DNA of 64,000 nucleotides from Siphonodentalium dalli (lineage: Eukaryota > Mollusca > Scaphopoda > Gadilida > Siphonodentaliidae), in the NCBI GenBank assembly GCA_032622095.1, contig CP136064.1:248159827-248223826 (forward strand). The letters run 5' to 3'. Under the pieces are notes generated by a model. That model was given only the letters and a program-made list of their open reading frames with translations, was not told the DNA's origin and did not search any database. Shown one piece after another: positions 1 through 64,000 of the stretch; within the stretch, counting starts at the first letter, position 1; every line of letters starts with the position of its first letter. The translations under genes and the position numbers were made by a program.

Positions 1-512
1 AAAACACGGAATACCACAAAGACGGAAACGGAACTGAAACAAACAAAAAGTTTAAATCGGGATTATAAATTTTATATCTATCTATATACTTTAATATTTA
101 TCCATCTATAGTTACTATACATGCTAGCCATAAAAACTATTATACTAAACCAGCATACACATTGCCAATACGCACCATATTTCTTTCCGGTTTGCATTTC
201 CGAAATTGGAAATCTCATAAAATTTGTTTACCTCGCGGAAACACATTTGACTTAATAAACTTGGGGTTTGGGCAGCTTGTGGTGACAATATACCTGGTAG
301 TTATCGTTGCCTAGTGTCTGTTTTTGAATACCAACACATACACCATTGTATGTCTATCATATTCGATATTTGAAACATAACTAATTTCTCTTTTCTAGTT
401 TCCTATTTTCGTGTTATCATTTGAAAATCGTAATAAAATGGTTCAACGCGGGCCTTTTTTCCAGACGCGGCTATGCCCGAGAACCAAAACTTTTTTTTTT
501 GGCCTTATATGC
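1..512. repeat. Interspersed repeat, inverted partner at 47180-47728
   Basis: The first 510 or so bases match 47180-47728 in inverted orientation, from the tract before ggccttatat through the stretch near catgctagccataaaaac to the first base of the window. The unit probably extends past the left edge. Its inner end is a run of T followed by ggcctta, a terminal motif shared with the repeats at 3045-3150 and 6735-7107. No coding sequence was seen. Confidence 0.8.
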
Positions 513-650
513 TTATTTTCTATACTTAAAATAACCAATAAATGCAAATAAAAAAGATGGTTGTGAATATCCTGGACCACATACGAAATAAAATCAATAT
601 TAATTGATAGACGCATTTTCGGACATGGGTCTTCGAATCATATTTATAAT

Positions 651-2978
651 TAGCTCAACTTTACTTTGTAAAGTTTGAGCTATTGCCATGGCTTGGTATC
701 CGTCGTCCGTGTGTGTGCGTGATTCGTCCACAATTTCCTTTAGCAATGGCTACAGGTCGTAGCTTTGGTCGGATAATTATGAAATTTGTCATTGACATGT
801 AGATGGGAACGAGTCATTTTGGGGTCAATTGGCAAAACAACATGGCCGCCAGCAGCCATCTTGGATTTTACTCTTTGCATGACTAAATCTTTTGGCACAG
901 GCTACAGGTCATACCTTTGGTCAGATCATTATGAAATTTGTCATGGCTGTTGACATTGACATATAGATGGGAACGAGTCATTTTGGGGTCATTCGGCAAA
1001 AAAACATGGCTGCCAGCAGCCATCTTGGATCTCAAAATTGAATCCATTAGCACAGACTACAGGCCGGATTGTTTGTCTGATCTAGGGTTGCCACGACTAT
1101 GAGTTTTCATAATCGACTAATCGGCAGCTATAATCGACGGTTAGTCGATTAATCGGTAATATATGCGCCCTGTATTACGTCCAGGTAAACAATGGATAAA
1201 TGCGAAATTATGATGACTTCTTTAAATCCATTTTGAAGACAGTTATAAACTGTCGATGCTCCGTGTTTTACACTGTTTTATTTCGTATACAACAAGGAAT
1301 ACTCATGCCCTCATAATCTCATTCGTCCCAATGTAGTTTTTTTACAGGCCCTTAGTTACTATTAAGTACTGCCAAGTGCCCATATTGCCGATGTTAAAGT
1401 TAAAGGAAACTGCATACATGACGTGACAGTAACTGTGAAAAATTGAACGAAGTAAAGCTAATCTCGATGCGACTCCCAATCCGCCACTACGTATTCCGGC
1501 AGGTCACGTGTATCACATTAATCGGTAAAATTGCGGGGAAAGGCGTGCACTTACAATGAAGTTAACGAGGACATAGGTAGACAGTGGGAGATATTTGAGC
1601 TTTTGTGGGGGGACCCTGGGGTGACGGGGATGCAGTCACAATTACTGCCGTGTATAACCTGGACATTTTCAATAAAGAATTACAAGAAATAATGAAACAA
1701 ATTATTAGTTTATATTATATACGTAACCGGCAACCGCTTCGGAAATGTATCTAGCACAGTAGCACTAATAGTAAATTAATATTCACAGTTAAACAATAAA
1801 CATAATTAACATTTCGATGTCGCACACAAAATTCTTTGAAGATGACCGCCAAACGTCGGCGGCAGCATCAAAGGCAGAGGACGCCGCAACGGAATTGTGC
1901 TGCATACGCAGTTAACAGTTACTTCCAGGCATGAGATCGATGAAAAGTACTGCTTACATACACAAGTTACACAACCATACCCACCCACCCCCCCCCTCCT
2001 CGGGTGATTAGTCGACGAATGTAATTAACCGTCGACTACCGCACCTGCCGAAGATTAGTCGATTAATCGAATAATCGTGGCAAGCCTAGTCTGATCATCA
2101 TGAAATTTGTCGTGGAAGTTAATATTGACATGTAGATGGGAACGAATCATTTTGGGGTCATTTGGCCATAAAACATGGCCGCCGGTAGCCATCTTGGATT
2201 TTACTCTTTGTATGACTAAATCCTTTGACACAGGCAACAGGTCATATCTTTAGTCAGATCATCGTGAAATTAGTCACGGATGTTAACATTGACATGTAAA
2301 TGGGAACGAGTCATTTTGGGCTCATTTGGCAAAAAAACATGGCTGCCAGCAGCCATCTTGGATTTCAAAATTCAATCCATTAGCATGGGCTACAGGCCGT
2401 GCTGTTTGTTTGATCATCATGAAATTTGTCATTTATGTTAATATTGACATACAGATGGGCAATAGTTATTTTGGGGTCACTCGGACAAAAAACGTGGCCG
2501 CCAGCAGCCATCTTGGATTTTACTCTTTGCATGACCAAATCCTTTGTCACGGGCTACAGGTCGTACCTTTGGTTGGATCATCATGAATGTTAATATTGAC
2601 ATGTAGATGGGAACGAGTCATTTTGGGGTCATTCGGCCATAAAACATCACCGCCAGCAGCCATCTTGGATTTTACTCTTTGCATGACTAAATCCTTTTTG
2701 CACACCATACAGTCCACTTCCCTCATTCGATCATCACCAAACTTCATATTAATCTTGATATTGATCTACTAGATGGAAGCTATCATGTGTTTCTGAATTT
2801 CATTGGAAAACATAGCCATCAGCAACCATCTTGGATTTTACTTATATATATATCTCTTCATGTTGTTAATCTAGTATTACTTAGACCTTTCAACTTTCCG
2901 CATTCCTAATCGCTCCATTGACTGTAACACATGAATTTTTTCCCTTTCCAAGTTGAGCTACAGTGTCATTGACACTTT
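651..2978 (-). mobile_element. Core-array element 1 (pearl-like), interrupted by a hAT element
   Basis: The element is bounded by TTAGCTCAACTT at the left and AAGTTGAGCTACAGTGTC then ATTGACACTT at the right. These are the same ends as the elements at 26866 and 48520, in the opposite orientation. Inside are about seven tandem units of roughly 160 bp recognisable by CAGCAGCCATCTTGGAT, ATTGACATGTAGATGGGAAC and GAGTCATTTTGGGGTCA. A 1006 bp hAT-like element sits within one unit. It lies in an intron (or upstream) of the SPFH-like gene. Open frames here come from the repeat. Resemblance to bivalve 'pearl' elements is an inference. Confidence 0.8.
1083..2088. mobile_element. Non-autonomous hAT-like transposon, 1006 bp
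   Basis: The ends are TAGGGTTGCCACGACTATGA and, inverted, TCGTGGCAAGCCTA. They are flanked by a perfect 8 bp duplication GTCTGATC (1075-1082 and 2089-2096), the length typical of the hAT superfamily. Both ends carry runs of ATTAGTCGATTAATCG-type sequence. No transposase frame is present. It is inserted in a unit of the surrounding tandem array. Confidence 0.93.
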
Positions 2979-3044
2979 AAATTTCATACCCAGGAAACTA
3001 TATAAATCATGTTGCGGAAGAGATAATCCACCTTAAAAGGATTT

Positions 3045-3152
3045 GTTTTTATTTCAAAAGTTTTTCTCGAAAACCATGAACAAATCTTTAGGATAGGGGT
3101 TTTAAAATATTGTTGGAATATTTAAAATATCTTTTTTTTGGCCTAATCTCTA
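3045..3152. repeat. Fragment of a short T/GGCCTAA-ended element
   Basis: The stretch with TTTCTCGAAAACCATGAAC, TTTAGGATAGGGGTTTTAAA and cttttttttggcctaatc matches the right part of the element at 6735-7107 (positions about 7027-7107). It ends within ten bases of the acceptor of the exon at 3160. Confidence 0.7.
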
Positions 3153-3159
3153 TTTACAG

Positions 3160-3389
3160 CATGTCCGTCTCAGTGCGTCGCTTACAACAAATGCTCCAGC
3201 TCCAGCCCCTCCTTCACCAATGAAATGAAGGGCCTGTTTGTTGATGTCAAGTATTTCCAGTACCTCTCTGTTAACATACCTGCTGAGATCGAAGAGCGAT
3301 TCCTCAAGAAGCTCACCCTCGGCATCCACACAGAGCGTGAAACGTACCTTTCAGATGCCATCATTGTGAGGAAAAATACCGATAAAGAT
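3160..3389 (+). CDS. SPFH/band-7-like protein, penultimate coding exon
   Basis: The exon follows a strong acceptor (ctatttacag) and ends at GAT before a GTAAGC donor. Two bases complete a codon from an upstream exon outside the window, and the exon then reads open for 76 codons. It contains CPSQCVAYNKC, then the segment VDVKYFQYLSVNIPAEIEER and a charged, probably helical stretch (FLKKL, HTERETYLSD, VRKNTDKD). Together with the next exon this resembles the helical region after an SPFH (band 7/prohibitin-like) domain in an uncharacterised invertebrate family. The SPFH core itself is not in the window, so the assignment is inference. Members of the superfamily are membrane-associated scaffold proteins. 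A MET at 3225 lies inside the exon and is not treated as a start. Confidence 0.75.
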
Positions 3390-3567
3390 GTAAGCATTTC
3401 ACATTCATTTTTCTCATCCAAAGGATGGTGGCTGACATTTTTAACATTAATGCTTCATTTGTCCTCGAAAAGTTCACACAAGATTTGACCTTGTAGCAAT
3501 TAGTCTACATAGAGAATACCTACAGTTTTTGTTTGAATACCGAAATATCTCTGAAATACACAAGATG

Positions 3568-4110
3568 CAAGTCTTGAAATAGTGTGTCTTGACATTTGCA
3601 GAATGAGGCTACCATCACCAAATTCACCCTCTTGTAATCTAATTCAGCTTAGGCCTCAACTGCAATAGCAGACCTGGGATCATATTGAAGTTCCCAAGTT
3701 GGAGTTGGTGATGTTCACCCATTAGTCACCTCGATTATATATGTTATCTTCCGCAAATTAGGGGATACAAAAACTGAACAGAAAGGGAAAAGTAACTAAA
3801 AAAATGTTAATTTGAGACTGTAGATACTTCTCAGAAGATGAGTCACAAGCAGAATGGTCCCCAGAGGGTTTATTTGGTGATGCTAGCCCACTGTGCTAAA
3901 TCCCCCCCCCTAATTTGCAGACTAATGGGTGAACATCACCAACTTCAACTGGGGAAATACAATCTGATCCTAGGTCTCCCATAGCAGTTGAGGTTAAATC
4001 AGAATGAGGTTCCCAGAGGGTGAATTTGGTGATGCTAGCCCACTGTGTAACTAAATTCACCCTCTGGGTACCTCATTCTGCAAATGGCAGACACACTGTA
4101 TCCAGGCTTG
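3568..4110. mobile_element. GAATGAGG palindromic element, long form
   Basis: It starts CAAGTCTTGAAATAGTGTGT and ends with the inverted counterpart (ACACACTGTATCCAGGCTTG). Inside are hairpins built on GAATGAGG...CCCTCTGG...CCTCATTC and a spacer with the ATGGGTGAACATCACC motif. It occupies about half of the intron between the two SPFH-like exons. The left hairpin is degenerate. Confidence 0.75.
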
Positions 4111-4526
4111 ATCATTTATGAACATGTTAATTAACAAATTCATTGAATTTGATGTAAATTGTATCAGTTATATATTAAAGTAATGTGAAACACTCTGGTA
4201 GGGTGATCAAACAAAAGGTGAGAATAATCTTGCTCAAAGTAGTGATTTTTTACGATTATTAATCAATTTATATGGCGAAATCATTTGTGTAAGTTCATTG
4301 CCGATAGTTGCATCCTGAATCGAGATGTAATATTTACAATTGAGCATAGTTCAGACCATGTTTTCTATGGAGTGGTATGACCGATTTCATTGAAATTTTA
4401 GTAGAATGCGATATTCCCCCGGTTGGCAAAGCGCCTGAGTACTAACTTATCAATTTCACGCACCCGAACAAGTCCATAATATGTCTTTAATTGTTTATTT
4501 CAAGGCTTGATAATATGTCTTTACAG

Positions 4527-4790
4527 GTTCGTCAAATTGAAAATCTAGCCCGAGAAAAGAGCCAGAATGCTACCGCAGAATCCAACAACATCAAAACCAT
4601 CGCTCAGTCAAAATTCACCGCCGTCGTAGAGGAAGCAAGAGCCAGCGGTCTCATGAAGCTTTACAATTCTCTCGGACTGACAGAGCAGAAAATGAAGAGC
4701 AGCTTTGACTACCTACGGACACTGCAAGGACTTGACAACGTTCATCTTACAGTAGATTTCCAACAAAGAATTGTTGGAGGGTTCAAGTAG
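4527..4790 (+). CDS. SPFH/band-7-like protein, last coding exon
   Basis: The acceptor is ttacag at 4521-4526. The exon joins the previous one in phase 0 across an 1137 bp intron and runs 87 codons to a TAG at 4788-4790. The protein is rich in Ala, Glu, Lys and Gln in its first half (QIENLAREKSQNATAES, AVVEEARASGLMKLY), which fits the long helix that follows the SPFH core in this superfamily. A conserved-looking tail follows (NSLGLTEQKMKSSFDYLRTL, DNVHLTVDFQQRIVGG). Exon structure and reading frame are well supported; the family name is from recalled motif similarity and would need a profile search. Confidence 0.8.
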   Translation, partial: VRQIENLAREKSQNATAESNNIKTIAQSKFTAVVEEARASGLMKLYNSLGLTEQKMKSSFDYLRTLQGLDNVHLTVDFQQRIVGGFK

Positions 4791-5449
4791 GCATTAAATT
4801 CGGGCCCAGAAATAGCTCTGTTTCTTCTGACATGAACTTTGGTCCCAAGTGAGAGAATATAGTGTTTTATAACAATTCATTCAGACTATCAAGTCATTCT
4901 ATCTGAGCTACAAAGCACACAGGAGGTTCAAAACGATAAATGGTGACGATTAGCTTCATGGTGTTGACACTGCCAATGCATGCAACATTCCATTTAGTGT
5001 ATTCATGGTCAATATACTTATAAACTTACACCTAACTTGCCAATATAAATTCTGTTGATCATAGCCACACAAAGCTGAACAATTAGTTTTCATCAACTAT
5101 TAGATTTTAAATATTCACGAACTGTTTGTTTCTCTTCACTTTATGTGAGACGTGACATATGCAACACACACGATATGGAAGATGAAAGACTACTTTACTT
5201 CCATGTTTTACCTCAATTGACTTTAGCTCAACTTTCCGAAGTTACAATGGAGTAATATTCCCATGCAACCATTAAATTTATCAGTCAGTCGGCACAGATA
5301 ACATCTGTCACTCAGCCACAGGGACCAGCCCAGAATGGCGACATATCTTCTCCATAAATTGTGCCATTTCTCCCTTTTTCTGTTCTTAGGGGCAGTGACT
5401 TCTCTCTTATGGTCTCATATACCAGTATGCATATTTCCAAACAGCATAT
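4791..5449 (+). other. 3' flank of the SPFH-like gene
   Basis: This non-coding stretch follows the TAG stop. No canonical AATAAA signal is evident. An AATATA-type variant hexamer sits in caatataaattc near 5041-5050, so the 3' UTR may be about 250-280 bases long, but this is only a suggestion. No other gene or clear repeat was recognised up to the TTAA element at 5450. Confidence 0.3.
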
Positions 5450-5849
5450 TTAACCCTTTACGCAACAGAAGGGCCCTGTGCCAATGCATTCTCTTATATA
5501 TGCGAGTCGACCATAGGTCGCCTCGCATATATAAGAGAATGCATTGGCTTAACACATTAAAAATTATAAAATTGTTAAAGAATGTAAGAAAAAATGGTAA
5601 AAAGTGTTAAAAAAAGATTTTTTTTAGGCCAATGCATTCTCTTATATATGCGAGGCGACCTATGGTCGACTCGCATATATAAGAGAATGCATTGGCACAG
5701 GGTATAACTGTAACTATCACAATATGGTCAATGAACCGGTTCCAATGATATCCATATTTGTATGGTTCTATTGAGACAGACCGAAGATATTTTAGGCTGT
5801 TGAAGCTTTATTTGGCCGGTTTTGGCCGGTTTGTTGGGTAAAGGGTTAA
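5450..5849 (-). mobile_element. TTAA-flanked piggyBac-like MITE, subfamily ACCCAACA (copy 1)
   Basis: The 400 bp element is bounded by TTAA, with ends CCCTTTACGCAACAGAAGGG and, inverted, CCCTTTACCCAACAAACCGG. It holds two 70-base hairpins (arm CCAATGCATTCTCTTATATA) separated by an A/T-rich spacer. The longer end carries the GCCGGTTTTGGCCGGTTTG segment. TTAA duplication and CCC-starting ends are hallmarks of the piggyBac superfamily; no transposase is encoded. Orientation is opposite to the copies at 28721, 38081, 40759 and 55746. Confidence 0.9.
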
Positions 5850-6299
5850 TGTGTATTTACTAATTATTATGGTGCATTTACTCATTATAATGGTTTTATA
5901 AATGGGCTCTTGTATTTAATAATAATTATTGATTTATAAAATGGTGATGTTGGGGTGAAAATTTTACTTCAGACACTATGTCTTCTCCTTGACAACAGTC
6001 TACTTCTCCCTAATAATCAAATAGAGAGAAGTGACTTCTCTCAATTTGAAACTTCTTGGCTGTTCGCTGTTCAGCTGGCACAGATAACATTTGATGAGAA
6101 TAAACAGAGATATTTTTGGGGCCTAACAGAACGGTTATCTACCAACAATAAATGCCTTATTTCTCAGGTTCCATTCATGACAATGCTATAAATATATATT
6201 AAAGGCATACATAGTGTCCACAACTTCAAATTTCAAGGGTATTAGTATCATATATTACTGGAAAGGACATTCCATATTACAGGGATTTTTCTACCTGTT

Positions 6300-6600
6300 T
6301 TGGGAATGGGTCCGATAGGGAGCCTCGTATATATAAGAGAATACATTGGCCTAACAATATGTACCTTGACCATGTAAGCCAGTGCATTCTCTCATATATA
6401 CTGGGCTCCCTATGGGAGACTCACATAACAGAATGCACTGAAACATGATCTTTAATGCTGCACCAGCGCAAGGGTTAAAAGAAGGGGAAGTTGGTCTTTT
6501 GTTAACCCTTTCATGGCATGAGCTGCGCTGGTAAAACATTAAAGATCATGTGCCAGTGCATTCTCTTATATATGCAAGTCTCTCATAGGGAGAGAGCCTT
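6300..6600. mobile_element. Two truncated TTAA/CATGA-type MITE copies
   Basis: One partial copy ends CACCAGCGCAAGGGTTAA at 6476, and another starts TTAACCCTTTCATGGCATGA at 6513 and breaks off near 6598. Both carry the shared hairpin arm (CAGTGCATTCTCTTATATAT type). The 36-base gap between them holds nothing recognised. Confidence 0.7.
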
Positions 6601-6734
6601 CTAGAGAGCATATTTTTGTTTTCTAATAATTAAATGATAATGATGAAACATTAAATGTTCTGAACATTATGTGTGCTTTTAAAACCAATCTGAACTAAAA
6701 ATTAATAATATAAGTGCATGTTTAATTTAATACT

Positions 6735-7107
6735 AAGGCCAAAGAAAATAAATATCTGGTTTGGGTTACAACCAAAAAAATAGGGTTGGTAGGTAGGCTT
6801 GAAATTTTATTTTTTTAATTAATTTTTTTATTTTGACACATATTTATGACTTTTCTTGTGCATATTTTACTCCGCAGGATTGACATAAAACTACTTTTGA
6901 TTATTTTTGTATAAATTTTAATATTCACAATACTTTTACTTAGAAATCAACCTATTCTGAGATGCTAATATGTGTTGTTTTTTTTTGTTGTGTTTTATGA
7001 AATCTTTGGAGAAAAAATTAAATAGATTTTCTTGAAAACCATGAAAAAAACTTTAGGGTAGGGGTTTAAAATAGGGTCGGTAGGGAAACCCAAACCACAA
7101 ATATTTT
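6735..7107. mobile_element. Short element with TTAGGCCAAA ends
   Basis: The left end (TAAGGCCAAAGAAAATAAAT, then GGTTTGGGTTACAACC) and the right end, read inverted (TTAGGCCAAAAAAAAATATT, then TGTGGTTTGGGTTTCCC), are inverted repeats about 40 bases long. The 370 bp interior is A/T-rich and non-coding. Fragments occur at 3045-3152 and probably near 22530. Confidence 0.7.
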
Positions 7108-7835
7108 TTTTTGGCCTAACCTTTGTCAACACTTTTTCAATTATCAAACGCACTTGCTTTGAAATATATATATTATTTTTTATAAAAATCATTAGTAAAC
7201 ATCGATTTAATGGTCATACTTTGCTGGAAGAAAGAATCTCAGACAGCACCTACAAAGCAGGTGGAGAGTTGATTACGTGTGGGTCTGTAGTTTCAACTTA
7301 TTCTAACACTTTCAACTGAATAGTCTAAACTCAAATGTATGGTGCTTCCTCTAAGCTGTCCAGGATATTACTTGGAGAGGTATTTAGGGTTCCGGACCTC
7401 AATTCCAACAACATATTTTTAATAAAATCTAATTTTAGATCACAGTTGATTTTGACCCATTAAATTTAAATTTGTTTTGAGAAACGTTTTACTTGAACAA
7501 TTTTGAGAGTGACTACAATTCAGCTCTATCATTAATACTAACAAACTAAAATTAAATCCGTTCATTAATATCGACAGAGAAGTCATATTCACATTACAAG
7601 TTTACAATTTGGTAAAATGAAATTCAACAACGAAACCATACAAAATGATGAAGACGAAGTTAGTGTGATATACATTATTTGTTATCGGTTATACTGTGTG
7701 AAGTATTGATGACAATTCCAATTTCTTGTCTACCTCATATGTATATCATTTAATCAGATCAATTCTGAGAAACTATGTGGACCCATACAGGCAAGCTTTC
7801 TGTTGAATATTATATATATATTTTTTTTTTATATA

Positions 7836-8048
7836 CAGTAATGCTCTAAGTAATCGACTCCTTAACCATAGGAGAATTATGGGTAATTTTTCAGGATTTA
7901 GTCGGAAATATGGCTTGTTGCCATTCATCGGAAAGCCCTCACTGAGAGCTTTCCGATGAATGGCAACAAGCCATATTTCCGACTAAATCCTGAAAAATTA
8001 CCCATAATTCTGCTATGGTTAAGGAGTCGATTACTTAGAGCATTACTG
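7836..8048. mobile_element. 213 bp near-perfect palindrome (foldback MITE)
   Basis: Arms of about 100 bases, from CAGTAATGCTCTAAGTAATC to CATCGGAAAGC, pair with an almost exact inverted copy around a loop of about 11 bases (cctcactgaga). The right end is followed by CAACTATAT, the same sequence that follows the hairpin at 16790-16857. It could transcribe into one long hairpin RNA. Confidence 0.9.
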
Positions 8049-8289
8049 CAACTATATCATATATGTTCATAGATGACCTGAGCCAATGATATTTAAGATA
8101 CTTTCTCACTTTGATCGAACATCAAAGAAGTTTGTTTGTAGTTCTTTAACAGAATAGCTACCAAAGAAGAATACGGTACATTGAATGCCAAAAATGCTTT
8201 ATTTTTAATGTTTTAATAATTACTCTTGATCAAATTGAAAATATTTTGAAGAATATCAGAGTTAAGTCTAATTTGAGGTTAAAATTTAT

Positions 8290-8392
8290 GAACCCTTTCA
8301 TAAGGGAGCTCTGCTTGCACAGGATTAAAGATCCTGTGCCAGTACATTCTCTTATAGAAAATTTCAGGAAGCTTCAGTCGTGGAAGGGTTGA
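8290..8392. mobile_element. Internally deleted CATGA-type TTAA MITE
   Basis: Starts AACCCTTTCATAAGGGAGCT, contains CAGTACATTCTCTTATAGA and ends CTTCAGTCGTGGAAGGGTT. These are the two ends of the family at 55484-55749 with almost all of the double palindrome missing. Confidence 0.65.
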
Positions 8393-8770
8393 GGAAGAAT
8401 ATACATTTTGGTCGAAGGAAAATTTAAGAAATATTCATTACTGATGATAGACTATTGAAATATTGGCAAAATAATATAAATTTATACATTTGGATTGCAG
8501 TGAATCAGGTATTGTATGACTTTATGCCTTGATATAGGTTAGATAATATTGCTCACATATTCACTCTTTATACCAGTGTTAGATTCATGTTTATATATAT
8601 CTGAGTGAGTTTTAAAATGATGTAGAGTACATTTAGAGGTTTCTTTTTGTGTGGAAATGTTTTTAAATTACCGGTAAGTGTATTTGAATCATGTGCATTT
8701 TTAACAAACTTCTCTTTCTTTTCTGTGTACCGGTAGTACAATAATAAAAATGATTGGAGGTAGATCCTTA

Positions 8771-8893
8771 ACAAGTCTGGATATAGTGTGCCTGTCATTT
8801 GCAGATTGAGGTTCCCAGAGGTTAAATTTAGTGACGCTATCCCACACAGTAGGCTAGCATCACCAAATTCACCCTCTTGGAACCTCATTCTGC
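8771..8893. mobile_element. GAATGAGG palindromic element, half copy
   Basis: It has the outer arm (CAAGTCTGGATATAGTGTGC, then CTGTCATTTGCAGA) and one hairpin (GAGGTTCCCAGAGG...CCTCTTGGAACCTCATTC). The second hairpin and the matching outer arm are absent. Confidence 0.75.
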
Positions 8894-9117
8894 TGAGGCA
8901 ACTTGAATAGCCTTGAATTTCAGAAATATTTGAAAATTCTTTAAAATTGCCAAAAATTGGCTTGGAATTTTAGAAATGAGGGCCATGAAAACCTTTGATA
9001 ATTTTCAATAAATGACTTTCAATTTATCATTTCCGGTGAATTAGAACCCTGCTTTGGTTCATTAGTGTTTTCCACCAACAACTATTTATCGCATTATATA
9101 TCAGATCAAAAATGCCC

Positions 9118-9370
9118 AAACCTTGAAATAGTGTGTCTGTCATTTGCAGAATGAGGTCCCCAGAGGGTGAATTTAGTTATGCTACCCAGCATAGCGGGCT
9201 AGCATCACCAAATTCACCCTCTGGGGACCTCATTCTGCTTACATATCAGCAGAATGAGGTTCCCAGAGGGTGAATTTGGTGATGCTAGCCCGCTATGTTG
9301 GGTAGCATCACTAAATTCACCCTCTGGGAACCTCATTCTGCAAATGACAGACACAATATTTCAAGGCTTG
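9118..9370. mobile_element. GAATGAGG element, short form with two nested hairpins
   Basis: Outer inverted arms CCTTGAAATAGTGTGTCTGT and ACACAATATTTCAAGGCTTG enclose two hairpins of about 90 bases (GAATGAGGTCCCCAGAGGGT arms) separated by a short centre (tgcttacatatcagca). The two hairpins are also inverted copies of each other, so the whole 253 bp is a palindrome made of palindromes. Confidence 0.9.
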
Positions 9371-11089
9371 TAAATGCCTCAAGGAACATCCATGTCTAGC
9401 TTAAAATTATTTAGGAAATATCATCTGCAGTTCAGTTTACATGACCATATAGTTTGTTAGATTTGCACTGTGTTCTGTATTATTTATGCATAATGTAGGT
9501 AGTTAATTCTTCTTAGCAAGCAGTCCGTCTGCATAATTTCACCTTATAGGTCTTTTGTAAACAAGTTTGTGATTGTTTTTCTCCTTGAATTTATAATATT
9601 TACTCAGTATGAGAGAGCTTGGAGCGAAAATATTTAATTTCTGTAAACTGATGAGAGCGAGAAGTCTTTGTTAGTTTTATATATATATCTGTTGTGTCTA
9701 TTTTAGTTTCTATACATGTGCTATTAATGCCATGTTCTCTTACTATAACTGTATATTTTCCATTAAATTGGAGGAAATAAGGGCATTTATATATATATTA
9801 CTCTAACCAGGCCCCAGTTATATAATTTTCTATTTGTGATTTATGTTTTATACCAATCTGCGTGTATGTAATGTGTTATTTTGATGTCAATTTTAAAAGA
9901 AGACAGGGCATTAAATTTGTCCATTTTTATACGCCCGTTTGAAAATACGTTACGTGTTATGTAATCAGTCTGTCTGTCTGTCCGTTTGTCAACATTTTGG
10001 TTTCCGGATGTTAACTTGAGTTTGGACTATCTGATCACAACTAAACTTGGTATGTGGCTCAGTCACACCAGCATATAGATCAAGTTCGAATTTGGGTTCG
10101 GCCTGATGATTTTTGCTGGAGTTATGCACCTTTTTCAACTTGGAAAATTCAATCTTTACATCAAAATTTTAGTTTCCAGATAACTTTAGTTTGGATTATT
10201 TGATCACAACAAACTTTTGTGCTCTTGTTGCAAGAATCAAAATGAGAATCATGTTTCTGATTCATGAGAGGGATTTGGACCCTATAAGAACATCAACGTA
10301 AAGAATTTAGTGCCCAGTGCTGAATAATGATCATCCAACCTAAAGAGATGCATAGATTTCATTTTACTGTACGAATACTGGTCGTTTAATGATGTTTATA
10401 TGTCCTTGTACAAGCAAGTGGAGCGCAGTGTTGTGGAAGGCTGTCAAATCATGATTTGTTGCTTTAGTTGAAGATTCTTGATTATATTGGATGATCAGGA
10501 TCGTGGTATCTCAATAAAATGACTGATTTTTTTCAATGTTTTCATGTACCAGGGCCGAGAACCTACGTCATAAGTTGCTCAAAAATGGCAGCGAGATATT
10601 ATTTCTGGTAATTTCAACATTCGTTTTTTGTATATTTTCCAAAGATATCAGCAGTACCCAAATCGAATCGAAAAAAATAATTCCCGAATCACAGGGCCCC
10701 GAGAATTGATTTGAAAATTTTCAAAAAAATATTTCATTTTTATATGCATGTATATTATATGGCCCAAGTGACTGGATTGTGATCCCAAATCAACAAAAGT
10801 ATGCCAATGACTAATGGAGGGGTCACTTGAATTTCTTTGGAATAAGACAGATGAAAGCCCTCATTCACAGGGTGAGCATGATAGCACCTGTTTTAGGCTG
10901 TTTATAGTCTAAGACTTGGGACATGTTCCAGCATAGTGCAGAGAATAGGACCATGGTAGTTACTGACTGAAGTAGAAAAATTAGGCAGAGTAATAAATGA
11001 ACACTGTAGCCTGAATTTAGGACTCCTCTTATAATGGCTATAGCTGTTGAAAGTAACATTAGACCCCAATTTAACCATTTAAAGCATCA
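9371..11089. other. Low-complexity intergenic stretch
   Basis: Apart from the dispersed repeat at 9929-10240 this stretch holds A/T-rich sequence with no exon I could support. A 64-codon hydrophobic open frame on the - strand (10865-11059) is present but has no splice context and no recognised motif. Confidence 0.3.
9929..10240. repeat. TATACGCCCG-type dispersed repeat
   Basis: Contains TATACGCCCGTTTGAAAATA, a GTCTGTCTGTCTGTCCG run and repeats of ATCAAGTTCGAATTTGGG. The same motifs occur at 15992-16440 and, inverted, at 45876-46652. It is non-coding. Confidence 0.6.
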
Positions 11090-11440
11090 TTGATAATTAG
11101 TTATCTTATTATCTAAACATTTCCCTCAATAAATAAGACTCCTTCTGCATTTTTATTTATCTGTTGTCTGCTTTTATCACCTTAATATCCCTCCAAATGA
11201 ATAATTGACAATTCCAATGTGGAATATAGAAATGGTTAAATCCTAATTTAACCCTTTCTATACTAAATGGATTCTCCCATTAAGTTATAATAATATACAT
11301 TAGAAATGTCTATTATTAATTTAGAGGTGTTCAGGTAATAAAAGCAGACAACATTGGTGGGAAATGTTCAGATAATAAGTTCAACAAATGGCCTGTGGTC
11401 ATTTGTTGAACTTATTATCTGAACATTTCCTAAGGGAACT
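11090..11440. repeat. TTAACCCTTTCTATAC-type element with inverted segments
   Basis: Contains TTAACCCTTTCTATACTAAA (from 11248) and a hairpin GAAATGTTCAGATAATAAGT...CTTATTATCTGAACATTTCC. Related sequence, including the TTGTCTGCTxxTTTATC and CATTCCAATGT motifs, occurs at 37256-37503. The arrangement looks like two copies head to head; exact ends are unclear. Confidence 0.55.
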
Positions 11441-11778
11441 ACTCGTCAATCAATCAATCATGATCTGGGATCTCATTAATTTCCCTCGATTTCATTGATA
11501 TTCTTTATTGGAATTTCTTTTACTGAGGTAGAGGTACATTTTTTTTTTCGTGACATTTTTTACCAAATGAAATTTTCAAGCTATTTTTGGGTACAAGCTT
11601 TTTACAAAGAAGAAATATTCTTGCCAGATTTACCTTTATTTTCTATATTTTGTATTTACTATTAGCTTCTTTTAAAATCTGTATCTCAATATAGTGTAAT
11701 TGATTTTTAATAAAAATGCTTTTGTTCTAGAGTTTATCTTCCGTACACTCCATACTGAGCTATTCATGGTCTGTTTTA

Positions 11779-13653
11779 GGGTCTATTCATATTGCACACG
11801 CGCTGGCGATTAATCGCCGCATTTTTTAAGGTTGAGCGGCTCTATGTGCATTCGATTGCATTCCTTCCTCCCACTGCTAACAGTCCCCCCAATAGGGGTG
11901 GGGGTCTGACGAAAAAATTCATACACATTGGATGATAAAAGTACTGTGGGTGGATGATAAAGTACTTTTGGTTGGGGTGACCACATATATATATGTTGAC
12001 ACATTAACTTTAATTTTCCTCAGTTGGATTGAACTGAGGTATCAAGTCTACTCATGTATATGTTGAGTACCACGAGCCATCACAATGACATAAGATTTGA
12101 GGGAACAATTCATAATTAGCTGGATAAATATTTACTATAGGACTAACATAGAAATAGGGGGTTCAATTCCATGCAGATGGGCATAAATATGCATATTTTA
12201 TTCCAACTTGAAATGTATATAACACTATAGTACGATCACAACGCAGATTACAGGAGTTTTATGTACATCATAATAAATTATTGCTACTATCACTCAAAAT
12301 AATCAAAAGTGTACGATTCAAGTGGTTCTATCAGATTTTTCAAACTTTTACTTATAGTAAGCCGAGTATGACAAAAATAATCTTTCTGTATAAAGCTCAT
12401 TTAACACAGTTACACTCAAACATATGATATCCAGTAAAAATTATGGGGAAAGAGGGGATGGGACCCCAATCTGTTGGAGGAAAAAAATAGATTTGCATGC
12501 AGGGAGGATGGTGGACCCATGGTTGGGAGGGATTTTTATGTTAAACCCTGTGTGTGAATGATTTTTTTCAGACCCCCCTCCCCCATCATTGAGTGCTCAT
12601 TTATATAGCCGGTGGCAACAATGACAATGCGGCACTAGAATTGATGAACCACCATTCAAATAGAATAAGTAATGGGACTCAGAATTCAACCTTAAGAGTC
12701 ACACACACGTCGTTTCAGGTAGAATTCTGTCGCCAGGACGCTGTTTGCATGAGCGATTGATTTCAATTTGATCGTCATTAAATCGGCTTATCATCGGTGA
12801 TCACACAAGCTAAACGGCACACAACTATCAATCGTGGCCAAATATTTGACCTATTATGTGAATGTTCTACCAATAATAGATGATTCAGTTGAAAAATGCC
12901 AAATATTTGACCTATTCTGTGAATGTTCTTCCAGCAATAGTTGATTCAGTTGCAAAATACCGGCCAGTCGGTGTTATCTGCAGTCGAGAAATTAATTACC
13001 TTGTGGTTGGCAGGAATGGCACACAAACGTGCTTTGAGCCAAAGAAGAATTTGGGTTCATCCATTTTGTCCAAAAAAAAAATCCCAGCAGAATTGTCCAT
13101 TAGTTGTAAATATTCCGACCATATGGATTGCGGGATCTAAATATTTCCAAACAGTTGGAAATTTTTTTTACCAGTTAGGAAAATGTCAACATATTTTATA
13201 AGGGGTTTGGGTGAATAGGTTTTAAATTGGTTTCAAATATGCCCAAAATGAAAAATGTCAACCCATGCCAGGGAGTGGAGTGAATAAAGATTCACGCATT
13301 GTGGAATTTCGGGTTCCAATGGAGTGTTGCAGATGGACATTCCAAGTTGGACCCCCTCCCCAACTGAGAATCTCTAGCATTACATATATCCCCGTATAGA
13401 CATATTCACAATCTTGGGTACAGTTTTGCGCGAGACTGTCGGGTAATATAATTCGATATTGAATTCTACAAAAATCACCACTGATGCCAGCTATACGTTG
13501 GAGACTTCGTTCCAAGCCATTTCCTTTCCTTAGATCATATATTATTTTGTCGCCCATCAGTTATGAGAATGACTGTACCCGGATAGTATATGCTGGCCGA
13601 GTGAACCATGCCATTCTCTGTAACAGCTACGCGTGTGCAATATGAATAGACCC
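11779..13653. mobile_element. Harbinger-like non-autonomous transposon, 1.9 kb
   Basis: Terminal inverted repeats GGGTCTATTCATATTGCACA and TGTGCAATATGAATAGACCC are flanked by TTA on both sides (11776-11778, 13654-13656), the target type of the PIF/Harbinger superfamily. The inside has a 65-base direct duplication near 12840-12960 (the AAATATTTGACCTATTxTGT motif) but no transposase. Confidence 0.85.
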
Positions 13654-15223
13654 TTAATCAAGTTCAAGGGACCCAAGGATTTTGAGGTAGGTTCATGTTA
13701 AATAACATTAAAGTCTGTAAACATTTGATTTTCGCATGTCAAATCTGTGGTTATGTAAACATTACTGCAACAGTGGAATTACCGATAACAGTCCCAATAA
13801 GATACCAAAGTTTAACCAAAGCTTTGAAAAATATTCTGAAAATTATCTTTAGTCTGGAACCTATGATTTTCCTGTTGGGGAACATTTCAATTCGCTGGGA
13901 CATCAGGCTGCAGACTGGCATGTTACAGTTCTATGTTGGGGTCTGCACAATATCAGGAAGAGCAAGATCATTGAGATGAAGATAGAAAAACTTGACACAG
14001 ACTTAGAAACGGACTCAACTGAGACCGGGGTTTCCTAGCACGCTATGCCAGCTTGTTTCTGCGTTGCTGACATCATTGACATTGTTTTATGTCCACATAG
14101 AAGTGTCGCAACCACATGAAAAAAATAGATTGACTTATTTTCATTATTAGTAACTCCAATAATGAGGTTTCACATGTCAAAACCATTGTTGTGTAAACAT
14201 TACTGTTGCAGTGGAATTACCGATAAAAGTCCAATTTGTCCAATAAGATACCAACGGTTAATCAAAACTTGATGGTAAACATTATACAGTTGTCGCCCGT
14301 TGTCGAGGGAGACATTGAGATTTGTCACCCGCTCGAGAACGGAATGTCTCCCCCGGAGCTTCGCTCCGAGGGAGACATTCCGTTCTCGAGCAGGTGACAT
14401 GTCTCCCGAGAAGAAGGGCAACAACTGATTTGTTATCCGATTATTCCACAGAAAATATCCTTGCCATCCACACGCACGATGTTGCACTGAGTCATGAGTG
14501 ATTTCTTTCCCGATTATGTATATTTTCAGTAACTACTTATCGTCCCATAGGATTTCTGTTCCATAAACGATAGTCAAGCTTTTAAGCGTTTGATAATCCG
14601 CGTTTATTTTCGATCATTTTGGTGGTCAAATCGTCAATATCGGTCCATGCAATGTAAACCAATTAACCATATAGGTATGTTCTCGTCTTCTGCAAGGCAT
14701 ATTCAATGTCGTCTTGTGCGCGCAATTTACTCGCGATGTTCATTTCAAAATGGTCTTCCACGAAAGCTATTGGGAAGTTGTCAATTTCATTAATGTACAT
14801 TCATATGTGTCAGTGCTCATGGCGATCCTCACATAAAATACTTCTATGATCACATTGCAGACATCGCGGAAGATAAGCGTACAGTACCATTCATTCGCGA
14901 CAAACGTATGCATTACGTTGTCTACCAGCCAACATTTATAACCAACCAACCTAAAGGGGTCTCTTTTTCAATCTTGCATCATAATGTCGACATGAACAAA
15001 TTGAATCACCGAGATGTTGCGATGTAAAAGTATCAACTTAGTATCAACTTAAAACTTAAGAATATTAGTGTTCACTAAATATATGCAAATTAGCAAACAC
15101 CACAACTGGTGTGTTGTGCGAATCCGTGGGGTATATAAGATCTATGATTTTTTAGTACGTTGTAGTGATGCCAAGTGGATGAGTTACTGCAGTGTGTGTT
15201 TGGAGATATTCTTGCCTAATAAC
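13654..15223. other. Repeat-derived intergenic stretch
   Basis: Two direct copies of a segment with GTAAACATTACTG...AGTGGAATTACCGATAA lie at about 13735-13810 and 14165-14240, and an inverted copy is at 42775-42835. A strong hairpin is noted separately (14318-14398). No exon was supported. Confidence 0.4.
14318..14398. repeat. GC-rich hairpin
   Basis: GTCACCCGCTCGAGAACGGA pairs with TCCGTTCTCGAGCAGGTGAC, extending inward through GTCTCCC/GGGAGAC to a tiny ttc loop at CGGAGCTTCGCTCCG. The related words GTCGCCC and GTCTCCC recur at 18330-18400. Confidence 0.8.
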
Positions 15224-15991
15224 ATCAGCACTGGGGCTCAGCTGCGATCAAAGAATCAGTTCCTTCGCATTATTTGCGATGATTCGTTCGCGATATTTGC
15301 GATGATTCAGTTCGATTTTGTTGTCATCAAGAAAACAATTGTGAGAAACGACGACGAAAATGGTGAGTATCTAGTTATAACCAAATTAAATGAGAAATAT
15401 TTCGAATCCAATGGGTATATATATCGTTATAGACGGTATATTAAGAGTCCCTCGTGATATTTAATTTTTCAGAAGACTAAAATGAAGCTCAAATCACGCG
15501 TTGTGCGACACAATTTTGACCACGTGGACCACTTCAAATGTAACAAAATCATACAATGGATAAAAACGGGGAATAGGTCGTCATTTTTATAATGTTCATT
15601 AACAGCCTGACCTGGAATTATTAGACTTTCATCTGATTTCATATACTTATGGGGGTATTCCTGCGTAAAACAATATACATGACAGGCGATTATTCGTTCC
15701 CCCCAAGGCGGTTATTCATTGGCAGACAAATCCGGTGTGCGCTTATTCGATGCATTCATAATCAGCATCTAAATATGACAGATAATTCTCGATAATATCG
15801 CTGTCATTGTCATTTTTAGATTTGGAATTAAAGAGCCGTTCATGGTAGGTTATTCGGGTGCATTTGAAACCAAATCTGGTCATCGAAACCACCACCCTCG
15901 TATTTGCTATAGCCCAAAAATCTTCGCCAAACTGAAGATGTGTTAATAGAATGTCACCGAGTAATCGATATGATTAGCCCAAAGACACGTT

Positions 15992-16440
15992 TTATACGCC
16001 CGTTTTGTTCTTCAAAAACGTGTTGTATTATAGCATTGGTCTGTCCGTTCGTCTGCACATGTATGTCCGTCCGTTAACTGTCCGGATGATAACTTTAGTG
16101 AACCTCTGTCAATCTGAACCAAATTCGTTACATGAGTTAGGTAGGTCAAAATACAGGTCAAGTTCGAATTTTGGCAGGATTGGATGATTTTTCCACAAGT
16201 TATGGCCATTTTCGACTTAGAAAATTCATTTTTACCCCCCACACATTTCTTGGTTTCGGATAACTCAATTTTGAATTGTTTGTTTGCAAATCTTGTATTT
16301 TTGTGGATTGTTGGCATCAAAATACAGGTCAAGTTCAGATTTGGGCAGGATTGGATGATTTTTGTTTCGAAAGTTCATACAGTTTTTTATTTCTGGACCA
16401 TAACTCAATGTTAAATGGTATTTTAGCAAATCTTAGATCA
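15992..16440. repeat. TATACGCCCG-type dispersed repeat
   Basis: It starts TATACGCCCGTTTTGTTCTT, has a GTCTGTCCGTTCGTCTG run and two direct copies of AAATACAGGTCAAGTTC...GGCAGGATTGGATGATTTTT. It is the same family as 9929-10240 and 45876-46652. Confidence 0.65.
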
Positions 16441-16789
16441 TTGAAATCGAAATCGAAGAACTTGGGTATCTGGTTGAACCATTATTACATATTGCTCTCG
16501 TTTAGATGTGTACAATGGTGGCTACGGACAAATCGAGCAGGAGGGCAGATTCTTCCAAAGATAACACCTCACCGATAACACCCGTATATAATCTGAAATG
16601 GAAGATAGAAAACAAATAGATTCTATAGATACATTCATAACAATATGTTCTGATTAAATATAGACATTGAGGGAAGAATTTGACTTCTGATGACGTAGCC
16701 GAGTAAGAATATGATTCCAATGGGGGACAATCCACAATGCTGTCTACATCGAGTCAGTTCGACAATTATTTTAACTTTTACAACTATAC

Positions 16790-16857
16790 CAGTCTCTTTA
16801 AAAAGAAACGTACACTCCCTATCGCTCGCGAGTGTACGTTTCTTTTTGAAGAGACTG
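16790..16857. repeat. Short perfect hairpin flanked by CAACTATA
   Basis: CAGTCTCTTTAAAAAGAAAC plus GTACACTC pairs with GAGTGTACGTTTCTTTTTG plus AAGAGACTG around a 12-base loop. CAACTATA lies on both sides (16781-16788 and 16858-16865), as a target duplication would. Size and shape also resemble a microRNA precursor, but the flanking duplication favours a tiny mobile element. Confidence 0.8.
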
Positions 16858-16930
16858 CAACTATATTATGTATCATGAAAATTTTATATTCAACTTCGTT
16901 TATTTTCATGGAGATATTCTATTGACATAT

Positions 16931-17143
16931 ACGCAGATATGGCTATACATTCCAGTACTGCACATTACATATATATATATAGAGAGCGAGATAGAGAGTA
17001 CGATTGCAGTAGATTTAAATACACACCACACGCAGATATGGCTATACATTCCAGTACTGCACATTACATATATATATATATATATATATATAGAGAGCGA
17101 GATAGAGAGTACGATTGCAGTAGATTTAAATACACACCATACA
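16931..17143. repeat. Two-copy tandem duplication with a TA microsatellite
   Basis: Two units of about 105-110 bp start CGCAGATATGGCTATACATT and end CAGTAGATTTAAATACACAC. They are nearly identical apart from the length of an internal TA run, which is longer in the second copy. Confidence 0.9.
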
Positions 17144-17210
17144 TTGTATAGCCCCTATATCAAACTCAGATTCCAGATTTTCGAAACATATACATGTTAT
17201 GGCTTTGGTT

Positions 17211-17394
17211 AACAGTTGTGAGGTAACACGTGAAATACATTAAAGGTGCCATGTGTGCATACCTTCAAATCAGTTCACAAACATTTATTGGCGATTTATG
17301 TAGAATTTACTCGCCAATAAATGTTTGTGAACTGATTTGAAGGTATGCACTCATGGCACCTTTAATGTATTTCACGTGTTACCTCACAACTGTT
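17211..17394. mobile_element. 184 bp palindrome (foldback MITE)
   Basis: Arms of about 83 bases (AACAGTTGTGAGGTAACACG ... CATTTATTGGCGA) are nearly perfect inverted copies around a short loop (tttatgtagaatttac). No clear target duplication. Non-coding. Confidence 0.9.
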
Positions 17395-18538
17395 TATTTA
17401 GTTAGTTTACTTGCGTCGAACAACCCTTTTTTAGACCAAACCTAATCATGCACATGCGCACACACAAAATGATACAGGTTACATGTACATATGGTATTAA
17501 CGGGGGCTACTTTGGCAGCCATTTTGTAAGATGTCATAATCTGATAATAAACTTAACATTTACCAGACTCACATTAGTTTCTTTTTTAACAGAATCAACT
17601 CAATTCCCCCTCAAATGTTTGTATATATATGGGAACTGACACCATTTTGCTGGGAACATTGAAAAATGGAGATATTTCGGGCTCTCTTTCTCATTAAATT
17701 AGATGGAGTGGACAGTGGTTTACCTTCATGCCAAATTTGACGATTGCGTCGTCATTTGCACGATTGTAACAGTCAGCCACGCTAAGAATTGAAGTTGCTA
17801 ATCAAGAATGAATCATCGCCTTTTGAGAGGGAATGAACATGATTGGAACCTCGAAATCACGAATGAATCAACGCTTTTTTCAGTTGATATTCGACGGTAA
17901 ATATCTCAAGAATGGCGATGATTTAACTCGTGCTAAATGTGTTCATGTCATCACGGGGATCAAGTTTCTGGTTTTACTCCGTAATAATCGTCTCATATTC
18001 TCTGGAAATGTTGTAGTGTCAACGAGAATTTCGCTATGGGAAATCACATGCAAAATTAAAAAATAAATTGGTTGCGATTTTTGACTACGAAAATGACCCA
18101 TTCCGGTACACAAATACCTTATACATATGCTAATCAACTTCATTGTTCGATAAAACATTTTAGGTACTTACCTTTCAGTCATAATTTCAAATTTCGAGCG
18201 CAAAAACTTTCTGAAGCGTGAAAGACCGTGTTTAAAAATCGGGAACGAATAAGCGCGTAACCGAAACGAATCATCGCGCAAAATCGGAAATGAACTGATT
18301 CTTTGATCGCAGCTGAGCCCCAGTGATCAGGCGGGCGACAAAAACAATGTCTCCCGGGTCAGCGGGCGACAGTGTGATTTGTCGCCCGGCACGTTGGAAA
18401 ATAGGGAGGAGGATAACAATGGAAAAGGTCAGAAAAGCATTGAACAATATTCTGAAAATCATATTCAGACTAAAATATGTTAAATTACAACATGACTAGC
18501 GATGTTTGTTGACAAATCAGTGTAAGAGTTTTGTTTAC

Positions 18539-19016
18539 TTAAAGGCCCACTTAATTTTCGAACCCCCAGATTACTTTATATAAAATATATGCCATATTAT
18601 ATACCATTGAAAGAGGAAGGTCCAAAACATTGTATTATCAACTTATCCGGTAAATAAACTGTGGACGTGTTGTTTTTGTTGAGTTGCCAATGTGTTTTGT
18701 CATCAAGAGTGAAGTAAATATCAGTATAATTTTCAATGCAGGGGGAATAACTCTATATATTAAAGATAGAGTTCTTCCCTTTCATTGAAAAAGTTTGAAT
18801 TCTGTTGCATTTTGGGTGCCAGAGGGGGGGGGGGGGGGGGGAAGTCTTCAGTAGTTTTCTATTTCTCTGTGGGCAGCTTCTGAGACACAGCTGTTTCAAA
18901 TAGTGTGAAATTATAGTATTTAAATCATATTTTATGGCATAGATTGTTATTAAAACCGTATATCAGTCACTATAAAAAACAATAATCAGACACTCGAAAA
19001 TTAAGTGGGCCTTTAA
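18539..19016. mobile_element. TTAA-flanked element with AGGCCCACTTAAT ends (copy 1)
   Basis: The left end TTAAAGGCCCACTTAATTTT and the right end AAAATTAAGTGGGCCTTTAA are inverted repeats bounded by TTAA. The middle has an imperfect palindrome (GGGGGAATAACTCTATATAT...ATAGAGTTCTTCCC) and a G run at about 18824-18841. A related copy is at 61668-62109 in the opposite orientation. Confidence 0.85.
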
Positions 19017-19149
19017 CAATGGTTTCAACACACAAAATTGTGTTATAGGAGAACTATCAATAATGAATATACTGACAAAGTTTTATCTATTTCTTCATTT
19101 TCTTGATGGTGATGGTGATGTTTTTACCATCTTTTACGCAAGTTTTTAT

Positions 19150-19275
19150 GTCCCCAGAGGATGAATTTGGTGATTCTAGCCCACTGTGTGGGGTAGAGTC
19201 ACTAAATTCACCCTATGCCCCCCATAGGGTGAATTTAGTAACGCTACCCCACAAAGTGGGCTAGAATCATTACCT
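19150..19275. mobile_element. Degenerate GAATGAGG hairpin pair
   Basis: Contains GTCCCCAGAGGATGAATTTG, CTAGCCCACTGTGTGGGGTA and an inverted partner (TACCCCACAAAGTGGGCTAG). The outer arms and the GAATGAGG ends are missing. Confidence 0.65.
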
Positions 19276-19624
19276 CATGCCCAGCACCATGAGGCCTGTC
19301 AATTAATATACAATATCTTCTAACAGTTTATTATTCTTCATAAAATTAATAGTTTACAAAAATAATGTCTGGGACTATCATTGCATATTGCACATAACAC
19401 TATGACACACAAGATAAGATATCTTTGGGTGAAAATATATAAACAGATAAGCAGAAAATGCTAAATTAACAAATGAGCTAATCCCGATTTCCTAATCCTG
19501 ATCAGTAATAAGGATAAGGCCAAAAAATAAGAGCAATACCAAGCATGGCATGTGCCTCCCCTTTAAAGTAATAATGATATGGCCAAAATGACTAACAATA
19601 CCAAGCGTGGCATGTGCCTCCCCT

Positions 19625-20071
19625 TTAAAGGTACTCAATCCAATCAGAGGGTCCCCATATCATCAAGATACAACATTTCTTCAAAATGTGCTTTTGTTAT
19701 CAGAATAGATTAATTGCAACAAAATAATGCTAACCGCTGTCAAATATGGTATCAAATTTCCCAAAACGTGTTATTTATCAACATTTTGTTCAATGAAATA
19801 GGGCCGTATTATCACTTGAGTATTCACAAAATTTGAACATATTACCCTTGTTTTTAGAGTTATCCATCTTCATCCGCAATTTTGACTGAGACCATCCATT
19901 TTATGGCGTGTTTCTGGGCCACAAACAATTGAAACAACAAACTTCAGAAATCGATATCTGATCAATCTGAGCTTTGATGGGTGGGTTCCTCGACTCGAAT
20001 CAAATATTTTTTACCCCAGAAGCCAAAGCAATAGTAATTTAGGAGTGTTAAATTGGATTGAGTACCTTTAA
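19625..20071. mobile_element. TTAA-flanked element with AGGTACTCAATCC ends
   Basis: Ends TTAAAGGTACTCAATCCAAT and ATTGGATTGAGTACCTTTAA form inverted repeats bounded by TTAA. The 447 bp interior is non-coding. It sits inside a dispersed repeat whose unit (GCAATACCAAGCATGGCATG type) recurs on both sides. Confidence 0.85.
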
Positions 20072-20133
20072 AGTAATAATGGTAAGGCCAAAAATAACAA
20101 GAGCAATACCAAACGTGGCATATGCGCCCCGAC

Positions 20134-22042
20134 TAGTGTTGAAACGATTAGTGGTTTTGAGGAATCGACTAGTCGCCAGAGGGAATCGACTACTAGTCGA
20201 CTAGTCGGACCCTTCCGAAACTTACCGTTTTGTGCTCATATACGTATATAATTTGCCGTTTGTTTTGAGTACCAGTAACCAACTTTGCATTTTCGAACGC
20301 AAAGCAAGATGTGATTTAACACTATTTGCCGTGAGTATTTGACTTAATATCACTGAAGGTTAATAGGTTATTAATTTGTCCCAGGTATTTGATGTTTTAT
20401 GACAATCAAATTACCATCCAGTTGATGTATGTATCTAAACGGTGGTGACAAACACCTGATCGGTCGCGGAAACGCTACGGATTACGGAGTGGAAGCGCGT
20501 GCAACAATCAGAAACCGGTGCATTATTCTATATGTTTTGTGTAAAAAATGTTCCTTTAAAATTGATATGGTATGGTCTACCGGGCTGTACCTGTTCTTAC
20601 ATACAATCGAACATCGTTGTTTTCGAACTTGCCCAGTGTGCTTGTCGCCGATTGACTTCACAAACGGGCGTACATGAAGATATGCAAGATATATTGAGAA
20701 ACGAACTTCATCTCCGACAGAGTCAAACAAAAGTTAAAAAATAAATGTTATAACAGCTGTAGTGCGTACAAGCCTTTTATGCTCGCAGATGTCATGTACA
20801 TATATCGGACACGGAATGTGGTAAAGTTCCCTGTATATATAGAGTCCGCATATATATTAAAAATGGGCCATGCATTGCGTACATAATGTTGTTCCTTGTA
20901 TTCATTGTAAGGTCACGATATGACATAGCTGAATCACGGACAGTCATTTTCCCGCCAAAACGCACGTGTTTTCACTGTTTGATTTGATCGCGTACATAAT
21001 TGTCTCTCTCTCGTGCATGGTACATTGTAAATATATATACAATATATACAATTTTACTCGCGAGTCCCCGAATACACAATCGATCGTGTCAGTTTCAGAA
21101 ATAAAACTGCGCAGACCGGCGATGTTAATAGTACATTTCAATGCGATGTCGTAAGTTCTATATTTAGCCCGATTCCAGGAATTTGCATCATCCAGATTAC
21201 GTTTCTGGGAACAGCTTTGTCACCGCCCAATTCCGCGAAGGATTTAAGTTTGAGGTGCTAAAATACATTGTAATTTTTCACAAACACAGCCCATAAACGA
21301 CGTGGGATTTCAGAAGTCACTCGCCAGTTTAGTTCGAAATACGCGACGCTATTCGATGCATAGCATGGCCGACCGCGGGTTGGCTTTATATCTATAATAC
21401 AATATATCTAGAACGTGCGATCGTATACGCTCACCCATGCGTCAGTTGATGCATGTGGTGGTTGTAAAAAATATCACACAATTTTACAAATAAACTTTAA
21501 AGGTATACTGACATAGTGCTTCAATAAACTATAATATATTGGACTTGTTATTAAACTTAAAACTTAATAATGTCACCTTGCAACTAACTTTATTGAAGTT
21601 GAGTCGCGCACACCTGCAAACACGTTGACCAGTTATCACTCAGATCAATTCCGTCACGCCGAAATAGACACGGTTGCGATAGGCGCTGATTCTTTGAAGT
21701 TGATTATCAAAGCCGGCCGTCTCAACTTCAAAGAAGAAGCCGCCGCGGCGCCGACAAATACATTGAGTTGAGGTCATTGGGTTTCGCGCTGGTGTATGAC
21801 CACCAAGTACTGAAAGCAGTTATCGCATCAAAGGAAGGCTTTAACAAGCTAATTGTGATTGTGTATTTCGATAGCCTGATTGTTTAAATTGTCCAGTAAT
21901 TCGGTAACGGCAGCAACGGCACTGCTTTCGCGATGGCATAATGGTGGTAGGTGTGTTCCGACTAGTCGACTAGCCGATTTCGGAATCGACTAATTTAATA
22001 ATCGCGTCGATTTCGATTAGTCGATTAATCGTTTCAACACTA
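20134..22042. mobile_element. Non-autonomous hAT-like transposon, 1.9 kb
   Basis: The ends are TAGTGTTGAAACGATTAGTG and CGATTAATCGTTTCAACACTA (the inverted counterpart; 20 of its bases shown elsewhere match). A perfect 8 bp duplication GCCCCGAC lies at 20126-20133 and 22043-22050. Subterminal regions are rich in GACTAGTCG and ATTAGTCGATTAATCG motifs, like those in the 1083-2088 element. Small open frames inside have no transposase signature. Confidence 0.93.
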
Positions 22043-22050
22043 GCCCCGAC

Positions 22051-22740
22051 GCTCAGTTTAGAGAGTGGGCAATACTAAATATTTGTATGGATGGAAAAAT
22101 TTTGTTACTATTTTCTAAATCCAAGTGGGTATATCCTTTCCCCTTAAACTGGGCTAACAAAACATCAAAGCACAGCCGAATCTGATAATCCATTCCCAAG
22201 TTACAAGCTGAAATTTTCATACAAAATTAAGAAATGCCCCAAGTCAAACAAGGGCCATCGTAACTCTGCTAAAAATGAATGGACGAAACCTGTAGTAACT
22301 CGTTGTCCTTTGCCCCTAGCTGTGCTATCACCATACCAAAGCACAACTTAATCAGAAGATCTTGCCCAAGCTGAAATGTTCATACAGACACAAAATAAAT
22401 GGACCAAACCTCTAGTATTCGGTTATCCTTTCCCCTAACCTGTGATATCACCATGCAAAAGGACAATGAAATCCGATATGACTAACAATACCAAGCGTGG
22501 CATGTGCATACGGGTCGGGTTGCATGCCAGAAAAAATAGGGTGGGTAGGTTGGCTTTTATTTTGTTATTTATTTGTCGTGGAAGTAGTTTTTAGAATCTT
22601 TATATATTCACAGAATGTGTTTATTGAAAATTCCCTCAGCATAATTGCAGTAGAAAGTGCATGTACTGTGCACCTGTTCAACACTTTCCCTTACTTTCAA
22701 AATTTCTGATTCATTCCATGACTTTATTTAATTGCTAACC
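22051..22740. other. Dispersed-repeat intergenic stretch
   Basis: Contains at least two degenerate copies of a segment with CCAAAGCACAACxTAATCxGAxxATCC and AAGCTGAAATxTTCATA, also found near 25340-25420, and a stretch related to the TTAGGCCAAA element (near 22530). No gene was recognised. Confidence 0.4.
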
Positions 22741-23199
22741 AGTCTGAGAATAAGAAGCCTGTCATTTGCAGAATGAGGTCCCCCAGAGGGTGAATTTAGT
22801 GATGCTATCCCGCATAGCGGGCGAGCATTGCTAAATTCACCCACTGGGTACCTCATTCTGCTCAGGCGTCATCTTCTCTGGAAAGTATCTTTATTATAAA
22901 ATTTCTATAGAAACTTCTTCACATAGATTCTATTTCTTTTTCATTTAGTTAGTTTCTCTAAGTTTCCCCAAGTTGGCAGATGACACATTGCATAATCGAG
23001 GTTCCCAATGGGTGTATATCATAATATTCACCATTTGGGATCTGCATGAGTCTATGTCTCCCATAGCAGATGAGGAGGCAGAATGAGGTCCCAAGAGGGT
23101 AAATTTGGTGATGCTAGCCCACTGTGCAGGATAGCATAACTAAATTAACCCTCTGGGACCTCATTCTGCAAATGACAGGCACCTTATTCTCAGGCCTGG
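22741..23199. mobile_element. GAATGAGG palindromic element, long form
   Basis: Two hairpins (22773-22860 and about 23080-23170) flank a spacer of about 220 bp with ATAGATTCTATTTCTTTTTC and GAGGTTCCCAATGGGTG. Outer arms are AATAAGAAGCCTGTCATTTG and its inverted partner. The same layout recurs at 26041, 30352 and 60672. Confidence 0.8.
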
Positions 23200-23687
23200 T
23201 TACCAATTCATTAATGTACTGGAATGAATCAGAAATCTGAACTGGGAAACGGGACTATTGTATCTCAGTTATACGTGTGTTTGACTAAATTGTTTGAAAA
23301 ATGTACTGAAATGATTTTGTATTGATTAAAAAGGTTGCACAAGCTGGGTTTTTGACCATGCATGCAGGCCTGATAAACGTGAAATTGAATTTTCATGGCC
23401 TAATATGCAGTGTCTAAAATTTGCCTACATAAAGGCATATATTATCTTGAACTTAGTTTCAATTTAGTTATCTCTAATTTAGATTCCTATGGCATTCCAT
23501 CCGGTTTGTCCATTTTGGTCCTCAATTCTTCATATTTGGAATGCACTTTGTCAAAATTAATGGTTGATGCTGCATCTCCACTGTGTATCAGAGAGTTTCC
23601 CTCCGATGGAACACACCCAGATGATGACCTACAATATAATGGAGGGATATGAATATGCAACATAAAGTTGTGTCCATGCCTCCAGTT

Positions 23688-23941
23688 CAAGCCTTGAAAT
23701 AGGGTGTCTGTCATTTGCAGAATGAGGTCCCCAGAGGGTGAATTTAGTGATGCTACCCCACATAGCGGGCTAGCATCACCAAATTCACCCTCTGGGAACC
23801 TCATTCTGCTGAGGTGTAAGCAAAATGAGGTCCCCAGAGGGTGAATTTGGTGATGCTAGCCCGCTATGCGGGGTAGCATCACTAAATTCACCCTCTGGGG
23901 ACCTCATTCTGCAAATGACAGACACACTATTTCAAGGCTTG
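23688..23941. mobile_element. GAATGAGG element, short form, best-preserved copy
   Basis: The 254 bp element starts CAAGCCTTGAAATAGGGTGT and ends ACACACTATTTCAAGGCTTG. Two hairpins of 90 bases with 10-12-base loop regions are inverted copies of each other around tgctgaggtgtaagca. It is the clearest palindrome-of-palindromes in the window. Confidence 0.93.
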
Positions 23942-23969
23942 CTCCAGTTACAACAGCATATTTAGTACT

Positions 23970-25273
23970 CCAAGTCTTCTCGTACTAAAACCGGCTAAGA
24001 TATTGGGATGGAGGTGCCAGTCTTTAGTCCAAGCCCGCTTCTATACCAATCCTATCACACGAGTTACGCCCACGATCTGTGGCGGGAATCTGTGGTGTAT
24101 TTTACTCGATTTACCTAATGAATCAATACATGATGCTATATACATCGGAAAGAGAGACATCTTATGGTCATAATGGTGTATCATAATCTAACTTTCATGT
24201 TAAATTACGCATAGAATATTCCGGTTGATTGTCACCAACATCGCTGTTTTTTCTGTTTGTTTACTTAACTGAAAGCCGAATTCAGAACTTCGGCATTGTC
24301 CGGTGTTTGTTCTGAGTATTCTAGTTTCCGTTTCTATATATAGCGCGGGGTTTTCCGAACAAAATAGCGAAAACCGATCGCCGCAAAGTCCAGTTTCCAA
24401 TGTGCTTTGAGAACAATTCCCGCACTAAAAACTTAATGACATAATGGAGGATCAGAAAGGTAGTTTTGTTGACAATTTTCGCAAGCAACTTGTCAAAATT
24501 GGAGCAAATTAGATCTCTTGTGTCTGACTTGCCATGCGTGTGATTTTCATCCATGTGCATTTTGACTTTTGTGTTGATAAAATAATCGGAGAACCGAATC
24601 ACACAGTTTCGAAATATAGTTCTTCCGTTTTAGTGGGACTTTTCAAACTTAAGGTTAAAAATTTATATTGCTCTGTTCGCTTAGTATATATCTTAATTTC
24701 GCTGAAGTCCACCAAATGTGGGAAATGTAGCACCATATTATTTATTCTTTTGGTCACAGTGTTTACACTGTTTTAAACTTTGAGAGGGTTGTAATTCCCC
24801 GTAATTTATTTAATGTATTACATTTATATCTTCAATGTTTAATTAATCTATTTATTTTTTATTTATTGACACACATAATTACGATTACAATGGAGAATTC
24901 ATCGTAATTTGCATTGTCAGTCGAAAATCTACGGAATATTTTCAACGGAAAATGCCGAACACAGTTCGCGAGGTCAACTGAGTTCGCATACTTTTAAAAA
25001 TTTGTAAACATTGCGGTAAATGTCTCTTTTCGCATTAAATTACCGCTTTCAATTCACAACTGATGTGGGTTTCAGATCAAATAGCATGTCTTCTGCGGAA
25101 AATATCCGTTTATTGTCGCAATTGTGATATTTTATTTCATATAATTGTGGTTTTATTTGAGCGGGTCACTAACGCTTAAGTCGTGTCATAAGAATGCATG
25201 GGCCTGGAACTCGGACTAAAGACCGGCACCTCCATCCCAATATCTTAGCCGGTTTTAGTACGAGAAGACTTGG
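23970..25273. mobile_element. 1.3 kb terminal-inverted-repeat element
   Basis: Inverted ends of about 65 bases (CCAAGTCTTCTCGTACTAAA, AACCGGCTAAGATATTGGGA, GGAGGTGCC) are flanked by ACT on both sides. The interior is A/T-rich, with short open frames but no transposase. The superfamily is uncertain; the 3-base flank could suggest a Harbinger relative. Confidence 0.8.
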
Positions 25274-25623
25274 ACTACATATTTAGGAGATAAGCGTTAG
25301 ATATTCAGGGATTTGAGTATGAAATCAGTACCAAAACATACCAAAGCACAACCATATCTGATGATCCATGCCAAAATTACAAGCTGAAATGTTTGTAGAG
25401 AGACCAAATTAAAAATGTAGAAATTCTATAACTAAATGTCAATGAATAGAAACTCATCCATATCATGAGAGCTTGATTTTCATTGGCCAATCATGTGGCA
25501 CACTGCAGAAATTGCCTCAACCTGTTCCAAAGCTATGGCATGCGTCTGTTTGTGGAGTGAAGCCTGCTTACGACAGCACCTTTGACCTTTGACCTTTGAC
25601 CGATAACATTTAAGTTGATGGTC

Positions 25624-25933
25624 CAGGCCTGAAAATATGGTGCTGGATATTTGCAGAATGAGGCCCCCAGCACAGCGGGCTAGCATCACTAAATGAACCT
25701 TCTGGGGACCTCATTCTGCTTTGGCCTCATCTTCAAAGGAAAGTATCTTTATTATCAAATTAAAAAAAAATTATGTTTCTTCAGAAAGTTTCTTTTTTAA
25801 TTTAGTTTCTATTTATCCCCAAATTGGCAGACGACAATGCATAATTGAGGTGCCCAATGGGTGCACATCATCGTTCTTCACAGACTGTGGGGACCTCATT
25901 CTGCAAATGTTTGGCTCCATATTTTCAGCCCTG
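25624..25933. mobile_element. GAATGAGG palindromic element, decayed long form
   Basis: Outer arms CAGGCCTGAAAATATGGTGC and its inverted partner ATATTTTCAGCCCTG enclose one shortened hairpin and the spacer with CCCAATGGGTGCACATCATC. Confidence 0.7.
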
Positions 25934-26040
25934 ATTGGGTCACATTGAGCCCAGCTAACAATAATTTTGAGAAGTGACAGCTTATTATTTTAACTATAAC
26001 AGACCGATTAAGGAGTGCCAAAAGCAATTAAAAGGACAAG

Positions 26041-26414
26041 TGGTGAGTTTAGTGTGCCTGTCATTTGCAGAATGAGGTCCCCGGAGGGTAAGTTTAGTGA
26101 AGCTATCCCGTATAGCGGGCTAGCATCACTAAATAAAACCCTCTGGGGACCTCATCCTGCTTAGGCCTCATCTGCATTGGGAGACAGACTCAGATTGAAG
26201 TTTCCAACTGATGAATATTGTGATGTACACCCATTGGGTACCTCGATTTTGTATGTGTCGTCTGCCAATTGGTGGATATAGAGAAACTAAACTAAAAAAG
26301 AAATAGAATCTGTGTGAAGAAATTTTATAATAAAGAAACTTTCCAGAGAAGATGAGGCCTAGGCAGAATGAGGTCCTCATTCTGCAAATGACAGGCACAC
26401 TAAACTCAGGCCTG
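26041..26414. mobile_element. GAATGAGG palindromic element, long form, second hairpin collapsed
   Basis: The left hairpin is complete (26070-26160, GAATGAGGTCCCCGGAGGGT arm). On the right only GAATGAGGTCCTCATTC remains of the second hairpin. The spacer is inverted relative to the copy at 22741. Confidence 0.75.
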
Positions 26415-26714
26415 ATTACAGGATTAAGCTCATATTAAAACAGCAATGCTGTTTTAGCTTATATATGAGGTACTTATTAACATTCTGTGAAGATTGAAAC
26501 TGTGCGTCACCACCGACAACTGGCCCCACCATTGTCCTTTGCTGGAGGGCAGGAGGTTCATTTGCCCCCACCCCAGCTCTGTCAGCCTTGGGCAGATGTC
26601 CATCTGAATTCATCTCTTAGTGTATGACTTATTTCCTGAAGTGATTAGATAACAATGACATTTCAAAATTAGATTTATAAATTGAACAAATAAATAGCAA
26701 GAGACACAACTTAC
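26415..26714. other. Unassigned stretch next to the last found ankyrin exon
   Basis: This is presumed intron downstream of the exon at 26715-26836. No acceptor/exon pair continuing the frame (one base needed to complete GA) could be identified here. Confidence 0.3.
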
Positions 26715-26836
26715 TCTTGAGAAGGATGTTCCTTTCTGTATTTATTCAGCATCCCGATAATAAGTTTGTTATTTGTCATCTCTTCTGGTAGCTGCCCTTC
26801 TAAAGTTCTGGTGTCGACGTCAATTCCATCTATTGT
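26715..26836 (-). CDS. Ankyrin gene exon, most downstream exon found
   Basis: The 122-base exon has acceptor acattgtag and a strong donor CAAGA|GTAAGT. It reads TIDGIDVDTRTLEGQLPEEM and then TNNKLIIGMLNKYRKEHPSQ, fitting a further ankyrin unit (GQLPEE... replacing GxTPLH). It leaves two bases (GA) for a following exon that I could not identify. The gene therefore continues below 26715. Confidence 0.85.
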
Positions 26837-29800
26837 CTACAATGTATCAATATAATACATAATGAAAGTGTCAATGACACTGTAGCTCACTTAGGTTGGG
26901 GAATAATTTAATGGTTGACAGTAAATGGAGGGATGTGGTCTGTAGGGTGTGCCAAAGGATTTAGTGATGCAAAGAGTAAATTCTAAAATGGCCACAGCGG
27001 CCATGTTTTTTTTGGCCAAATGACCCCAAAATGACTTGTTCCCATCTAGAGGTCACCCCGATGATCCATATGAAGTTTGGTGATGATCGGATCAGGGATG
27101 TGGTCTGTAGGATGTGTCAAAGGATTTATTAATGCAAAGAGTAAAATCCAAGATGGCCACCAGTGGCCATGTTTTTTGGCCACTTGATCCTAAAATGACT
27201 CGTTCCCATCTACATGTAAATGTCAACATTCATTACAAATTTTATGATGATCAGACAAACAGTACGGCCTGTAGCCCGCGCCAATGGATTTAATTTTGAA
27301 ATCCAAGATGACCACCAGCGGCCATGTTTTTTGGCCGAATGACCCCAAAATGAATCTTTCCCATCTACATGTCAATGTCAACATTCATGACAAATTTCAT
27401 AAAGATCAGACCAAAGATACGATCTGTAGCCAGCGCCAAAGGAAATTGTTGACGGACGACGGACGCCAACCCATGGCAATAGCTCAAACTTACAAAGTAA
27501 GTTGAGCTAAAAATTAGTGGACAATTCAACCTCGTAATTGGAATAGATTGCAAAAATATATTGAAGCCTACAGTGAAACCCATATGACTTATAAATACAA
27601 CATATTTTTCTGCTAAGATAAAAAGCTATTATGCAAGTACTGTTCATCAATTCTGCATGCTTAAAGGCACAGGCGGCGTTCGTTGCAGAAATATTCATAT
27701 TTGTTCAAATTGCCATAAACAGAAGGAATATTAAAATATATATAGTTTTGTTCTTATGCCAAACATAATCAGTGTATAAATAGTATATTGTCGTCAAGAC
27801 GTACAATGGTGTATGTAAACAAGAACCTGCTCGTGTTACAGAAGTTTTGCTGCTGTTTACATAACACAGCGCAATTCTATTGGTTAATTACACCCAAATG
27901 ATATAAACGCTCTTTATTATTTCCATAACAGGAAAACAGTAACAAACTAGAATGCACTCACTGGAGCTGCCTATACTTGCGCCCATCACACATTTGGCAT
28001 GTTTTGTGGTGTCTTGCCAACAACAGTTTGAACCACGGGTGCTGGCCCCTCGTATGAGAGATCAATAAAAAAATCTGGATATCAAATTTCAGTTCATCCA
28101 TCGCTGAAATATTTGTGTGTATGGACAGAATATCTCTGTTATCTGCAGTTGATCTATTACACTAATGATGGTCTTAGTAATACCGTACGAGTTGTTTGAC
28201 ATATTTATTGAACAATATAGACATCACTGATATGAAGGGTGTGAAGACGATTGGTTGCCGATGATGCTATATATTATATACCAATGGGTTAAATTACTAG
28301 TTTGACTAGAATGATTTGTGTATGCCATTGCACTTCATCGGCAAAAACCATCAAAATCAATTACAAATACCGACACAATTAAATAAAAGACGCGTTAATT
28401 AAGAAGTTTTTGAGACAAATTGTTTGAAGAACATGTTGACAGATGCTCTAATGAACATATGATTGTCAAAATTTATGGCAGAGTTGGGACTAAATTTCAC
28501 TTTATGCTTGGAATCAGGTGAGACACACAATACACACAATGCTTCACTTCATACAAAATAAGATGCTTCAGTTGATACTTTTATCAATGATCTTGTTAGG
28601 CCTGACGTGACATAATAAACCTTCCACGTTTTGTGTAATCGAGAGCAATCTCCTGCACCCCCCCCCCCACCCCTCAAAGGAATTCTGATCTCCTAGATTA
28701 TGCTGAACTGGCAAGTCTGGTTAACCCTTTACCCAACAAACCGGCCAAAACCGGCCAAATAAAGCTTCAACAGCCTAAAATATCTTCGGTCTGTCTCAAT
28801 AGAACCATACAAATATGGATATCATTGGAACCGGCTCCTTGACCACATTGTGATAGTTACAGTTATGCCATGTGCCAATGCATTCTCTTATATATGCGAG
28901 TCGACCATAGGTCGCCTCGCATATATAAGAGAATGCATTGGCCTAAAAAAAATCTTTTTTTAACACTTTTTACCATTTTTTCTTACATTCTTTAACAATT
29001 TTATAATTTTTAATATGTTAAGCCAATGCATTCTCTTATATATGCGAGGCGACCTATGGTCGACTCGCATATATAAGAGAATGCATTGGCACAGGGCCGT
29101 TCTGTTGGGTAAAGGGTTAAAAATTCAAGCTTGAGGTGTGCTGTCAATGCCATGAATCTCTACTCTTGCGACACCTGTAGAGATCATATTGAACCAGTAA
29201 CCTGGGAATGTTTTATCTGTTCTGATGGGGAACATTATATCATTAAAGAAAAAATATGCATGTAACATATTTTTAGTTAATACCTGATTTAGGCAACTTT
29301 TGTTGGCCGATTTCACTCTCTGTCCTTATAAGCATGAATTTCCCCCAGGTAACCAATTCAATGTTTATCGTGAAATCAGCTCACAAAAGTCACCTAAATA
29401 ATGTAATTTTGAGCTGGGATCTTCAAAAAGTTCCCAGGTTTTGAATTGGCAGATTGTGACCTCTACTGGAGTAACCATGACCTCTACTGGAGTAACCAGA
29501 GTATTGATTCATGGCATGATTTATCAACTCTAGTAAATATTATTATCAACCTTGTTTGTTTTTGAATGTTAACAAATCTAGAAAACTTAAAAAATATACC
29601 CTGGTTGATACCCCAAATCACCCAGAAAATTTTGACCAACATCTCAGAAACAATCTTTTGATGTTAACAGGTCTGCGCTGGACTCACCAAGAGTTTTTTG
29701 ATGGATTTCTTTCTCGCCATTTTGCATGCAGTATGTATTGGGGTCAGTCCGTCATTGTTCTGTATATTCAGACAGGTAGAGTCTTTATCACACAGGAGCT

Positions 29801-32800
29801 TCACAATTGTTAAATTATCACCTCCAGTTAAAGTATAATGTAAAGCCGTGTTACCATCGTATAAATTCACTGCGCACACATGGCTCACCAAACCATCTAC
29901 AAAATATGATGTAAAGCTGTGTTACCATCGTATAAATTCACCGCGCATACATGGCTCACTAAACCATCTACAAAATATGATATAAAGCTGTGTTACAGTG
30001 GTATACGTTCAATGCGAACACATGACTCACCAAACCATCTACAAAATATGATGTAAAGCTGTGTTACCATCATATAGGTTCACCACGCGCACATGGCTTA
30101 CAAAACCATCAATAAAATATGATGTAAAGCTGTGTTAGCATCGTATAAATTCACCCCACGCACATGGCTTACAAAACCATCTATAAAATATGATGTAAAG
30201 CTGTGTTACCATCCTATAGGTTCACCGCGCACATGGCTTACAAAACCATCTATATCACCTGACCAAGTATGTATAATTAAATGGCATTAATTATGTTGGT
30301 TGCTCCTTGTTACCTCTTTACTGTTTTGTATTTCAAAAGACAACATAATCCATTCAAGTCTGAGTTTAGTGTGCTTGTCATTTGCAGATGAGGTCAGCAG
30401 AGGGTGATTTAGTGACGCTATCCCGCATAGCGGGGTTGCATCACTAAATTCACCCCCTGGGGACCTCATTCTGCTTAAGCCTCATCTTCTCTTCTTTTCT
30501 TTATTATCATATTTCTATAGAAACTTCTTCACATAGATTCTATTTCTTTTTTCAGTTTAGTTTCTCTATATCCCCAAATTGGCTGACGACACATTGTATA
30601 ATCAAGGTTCCCAATGGGTGCACATCACAATATTCACCATGTGGGAACTTCGTTATGAGTCTATGTCTCCCATAGCAGATGAGGCCCTGCAGAATGAGGT
30701 TCCCAGATGGTGAATTTAGTGATGCCAGCCCGCTATGTGGGATAGCGTCACTAAATTCACCCTCTGGGGACCTCATTCTGCAAATGACAGGCACACTAAA
30801 CTCAGACTTGAATCCATTTAGTGGTATGCAAATGGTGATGTTTTTTAAATTACACCACAAATTAGAACTGCGAGCTAATTCAGCAGTTGAGTCAATTAAG
30901 CCTGAAAATGGAGTGTCTGACGTTTGCAGAATAAGGTCCCCAGAGGGTGAATTTAGTGATGCTATGCTGCAGAGGGCTAGCATCACTGAATTCACCCTCT
31001 GGGGGACCTCATTCTGCTTAGACCTCACCTTCCAGGAAGTATCTATTGTCTTAAATTGTTTTTAGTTACTTTTTCAGTCGCTTATGTTCAGTTGCTATAT
31101 CCCGTAATTTGCATAAGATAAATTGCATAATCGAGGTGACTAATGGGTGACTGGGGAACTTCAGTCTCATCCTAGGTCTCCCATAGAAGTTGAGGCCTAA
31201 GCAGAATGAGGTCTCCAGAGTGTGTCACTAAATTCACCCTCTGGGGACCTCAATCTTAAATATCAGACACACTATATCCAGACTTGGAGTCAATGGCAGT
31301 TCACATTGTCATCAGCATAAACAATCATCAATTTCTATGTGTTCTATTTAGACCATCCCATGTGAATCACATGTGTCGCACGCTAGCTTGAAAGACCTAT
31401 AACGGACTGAAGATGTAACCATCAGGGTATTTCAAATCATAGCAAGTATTTAACCCTTTCATGATGGGAGTTGCACTGGTGCAACATTAAAGATCCTGTG
31501 CCAGTGCATTTTCCTATATATGTGAGTCTCCCATCGGGAGCCTCGCATATATAAGAGAATGCACTGTCTTACAATGGTCAAGGTAAATATTGTTAGGCCA
31601 ATGCATTCTCTTATATATGCAAGGCTCCCTATGGGAAACTCGCCTATATAAAAGAATGTATTGGCACAGGGGTTTCGCAAAATTTCAGGACGCTCTAGTC
31701 AAGGAATGGTTAGTATAGTATAGCGGCTAAGACCAAAATTATGGGGGAATCATGCACTTTTTAGTAGAAGCATGAAACTTTGTATACACCTCCAGGGACA
31801 TATATGAAACAAATTATGATATGGACCCAACTCAAATAACCACTTTGTTGGTCGTCACAACGACTTTCGGAAACCACCCGATTTTTTTGACAAAAAAAAC
31901 ATGTTTTTTTCATAAGATGATCACTGTGCATAGCAAAAGTGTATTTAGAAGGTAGTTTTGAAGTTTTTATCAATATTACTGTCTATAGATGCATTCAGGG
32001 TTCCAAACCTCCAATTACAACAACAACATTTTACATGAAACTCATTGACTCATAATAGTTCATCATGTTCATGGGCTGGTAGGACCCATCATGTACCCCC
32101 ACCATTACTCAACTTCTTTGGTATTGTTCAGGAAAAATTATGTTACACAGGGGGGGGGGGGGGGGGTCGGAAAAAAAAATTCAGGCACATATGGCATTTT
32201 TTCCCTTTCGATCATTTTTTGTACCCATGCCAAATGGTTTTCCGTTTTCGGCAGTTTTTTAACACTAAAACAGAGATTTGCGGGGGAAATTCACTGTAAA
32301 CAACTGTATATGAATTTCTGTGCATACTATTTATCATGGATGTTAACATGGACATGTAAATAGGAATGAGTCATTTTGAGGTCATTCCGCCAAAAAAACA
32401 TGGCTGCCAGTGGCCATCTTGGATTTCAAAATTTGCAACAAAATACAACACGATAACTGCCTGCAGTCAGTTTACCAGTTAGAATTACATTATTTCTCTC
32501 ATTCAAAGTGGTTTTGAAGCCCAACTCATTGCCAAAACACTAAAAAAACAAGCAGGAATTTTTTTTTTTAGTTGCGGAAAAAAATGCTTGTTGATGGCTT
32601 TGACCACCACCCACCCAGGCATACGTGCCAAAATTTTGTTTTTCACCCCCCCCCGTGTTACCAGCAATTTTTTTGGGTCCTAATGTAGGGTAGGCCTACC
32701 TACTGGGTCAAAGTTACTAAGTTTCCTTTTGTTTTCGATCATGATGGGGAGGGGGAACGGTAATCCCATATAAGTGATGTCATTGTGATTGGATCTTAAC

Positions 32801-35800
32801 AGCTAATGTGTCATTTTGGTAGGTACATGTATTTGGTTACTGTATCTACTGGTATTAAAACCAATATTATGTTGCCATTGATGAGTTGACATGCAACAGC
32901 GATGAAAGCACACATTTATAATAGTCTGGGAGCTGATGGGGTACCCCTGCACCCTCATCCCATGACTTAACTTCACCCACTCATTTCCTTCCTTATTGTG
33001 ACCTTCAACCTCTTAGCAATGTTAACACAAAACTTGAAAAGGTGGCTGTGTAGACACAAGACGAGACGGCGTCAGAGTCAGACACGGCCGCCCATTATCA
33101 GACGAGGCACTATAAGTCAGTTTGGTGCAAACTATGTAATGGATAATGTTCGAAGAATAGGGGATTCGGTAAAAGAATAGACGAGGCTCTTGCGCCGAGT
33201 CTATTCTTGACCGAATTCCCGATGCTGAGAATATTATCTGACTTAAAACCCACACATTGAATTGTCATTGGAGCCAACTATCCATTTGGTCTGGTCCACA
33301 TCTCTGTCTTGATTACCTGAGTATACGCCCACAGTTCAGCACGGACAGTTATTGTTGTCCACGGCGAAAAGCAACACGTTACAATTATTATTTAATTCGA
33401 ATTAGGACTCGCCAGTTGAGGGACGTTTCCTCCGAAGTTTGCCGTTGCGCTGTGGATTCGGCCAGTGTATGTGAGCAATATATTTCTATCCAATTGTATT
33501 TTTTTCTTTTTTTTTCTTTCTTGATTTAAAGATGCCCCATCCAATTCGACATAAAATAAGTACACATTCCATAATAATTTAGCAGGCAATAAAACATGAA
33601 ATATAATGGTCGTTATACATATGCATCACCAATACAGCACCACAAGAAACATCCAAAATAATGTGATCAGAATCATCATAAATGGCTTATTTTCGAAATT
33701 TCTCTTCAATTTTCATCGTTCGTTGGTAATGAAGTAAAAACGCTCTTTATAAAATGTGATTTTTCGAATATTCTGGCGCCAAACAACACGAAACCTGGTA
33801 AAAAAAACTGTCTCATTATTAAGAAGTCGAAACCACACAAGAAGCTTGCATAAATGGGTTCACTGATTCTTTCTCACTGTTGTCTTGTGTAGAATACGCA
33901 ATAGAAGTATTATAGTGTCCAATTGTATGGCCCGTATGGGTATCTTGAATTTCCAATTATTATCAGGAAGACACCTAGATGTACTATAGCTTGAATTCTA
34001 AGTATCATTCTATAGTTTATACACAGGAACGTGGCTAGACGTGACTCAGAGCAGTATGACAATTTAATTTCGCACACCCATGCACCCCCTTCAGGATAGA
34101 TGTTTCAAACTGAAAGGTATCATAACATTTCTAGTTATTGGACAATTCTTACATGACATGGGCTATCCCCCGTTGTTAGCAAATTCCCATCAGTCCCATC
34201 GTATATACATGATTTCCAACTATTCCCCCAACACGATGACCATACATATGCCTTTAAGTGTCACCCCCAAAAGTTAACAAATGGTCAGTGCACAAAATAA
34301 TGTATAACCTGTGTTATCTTTTATTCGAAACAGCATGCGTAAATAGTGCCTATATTGTATTTATCATTCAATACATGTATATAGTTGATTAGTCATCAGC
34401 GACGTGGCTAGTGGGCTCCGGGTCATCGGTGGGGTGTCCATGGTGATATGTATGTATATACAATGAGTCACTGTATGGTCATGTCTGAGGTGAATAGGTA
34501 TACAGGGAGTGACTATTGTCATGTGTGCGTTTACAGATATATACCCGATGTGACGGTATGGTCATTTATGCAGTGTGGGTGTAACGAGAGTAGCTACATG
34601 GTCAGATATGTGTTGTCTGTGTATAAATGGAGTGACTCTATGGTCATGGTGGGTTTTACAGGTGTAACTTTTGTATTGTCATGGGTGGGTTTATAGATAT
34701 ATGTATTGTTGTTGGTTGTGCTGTGGATCAATATGGAGCAGTATGTTGTATAGGTGTACATGGAATGAATGTAGTCATGGTTAAGTGTATATGCATATCT
34801 GCAGTATAGCTTGATGGACATTGGCGGACGTGTCACTTGTGGGTATATGGGGAGTGCCCTTGTTGTCGGGGTGGGATGCATATATGTAATGGCACTAGTC
34901 ATTGGTGGGTGTATAGGTATACATGTACATGGAGCAGCTGACCATATGGCCAATGGTGATGTGAATAGGTATATAATGAGTGATTGTAAGACCATGAGTG
35001 TGGTGAATAGCTATGCAGGGGATAGTGACTGTATGGTGATGGGTATATAGGAGTATACCTGGTGTGCCTGCATGGTGAATCATGGCTGTATCATCATGTG
35101 TGATGTACATGTATATATGGGTATATCCAATTGTGGCTGTATGGTCATGGTCTGAGGAGGTGCATGTGTATAAAGTGAGTGGCCACATATGGAGTGACTG
35201 TATGGTCATGGGTGGGTTGCACAGGTGTACCTTGGGTCGCTATCGCTGCTTTCCACAATAACTCATGGATATGTTAATCTAAAGAGAAATCATGTTAGAG
35301 AGTTCTCCATCTTTGTGACCTTTATGCACAATGAAAGAAACACTAAACGGTTTTACTGACAATAGTTGGTCAGATTTGATGCTATTGTGCCAGAGTAGCC
35401 ACATATTATGGTCCCACTTAGTTCAGTTTTTAAGTTCTGCCAATTTCCTTTCAAAACATGGCCATATATACTAGTAGCGTAATTATAAAATTTGATCGTA
35501 CACACATTTGTTGGCATTTGTTACATTTATAATTGAAAATAAACGTACACATTTTACCTTACAATGATAATTAATTCCCAGGTGCTGAAGCCACCACAAC
35601 CTCACCACACACTAGAAGAGACAGTGCCGTGGCTGTTGGGGGAGGGGGGGCTGCTTAAATTTCCAACTGAACCCTTCTGAATCATACCAAACTCTCAGGT
35701 CCTCAAAATTGGATTTGCACCCTGCTTTGAGTCCAATCTGTCACCACATACATGTAGGCCTACATGAAGATGGAAAAATATTCAACCGACAATGTAACAC

Positions 35801-38800
35801 CCCCCCCCCCATATTGTCACGTTATGGAGAATATATTATAGAACAAACTCCACAACTCTTGGCATTACTACCCATCTTGATTGATATTCTGAACTCTCAG
35901 GGTGACATCAACCGCTGCACAGTCATCCCTAAAAAAATGCATCATGGTGACTTCAACACCAAGAGCTAGATCACAACCCGCCCCTACCCCAATCCCCAAT
36001 TTCTACAAATGTGACAGTATTACTTGATCACGACCTGCCTTCAATAAGTCGTGTATACATCAATTTAATAAGTTCTTTTGATTTGATTCAGAAAATTAAC
36101 CATATCTCCGATTATCATTTAGTAATTTTCACACATTGCAATTCGTGAAAACCACAACGAATCGGCTTTCCGTAGAATGGAGAATGGGTTTCCGTAGGCG
36201 ATCGTGCAGTTCAGCAGTATTTGTTAGTTTTGTTTATCGTCTATTACAAAAGTAATTTGCCTATATTTATTGACTATGTTCATAAATATTGCACATTAGC
36301 TTAACTATATTGACTTAGTGTTGTATTGCGACTATGAATTGTATCAAATACAGCGAATATTACTCAAAATCAAACGTAAGATTGACGGCAAAAGTGTCAA
36401 ATAGTCTTTTTCCACATGTTCAACATTAATTCTAATATTTCGTCAACCATTGCCAAATTGCGTAAGTTTGTGGCAATTGTGATGAATAACAGGGGGAATG
36501 GTGTTGTTGTTTTTGTTTTACCGTTGGTATTTATTTGGTATTTGATAATTGATCGTAATGAGCAAGTTAGCAGGCACAACAAGTGAAAACAAATCGTATT
36601 TTGTTCAAGTAAACATTAATCTCACGCGCGGGTTTATTAAAAATGTGGAATGACATTGAACGTGGAAACAGATATCTTTCGACACAAATATGCAATATTT
36701 TAACGCGCCCTTGCGTGAATATAGGGAAATTTTGAGAAGAGGTCCATATCAGAAATTAATTACCTTGGTCCATAGTATCTATATGTAAAGTATGGGACTT
36801 CTACTCAAAAGTGCATGATTTTTTTTCTTAACCGCTATACTAGTACTACTCACTGTGGTAAATCATCTGTCCCTTTGGCATGTTGACGTCTTTGAGGAAG
36901 ACACTTATTTGGTTAATTTCTGCATTACTACGAACATCATCTGGTAACCTGCAACAAATAAATAAAAAACAGTCATGGTATTTTTTTAAACACCTGCATC
37001 CAGACAATTATACAGGGGAAATCGGGTGAGGAAGGAGGTGAAAAAAATGTACTAGTATATATAATTTTATGAAATAAATTCATAAAGTTTCTCATGGTAT
37101 CTGCATAATGGTCTTTTGAGTACTTTTTATCCATGAGCTTTGAACACAAACATATTAAAATTTATGACTTCAAATAATAATAGATTGAATTTTGACCTGT
37201 GACAAACAGGATTGTCTTAAAAATTAATTTGTGCAGGGCTTGAGTGATCATATGCTTAACCCTTTCTATACTAATTACTCATTAACGAGTAGTTTCCTTA
37301 ATAAATGTTGAGATAATAAGTTCGACAAACGACATGAACATTTCCGCCAATAAATATGAATCTTTCAGCATCTATGTTATCTTTTCTTCTGACTGTTGTC
37401 TGCTAATTTATCCTTAAAACCCGTCCAAATGACAATAATATTACCATTCCAATGTATACCTTTATTACTGAATGGGAGAATCCATTTAGCAAAGAAAGGG
37501 TTTCATGCCAATCAAATATTGCGATCATATCCACAACATTTGTGCCATAGTTATCACCTGCTTTAACACAAAACATTTATTGCATATTTTGAGGTCGGTA
37601 TCAGGAAAGAATATCCAGACAGATACTGTCATCAATTATCTGAAAATTCTAAAGTCAGTCATCAAGAAAGGCAATGAAAAATGTGGATTATTCCCTGCCT
37701 TACCATACATATTTTAACCCTTTCATGACGGGAGTAGCGCTTGTGCAGCATTAAAGATCATGTACCAATGCATTCTCTAATATATGCAAGTCTCCCATAG
37801 GGAGCCTCGATATATATAAGAGAATTCACTGGCTTACAAGGTCGGTGTAAAAATATTGTTAGGCCAATGTATTCTCTTATATATGCAAGGCTCATTATGG
37901 GAGACTCACGTATATAAGAGAATGCATTGGCACAGGGTTTTCGCAAAATTTCAGGAAGCTCCAGACATGGAATGGTTTATAACCACAGGTATTGTTCCAT
38001 CCATCTCTTTAATGAGCCATGAAAAGTCATTGCTTTGATGAATACAAAAGTACAAAGAGTTGGATATCTGAATGATGGTATTAACCCTTTACCCAACAAA
38101 CCGGCCAAAACCGGCCAAATAAAGCTTCAACAGCCTAAATTATCTTGGGTCTGTCTCAATAAAACCATACAAATATGGATATCATTGGAACCGGCTCGTT
38201 GACCACATTGTGATGGTTACAGTTATGCCCTGTGCCAATGCATTCTCTTATATATGCGAGTCGACCATAGGTCGCCTCGCATATATAAGAGAATGCATTG
38301 GCCTAAAAAAACTCTTTTTTTAACACTTTTTACCATTTTTTTCTTACATTCTTTAACAATTTTATAATTTTTAATGTGTTAAGCCAATGCATTCTCTTAT
38401 ATATGCGAGGCGACCTATGGTCGACTCGCATATATAAGAGAATGCATTGGCACAGGGCCGTTCTGTTGGGTAAAGGGTTAAAGGCTGCTCAGAAGCTTGA
38501 ACAAGCCTGGATATTGTGTCTGACATTTGCAGAATGAGGTCCCCAGAGGGTGAATTTAGTGAGACAGACTCACTATATCCAGACTTTGAGTGAGTGCCAC
38601 AAAAAGTGCAGATGAATTCTTATTGTATTGGTATTGACCGCTTCACACATCTATTATATATTTTGGAACTTCTGTCTGTGTGTATGTATGTTTGTTATAG
38701 ACTCGAAAACAGCTCGACCGATCTGACTCAGATTTGTCATGTAGGCCTACTTCGATCACGGGAACAATATGGGTGGGTCCAGTTTCATGTGCGACCATGT

Positions 38801-41800
38801 CCTTGACCTCGCTCATATACGCTCATATAGGCATGTTTCTGGACCTCGACCGATCCGACTCAAATTGGTATGTAGGACTACTTTGATCCCGGAAACAATA
38901 TGGGTGGGTCCAATTTCACATGCGACCGTGTCCTTGACCTTGCTCATATACACTCATATAGGCATGTTTCTGGACCGATCGAACAATAAATGTCCAGACG
39001 CTGTATATTCTGCCCAAACATGGTGATCACAAAGAAATCCCTAAATAGCCCGGACGAAGTCGGGCACATCAGTTATATAATTTAACCTTTTGAACCCGTA
39101 ACACCGATATTTAGGTGCAAACGAACCATGACTATATCCCGTAACACCGATATTTCGATGCAGCAACAACATGACTAGGTAGCAAATTTATATATAGTAT
39201 AACGAGCATCAGACCCACTGATTTATATTTAAATGGCCCCCACATATGTCAGCGGGCCCATGGTGCATATGGAATGGTTGGCCGCTAGTATCGGGTAGAA
39301 ATATATGCGCATGCGCATAGCATATAATCTACAAAAACATACAATATTTTAAGCAAACTGTGCCGCTATATTTACGGCATATAATTTTGTGTGTACAGAA
39401 CAGACATAATTTAGACACACAATTTCAGTTTAAATTACCCTCGCGTATATTAATCAGTGTTCTGCTACATATGGGGAACGGTCAATCGCATATGAAGTTA
39501 ATTTATTCGCGCATGCGCAGACCAGCGCAATGACAAATAAATGGTTTATAACGTACTTACACATGACAAGCCCACTAATATATATTTGAATGGGCCTATT
39601 TGAAGTCAGCGCTGGTAAAGGTGTGTATATGGATTGACTGCCCACTAGGAACGGGTAGGAAATTATGCGCATGCGCGCAGGCTATAACTCATTTTTTTAA
39701 ATGCGTTTAAGTGAAATGTGGCGCAAAATATGACATAGTTGTTTGTTTCACATGTTAGTATAGTAGACACAATCTAGACAGCTTACTTGAACAATGTGGC
39801 AATGATATGTTACGAAAAATTACGTTGTTTCTGGTCTCTGTAATATAAGTCTCTGTTCTGCCACATGCGGGAAAAAGTCTATCTCATATTAAGTTGACTT
39901 ACTCGCGCATGTGCAGAGCATCGTATTTGCAAATAAACAATTATAGCATACCGATACATAATTTATGAATGCATATCATATATCGATATTATCTATGCAT
40001 GTGTGGTATCCAATAAGATAACACTTCCGATTTTTTTGGACAGTATAGGACGTACATAGTATATGGGATCCGAATGTGAATATGGATCACATGATGCATA
40101 CATGTAGTTTCACAAGAAACGTATGTTATGGACCAGGTCAGTGTCGAGAGATAGTTTCTATTTCGCACACTGAAAGCCTGCTGGTATTACTGTATGTAAT
40201 TATATTTGGAAAACAAGTCCTAATGATTTATGACCATACACACATGGGCCCCCAGCATGCAATAACTTGGCCAGTGTACTAGAAGTGAAGCAAGGTCAGA
40301 CCCAGTAGGTGTAGACACTAGCGCATGCGCATTGTTGGATTTTGCATTGCATTGCTACATAGGCCTACAGGCTATCTATAGCGCATATGCTTAGCAACCA
40401 TTGCTACCCTTCAATAAGATGATGGGTTGACGATTCTGGTCAAGTATATCTTAAATTTCACATTAGGATATTGGTCGCATCGAAACGCAATTCGCTGATG
40501 TATAATTACAACGTTATTTGTTTATCCTGCAAATTTTGGGTAGTTGCCTAGTAACCGTTTCTAAGGAGAGATCGGGTGGCAAAGTCTCCAGATCTTACAA
40601 TGATTAGTGGTACATGCATAGCATGCCTGTACAGTTTGAACATAACCAACACCATGCGACTAGACGCTGTCTAAATTAAGGCAAAACATACCACTGAATG
40701 GTTAGTGCAATGATGTCATTCATCATTTGCGGTATTTGCTTAGCAACCATTGCTACCCTTAACCCTTTACCCAACAAACCGGCCAAAACAAGCTTCAACA
40801 GCCTAAAATATCTTGGGCCTGTCTCAATAGAACCATACAAATATGGATATCATTGGAACCGGCTCCTTGACCACATTGTGATAGTTACAGTTATGCCCTG
40901 TGCCAATGCATTCTCTTATATATGCGAGTCGACCATAGGTCGCCTCGCATATATACGATAATGCATTGGCCTAAAAAAAATCTTTTTTTAACACTTTTTA
41001 CCATTTTTTCTTACATTCTTTAACAATTTTATAATTTTTAATGTGTTAAGCCAATGCATTCTCTTATATATGCGAGGCGACCTATGGTCGACTCGCATAT
41101 ATAAGAGAATGCATTGGCACAGGGCCCTTCTGTTGGTTAAAGGGTTAAATGGGATATTTGGTTCACTATTCTGGTCGAGTATATCTCAAATTTCATGTTA
41201 GGTTAATACCTACATCAAAATACGCAATCACTGGGGTTGAATTACGACGCTATAAGCTATATTTACATTTTCCAGTCAATTCCGGGTAGTTGCCTAGCAA
41301 CCGTTACCAAGGAGTTGCTGCGAGGCAAAGTCTCGCAATCTTATAATGATCGCTGATCCACGGGGGACAAACCTGTAAGTTTCAGACCTGTGTCACAATT
41401 TAAACATAATCAACACCATGCGACTAGATACTGCCTAATTTAAGCGGAAATACCACTGAGAGCCTCGGGTCAGGGTGTCGATCGCATTGGGGCGTCAGGG
41501 TTTAAAGGGTTAAATAGCATGGGAGATGACACTGTTCTACAGACTGAGTTATGAATTGTTGTTGACAAGTTCACTCACTTATTTGGATTTCTTTGAGATC
41601 TTGATCTGTAGCTGACTTCACTGATTGGGTATTCTCCCTTTGGTTCTGAAAATGCAAGTGCATAGAGGAAACAATAAACTGGAACTTTCTGACTGATACT
41701 TTTTGCAGAAGCGGTGAATTTAAGGCCAAATTTTGAATAGAGTTTTGTGTAATTTTGATGATATCTCAGTTTCCCTGTTTGAATAGAGAAAAATGGTTAA

Positions 41801-44800
41801 AAATGGTCATCAAATCCAATGGATGTATTATGTTAGAACTGAATTACATCTCTCTGCAGATTAACAAGATATCACAGTGGATCAACGGACACAAACGAAA
41901 ACCGGAAGTCTCAGAGTCCGAAGCGAGGAATTTGTGTTGTCAAAGTTTGCAGACACTTTCTGACACCGCTTTTGCTGCTAATAAACACATTTAGACACAA
42001 CTTCTAAATAGTTTAAGGTAAGTGAATATTTTGTCACTAATATTCGACAACCAACGATTAGTTAGAATCAGTTGTCAGTGCTCAACACGGAAAAAATGCA
42101 ATTTAACCATCGCCTCGCGACGATTTCTTCCACAAAATATCCCAAATTTCAAAGCGGGTACATGTATATAAATTGGAAATTTGGAATACTGAGACATTCC
42201 ATGACAATACTCTATAGATGCATTTGTGATAGGAGGACAGACTTTTCGATCGGTATAATGGTTGTGGCGAAAAGTGGCTGAGATGATTGTGAAAATTTAC
42301 ATTTTCTGAGATATTTTGTGGAAGAAATCGTCGCACGGCGATGATTAAATTGCATGTTTTCCGTGATAGAGCACTGATAGCTGATTCTAACTGATCGTCG
42401 GGTGTCGAATATTAGTGACGAAATATTCACTTACCTTAAACTATTTAGAAGTGGTATCTAAATGTGTTTATTAGCAGCAAAAACAGTGTCAGAAAGTGTC
42501 TGCAAACTTTGACAACACAAATTCCTCACCTCGGATTCTGCGACTTCCGGTTTTCATTTGTGTCCGTTGATCCACTGTGATCACACTATAACAATAACTA
42601 TCTACAAAACTCTTACAATGATTTGTCAACAAACATCATTAATCATTTAGTAAGTTCATATATTTTAGTCTGCATATGATTTTTAGAAAATCTTCCAATG
42701 CTTTGACATTTTCTAATGTTTACCGTCAAATATTTATTAGACTTTGAATCATATTGGACTAATTAGACTTTTATCTGTAATTCCACTGTAAAAGTAATGT
42801 TTACATAACAATGGTTTTGACATGCAAAATATCATTACAGGAGAGTTCTTAACCCTTTGAGTACCAGGTCGATTTTTGTATCAACCCATATACCCTGTGC
42901 CAATGCATTCTCTTATATATGCGAGACGACCATAGGTCGCCTCGCATATATAAGAGAATGCATTGGCCTAACAATTTTTTTTTTTTTTTTTTTTTTTTTT
43001 ACAATTTTAATAATTTATTTTTATATTCTTTAACAGACTTATTTTGTAGGTTTAGAGCCTTTTATCATAAATGATATAACTTTGATTGAACCCACTTCAA
43101 AGACCTTGAGTCACTTTAATTAATTAAGATCATGGATCATCATCTCACCTTCACTAGCTATTGTGAGGTTATCTCGACTGTTGAAGCAGCTCATCGTCGC
43201 GCTTTCCTGGACACCAGAGTCACTGCCTGTTTCCAGGTCATTAATGTCGCTGAAAGAGATGTAGTACAATCAATCGTAATTACTCAGTGTAAAATTATGT
43301 ACAGGGGTTTACATATTAACAGAAAATAACAAAATTACCATTAGCCCTTCATCTAAATTCATTATTAAACTTTGTAAATGATATGGCGTTATAATGCATG
43401 TCCATATAAGTTAACATCAGTTTTTTATGTCAGAGCCAGATAACCTTTTTTAGTGGCCTGGATTAATGTAATCCAATAAATGTGTGCAGTTAATGTAAAA
43501 TAAATGTACACTGCTTTACATATTAGCAGAAAATAACAAAATTACCATAAGCCCTTATCTTAATTCTTTTAAGCCACATGGCAGGTTGTGCTCCAAAATA
43601 CAAATAATATTTGAATTTTTCCCGGTATTGAAATAGGTAAATAAATATCTTATCTACCTTTCTTATCAGCATTCTGTAACATAAAACGACGCATTGAAGT
43701 AATGAAAAATGCAACTATGATGAGGTGTTTGGATCCCAAACAAAAAACAGCCACTTGCACGACATGGAACAGAAAATGCTATTCTATTCCTGATATGGTA
43801 GCAATAAAGAGCGTTTATCTGACTTTGGCGAAAAATTTAAAACGGCTAGAAAATGGCTGACTTTGGCAAGTGTTTTTCAAAGCATATGAAGCTGGCATAT
43901 CAATATTTCATGTATTTATCAACCTATCGTATCTGTCCCTCCAATTGACCCTTCCGCAGATCTCGTCATTATACAATCAGATAACGGCATCTATTCACTG
44001 AGAGCCTGTGTTATTTCCGGTAAGACATCATCGTATGTTTAATAGCGTAGCAACAGTAATATCGGTGGATCTCTGTTCAAATTAAACAGCATTTTTTGTA
44101 ATTAGCAAGATTATTAAATTTCATACAAAGAATCCGTGCATCTCCTTATCGTTTGGTGAAATACATATTGGTGTTATTTATGTTTTGCTTATGCTAGATT
44201 GTGACATTTGTGATTTTGATTTAAAATATATGTTATTCCAATGGAATAGTTATTGTGTTCTTATATCTGATTAATTGAAAATTGGAGTAGGCAGCTCACA
44301 TGAGGTGTCTTAATTCGCAGTTTGTGATCTGCAACTGATTATCGGATTACATAATACGGTAATGATATGCAAATGGAGTCTCATTCCCTATTCAATAAAA
44401 CCTTGTTTAACAGCTAGGATCATGTCATGCTAATCACCTTGTTACTGAGTCTGCCAAATTTCGAGAGTGTCACTTACATCCTGGCTGCATTAGCCATGGC
44501 GTGTGAACTAATTGATTTATAATATGTGTCGTCTTAATGACAGGTCTACCTAGAATCATCAAGGCTGATCGCACATGGAACATACCGCAAGTGAACAGCG
44601 ACCACTGCACTTGCCTGGGGGATCCTTGGATGACAAGCTTGAACGCTGGGGTTTACTTCAGTTTAAAACTGTTCTGGTTTTTATTCATAAAAAAATGTAT
44701 TATAGTATTTTACCGAATACACACATATGCCGATCCACAAACCGATAATGCATGACGTAATTTTAGAATTTCTGAAAGTTTTATAAATAAAAATAAATCA

Positions 44801-47800
44801 AAACAGACTCAGTATGTATCAGCACGAATTTGTATCATTTCGAGTGGTGGTTACAGAACAGTAAATTGCGCCCGTTTAGGGGTTGATTCAAAATGCGATT
44901 ATGTGACCCAACCAGACAAGATGCTAATTTGTGTTGACAAGCACAATGAAAGTGGTGATAATAAATGTTCTTAAGTTTAAATCGTCATTTTAACTCAAAA
45001 ATCCCGTTATGAACACACTATTGTAATACTTTACAATTAGGGAAACGCCACGAGCAGACTTGATGTCACGCATAATCTCTGAATGGGGGGGGGGTGTGAG
45101 ACAAACGTTCTAAACGTCGTGGGCATGACGTTTAAATTGACCTGGTGTGAACTTTCATTTTTCCTCTGGCTTCGGGGACATTTCGCTCCAACAAACAGTT
45201 TATGTTCCAATTTATTTATTGACACGTTGTGATCGTAACCTTCGCTATATTATCTGAAACTTTACTCACAGGATTTTAAAGATGTATCCACCGAATTAAA
45301 ATAGAATTTATCGAAATAATCCGGCATATCCAACAGAGCTCCTATACACGGCTTCACAGTTTCACTCATATTTACCACTTGTTTGTCTTACCGCAGCTAG
45401 CTCTATGAAATAATTAGCCGTGGGCGAGGTTATCGGCCGCTGGCGGAAAGGTGAATTTACGTTGATAAAATTTGGAGGTTCAAATGAGCCATGTTCGTTC
45501 AAACTTTGTAAACGAGATGGCATAATAAGTCATGTCCATATAAGTTAAATTTTTTATGTCAGAGCCAGCCAACTAAAACATTTAATTGGTATTTTTTGTG
45601 TGGCCTCGATTAATGTAATCCAAGAAATATGTGCAGTTAAAAACTCCAACTAACCTGGTATCATCCTCCATTGGATTTCTGACATAAATGGCGGATTGCA
45701 GCAGGTACTTCACAGCCGAGACGTTTCCTTCTAAACACGCCTCCATCAGAGGTGTATTTCCTTCTTTGTCTCTCAAATTGTGGTCAAACCTTGTCTGAAA
45801 TTACAATTAATTGTTTAGTTTATTACAAAACAAAGTTTAAGTCTCTGACAGTCAAAAAGGAAGTAATATTAAAACAAGAGGTGTGCACTTGAGTGCTAGC
45901 ATACCCCCACCGTGGCAAATTCAACCCGCATTATCCGTATACCCAACAAAAACGATTTTTAACTTTAAAGAAAAATTTGGATTAATAATTTTGATAAGTC
46001 GAAAGGCCCATAACTTTGGGAAAAATCATTGGATCAAACTCAATTCGAACTTGACCTGTATTTTTATATGAACGACCCACAAAAAAAAACAGAATTTCCA
46101 ATTAAACAATCCAAACTTGAGTTAGCATCCGGAAACCAAAGAAAAAACAAGAACAATTGAAAAGTCGAAAAGCCCATAATTCTGAGAAAAATCATCGGAT
46201 CAAACTCAAATTCGAACTTGACCTGTATTTTGATATCATTGACTCACACAAAAACGGAATTTTCAATTGAAGTCGAAAAAAGTCGATTACTCTAGAAAAA
46301 ATCATCGGATCAAACTCAAATTCGAACTCAACCTGTATCTTGATATGACTGATCTACAAAAAAATGGTATTTGCAATTAAAGGATCCAAACTTGAGATAT
46401 CATCCGGAAACCGAAAAAGTGAGAAAATGAGGCGTAACTTTAAAAAAAAAAGAGAGAGGCAGTCCTAAGGACATTGCATACAAACAATTATTGAAATTGG
46501 TTCATAGTTGTTCGAGTTATGAGGTCGGACGGACTGACGGATGGATGGTACGATGGACAGACGGATGGTACAACGGACACACAGAGGGAGAAAGCGTAAC
46601 GGACAGACGCAGTCAATCCAGTATATCCCCCATTTTCTTCGAAAGTGGGGGTATAATGACTGAATTTATCCTAACAATGAGTTTGTCTGAAACAAAACTA
46701 GAATATTACTTTGTGATATCATTTTATAATATGCTATACATATTCTTTTAGTGGGTCATTCTCAATATTTTACTAGCTTTATAAAGATGGTCTATCTCTT
46801 CCTAAATACGTTTTATATAGTTTCTGGGGTATAAAATAATAACATGAGTGGACGATACATGTCCGGAAATGCTACAATAAATTATTATTGATTTTATATA
46901 AAAAATTTCTTATATAATGTGATAATTAATTGGGACATTTTTTCATTATTATTTTTAAAACAGGCTTCATGAAACGTTCAGGTGATCTCAGATAGAGATA
47001 GAGTTCTCTATCTTACTGATAGAGTTCTCTATCTTACTAAACTCTGAACATTTACGCGAGCCATAAAATGTCCCAAATAAATGGTATGTATCATACCAGT
47101 AAATATGAAATCAATGAATTGATAGAAGTGTTTCCGGACAGGGATCTTCAATTCACATTTATTATTTTATGTCCACGAAACTATATTAAACTTGTTAGGC
47201 CAAAAAAAAAAGGGTTTTGATTCTCGGGCATAGCCGCGTCTGGAAAAAAGGCCCGCGTTGAAGCATTTTATTACGATTTTCAAATTGACCGATGCTGTCA
47301 AATGATAACACGAAAAGGAACTAGAAAAGAGAAATTAGTTATGTTTCAAACATCGAATATGATAGACATACAATGGTGTATGTGTTGGTATTCAACAACA
47401 GACACTAGGCAACGATAACTACCAGGTATATTGTCACCACAAGCTGCCCAAACCCCAAGTTTATTAAGTCAAATGTGTTTCCGTGCTGTAAACAATTATG
47501 TGATTTCCAATTTCGGGAATGCAAACCGGAAAGAAATATGGTGCGTATTGGCGATGTGTATGCTGGTTTAATTTAATAGTATTTGAAGTTTTTATGGCTA
47601 GCATGTATAGTTACTATAGTATAGATGGATAAATATTAAAGTATATAGATAGATATAAAATGTATAATCCCGATTTAAACTTTGATTATTTTAGTTCCGT
47701 TTCCGTCTTTGTTGTATTCCGTGTTTTATATACGCAGTAACAGAGAACGAGAATCGAACGGACCTCAAACAAATCTGTCCATGTGTATTCTCTTTAATTA

Positions 47801-50800
47801 AGTTTAAATTCACCGATGTTACTGAATATATTTGGCGACAAAATTATCCGAGAGCACCATTGTATAGTGTGCAAATATATTTTTAATCGTTGTATTTTGG
47901 CTTGTTGGAAATAAAGCATGATCCATAACCGAAAAATCGTAATTTTATTCCCAATGATTCAGTGATTTTAGAAATTAGAGACACTCGGTAGTCGGTGTCA
48001 AGGCCGTTAATTGTGCATAGATCATAGATGTACTAAACTGTGAATACTACCGAAAGGGTGTGCCTTTGAATGCAGAAAATCTAGAAACAGGTAACTGAGG
48101 TGTGGCAGATGCAAACTAAAATTAAATGCAACAAACAGTCTATGACATTTAAATAAAAAATATGAAGTGTTTTCCATGTTACTGACATTGAAATAAATCT
48201 CCCTATTTTTCACTAAATCTCCCTATTTATGAGGACAAATCTCCCTATTTCCAATTATGAAAGTATACAGGTCTGATATAAATAGATATATACCATAAAA
48301 AGGTACATACATATATCAAATATACCAACAATATATATATGATGTACGGGTAGTATTATGTGATAATTGGTCATTCTTTATAGTGGAATACAATGTTCTC
48401 CTTAGATTTTCTTAACCTGGGAAGGTATAATAACCCATGCTAACTATGGGCATTATCCCCATAACAAAGATAAAAACTAAAAATAAAACCCTCGCCCCCT
48501 CGTCGATTCTCAAAAATGAAAGTGTCAATGACACTGTAGCTCAACTTAGGTAGGGGAATAATTTAATGGTTGACAGTAAATGGAGGAATAGGAAAGGTTC
48601 TAATTGAAATGTCTAACCTGCGCCAAAGGATTTAGTGATGCAAAGAGTAAAATACAAGATGGCTGCTAGTGGCCATTTTTTTTGGCCAATTGACCCCAAA
48701 AGGACTCGTTCCCATCTACGTATAATTGTTAACATCCATGACAAATTTTATGAAGATCTGACCAAAGCTACGACCTACAAATTTCATGATGATCAGACAA
48801 ACAGTACGACCTGTAGACCGCGCCAATGGATTGACTATTGAAATCCAAGATGGCCACTGGCAGCCATGTTTTTTGGCCGAATGACCCCACAATGATTCGT
48901 TCCCATCTACATGTCAATGTCAACATTCATGACAAATTTCATAAAGATTAGACCAAAGGTACAACCTGTAGCCCGTGCCAAATGATTTAGTCATGCAAAG
49001 AGTAAAATCCAAGATGGCTGCTGGCGGCCATGTTTTTTGGCTGAACGACTCCAAAATCACTCGTTCCCATCTACATGTCAGTGTTAACATCCATGACAAA
49101 TTTAATAAAGATCAGACCAAAGGTATGACCTGTAGCCCACGCCAAAGGATTTAGTCATGCAAAGAGTAAAATGCTGGTGGCCATGTTTTTTGACCGAATG
49201 ACCCCAAAACGACTCGTTCCCATCTACATGTCATTGTTATAATTCATGACAAATTTCATGACCATCTGACCAAAGCTACGACCTGTAGCCCGCACCAAAG
49301 GATTTAGTCATGCAAAGAGTAAAATCCAAGATGGCTGCTGGCGGCCATGTTTTTTGACCGAATTACCCCAAAACGACTCGATCCCATCTACATGTCATTG
49401 TTATCATTCATGACAAATTTCATGATGATCAGACGAACAGTACGACCTGTAGCCCGTGCCAATGGATTGAATTTTGAAATCCAAGATGGCCGCCAGCGGC
49501 CATGTTTTTTGACCGAATGACCCCACAATGATTCGTTCCCATCTACATGTCAATGTCAACGTTCATGACAAATTTCATAAAGATCAGACCAAAGGTACGA
49601 CCTGTAGCCCGCGCCAAAGGATTTAGTCCCCAAAATCACTCGTTCCCATCTACATGTCAATGTCAACATCCATGACAAATTTCATGATGTTCCGATCAAA
49701 GCTATGACCTGTAGCCCGCGCCAAGTGTTTAGTCATGCAAAGAGTAAAATCCAAGATGGCTGCTGGCGGCCATGTTTTTTGGCCGAACGACTCCAAAATC
49801 ACTCGTTCCCATCTACATGTCAGTGTTAACATACATGACAAATTTCATAAACTTCCGACCAACACAACGACCTGTAGCCTGCACCAAAGGATTTAGTCAT
49901 GCAAAGAGTAAAATCCAAGATGGCTGCTGGCAGCCATGTTTTTTGGCCGAACGACCCCAAAATCACTCGTTTCCATCTACATATCATTATTAACATCATT
50001 TACAAATTTCATGATGATAAGACGAACAGTACGACCTGTAGCCCGCGCCAATGGATTGAATCTTGAAATCCAAGTTGGCTGCCAGCGGCCATGTTTTTTG
50101 GCCGAATGACCCCAAAATGACTCGTTCCCATCTACATGTCAATGTCAACATTCATGACAAATTTCATAAAGATCAGACCAAAGGTACGACCTGTAGCCCG
50201 CGCCAAAGGATTTAGTCCCCAAAATCACTCGTTCCCATCTACATGTCAATGTCAACATCCATGACAAATTTCATGATGTTCCGATCAAAGCTATGACCTG
50301 TAGCCCGCGCCAAGTGTTTAGTCATGCAAAGAGTAAAATCCAAGATGGCTGCTGGCGGCCATGTTTTTTGGCCGAACGACACCAAAATCACTCGTTCCTA
50401 TCTACATGTCATTATTAACATCAATGACAAATTTCATGATGATCAGGCGAACAGTACGATCTGTAGCCCGCACCAATGGATTGAATCTTGAAATCCAAGA
50501 TGGCTGCCAGCGGCCATGTTTTTTGGCCGAATGACCCCAAAATGACTCGTTCCCATCTACATGTCAATGTCAACATTCATGACAAATTTCATAAAGATCA
50601 GACCAAAGTACGACCTGTAGCCCGGGCCAAAGGATTTAGTCATGCAAAGAGTAAAATCCAAGATGGCTGCTGGCGGCCATGTTTTTCGGCCGAACGACCC
50701 CATAATCATTCGTTCCCATCTACATGTCATTGTTAACATCCATGACAAATTTCATGATGTTACGATCGAAGCTACGACGTGTAGCCCGCGCCAAAGGATT

Positions 50801-53800
50801 TAGTCATGCAAAGAGTAAAATCCAAGATGGCTGCTGGCGACCATGTTTATTGGCCGAACAACCCCATAATGACTCGTTCCCATCTACATGTCAATATTAA
50901 CATCCATGACAAATTTCATGATGATCAGACGAACAGTACGACCTGTAGCCCGCGCCAATGGATTGAATTTTGAAATCTAAGATGGCCACCAGCGTTTTTT
51001 GGCCGAATGACCCCACAATGATTAGTTCCCATCTACATGTCAATGTCAACATTCATGACAAATTTCATAAAGATTAGACCAAAGGTACAACCTGTAGCCC
51101 GCGCCAAAGGATTTAGTCATGCAAAGAGTAAAATCCAAGATGGCTGCTGGCGGCCATGTTTTTTGGCCAAACAACTCCAAAATCACTCGTTCCCATCTAC
51201 ATGACAGTGTTAAATCCATGACAAATTTCATAAACTTCCGACCAAAACAACGACCTGTAGCCCGCGCCAAAGGATTTAGTCATGCAAAGAGTAAAATCCA
51301 AGATGGCTGCTGGCAGCCATGTTTTTTGGCCAAACGACCCCAAAATCACTCGTTCCCATCTACATGTCATTATTAACATCAATGACAAAGTTCATGATAA
51401 TCAGACGAACAGTACGACCTGTAGGCCGCGCCAATGTATTGAATCTTGAAATCCAAGATGGCTGCCAGAGGCCATGTTTTTTGGCCGAATGACCCCAAAA
51501 TGACTCGTTCCCATCTACATGTCAATGTCAACATTCATGACAAATTTCATGAAGATCAGACCAAAGGTACAACCTGTAGCCCGCGCCAAAAAAAATTGTT
51601 GACGGACACACGGACGACGGACGCCAAACCATGACAATAGCTCAAACTTACAAAAGTAAGTTGAGCTAAAAATTGCTCGATAATCAAAAACTTTTTTTTG
51701 TTGGCCTTATAGGAAAAGATAGATCTTTAAATTTTTTGGCTCTAGCATTGAATTGAAACAAAATTTAATAATTGGGAACAAATTCCGAATGCGGAGATAA
51801 CCTTTAATTGCTGTCATCAACTGATACCAGCATTATTTAAAGGCATATTATATTCCAAGCAAACAACAGATAAACAAACGAGACTGATTTCCCGAACGAG
51901 TCACTTTTTTTTATTTATATGAATAAATGGCATTATGTTCTGGCAATTTGATAAAAAATTATTGAAATGCCTGCATTGAGGAAGTTTGTTCGCTGTGAGT
52001 TTTTCAAATTTCTTTAACCTCTTGCCTGCTATATGTCAGTACTCAAGTACGGACGTAAAATGTCACACTGTGTGCTATACATCCGTACTGAGTACAGACC
52101 TACTTCAGCACACTAGCATTTTACCATTATTCATAAATGGAACTCAGATATTGGTGCATCAGAACCATTGTATCTCAAAGTTTTAAACAGTTGTGAAAGA
52201 TAACAACTTTTCAACAGAGTCAGTTTTATGGTTTTCGTGATATTCCCAGCACATTTTTCCATTGGAAAAGTCCAAAATGTCAATGGCCCAGTCTCAACAG
52301 TGAAGAGGTTAATGCTTTCATGATTGGAGCCACTCTGGTGCAGCATTACATATCATGTGCCAGTGCTTTCTCTTATAATATATATGCGAGTCTCCCATAG
52401 GCAGCCTCACATTTATAAGAGAATGCACTGACTTACAAGGTCAAGGTAAATATTGTTAGGCCATGCATTCTCTTATATATACAAAGCTCCCTACGGGAGA
52501 CTCGCATATATAAGAGAATACATTGGCACAGGGTTTTCGTAAAATTTCAGGAAGCTCCAGTCATGGAAGGGCTAAGGGAGCATAGATGCGGTTTGTTTCA
52601 GCATTATTAACCATTGCAAAAACTAAATCTTTCATAAACAAAGCTAAATGTTCAGACTAGTGGATTCAATGCAAAATGACATGTCCTAGTTTTCAAAGCA
52701 AAAATATTCTTTTAGCGTGTAGAAATTAAAATATCCTGCAACACTGTTATTTGTTGCAGTAAGATTTCAAATTTTAGATCAAAGTCATTTTCTCCAAAGG
52801 GAAAGCCAAATTATTTGATAAGGATATGTTCAGTACACTAAACATATCCAAACAACATACCATCCACACTTCCATTAATTTGTCCATCCCCCTTTTTGAT
52901 GGATCTCTGATGAGCTGCATGACCTGTTTAGTATGCGACTCCCTGTGCGCCTGTATCACGATATGAACTCCTTCAAACTCCGGGCATGAGAACAAATAGC
53001 CACTATCATTTAACACCGCTGTGGTGGCTCCTCTCGTTAGCAGCAATGAAACTATCTTACTGTAACCTTTGAAAAGAAGAGTTAAATATATATTAGATAT
53101 AATCAGTGGTTAGTCTTTTGATAACTAGAAACATATCAATGAGTAGTTACTTGATTCCTACTAATTCATTTGTACGGATGTTATGCTAGAAATTTCAACA
53201 AGAGGTTGCACCGGCAGTGCTGGCATACCCCCACGGTGGCAGATTCGAAAGGTCAAAGTACGCGTGAGATATCTGCTCAGATGGGAACATTTTCAAATAA
53301 ACAAAGATAAATAACTCTAGAATGGAAAACATGAACAAATCAATTAAACAATCAATTGATTGCCATCATAGTAGTGAACACCCGGGCCCATACCAAATTT
53401 CATTGATATCTGTCAACCGGTGGTGGAGATACAGACAAAAAACCAATACTTCCAAATAAACAAAGATGAATAACTCTAGAATGGAAAACTGATTGAAAAA
53501 CAAATGATTGAACACTCCATCCATTGCCCTCATAGTAGTGAACATCCATACCAAATTTCATTGAGATTCGTCAACCGGTGGTTGAGATATCTGCTCGGAC
53601 GGACAAAGAAAACAACATTTACATGGGAGAAGTTTCTGTCTGTGATCTGCTTCTGTTATCAGAATATCCATACAAATTAAGAATATACCAATACATTGTA
53701 TAAGTTTAGAATTCAAAATAGATACATCAACAAGCATGGGTGAATGGGTTGACATTAGACATGTTCCAATCCACAAACATGCATATAAGTCTAGAATGAA

Positions 53801-56800
53801 AGACTACAATATAACAATAACATGATTCTCAAGGGGGCGTTATGGTTTATGTTGGTTTATGTCAATCATTTAGCGAGGGCTGTTAATAAACCATAATGAC
53901 CGAATAAGTCATGCTATTACTATTGTTATAACCGATCGGTCTGGTGTGCCGTCGTTATTGAACAGACCATTTCATTATCGGCCTGGTGTTTTTGAATGAT
54001 AAGTAATTTGGAAACAGCGAAATTTATTGATTGATTGGGGTTTAATGACGCTTTCAGCAACTGAGGCCATATCACGACATTGCCAGGTTTTAGTGGTGGA
54101 GGAAATCCGCACACTTACGTCTAATCTAAAAGAAATTTCAATGGCTGATAAATTAATCGACCATGTGTGGCAAACCACGGGCCATCGGTGAGTAACTGGC
54201 AACTCCACCAGATAATGATTTTGAGTTACAAATTCCACGATGGAAACATGTGGATTTGAACCCTTATCACCAGTGCTGGAGGGCAAAATGGCTTGGAGTT
54301 GTACCCCTAACCGATTGAGCCACTGAGGCCCCCTGAAACAGCGAAAAATGACAATAATATTTCAAGTTGCATGGCACAAGACTTGTCAAGGGAAGTACAA
54401 TAATGAGCTGTTGAAATTGCACACATCGTGGTCAGGATCTTGTTATATTATGTATGACAAGTGTGGAGTAAGGACAACCTTACCTTTTTCAGCTGCAATT
54501 TGTAGAGCAGTTTTGTTATCATAGTTGATTGAGTTGATGTCCAGTAGGCGGCGATCGCTGAGGAAGCCGGTTGCTTTGAACGTGTAGTTCCGGTAGTAGT
54601 GTGAGGTGGGGCTGCAGAACTGGAGCAGATATTTGAGTATCTCGATAGAGCCGTGTTCTACAGCTGTGTGAAGTATAGTGTTTCCTGATGTCTGATGTCT
54701 CTTCTTCAGATCACAGCGTTTCTGTGAACACAACCCATAGATTATATAGAGAGTAATCAATTGGTTCCGAGAATTGCGTTAAATAATTCATAAGAGGCAA
54801 GAGACATCGGTAAGAAATGAGTGCACATCCGCACATGAGTTTCTTACTTCTTACCTAAACGTCTCTTGTCTGGAGTGAATTATTTAACTTAGTTCTCAGA
54901 ACTAATTGGTTAATCTATTTATTACACTTTTGCATCAATTTGGTTTGCCAAATATGATTAAAACACCCAGAGTTAATGCATGAAAGTCCCGATGTGGAGA
55001 AAGATCAACCATCAAAAATTCAGTCTAGATCAGTAAGGACATAATTCACTTGTGACATTACCATTTTTAATAACGGCATTTTCAATGGAATTCGCACATA
55101 GGAGTGTACTAATTTATTATACTTCAACTAGCTGAAACAGGCTCCTTTGTGAGCCTTTATTCAGCTGCACAAAATTTGAATTTTTTAATTTGTTTTAAAT
55201 GAAATTCTTGCTCAATTTAACAAAAAATAATAGTTTTATTTTTTAAATAAAAATTGATCTTTGTTAAAAATCTAAATTTTGAAAAACTAGTTCAGTTTGG
55301 ACATCTGCCAGGGTACCCCAAATTTGGTTGAAATCGGTCCAGGGGTCTGGATGAAAGACGAGGACAGGACTTTTATATATATATGTGTTTACCTTAGCGT
55401 GGGCTACTTGCCTGATAACACTTTAATAACTTGCTGCTCATTCATTAGTAAATATTTGATTCTCGTTCATTTGTGAAGAGTTTTTAACCCTTCCATGACT
55501 GGAACTTCTTGAAAGTTGCGAAAACCCTGTGCCAATGCATTCTCTTATATATGCTGGTCTCCCATAGGGAGCCTCGCATATATAAGAGAATACATTGGCC
55601 TAACAATATTTAACTTGGCTTTGTAAGCCAGTGCATTGTCTTATATATGTGAGGCTCACTATAGGAGACTCGGATATATAAGAGAATGCACTGGCGCAGG
55701 AAATTTAATGTTGCAGTGCTCAGTGCAGCTCCCATCATGAACGGGTTAACCCTTTACCCAACAAACCGGCCAAAACCGGCCAAATAAAGCTTCAACAGCC
55801 TAAAATATCTTCGGTCTGTCTCAATAAAAGCATACAAATATGGATATCATTGGAACCGGCTCCTTGACCACATTGTGATAGTTACAGTTATGCCCTGTGC
55901 CAATGCATTCTCTTATATATGCGAGTCGACCATAGGTCGCCTCGCATATATAAGAGAATGCATTTGCCTAAAAAAAATCTTTTTTTAACACTTTTTACCA
56001 TTTTTTCTTACATTCTTTAACAATTTTATAATTTTTAATGTGTTAAGCCAATGCATTCTCTTATATATGCGAGGCGACCTATGGTCGACTCGCATATATA
56101 AGAGAATGCATTGGCACATGGCCCTTCTGTTGGGTAAAGGGTTAACTAGTATGTTCAACATCAGCTTCAGGCTTGTTGAAGTTTTTCTCTGAAAATCTCT
56201 ACATGTGATCAACTGTGAATCGATAGTGAATACCTCTGCCTGCTGTATCCTTATATTATCTGAACATCCTAGCACATTAAGAATATAGACCATTCATATC
56301 AGACCTGTTACCCCAATGTTTTCCTGTCAGGGAGAGTGACTCTGCCAGTCAGTGAGATTTCAAGTTTTATCAGTGAGATTTAATTTGGTCATCAAAACAT
56401 ACATATTTGGTGCCCTAAAACTATATTTTTAAGTTTATTCAACACGTAATACCAAGTCATCAACTTTCAAGTCATCAACTTTTCAATTTTCCATTACTAT
56501 TATTAAATATCAATAATTCGATCCGAAGCCATACAACTACTTTCATTATTCTCAATACAGAGATATCACATGTACTTGTGGCTACATATACATGTTACAG
56601 ATGTATTAGTCATTTATGATAAAATAATTATTCGTTTTTGTTTTTGTTTGATTACCTGTCATTAGTCGACAGTTTTATTATATTTAGTCGAGGAGCCAAT
56701 AAGGTCCACTTGCACCAACCCCCCCCCCCCCCCCCCCCCCCCGATTCTTACAAATAACCTTATTTTTATTGTTCCCTATGGTATCCAGATATAAAAAATC

Positions 56801-59800
56801 CGGATTTCACTGAAAAATAAAGGTGGCCCTACTAGGTGCTAGTGCCATTTGAATCCAAGATGTGGCCGCCATTTCCTCTAATTCCGACCAGCTGTATTTA
56901 ATCGTTGTAATAGATCGGTTGTTAGCAAAAGACACAGACACAATGTATGCCATTTTGTTGGTATGATGTCCTTCAAAATGACGGCAAATAATTTCGAAAC
57001 AAATTCAAAATGGCTGCCGAAAAATGACGTCATATGCACGAAAATAGGAAATTTAATTAATATTTCTCAATATCTTCCATTTTTCTTCACATTAATCATT
57101 AGTAAATGGCAATGTTTTTGAGACAGTCATCAATCGTGATATTATAGCGTCATTTTAAGACATTTGCCATTGACGAGGGTTCAGTAATAGATACAGAAAG
57201 AGGATTTGAAAAAAAGGGGTGAAATTATCGATTTTTTTTGCAAAAGATATTGCTGTATTTAATCGTTGTAATAGATCGGTTGTTAGCAAAAACACAGACA
57301 AGATGTATGCCATTTTGTTGGTATGATGTCCTTCTTCAAAATGACGACAAATAATTTCGAAAAAAATTCAAAATGGCCACCGAAAAATGACGTCATATGC
57401 ACGAAAATAGGAAATTTAATTAATATCTCACCATATCTTCCATTTTTCTTCACATTAATCATTAGTAAATGGCAATGTTTTTGAGACAGGCATCAAGCAT
57501 GAGATTATAGCGTCATTTTAAGACATTTGCCATTGACGAGGGTTCAGTAATAGATACAGAAAGAGGATTTGAAAAAGAGGGGTGAAATTTTCGATTTTTT
57601 TTGCAAGACGGTCTTGATAGTCATTTTATCAACAAACCACACAGCTGTTAATAGAATGTCAACAACTATGTGCTTTATTTTATTGGACGGATGTTTTACT
57701 TCAATGGGAATGAAATTGGTGTAGAAAATTTGCAAAATGGCCGCCGAAAATATGAAAAATGGTAAATATTGCCCCAGGGTGTCCTGCAATGGCTTACAAG
57801 TTGTGGTTGATATATAAAATTGGCTAATATGTATTATATACATTGAATACTAACATGTCTGATGCACCATGGATCATTGTTTCTATTGTCACCACTGACA
57901 TCACCAGAAATATTGGATTTTTCTCTCACAAACTTGACATAAATATCGGCAAAAATTAACTTTTCAGGGTTGGACAATTTTTTTAAGTAAAATGCAACTA
58001 TCATTGGTATCAAAAGTATTTATTGTTTTGGTCTATCTTAAATGTGTCACACTACGGTGTTTATAGACCAAATTGCTCAAGATGGCTTCCAAAATGGCCA
58101 CCAAATTTGTAAAAAGTAAATTTTTTACATATATCCCGAACATTATTATCTGCGTTATTCGACAAGGTAGCAAACTGTGACTCACTTGGTTATTGTACGT
58201 GTTAGTTAATTAACCGACAACTACGTTCTATTCTGTTTGTCCCAGTTCCGTATGGGGCATGACAAATTCATTTTAAAGTTGCAGTATGGAATTTTGCGGA
58301 GAACCTCTTTTGTGATTCTGGCAATATTATTGAAAGGAAATGGGCAAAACTTTGAGACGGATCTGAGATGAACCATAATATGTGGCTATTCTGGCCCATT
58401 ATGATAAAAAGTGATCAACTGGATAAAAGATGGATGCCAATATGGCAGCCAGGGAGTTACTGTATGATCATAGGTGATGTGAATAGGTATACAGGGAGTT
58501 ACTGTATGGTCATGAATGATGTGAATAGGTATACAATGAGTGACTATATGGTTATGAGTAGGTATACAATGAGTGACTATATGGTTATAAGTGGGGTGTC
58601 CACGGTGAGATGCATAGGAATATAAGGAGTGGCTGTATGGGCATGTGTGAGGTGAATCGGTATACATGTAGTGACTGTACGGTATATTGTGTGTGGCCGA
58701 TGTGATCGTATGGGCATTGCTGTGGTGTATAGATATAACGAGAGTAGCTACATGGTCATCCGTGTGTTGTTTATGTATATATGGAGTGATTGTAAGGTCG
58801 TGGTGGTCGTGATGTATATGTGTACCGTGTGTGGCTGTATTGTGACATGTGGTGTATATGTATATTTGTGCTGTCTGTATGATCATGGATGGAGTGCGTA
58901 GATAAATAGGGAGTGATTTTATGGTTATGGGTAATGTGTATAGGTGCACATGGTATGCCTGTAGTCAAGATTGAAGTTATATGCATACCTGGAATAAGCT
59001 GTATGGTCATTGACAAGCGTGTGGCTATATAGGGAGTGCCCTTTTGGTAACAGGGTGGGTCGCATATTTATATATGTTGTGGATGTATTATCATCGGTGG
59101 TGTATATGGTGTAGATGAATGATCATGGATGGCGTGTATGACTATACAGTGAGTTGATGAATTGTCATGTGTGAGGTGTATATGCAAGTATGAGACTTAT
59201 GAGTAGTCGTGTGTGCGGGTATTGGTATATTTGGAAGGGCTCACCATTGGTAGGTGAGGTGTATATGTATATCTGGATTGACTCTATGGTCATGGGTATG
59301 GCGAATAGATATACATGTAGTGGCTGTATGGTCCATGGTGAGGTGAATAGGTATACAATGAGTGACTGCATGATCGTGAATGTGGTGAATATGTATACAT
59401 AGAGTGACTATATGGTCAGGTGTAGGAGTATACCTGGTGTTCATGCATTGTGATTCATGGCTGTATCGTCATTTGTGGCATGTCATTTTGAAGAAGGACG
59501 TCATACCAACAAAATGGCATACATTTTGTCTGTGTCTTTTGCTAACAAACGATCTATTACAACGATTAAATACAGCTGGTCGGAATTAGAGGAAATGGCG
59601 GCCATCTTGGATTCAAATGGCTCTAGCACCTAGTAGGGCCACCTTTATTTTTCGGTGAAATCCGGATTCTTTATATGGATACCATAGGGAACAATAAAAA
59701 TAAGGTTATTTGTAATCATCAGAGGGGGGGTGCACGTGGACCTTATTAGCTCCCCGACTAATTGTTATATATTTGGATACACGATGATTATTATATTGTT

Positions 59801-62800
59801 ATATCCAATAAAAGAATTGAATTGAAATGAATATATGTGAAAGAGTTATCTGCCCTTTAGATGTGACAGTCATTGGAACGGTATTCCATATTTCTTTAGT
59901 GTACCAAAATTGTATGATATCCCAAAATTGCCAATAAAGATGATTTTCAGGTATTATTTTAAAATTGTATTTATTAATATGATATATGTATATAAAACTC
60001 AACAAAAGTGGATATTGCAAACCTTACAATGAGCCATTGTCTCTACGCGATCACTTCGCATTATCCACGTCATTTCACGAGACCACGAGTCCTTAAACTT
60101 TGAATCGTATCGTCGGCGTTTGCCGGTCTTTCCGGCAAGAATCATACATTTCAAAAATATAATGTATGGTCGCCAATTTACCGAGACATATATAAATGAC
60201 CATATTCAATGGACTTCCTAGATATATGGGTCATGCATAAAGCTCGTTTGTAATCCAATATGAAAACAATCTGGCATAGTTAATATTAGTTATATAACGT
60301 GAGGTTGTTCATTCCTCCTTTGTTTGTTAAAACATGTGGGCGACAAACCATTTATTGTCAGACTAATGACCCGCGGCACATTGGCAGCTACTCCAAGCTA
60401 TCGCGGTATTATTGCGTAACAGCAGTGTCTGCACCAGACGCTAAACAATCGCACCCAGGTAGTCTCACATATTCTCGCTTACCGCATTATAGTACAACGA
60501 AAATGAAAGTAAGTTTTAATTATTTTTTTGTTCGAGAAGATTGTTTCAAACCGTGAGATTAGGAGGTGTCGCCATGACACTGAGATGCATGGTGAAACCA
60601 GGAGACTCACAGCGAATCTGGGAGAAGTAACAGGTCTGATTCATATGTATAATTTTAGAATCCATTCAGAGCAAGCCTGAGTTTAGTGTGCCTGTCATTT
60701 TCAGAATGAGGTCCCCAGAGGGTAAATTTAGTAATGCTATCCCGCATAGAAGGCTAGCATCACTAAATTCACCCTCTGGGAACCTCATTCTGCTTAGGCC
60801 TCATTTTCTCTGGAAAGTTTCTTTATTATCTATTGAAATTCTTCCCATAGATTCTATTTCTTTTTTAGTTTAGTTTCTCTATATCCCAAAATTGGCAGAC
60901 GACACATTGCATAATTGAGGTTCCCAATGGGTGCACATTTCAATATTCACCATTTGGGAATTTCAATCTGAGTCTATGTCACCCATAACAGATGAGGACA
61001 TGCAGAATGAGGTCACCAGAAGGTGAATTTGGTGAAGCTAGCATGCTATGAGGGATAGCTTCACTAAATTCACCCTCTGGGGACCTCATTCTGTAAATGA
61101 TAGGCACACTAAACTCAGGATTGATTCAGAGTAATGGGTCAAGTTGAAGGAATTTTTGGCTGTTTGTTGTCTTACCTCTTGTAACATCTTCACCACATCT
61201 AAGTGGCCATGTTCCACGGCCAGACAGATTGGCCAGTTACCAACACTACTCTGAAAAAACAATTAATACTATCTGTTATTTTACTCCGAATATGAAAACC
61301 AATCCATAGTTGCAATATTGCAAAGTCTGTGAGCTTAAACATCAATACCAATAGCAGTGTTCATACTATGTTGTGACAATGGCACCAAAAGCAAAAAAAG
61401 AATTTTGCTTTGCAACAGACAAAGACCATTTAACCCTTTGAGTGCCAGGGGCCGATCTCATCGGCCCTAAACCTACAAAATAAGTCTGTTAAAGAATATA
61501 AGAATAAATTATTAAAATTGTAAAAAAAAAAAATTTAAATAATAATTGTTAGGCCAATGCATTCTCTTATATATGCGAGGCGACCTATGGTCGACTCGCA
61601 TATATAAGAGAATGCATTGGCACAGGGTATATGGGTTGATACAAAAATCGACCTGGCACTCAAAGGGTTAATGGCCCATTTAATTTTTGAGTCAACGATT
61701 ATTTTTTTATAGTGTCTTGTTATATGGTTTTAATCAATCTATGCCATAAATATGATTAAAATACTATATTTCATCACCATTTGAAATGTCTGTCTCAGAA
61801 GATGCCTATAGAGAAATAGAAAACAGCTGAAAAAGATTTCCCCCATTACGGCTCCCAGAATGCAACAGAATTCAAACTAAAAAATGCATTTTCAATGGAA
61901 GGGGAATAATCCTATATCTTAAGATATAGAGTTATTCCCCTTCCATTGAAAATAATGAAACATCAACAAAAACAACATGTTGACAGTTTAATACACCGAA
62001 TAAGTTGATAATACAATGTTTTGGAGCTTCCTCTTTCAAATGATATATAATATGACGTTATATTTCATATAAAATTATCTGGGGGTTCGAAAATTAAGTG
62101 GGCCTTTAACTGAGAATAATATAATTTTATTTATTGTAAACACCCAAAGCGATTGATTAAATGCTAGAAACAATTTCTAGACCATAATTGCAGTGACAAA
62201 TAACATTATATTGTAGGCCTATATTATTAAAGTCGATGTCTAAACCATAGTTATATAGAAGTCTACTCTCATCCAGAACAGTCTAAAAAATTAATCAAGC
62301 ATTTGCATTGCTACCATGTGTTAATTATGATTATAATAGGTTCATGACTATTTATACGATTCCCTTAACCCTTTACCCAACAGAACGGCCCTGTGCCAAT
62401 GCATTCTCTTATATATGCGAGTCGACCATAGGTCGCCTCGCATATATAAGAGAATGCATTGGCTTAACACATATTAAAAATGATCAAATTGTCAAAGAAT
62501 GTAGAAAATATTATAAGAAAAAATGGTAAAAAGTGTTAAAAAAAGATTTTTTTTAGGCCAATGCATTCTCTTATATATGCGAGGCGACCTATGGTCGACT
62601 CGCATATATAAGAGAATGCATTGGCACAGGGCATAACTGTAACCATCACAATGTGGTCAATGAACCGGTTCCAATGATATCCATATTTGTATGGTTTTAT
62701 TGAGACAGACCCAAGATAATTTAGGCTGTTGCAGCTTTATTTGGCCGTTTTTGGCCGGTTTGTTGGGTAAAGGGTTAACATCATACCGGGTCGTTCTATA

Positions 62801-63915
62801 TGCCATTCATATTATCATATTAACTTGACCAATGTTATCCATTTTACCTGTACATTTAAGTCATCTCCTTCCTCGAGGACCTGGTACAGTCGCTCAGCTT
62901 TACCGATCACAGCACACTCCAGTAACTCAGGTGTCACAATCTCCTTCTGCCTCCTGATAATTAACATGGTATATTTTGTAGATTTTATCTATATAACGTC
63001 AAAGCTCATGCAATGAAATGTGAATTTTACAAATTGTTAAACCTCCATTTACAGTACAATTTTGAATTTAAAATTGTATTTCACTGTATTTCAACTTTCC
63101 ATCTTTTTTCATGTACAGATTGAATTTCTCTCAAGAGAGTTTATCTGCCGGGACCCACATTTTCACTTGTCTAATTGCTTATCCATTCCAAGACTGGAGC
63201 TTCCTGAAATTTGGAGAAAAAAAACCTGTGCAGATGCATTATCTTATATATGCGAGTCTGCCATATATAAGAGAATACATTGGCATAACAATATTTACCT
63301 TGACCTTGTAAACCAGTGAATTCTCTTATATATGCGAGGCTCCCTATGGGACACTCGCATATATAAGAGGATCCACTGGCATGGGATCTCTAATGCTGCA
63401 CCAGCGCAGCTCCCATCATGAAAGGGTTAAATTGTGTCTCATCCTAAACAAAACTTAAGGAACAGCTCACAATCGACCACCAGTGTCATGCAGCAGGAAA
63501 TTGTCATCTTTTTCCAATTGTTGTCATATTTGTAGCCATCATGGATTATGAGTGCCAAATTTCATTTATTTGGATATTACATTGTCAAGCTATTGTGAAT
63601 ACTTGAAAAAAGACCCACCATCCCAATGATTAGATTGTAAAATGTGGATCAAACTAACTAGGTGCATATTTTTTTTTTAAATGGCTGCCATATTTTTACG
63701 GGATTATATATGTCAACTTGTAATCGTCTGCAAAAAGTTAGGAGATAGTGTGTTAAAGTTGACTACTCATGAGGTTCAAGTTATCATCAAAATCTGAACT
63801 ATAAATATCGACTGAACTTTAGTTTAGTCTAATTTATAACAGACCTGTCCCAAGCTCTTCTCAGATGAGTGTGAATAGATGACCTTCTACAAATCTTGAT
63901 TGCTTCATGGAGACC
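26715..63915 (-). CDS. Ankyrin-repeat protein gene, eleven exons (partial, both ends open)
   Basis: Eleven - strand exons form one gene: 63845-63915, 62848-62953, 61176-61250, 54484-54721, 52861-53066, 45655-45794, 43149-43249, 41579-41645, 36854-36948, 29688-29896 and 26715-26836. All ten junctions preserve an open frame although the introns use all three phases, so this is unlikely to be chance. The roughly 476 visible codons encode five to six ankyrin repeats, then a Ser/Asp/Glu-rich linker of about 55 residues (exons at 43149 and 41579), then two to three more ankyrin repeats. Ankyrin repeats bind protein partners; no catalytic, membrane or death-type domain is visible in this part. Introns are 0.9-7.1 kb and full of mobile elements. 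The start lies beyond the window and no stop-bearing exon was found. I do not recognise the ortholog. Confidence 0.85.
26866..27515 (+). mobile_element. Core-array element 2 (short), about three units
   Basis: It starts AAGTGTCAATGACACTGTAG and ends AAGTAAGTTGAGCTAAAAAT. Three tandem units carry the words CCAAGATGGCCACCAG, ATGACCCCAAAATGA and CCCATCTACATGTCAA. Its left end lies 29 bases from the acceptor of the exon at 26715-26836. Same family as 651-2978 and 48520-51673. Confidence 0.85.
27516..28720. other. Unassigned intronic stretch
   Basis: A/T-rich sequence inside the ankyrin gene intron, with no exon-like segment that fits the frame and no clear repeat ends. A C-rich run sits near 28655-28672. 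Confidence 0.3.
28721..29120 (+). mobile_element. TTAA-flanked piggyBac-like MITE, subfamily ACCCAACA (copy 2)
   Basis: A complete 400 bp copy. It opens TTAACCCTTTACCCAACAAA with the CCGGCCAAAACCGGCC segment, and closes GTTGGGTAAAGGGTTAA. The double-hairpin core lies at about 28870-29095. It is inside the intron between the ankyrin exons at 29688 and 26836. Confidence 0.93.
29688..29896 (-). CDS. Ankyrin gene exon (two repeats of second block)
   Basis: The 209-base exon has acceptor atattttgtag and donor CTTG|GTGAGT. It contains NGLVSHVCAVNLYDGNTALH, a repeat body (TGGDNLTIVKLLCDKDSTCL) and a second unit (NNDGLTPIHTACKMARKKSI). Both units carry the loop-helix pattern NTALHY / LTPIHTAC. The acceptor and the first 60 or so coding bases are copied repeatedly upstream (29897-30250), so correct splicing must choose this copy. 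Confidence 0.93.
29897..30250 (-). repeat. 71 bp tandem array copied from an exon acceptor
   Basis: Five further copies, at a spacing of 71, 71, 71, 71 and 69 bases, repeat the acceptor and the first coding part of the exon at 29688-29896. Each unit carries the tttgtag or similar acceptor, a degenerate ATGGTTTGGTGAGCCATGTG-like start and a variant of ATACGATGGTAACACAGC. Because 71 is not a multiple of three, the copies do not form one frame. The array lies directly upstream of the real acceptor on the - strand. Confidence 0.9.
30352..30812. mobile_element. GAATGAGG palindromic element, long form
   Basis: Outer arms are TTCAAGTCTGAGTTTAGTGT and the inverted ACACTAAACTCAGACTTGAA. Two hairpins (about 30388-30475 and 30690-30782) flank a spacer of about 210 bp with CCCAATGGGTGCACATCACA. 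Confidence 0.85.
30899..31288. mobile_element. GAATGAGG palindromic element, long form, partly decayed
   Basis: The first hairpin is intact (about 30928-31018) and the second is shortened (31203-31255). It lies 86 bp from the previous copy in the same intron. Confidence 0.78.
31450..31712. mobile_element. TTAA MITE, CATGA subfamily
   Basis: It starts TTAACCCTTTCATGATGGGA and ends GACGCTCTAGTCAAGGAATG GTTA. Two hairpins of the shared type (ATTCTCTTATATATGC arm) lie between. The right end is degenerate and abuts the 5.1 kb element at 31718. Confidence 0.75.
31718..36840. mobile_element. 5.1 kb element with long degenerate terminal inverted repeats
   Basis: The left end GTATAGCGGCTAAGACCAAA and the right end, read inverted, GTATAGCGGTTAAGAAAAAA share further inverted matches: TCATGCACTTTT, GAGTAGAAG and TGATATGGACC, over about 110 bases with gaps. 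Inside are a fragment of a core-array unit (about 32340-32430), a 40 bp minisatellite (34440-35220), a short inverted repeat at 33155-33225, and no transposase. The extent is supported by ends only; interior pieces may be later insertions. Confidence 0.6.
34440..35220. repeat. Degenerate minisatellite of about 40 bp, locus 1
   Basis: Repeating words GTGAATAGGTATACA, GGAGTGACTGTATGGTCATG and variants occur every 38-44 bases over about 780 bp. Open frames on both strands (Met/Val/Tyr-rich on +, His/Thr/Ile-rich on -) are by-products. The same minisatellite occurs at 58440-59460. Confidence 0.88.
36854..36948 (-). CDS. Ankyrin gene exon (start of second ankyrin block)
   Basis: The 95-base exon has acceptor ttgttgcag and donor CACA|GTGAGT. 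It reads LPDDVRSNAEINQISVFLKD and then VNMPKGQMIYH. This resembles the helical lead-in to the next ankyrin unit. A 5.1 kb terminal-inverted-repeat element ends only 13 bases from its last coding base. Confidence 0.78.
37256..37503. mobile_element. TTAACCCTTTCTATAC-type element
   Basis: The left end TTAACCCTTTCTATACTAAT and the right end GCAAAGAAAGGGTTT are short inverted repeats. The interior shares GTTGTCTGCTAATTTATCC and CATTCCAATGT with 11090-11440. The right TTAA has decayed to TTT. Confidence 0.65.
37714..37980. mobile_element. TTAA MITE, CATGA subfamily
   Basis: It starts TTAACCCTTTCATGACGGGA and ends CCAGACATGGAATGGTTTA, with two shared-type hairpins between (about 37768-37835 and 37860-37932). 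The right TTAA is mutated. Confidence 0.78.
38081..38481 (+). mobile_element. TTAA-flanked piggyBac-like MITE, subfamily ACCCAACA (copy 3)
   Basis: A complete 401 bp copy with intact TTAA on both sides, nearly identical to 28721-29120 including both hairpins and the A/T-rich spacer. Such similarity suggests recent amplification. Confidence 0.93.
38503..38588. mobile_element. GAATGAGG element remnant
   Basis: The outer arms (CAAGCCTGGATATTGTGTCT and the inverted TATATCCAGACTTTG) and half a hairpin arm (GAATGAGGTCCCCAGAGGGT) remain; the rest is deleted. Confidence 0.65.
38713..38970. repeat. Two-copy tandem repeat, about 127 bp units
   Basis: Units carry CTCGACCGATCxGACTCA, AACAATATGGGTGGGTCC and CTCATATAGGCATGTTTCTG. 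The two copies are about 85-90 percent alike by eye. Non-coding. Confidence 0.8.
40759..41148 (+). mobile_element. TTAA-flanked piggyBac-like MITE, subfamily ACCCAACA (copy 4, nested)
   Basis: This 390 bp copy lacks about 10 bases of the CCGGCC segment. It is inserted into the second of two tandem units: the uninterrupted first unit reads TGCTACCCTTCAATAAGATG where this one has TGCTACCC, the element, then TTAAATGGG. That is close to a paralogous empty site. Confidence 0.92.
41289..41301. promoter_or_regulatory. X-box-like (RFX) palindrome
   Basis: GTTGCCTAGCAAC fits the RFX-factor X-box pattern (GTNRCC, short spacer, RGYAAC) with both half sites intact. A one-base variant (GTTGCCTAGTAAC) sits at the matching place in the sister unit at 40543-40555. 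Whether any RFX factor binds here is unknown. Confidence 0.4.
41579..41645 (-). CDS. Ankyrin gene exon (short linker exon)
   Basis: The 67-base exon has acceptor attttcag and a good donor AATAA|GTGAGT. It reads EPKGEYPISEVSYRSRSQRN and then PNK, a polar basic linker. Its one-base entry and two-base exit fit its neighbours exactly. As a short exon without a domain it is less certain than the ankyrin exons, and it could be alternatively spliced. Confidence 0.65.
41871..42591. mobile_element. 720 bp foldback element with about 290 bp arms
   Basis: The left arm starts ATCACAGTGGATCAACGGAC and the right arm ends GTCCGTTGATCCACTGTGAT. The arms share TTTGACAACACAAATTCCTC, the GTTTAAGGTAAGTGAATATT segment and the AAAATATC...CACAAAATATC part as inverted copies, with a centre of about 140 bp. 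It lies 226 bases upstream (in transcription) of the exon at 41579-41645. Confidence 0.88.
42849..43060. mobile_element. TTAA MITE, GAGTACCAGG subfamily, right end lost
   Basis: It opens TTAACCCTTTGAGTACCAGG with TCGATTTTTGTATCAACCC, then one shared-type hairpin, a 26-base T run, and CTTTAACAGACTTATTTTGT. The intact relative is at 61430-61671. The right terminal CTCAAAGGGTTAA is missing here. Confidence 0.78.
43149..43249 (-). CDS. Ankyrin gene exon (acidic Ser-rich linker)
   Basis: The 101-base exon has acceptor tctctttcag and donor GAAG|GTGAGA. It reads SDINDLETGSDSGVQESATM and then SCFNSRDNLTIASE. The composition (Ser, Asp, Glu, Thr) suggests a flexible, possibly phosphorylated linker between two ankyrin blocks. 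The entry and exit phases match the exons on both sides. There is no domain signature, so support rests on splice sites and phase. Confidence 0.75.
43250..45654. other. Ankyrin intron with a repeated flank
   Basis: The intron holds direct copies of one segment: 43366-43492 and 45500-45640 (TGTCCATATAAGTTAA, TTATGTCAGAGCCAG, ATTAATGTAATCCAA, TGTGCAGTTAA). A smaller tandem copy (TTTACATATTA, CAGAAAATAACAAAATTACC) is at about 43303-43350 and 43516-43565. The remainder, 43.6-45.5 kb, has no exon that fits the frame. Confidence 0.5.
45655..45794 (-). CDS. Ankyrin gene exon (consensus repeat)
   Basis: The 140-base exon has acceptor aatttcag and donor CAG|GTTAGT. It begins TRFDHNLRDKEGNTPLMEAC and continues LEGNVSAVKYLLQSAIY, a near-perfect ankyrin repeat, then an acidic tail (NPMEDD). 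The last two bases complete a Ser codon with the next exon. Intron sequence just below its donor is similar to sequence further down the same intron (see findings). Confidence 0.92.
45876..46652. repeat. TATACCCCCAC-ended dispersed repeat
   Basis: The left side reads CAAGAGGTGTGCACTTGAGT then GCATACCCCCAC; the right side reads GAAAGTGGGGGTATAATG. Inside are about three direct units with TCGGATCAAACTCAAATTCG and CTTGACCTGTATTTTGATAT (the inverse of motifs at 15992-16440) and a GACGGATGG-rich tract. Non-coding. Confidence 0.7.
46653..47179. other. Unassigned intronic stretch
   Basis: A/T-rich. A small direct/inverted repeat, GATAGAGTTCTCTATCTTACT twice in a row (shown here in part), is near 46993-47038. 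No exon was seen. Confidence 0.3.
47180..47728. repeat. Interspersed repeat, inverted partner of 1-512
   Basis: It starts GTTAGGCCAAAAAAAAAAGG, and continues TCTCGGGCATAGCCGCGTCT, matching the inverse of 1-512 along its whole length with small gaps. The match stops being testable at 47728 because the partner runs off the window. Confidence 0.8.
47729..48519. other. Unassigned intronic stretch
   Basis: Contains three neighbouring copies of the word AAATCTCCCTATTT (48195-48250) and A/T-rich sequence. Nothing exon-like fits the ankyrin frame. Confidence 0.3.
48520..51673 (+). mobile_element. Core-array element 3 (large, about 18 units)
   Basis: It starts AAGTGTCAATGACACTGTAG CTCAACTT and ends AAGTTGAGCTAAAAATTG. 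Between are about 18 tandem units of 155-170 bp with the words CCAAGATGGCTGCTGGCGGC, CATGTTTTTTGGCCGAA, CACTCGTTCCCATCTACATG and ATGACAAATTTCATGATGAT. Two unit types alternate in a higher-order order (see findings). Many short open frames on both strands come from the unit. It sits in the 7.1 kb intron between ankyrin exons 52861 and 45794. Confidence 0.9.
52014..52312. mobile_element. TTAA-flanked element with CCTCTTGCCTGC end
   Basis: The left end is TTAACCTCTTGCCTGCTATA and the right end ACAGTGAAGAGGTTAA. The inverted ends are short (about 8-10 bases). The inside has GTACTCAAGTACGGACGT and ATCCGTACTGAGTACAGAC, imperfect inverted partners. Its right TTAA is the left TTAA of the next element. 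Confidence 0.7.
52309..52580. mobile_element. TTAA MITE, CATGA subfamily
   Basis: It starts TTAATGCTTTCATGATTGGA and ends CCAGTCATGGAAGGGCTAA, with two shared-type hairpins (about 52358-52432 and 52462-52530). Both terminal CCCTTT words carry a mutation. Confidence 0.75.
52861..53066 (-). CDS. Ankyrin gene exon (end of repeat 4 and a degenerate unit)
   Basis: The 206-base exon has acceptor ttttcaaag and donor ATG|GTATGT. It completes repeat 4 (GYSKIVSLLLTRGATTAVLN) and then encodes a divergent unit (SGYLFSCPEFEGVHIVIQAH) and a basic helix (KQVMQLIRDPSKRGMDKLM). The second half keeps ankyrin-like length but lacks the TPLH motif. It joins the next exon in phase 0. Confidence 0.88.
53067..54010. 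repeat. Intron with a TACCCCCAC-type dispersed repeat
   Basis: At 53199-53620 lies a relative of the repeat at 45876 (CAAGAGGTTGCACCGGCAGT, GCATACCCCCACGGTGGCAG) with two direct copies of AATAACTCTAGAATGGAAAA and ACCAAATTTCATTGA. The rest is unassigned. No exon fits. Confidence 0.55.
54023..54334 (-). mobile_element. tRNA-derived SINE with 12 bp target duplication
   Basis: On the - strand it starts with a tRNA-like head: A box TGGCTCAATCGG (54311-54322) and B box GGTTCAAATCC (54252-54262), the two parts of an RNA polymerase III promoter. A body follows with ACTAAAACCTGGCAATGTCG and a tail ATTAAACCCCAATCAATCAA. The direct repeat GAAACAGCGAAA lies on both sides (54011-54022 and 54335-54346). 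The 3' body resembles core-SINEs of molluscs and other animals by memory. It lies in the intron between exons 54484 and 53066. Confidence 0.92.
54484..54721 (-). CDS. Ankyrin gene exon (repeats 3 and part of 4)
   Basis: The 238-base exon has acceptor gtgttcacag and donor AAAAAG|GTAAGG. It contains a classic repeat (SGNTILHTAVEHGSIEILKY then LLQ), an inserted loop of roughly 30 residues rich in Tyr, Ser and Arg (around SPTSHYYRNYTFKA), and the first half of another repeat (NSINYDNKTALQIAAEKG). The long loop insertion between two ankyrin units is unusual for a regular stack. It ends with one base that pairs with the next exon. Confidence 0.92.
54722..55483. other. Unassigned intronic stretch with an inverted repeat
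   Basis: AATTGGTTCCGAGAATT...AATAATTCA...AGAGACAT near 54755-54810 is matched inverted near 54858-54915 (TGAATTATTTAACTTAGTTC then CAGAACTAATTGGTT), giving a small foldback of about 160 bp. The remainder is A/T-rich with no exon. Confidence 0.45.
55484..55749. mobile_element. TTAA MITE, CATGA subfamily, intact
   Basis: It starts TTAACCCTTCCATGACTGGA and ends CTCCCATCATGAACGGGTTAA. Two hairpins of the shared type lie at about 55532-55600 and 55627-55695. Its right TTAA (55746-55749) is at the same time the left TTAA of the next MITE. Confidence 0.85.
55746..56145 (+). mobile_element. TTAA-flanked piggyBac-like MITE, subfamily ACCCAACA (copy 5)
   Basis: A complete 400 bp copy with the same layout as 28721-29120. 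It begins on the TTAA that ends the previous element. Confidence 0.93.
56146..56682. other. Unassigned intronic stretch
   Basis: Non-coding, with a short direct repeat (AAGTCATCAACTTT twice, 56453-56480). No exon or element ends were recognised. Confidence 0.3.
56683..59765. mobile_element. 3.1 kb terminal-inverted-repeat element carrying a minisatellite
   Basis: Inverted ends of about 280 bp begin TTAGTCGAGGAGCCAATAAG at the left and, inverted, TTAGTCGGGGAGCTAATAAG at the right. They share AATAACCTTATTTTTATTGT, TAGGTGCTAG and AGCTGTATTTAATCGTTGTA. Behind the left end is a direct duplication of about 350 bp (56890-57240 and 57243-57600), and at 58440-59460 the 40 bp minisatellite. A run of about 22 C lies just inside the left end. 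No transposase. Confidence 0.85.
58440..59460. repeat. Degenerate minisatellite of about 40 bp, locus 2
   Basis: The words GTGAATAGGTATACA, GAGTGACTATATGGTCATG and relatives repeat every 38-44 bases over about 1 kb, in the same orientation as at 34440-35220. A 187-codon open frame on the - strand (58386-58949), rich in His, Thr and Ile, follows from the repeat and is not treated as a gene. Confidence 0.88.
59766..60671. other. Unassigned intronic stretch
   Basis: Mixed-composition sequence. A short inverted pair, GTTTGCCGGTCTTTCCGGCAAG, is visible in part near 60119-60140. No exon in the required frame was found. Confidence 0.3.
60672..61123. mobile_element. GAATGAGG palindromic element, long form
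   Basis: Outer arms CAAGCCTGAGTTTAGTGTGC and the inverted GCACACTAAACTCAGGATTG enclose two hairpins (about 60704-60795 and 61002-61095) and the common spacer (GAGGTTCCCAATGGGTGCAC). It ends 52 bases from the donor end of the ankyrin exon at 61176. Confidence 0.85.
61176..61250 (-). CDS. Ankyrin gene exon (repeat 2)
   Basis: This 75-base exon is exactly 25 codons, phase 0 at both ends, with acceptor ttttttcag and donor GAG|GTAAGA. It reads SSVGNWPICLAVEHGHLDVV and ends KMLQE. The AVEHGHLDVVKMLQE part is a near-consensus ankyrin helix pair. The loop is completed by the next exon (KRCDLKKRH). Confidence 0.88.
61430..61671. mobile_element. TTAA MITE, GAGTGCCAGG subfamily, intact
   Basis: The 242 bp element has ends TTAACCCTTTGAGTGCCAGG and ACCTGGCACTCAAAGGGTTAA, nearly perfect inverted repeats. 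It has one shared-type hairpin (about 61553-61622) and an A run. Its right TTAA is shared with the element at 61668-62109. Confidence 0.9.
61668..62109. mobile_element. TTAA-flanked element with GGCCCACTTAAT ends (copy 2)
   Basis: An inverted relative of 18539-19016: ends TTAATGGCCCATTTAATTTT and AAAATTAAGTGGGCCTTTAA. The centre has a near-perfect palindrome of about 65 bases (TTTTCAATGGAAGGGGAATA ... TATTCCCCTTCCATTGAAAA around tatcttaagata). Confidence 0.88.
62365..62778 (-). mobile_element. TTAA-flanked piggyBac-like MITE, subfamily ACCCAACA (copy 6)
   Basis: A complete 414 bp copy in the same orientation as 5450-5849, with a 14-base extra segment in the spacer (AATGTAGAAAATATTATAAG region). 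It lies 70 bases from the donor end of the ankyrin exon at 62848-62953. Confidence 0.92.
62848..62953 (-). CDS. Ankyrin gene exon (first ankyrin-like unit)
   Basis: The 106-base exon has acceptor attatcag and donor CAG|GTAAAA on the - strand. Its frame reads RQKEIVTPELLECAVIGK followed by AERLYQVLEEGDDLNVQ. The pattern of a short helix, a Gly-rich turn and a LxxVLEEGxDLN helix end is that of a divergent ankyrin unit. It joins the following exon in phase 0, and the repeat continues without a break across the junction. Confidence 0.8.
63183..63430. mobile_element. TTAA MITE, CATGA subfamily
   Basis: The left end is degenerate (ATTCCAAGACTGGAGCTTCC) and the right end is CTCCCATCATGAAAGGGTTAA. 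The first hairpin is shortened and the second (about 63312-63378) is complete. Confidence 0.75.
63431..63844. other. Unassigned intronic stretch
   Basis: Non-coding sequence between the MITE and the exon at 63845-63915. No repeat ends or further exon were recognised. Confidence 0.3.
63845..63915 (-). CDS. Ankyrin gene, most upstream visible exon
   Basis: The acceptor reads ctattttacag on the - strand, and the donor is CAG followed by GTCTGT, a weaker site than the others. The 71 bases read GLHEAIKICRRSSIHTHL and then RRAWD, leaving two bases that combine with the next exon to make an Arg codon. There are no stops in the joined frame. The basic, helical character is plausible for sequence preceding an ankyrin stack. 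This is the least certain exon of the model because it has no ankyrin signature of its own. Confidence 0.55.
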
Positions 63916-64000
63916 CTGTAAAATAGGAATAACTAGAGATGATGCTCATTAATTGTAAGTGATGAAAGTGCGACATCTGTAATGAATATATCCGATGTTT

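Follow-up and report, generated by a model that had tools for sequence, protein, structure and literature searches.

A 71-bp tandem array at the start of a predicted ankyrin exon suggests displacement of a splice acceptor by duplicated coding sequence

When the DNA spanning an intron-exon boundary has been multiplied in tandem, which of the resulting acceptor-like sites still opens the exon, and what becomes of the others? This question is raised by a predicted ankyrin exon on the minus strand (29688..29896; 209 nt if entered at 29896, where two bases complete a codon) of the 64,000-nt stretch of DNA analysed here, which we call the window. The answer that we favour, at a probability of about two in three, is that the array at this exon is a neutral minisatellite of the type termed mirage, and that the acceptor shifted to the last junction of the array, 29896, having first stood at the array's outer end; 29896 would now be the sole productive acceptor.

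The array lies at 29830..30252 on the minus strand. Tandem Repeats Finder describes it with a period of 71, 6.0 copies, 86% matches, 0% indels and a score of 580, and a separate repeat search agrees, returning six head-to-tail copies at spacings of 71, 71, 71, 71 and 71. When allowed up to 3 mismatches, a 23-base piece of the unit has 6 matches in the window, all of them inside the array; 100 shuffles averaged 0.00. Repeat patterns run against viral contigs (three patterns) and genome contigs (two) matched nothing, but these collections consist of viral, bacterial and archaeal records and so say little on whether the host is a lancelet. On the minus strand, the aligned units comprise an outermost copy of 69 nt, U6 (30182..30250), and five copies of 71 nt each that run down to 29827, namely U5 (30111..30181), U4 (30040..30110), U3 (29969..30039), U2 (29898..29968) and U1 (29827..29897), the last being the copy within the exon. 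The 71-bp unit includes the acceptor-like sequence TTTACATCATATTTTGTAG. The earlier sequence-only reading, which had noted a 71-bp tandem array with five more degenerate copies upstream of the exon, was accurate in this respect: five units lie beyond U1, and all 15 pairs of units diverge, by 5–18 of 71 columns. Because every pair differs, assembly stutter is unlikely. Tandem arrays are prone to misassembly, and a lancelet globin mirage misassembled in a draft genome, according to PMC3087553 and PMC3902484, provides a precedent for an artefact in which the true array would be shorter; given the divergence, and an entire array of ~425 bp that would fit inside a single long or Sanger read, we regard this as extremely improbable. 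Trees built from 68 columns did not resolve the copying order: IQ-TREE set U1, U2 and U3 apart from U4, U5 and U6 (support 83), with 75 for U4+U6 and 58 for U1+U3, and FastTree gave 0.897 for U4+U5+U6. RNA folding in the array is no better than that of shuffled sequence (z 0.39), 66 of 100 shuffles being at least as stable. Two short duplications, at 12837-12958 and 19504-19630, were considered as further boundary arrays and dropped, as no exon signature was seen in them by eye.

As to the origin of the unit, the evidence points to the exon itself. Entered at 29896, the exon has 69 whole open codons and a Pfam Ank_2 match (E=7e-10), and its predicted donor, CTCTTG/gtgagt, stands at the 99.3th percentile, with the exon ending in phase 0. 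The Pfam Ank match begins at the D of DGNTALH, a motif encoded exactly in four of the six units (U6, U4, U2 and U1) and nearly so in the other two (DANTALH in U5, HCNTALY in U3); the remainder of the ankyrin repeat follows it in the exon copy only. Judged from these motifs, what has been amplified is coding sequence and not the end of an intron: the 3' half of the unit codes for ankyrin sequence that carries on into the exon, and the branch-like TAAC and pyrimidine tract that precede each TAG are former codons. By eye, the sequence 5' of the array bears no likeness beyond TATAG to the tract preceding TAG in the units. Taken together, the coding 3' half and the dissimilar 5' flank indicate that the acceptor context was built from duplicated codons, and the earlier proposal that a splice acceptor had been amplified finds no support in its original wording. 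Intron bases would make up at most 5 positions of the unit (TATAG) if the original acceptor was at 30249, and none if it was at 30258. The array spans the predicted intron-exon boundary, sharing one unit with the predicted exon (29896-29688). It could be objected that the exon is never spliced in and that this is an ordinary minisatellite within a defunct ankyrin fragment, since the joint to the nearest upstream exon at 45655 is putative and no exon following 29688 was recognised in the window; the 69 open codons, the intact ankyrin signature, the strong donor and five other predicted exons in line on the same strand make such a pseudo-exon highly improbable.

The acceptor-like sites were scored with generic matrices. 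On this scale the acceptor at 29896, which owes its branch-like TAAC and its pyrimidine tract to the 3' half of U2, scores 1.38, a value that exceeds the 90th percentile of AGs on the strand (1.19) and lies within the range of the gene's five other predicted acceptors (1.04–2.48; 1.9 at 62953). The homologous AG is found in four of the five upstream copies and scores well in three of them, as TAG before 30180 in U5 (1.38), before 30038 in U3 (1.38) and before 29967 in U2 (1.43). The earlier idea of a decoy acceptor in every copy is thus only partly right: it holds for these three but fails for U4, which has TTG and no AG at the homologous place (TATT/GATGG, ~30109), and for the outermost copy, whose junction AG at 30249 is weak (-1.36). 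A second AG, within CACAG, occurs in all five upstream copies (30200, 30129, 30058, 29987 and 29916, scoring -0.39 to 0.92) and is replaced by ACGG in the exon copy. GTGAGY or GTAAGC is also present in the units. The outermost end of the array carries a CAG/GT (30257..30261, minus strand; acceptor 1.86, donor 3.30), which we propose as the original acceptor; entry there, at 30258, gives the identical frame to entry at 29896, with two lead bases in each case (DIDGFVSHV... and GLVSHV...). One could instead place the true acceptor further inside the exon copy, at the GCGCAG/TG of 29869, which would give somewhat more than half of each unit an intronic origin and leave the rest as exon. This CAG is unique to the exon copy, and its phase equals that of 29896 (two lead bases), with the protein continuing NLYDGNTALH. 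At the corresponding position, though, none of the other five copies has an AG (GG, GG, GG, AT and GG), the site scores -0.28, compared with 1.38 for 29896, and it is separated from the pyrimidine tract by a TAG and a GAG, so that we hold a mixed intron-exon unit to be very improbable.

All 20 AGs of 30300-29831 were read on toward 29688 in three phases each, and only 29916, 29896, 29883 and 29869 are stop-free to that point, in one phase each; the other 16 meet a stop in every phase, so that even an extension by three whole units (213 bp) is not open. Coding over the whole length of the array is likewise ruled out by stops in all frames. The outer acceptors thus fail through stop codons and not through frame alone. 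The expectation that the array is productive only at its inner edge stands, while the argument once offered for it, that a 71-bp unit shifts the frame, is superseded, and any variable products of the locus would be truncated ones. The six predicted exons measure 75–238 nt; entry at 29967, 30038, 30180, 30249 or 30258 would yield an exon of 280–571 nt.

The five upstream exons, all predicted on the minus strand and all but that at 52861 predicted as ankyrin exons, lie at 62848..62953, 61176..61250 (its own open frame gives a weak Ank match, E=0.0033), 54484..54721, 52861..53066 (lacking a Pfam match alone, but in phase to join the 54484 exon as ...AAEKG-YSKIVSLLL...) and 45655..45794. The last of these ends in phase 2, which mismatches 29896, so that use of 29896 calls for a bridging exon; a direct fit is offered by 29916 (CAG, 0.29) or 29883 (GAG, -5.63). 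Two minus-strand candidates for the bridge, X1 (43149..43249) and X2 (36854..36948), fit the phases of both neighbours and are alternatives to each other; neither has a domain match. At a score of 9.2, 4 candidates lie on the gene strand between 30.3 and 45.6 kb, 2 of them in the right phases and one other nested in X1, as against 2 with none in the right phases on the opposite strand of the same interval, and 4 with 1 on the whole opposite strand. At 11.5, to which X1 rounds, no candidate passes on any strand region compared. The candidates rise only modestly above control, and the exon joined upstream of 29896 is putative. The bridge could be dispensed with if the exon were entered at 29916, inside U2, and spliced directly to the 45655 exon, for there one lead base matches the phase and no stop intervenes before 29688, in an exon of 229 nt. 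Yet the score of 29916, at about the 80th percentile of AGs, falls short of the 1.38 of 29896 and below the range of the five other acceptors; the site also lies 5 nt past the branch-like TAAC and so would require another branch site. We consider this entry unlikely. Compared with solved structures, the joined exon translation gave 431 matches at E up to 0.01, and among the best 60 of these the top ones are mostly designed ankyrin proteins and ankyrins, which are uninformative on gene identity. Elsewhere in the window, no Pfam match over the cut-off came from four reading-frame pieces of the plus strand, of which two overlap, and scans for Rfam families (gathering threshold) and tRNAs returned nothing.

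These observations are best accommodated by a moved acceptor. A tandem duplication would have copied ~71 bp of the 5' end of the ankyrin exon, and further rounds of copying would have built six units across the boundary. At each junction the duplicated motif codons GGT AAC ACA GCT TTA CAT CAT ATT TT would then have come to stand before TAG, supplying a TAAC that resembles a branch site, then a weak pyrimidine tract and, ~25 nt on, an AG, which together may form a usable acceptor. The original acceptor was probably at the outer edge of the array, as the TAG at 30249 or, more probably, the CAG at 30258, and the shift from there to 29896, probably the productive acceptor today, would have left the reading phase unchanged and turned the five outer units into intron. 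Since the outer acceptors could yield only stop-containing messages, presumably removed by nonsense-mediated decay, selection would retain the last acceptor and leave the others to decay. Against this account, in competition experiments with duplicated acceptors the intron-proximal copy can win, which here would be an outer copy.

A more purposeful role for the outer acceptors was also weighed, in which they are used deliberately, a stop follows in that or the next unit, the message is destroyed or gives a truncated ankyrin protein, and the array acts as a copy-number-dependent dial on gene output. Three outer acceptors do score like that of the exon, and within the five intron copies variation is lowest over the 24 columns of branch-like site and pyrimidine tract (1 of 24 variable versus 19 of 47; Fisher p 0.0016). 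This core was picked after looking, however, and the all-position scan gives p 0.017; an invariant run as long as the longest one seen, 13 columns, arises readily by chance (p 0.20), and without CpG, gap and junction columns the contrast falls to 1 of 22 versus 8 of 34 (p 0.07). Moreover, one junction AG has been lost, and splicing is reported or suggested to be undisturbed by the lancelet mirages of PMC3087553 and PMC3902484. We hold a single productive acceptor to be likeliest, and a dial decidedly unlikely. Very improbable, too, is the boldest form of this idea, a poison-splicing dial, perhaps outside lancelets, in which ankyrin codons made by tandem duplication alone into a chain of complete acceptors (branch-like site, pyrimidine tract and AG), each with a stop within about one unit, would let repeat number set the share of destroyed messages.

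At the level of sequence, the locus is a clear example of tandem duplication having seemingly moved an intron boundary, with the signals of the new acceptor traceable, codon by codon, to coding DNA, and its near-identical competing acceptors within one natural intron make a ready test of splice-site choice. Our literature search, mostly confined to work outside the subscription literature, met no mirage array beyond the lancelets, a weak negative; if the host is not a lancelet, such arrays are wider in distribution than the literature found so far reports.

Among known systems, the Drosophila introns are similar in that exonic duplication is followed by intronization: PMC2891723 attributes novel intron positions to sliding or tandem duplication, with stops in 18 of 18 intron sequences assigned to the latter. 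There, AG/GY proto-splice sites were duplicated to give new introns, whereas the ankyrin locus presents an array of acceptors. The potato case and the Rogers model resemble it in that duplication of an exon start makes part of the earlier copy intron while the downstream copy stays exon. In potato, however, the parental intron passed on its branch site, pyrimidine tract and AG, and an additional intron arose that had a new donor; under the moved-acceptor account, the ankyrin locus uses no new donor, the existing intron becoming longer and its acceptor being replaced. In the Rogers type of intron gain, by AGGT duplication, the duplicated segment supplies a new donor as well as a new acceptor. 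Donor-like sequences do occur in the ankyrin array, as TTTG/gtgagt at 30031 in U3 (4.51) and TTTG/gtgagc in U1 (3.66), each 8 nt past an acceptor, and the 8-nt exons that they would define would shift the frame. The closest parallel is with the lancelet mirages, described in PMC3087553 and PMC3902484, both citing a 2002 Adh paper, from the globins BflGb6 and BflGb9, Adh3, troponin C and PGBD5. Their units measure 10-72 bp in Adh3, 60 and 108 bp in PGBD5 and 150-160 bp in BflGb6 (81-100% identical in the last), AG/GT signals occur in many but not all copies, and copy-number variation between individuals is reported. The ankyrin array shares with them divergent tandem units over an intron-exon boundary, here a predicted one, and AG/GT in most copies, and by this analogy they are its precedent; the BflGb6 unit takes in the 3' end of the intron, whereas that of the ankyrin array would hold five intron bases at most, and its branch-like site and tract derive from codons.

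The minus-strand interval 30252-29830 is filled by six 71-bp units lying head-to-tail, as delimited by Tandem Repeats Finder, and a repeat search gives the 71-bp spacing five times; the last unit forms the start of a predicted ankyrin exon (29896-29688), as a sequence-only reading of the window had proposed. Allowing up to three mismatches, a 23-base piece of the unit occurs six times in the window (64 kb), always within the array (mean in shuffles, 0.00). Every one of the 15 unit pairs differs, by 5-18 of the 71 aligned columns, which argues against assembly stutter.

The exon that begins with this last unit has 69 whole codons open, matches Ank_2 (E=7e-10) and ends in a donor, CTCTTG/gtgagt, that ranks at the 99.3th percentile among the strand's GTs. 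In its frame the unit reads DG-VSHV--VNLYDGNTALHHIL, and DGNTALH is exact in four of the six units and near in two. The Pfam Ank model starts at the D of this motif, and the exon carries the ankyrin repeat on past the end of the array; the 3' half of each unit is hence coding by origin, with the exon as its source. The unit junction sets these codons ahead of a TAG (GGTAACACAGCTTTACATCATATTTTGTAG), which yields a branch-like TAAC (so called by the general rules for branch sites), a weak pyrimidine tract and, counted by eye, an AG 25 nt on. The 5' flank of the array, ...ATACTTGGTCAGGTGATATAGATGG, matches the pre-TAG tract of the unit over its last five bases only (TATAG) and is unlike it beyond them, so that the amplified piece comprises the start of the exon and at most five intron bases. 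The earlier proposal that the intron's acceptor had itself been amplified is thus not borne out; judged from the sequence, the acceptor inside the units is apparently new and built from codons.

The matrix used to score candidate acceptors, named here by the first exon base after the AG, was drawn up from general knowledge. Outside the array, CAG/GTGATATAG at 30258 scores 1.86 and the TAG at 30249 scores -1.36; with two lead bases, translation from 30258 gives DIDGFVSHV..., in the frame and phase obtained from 29896. Of these two, 30258 is the likelier original acceptor. The same outer edge (30257-30261, minus strand) reads CAG/GTGATA, an AG/GT with a donor-like score of 3.30 besides its acceptor score, and, lying in a long intron, is possibly a recursive splice site.

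The acceptor at 29896 scores 1.38, as compared with 1.04-2.48 for five other predicted acceptors of the gene and a 90th percentile of 1.19 for all AGs on the strand. The suggestion that each copy offers a decoy acceptor holds for three of the five upstream copies, whose junction AGs (30180, 30038, 29967) score 1.38-1.43; the copy near 30109 lacks the junction AG, and the one at 30249 is weak. A second AG, in CACAG after the TAAC, is present in all five upstream copies (scores -0.39 to 0.92); the exon copy has ACGG. Each of the 20 AGs from 30300 to 29831 was read to 29688 in three phases, and only four proved stop-free: with one lead base, 29916 (score 0.29) and 29883 (-5.63), and with two, 29896 and 29869 (-0.28). 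In the exon's own phase, the reading that starts at 29967 or 30038 is stopped by the next junction's TAG; starting at 30180 it is stopped by a TAA just past the junction that lacks its TAG, and starting at 30249 or 30258 by a TAA inside the outermost unit. The argument that 71, not being a multiple of three, bars the use of several units therefore arrived at the right outcome for the wrong reason, as it is these in-frame stops that close the outer acceptors, the frame-keeping 213-bp step included.

Among the five intron copies, the stretch running from TAAC to TTTT has one variable column in 24, the remainder 19 in 47 (p 0.0016, or 0.017 in a scan; p 0.20 for the longest invariant run), and the three columns outside the junction at which the exon copy alone differs all fall inside this core. 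Such a pattern would fit upkeep of acceptor function in the outer copies; we place little weight on it, because the core was picked after inspection and the rest of the unit is CpG-rich (without CpG, gap and junction columns, 1/22 vs 8/34, p 0.07).

Upstream on the same strand, the predicted exons 62953-62848, 61250-61176, 54721-54484, 53066-52861 and 45794-45655 are stop-free, with an ankyrin signature or fitting phase; of these, 53066-52861 lacks a Pfam match when taken alone. Joined, with 53066-52861 included, the predicted exons match Ank_2 at E=2.7e-28. No following exon was recognised beyond 29688. The exon ending at 45655 does so in phase 2, whereas entry at 29896 would have the array exon begin in phase 1; the link would require either a bridging exon of the right phases or entry at 29916 or 29883, both direct fits. 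A bridging exon is plausible, with two candidates on the minus strand, 43249-43149 and 36948-36854, whose phases fit (one lead base and one tail base each) and which have no domain match. Since they share phases they would exclude each other, perhaps as a mutually exclusive pair; alternatively, either or both may be spurious. At a score of at least 9.2, the gene strand of 30.3-45.6 kb holds four candidate exons, two with bridging phases, the opposite strand of that interval two, none with them, and the opposite strand of the whole window four, one with them.

The window is low in GC and carries other repeats. A fold-back repeat, GAATGAGGTCCCCAGAGGGTGAATTTAGTGA, has 24 matches window-wide (up to three mismatches), many as facing pairs (e.g. 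30441-30471, 30692-30778, 30929-30959), and five copies lie 5' of the array at a distance of about 200-1000 bp. Another palindromic repeat is centred around ATGCATTCTCTTATATATGCGAG and has 41 matches (up to two mismatches), again with many facing pairs (e.g. 28878-29086, 55903-56111). Tandem units of 155-164 bp that look alike (AAAATCCAAGATGGC...) make up three further arrays, at 2087-2697, 26937-27443 and 48777-51590, and are perhaps cores of a mobile element. Taken with the low GC, the fold-back repeats and these tandem cores are reminiscent of bivalves. Repeat patterns scanned against collections of viral, bacterial and archaeal contigs had no match. By eye, 54332-54060 (minus strand) resembles a tRNA-derived SINE; ARAGORN found no tRNA in the window, this element included.

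The array fits the description of mirage minisatellites, which span intron-exon boundaries in lancelets. That of Adh3 is described as unstable in length and somatically (PMC3087553), and PGBD5 as having splice sites covered by imperfect arrays of 60 and 108 bp, whose copy numbers differ between two versions of the sequenced genome (2 vs 7 and 3 vs 6; PMC3902484). In BflGb6 the unit includes the end of the intron, and in the potato RdRp case (PMC4974935) the branch site and pyrimidine tract are inherited from the intron; in the present array, by contrast, neither the branch-like site nor the pyrimidine tract was so inherited. On its sequence, the array would be a well delimited case of the mirage type, and its one uncommon trait is that its acceptors arose from codons.
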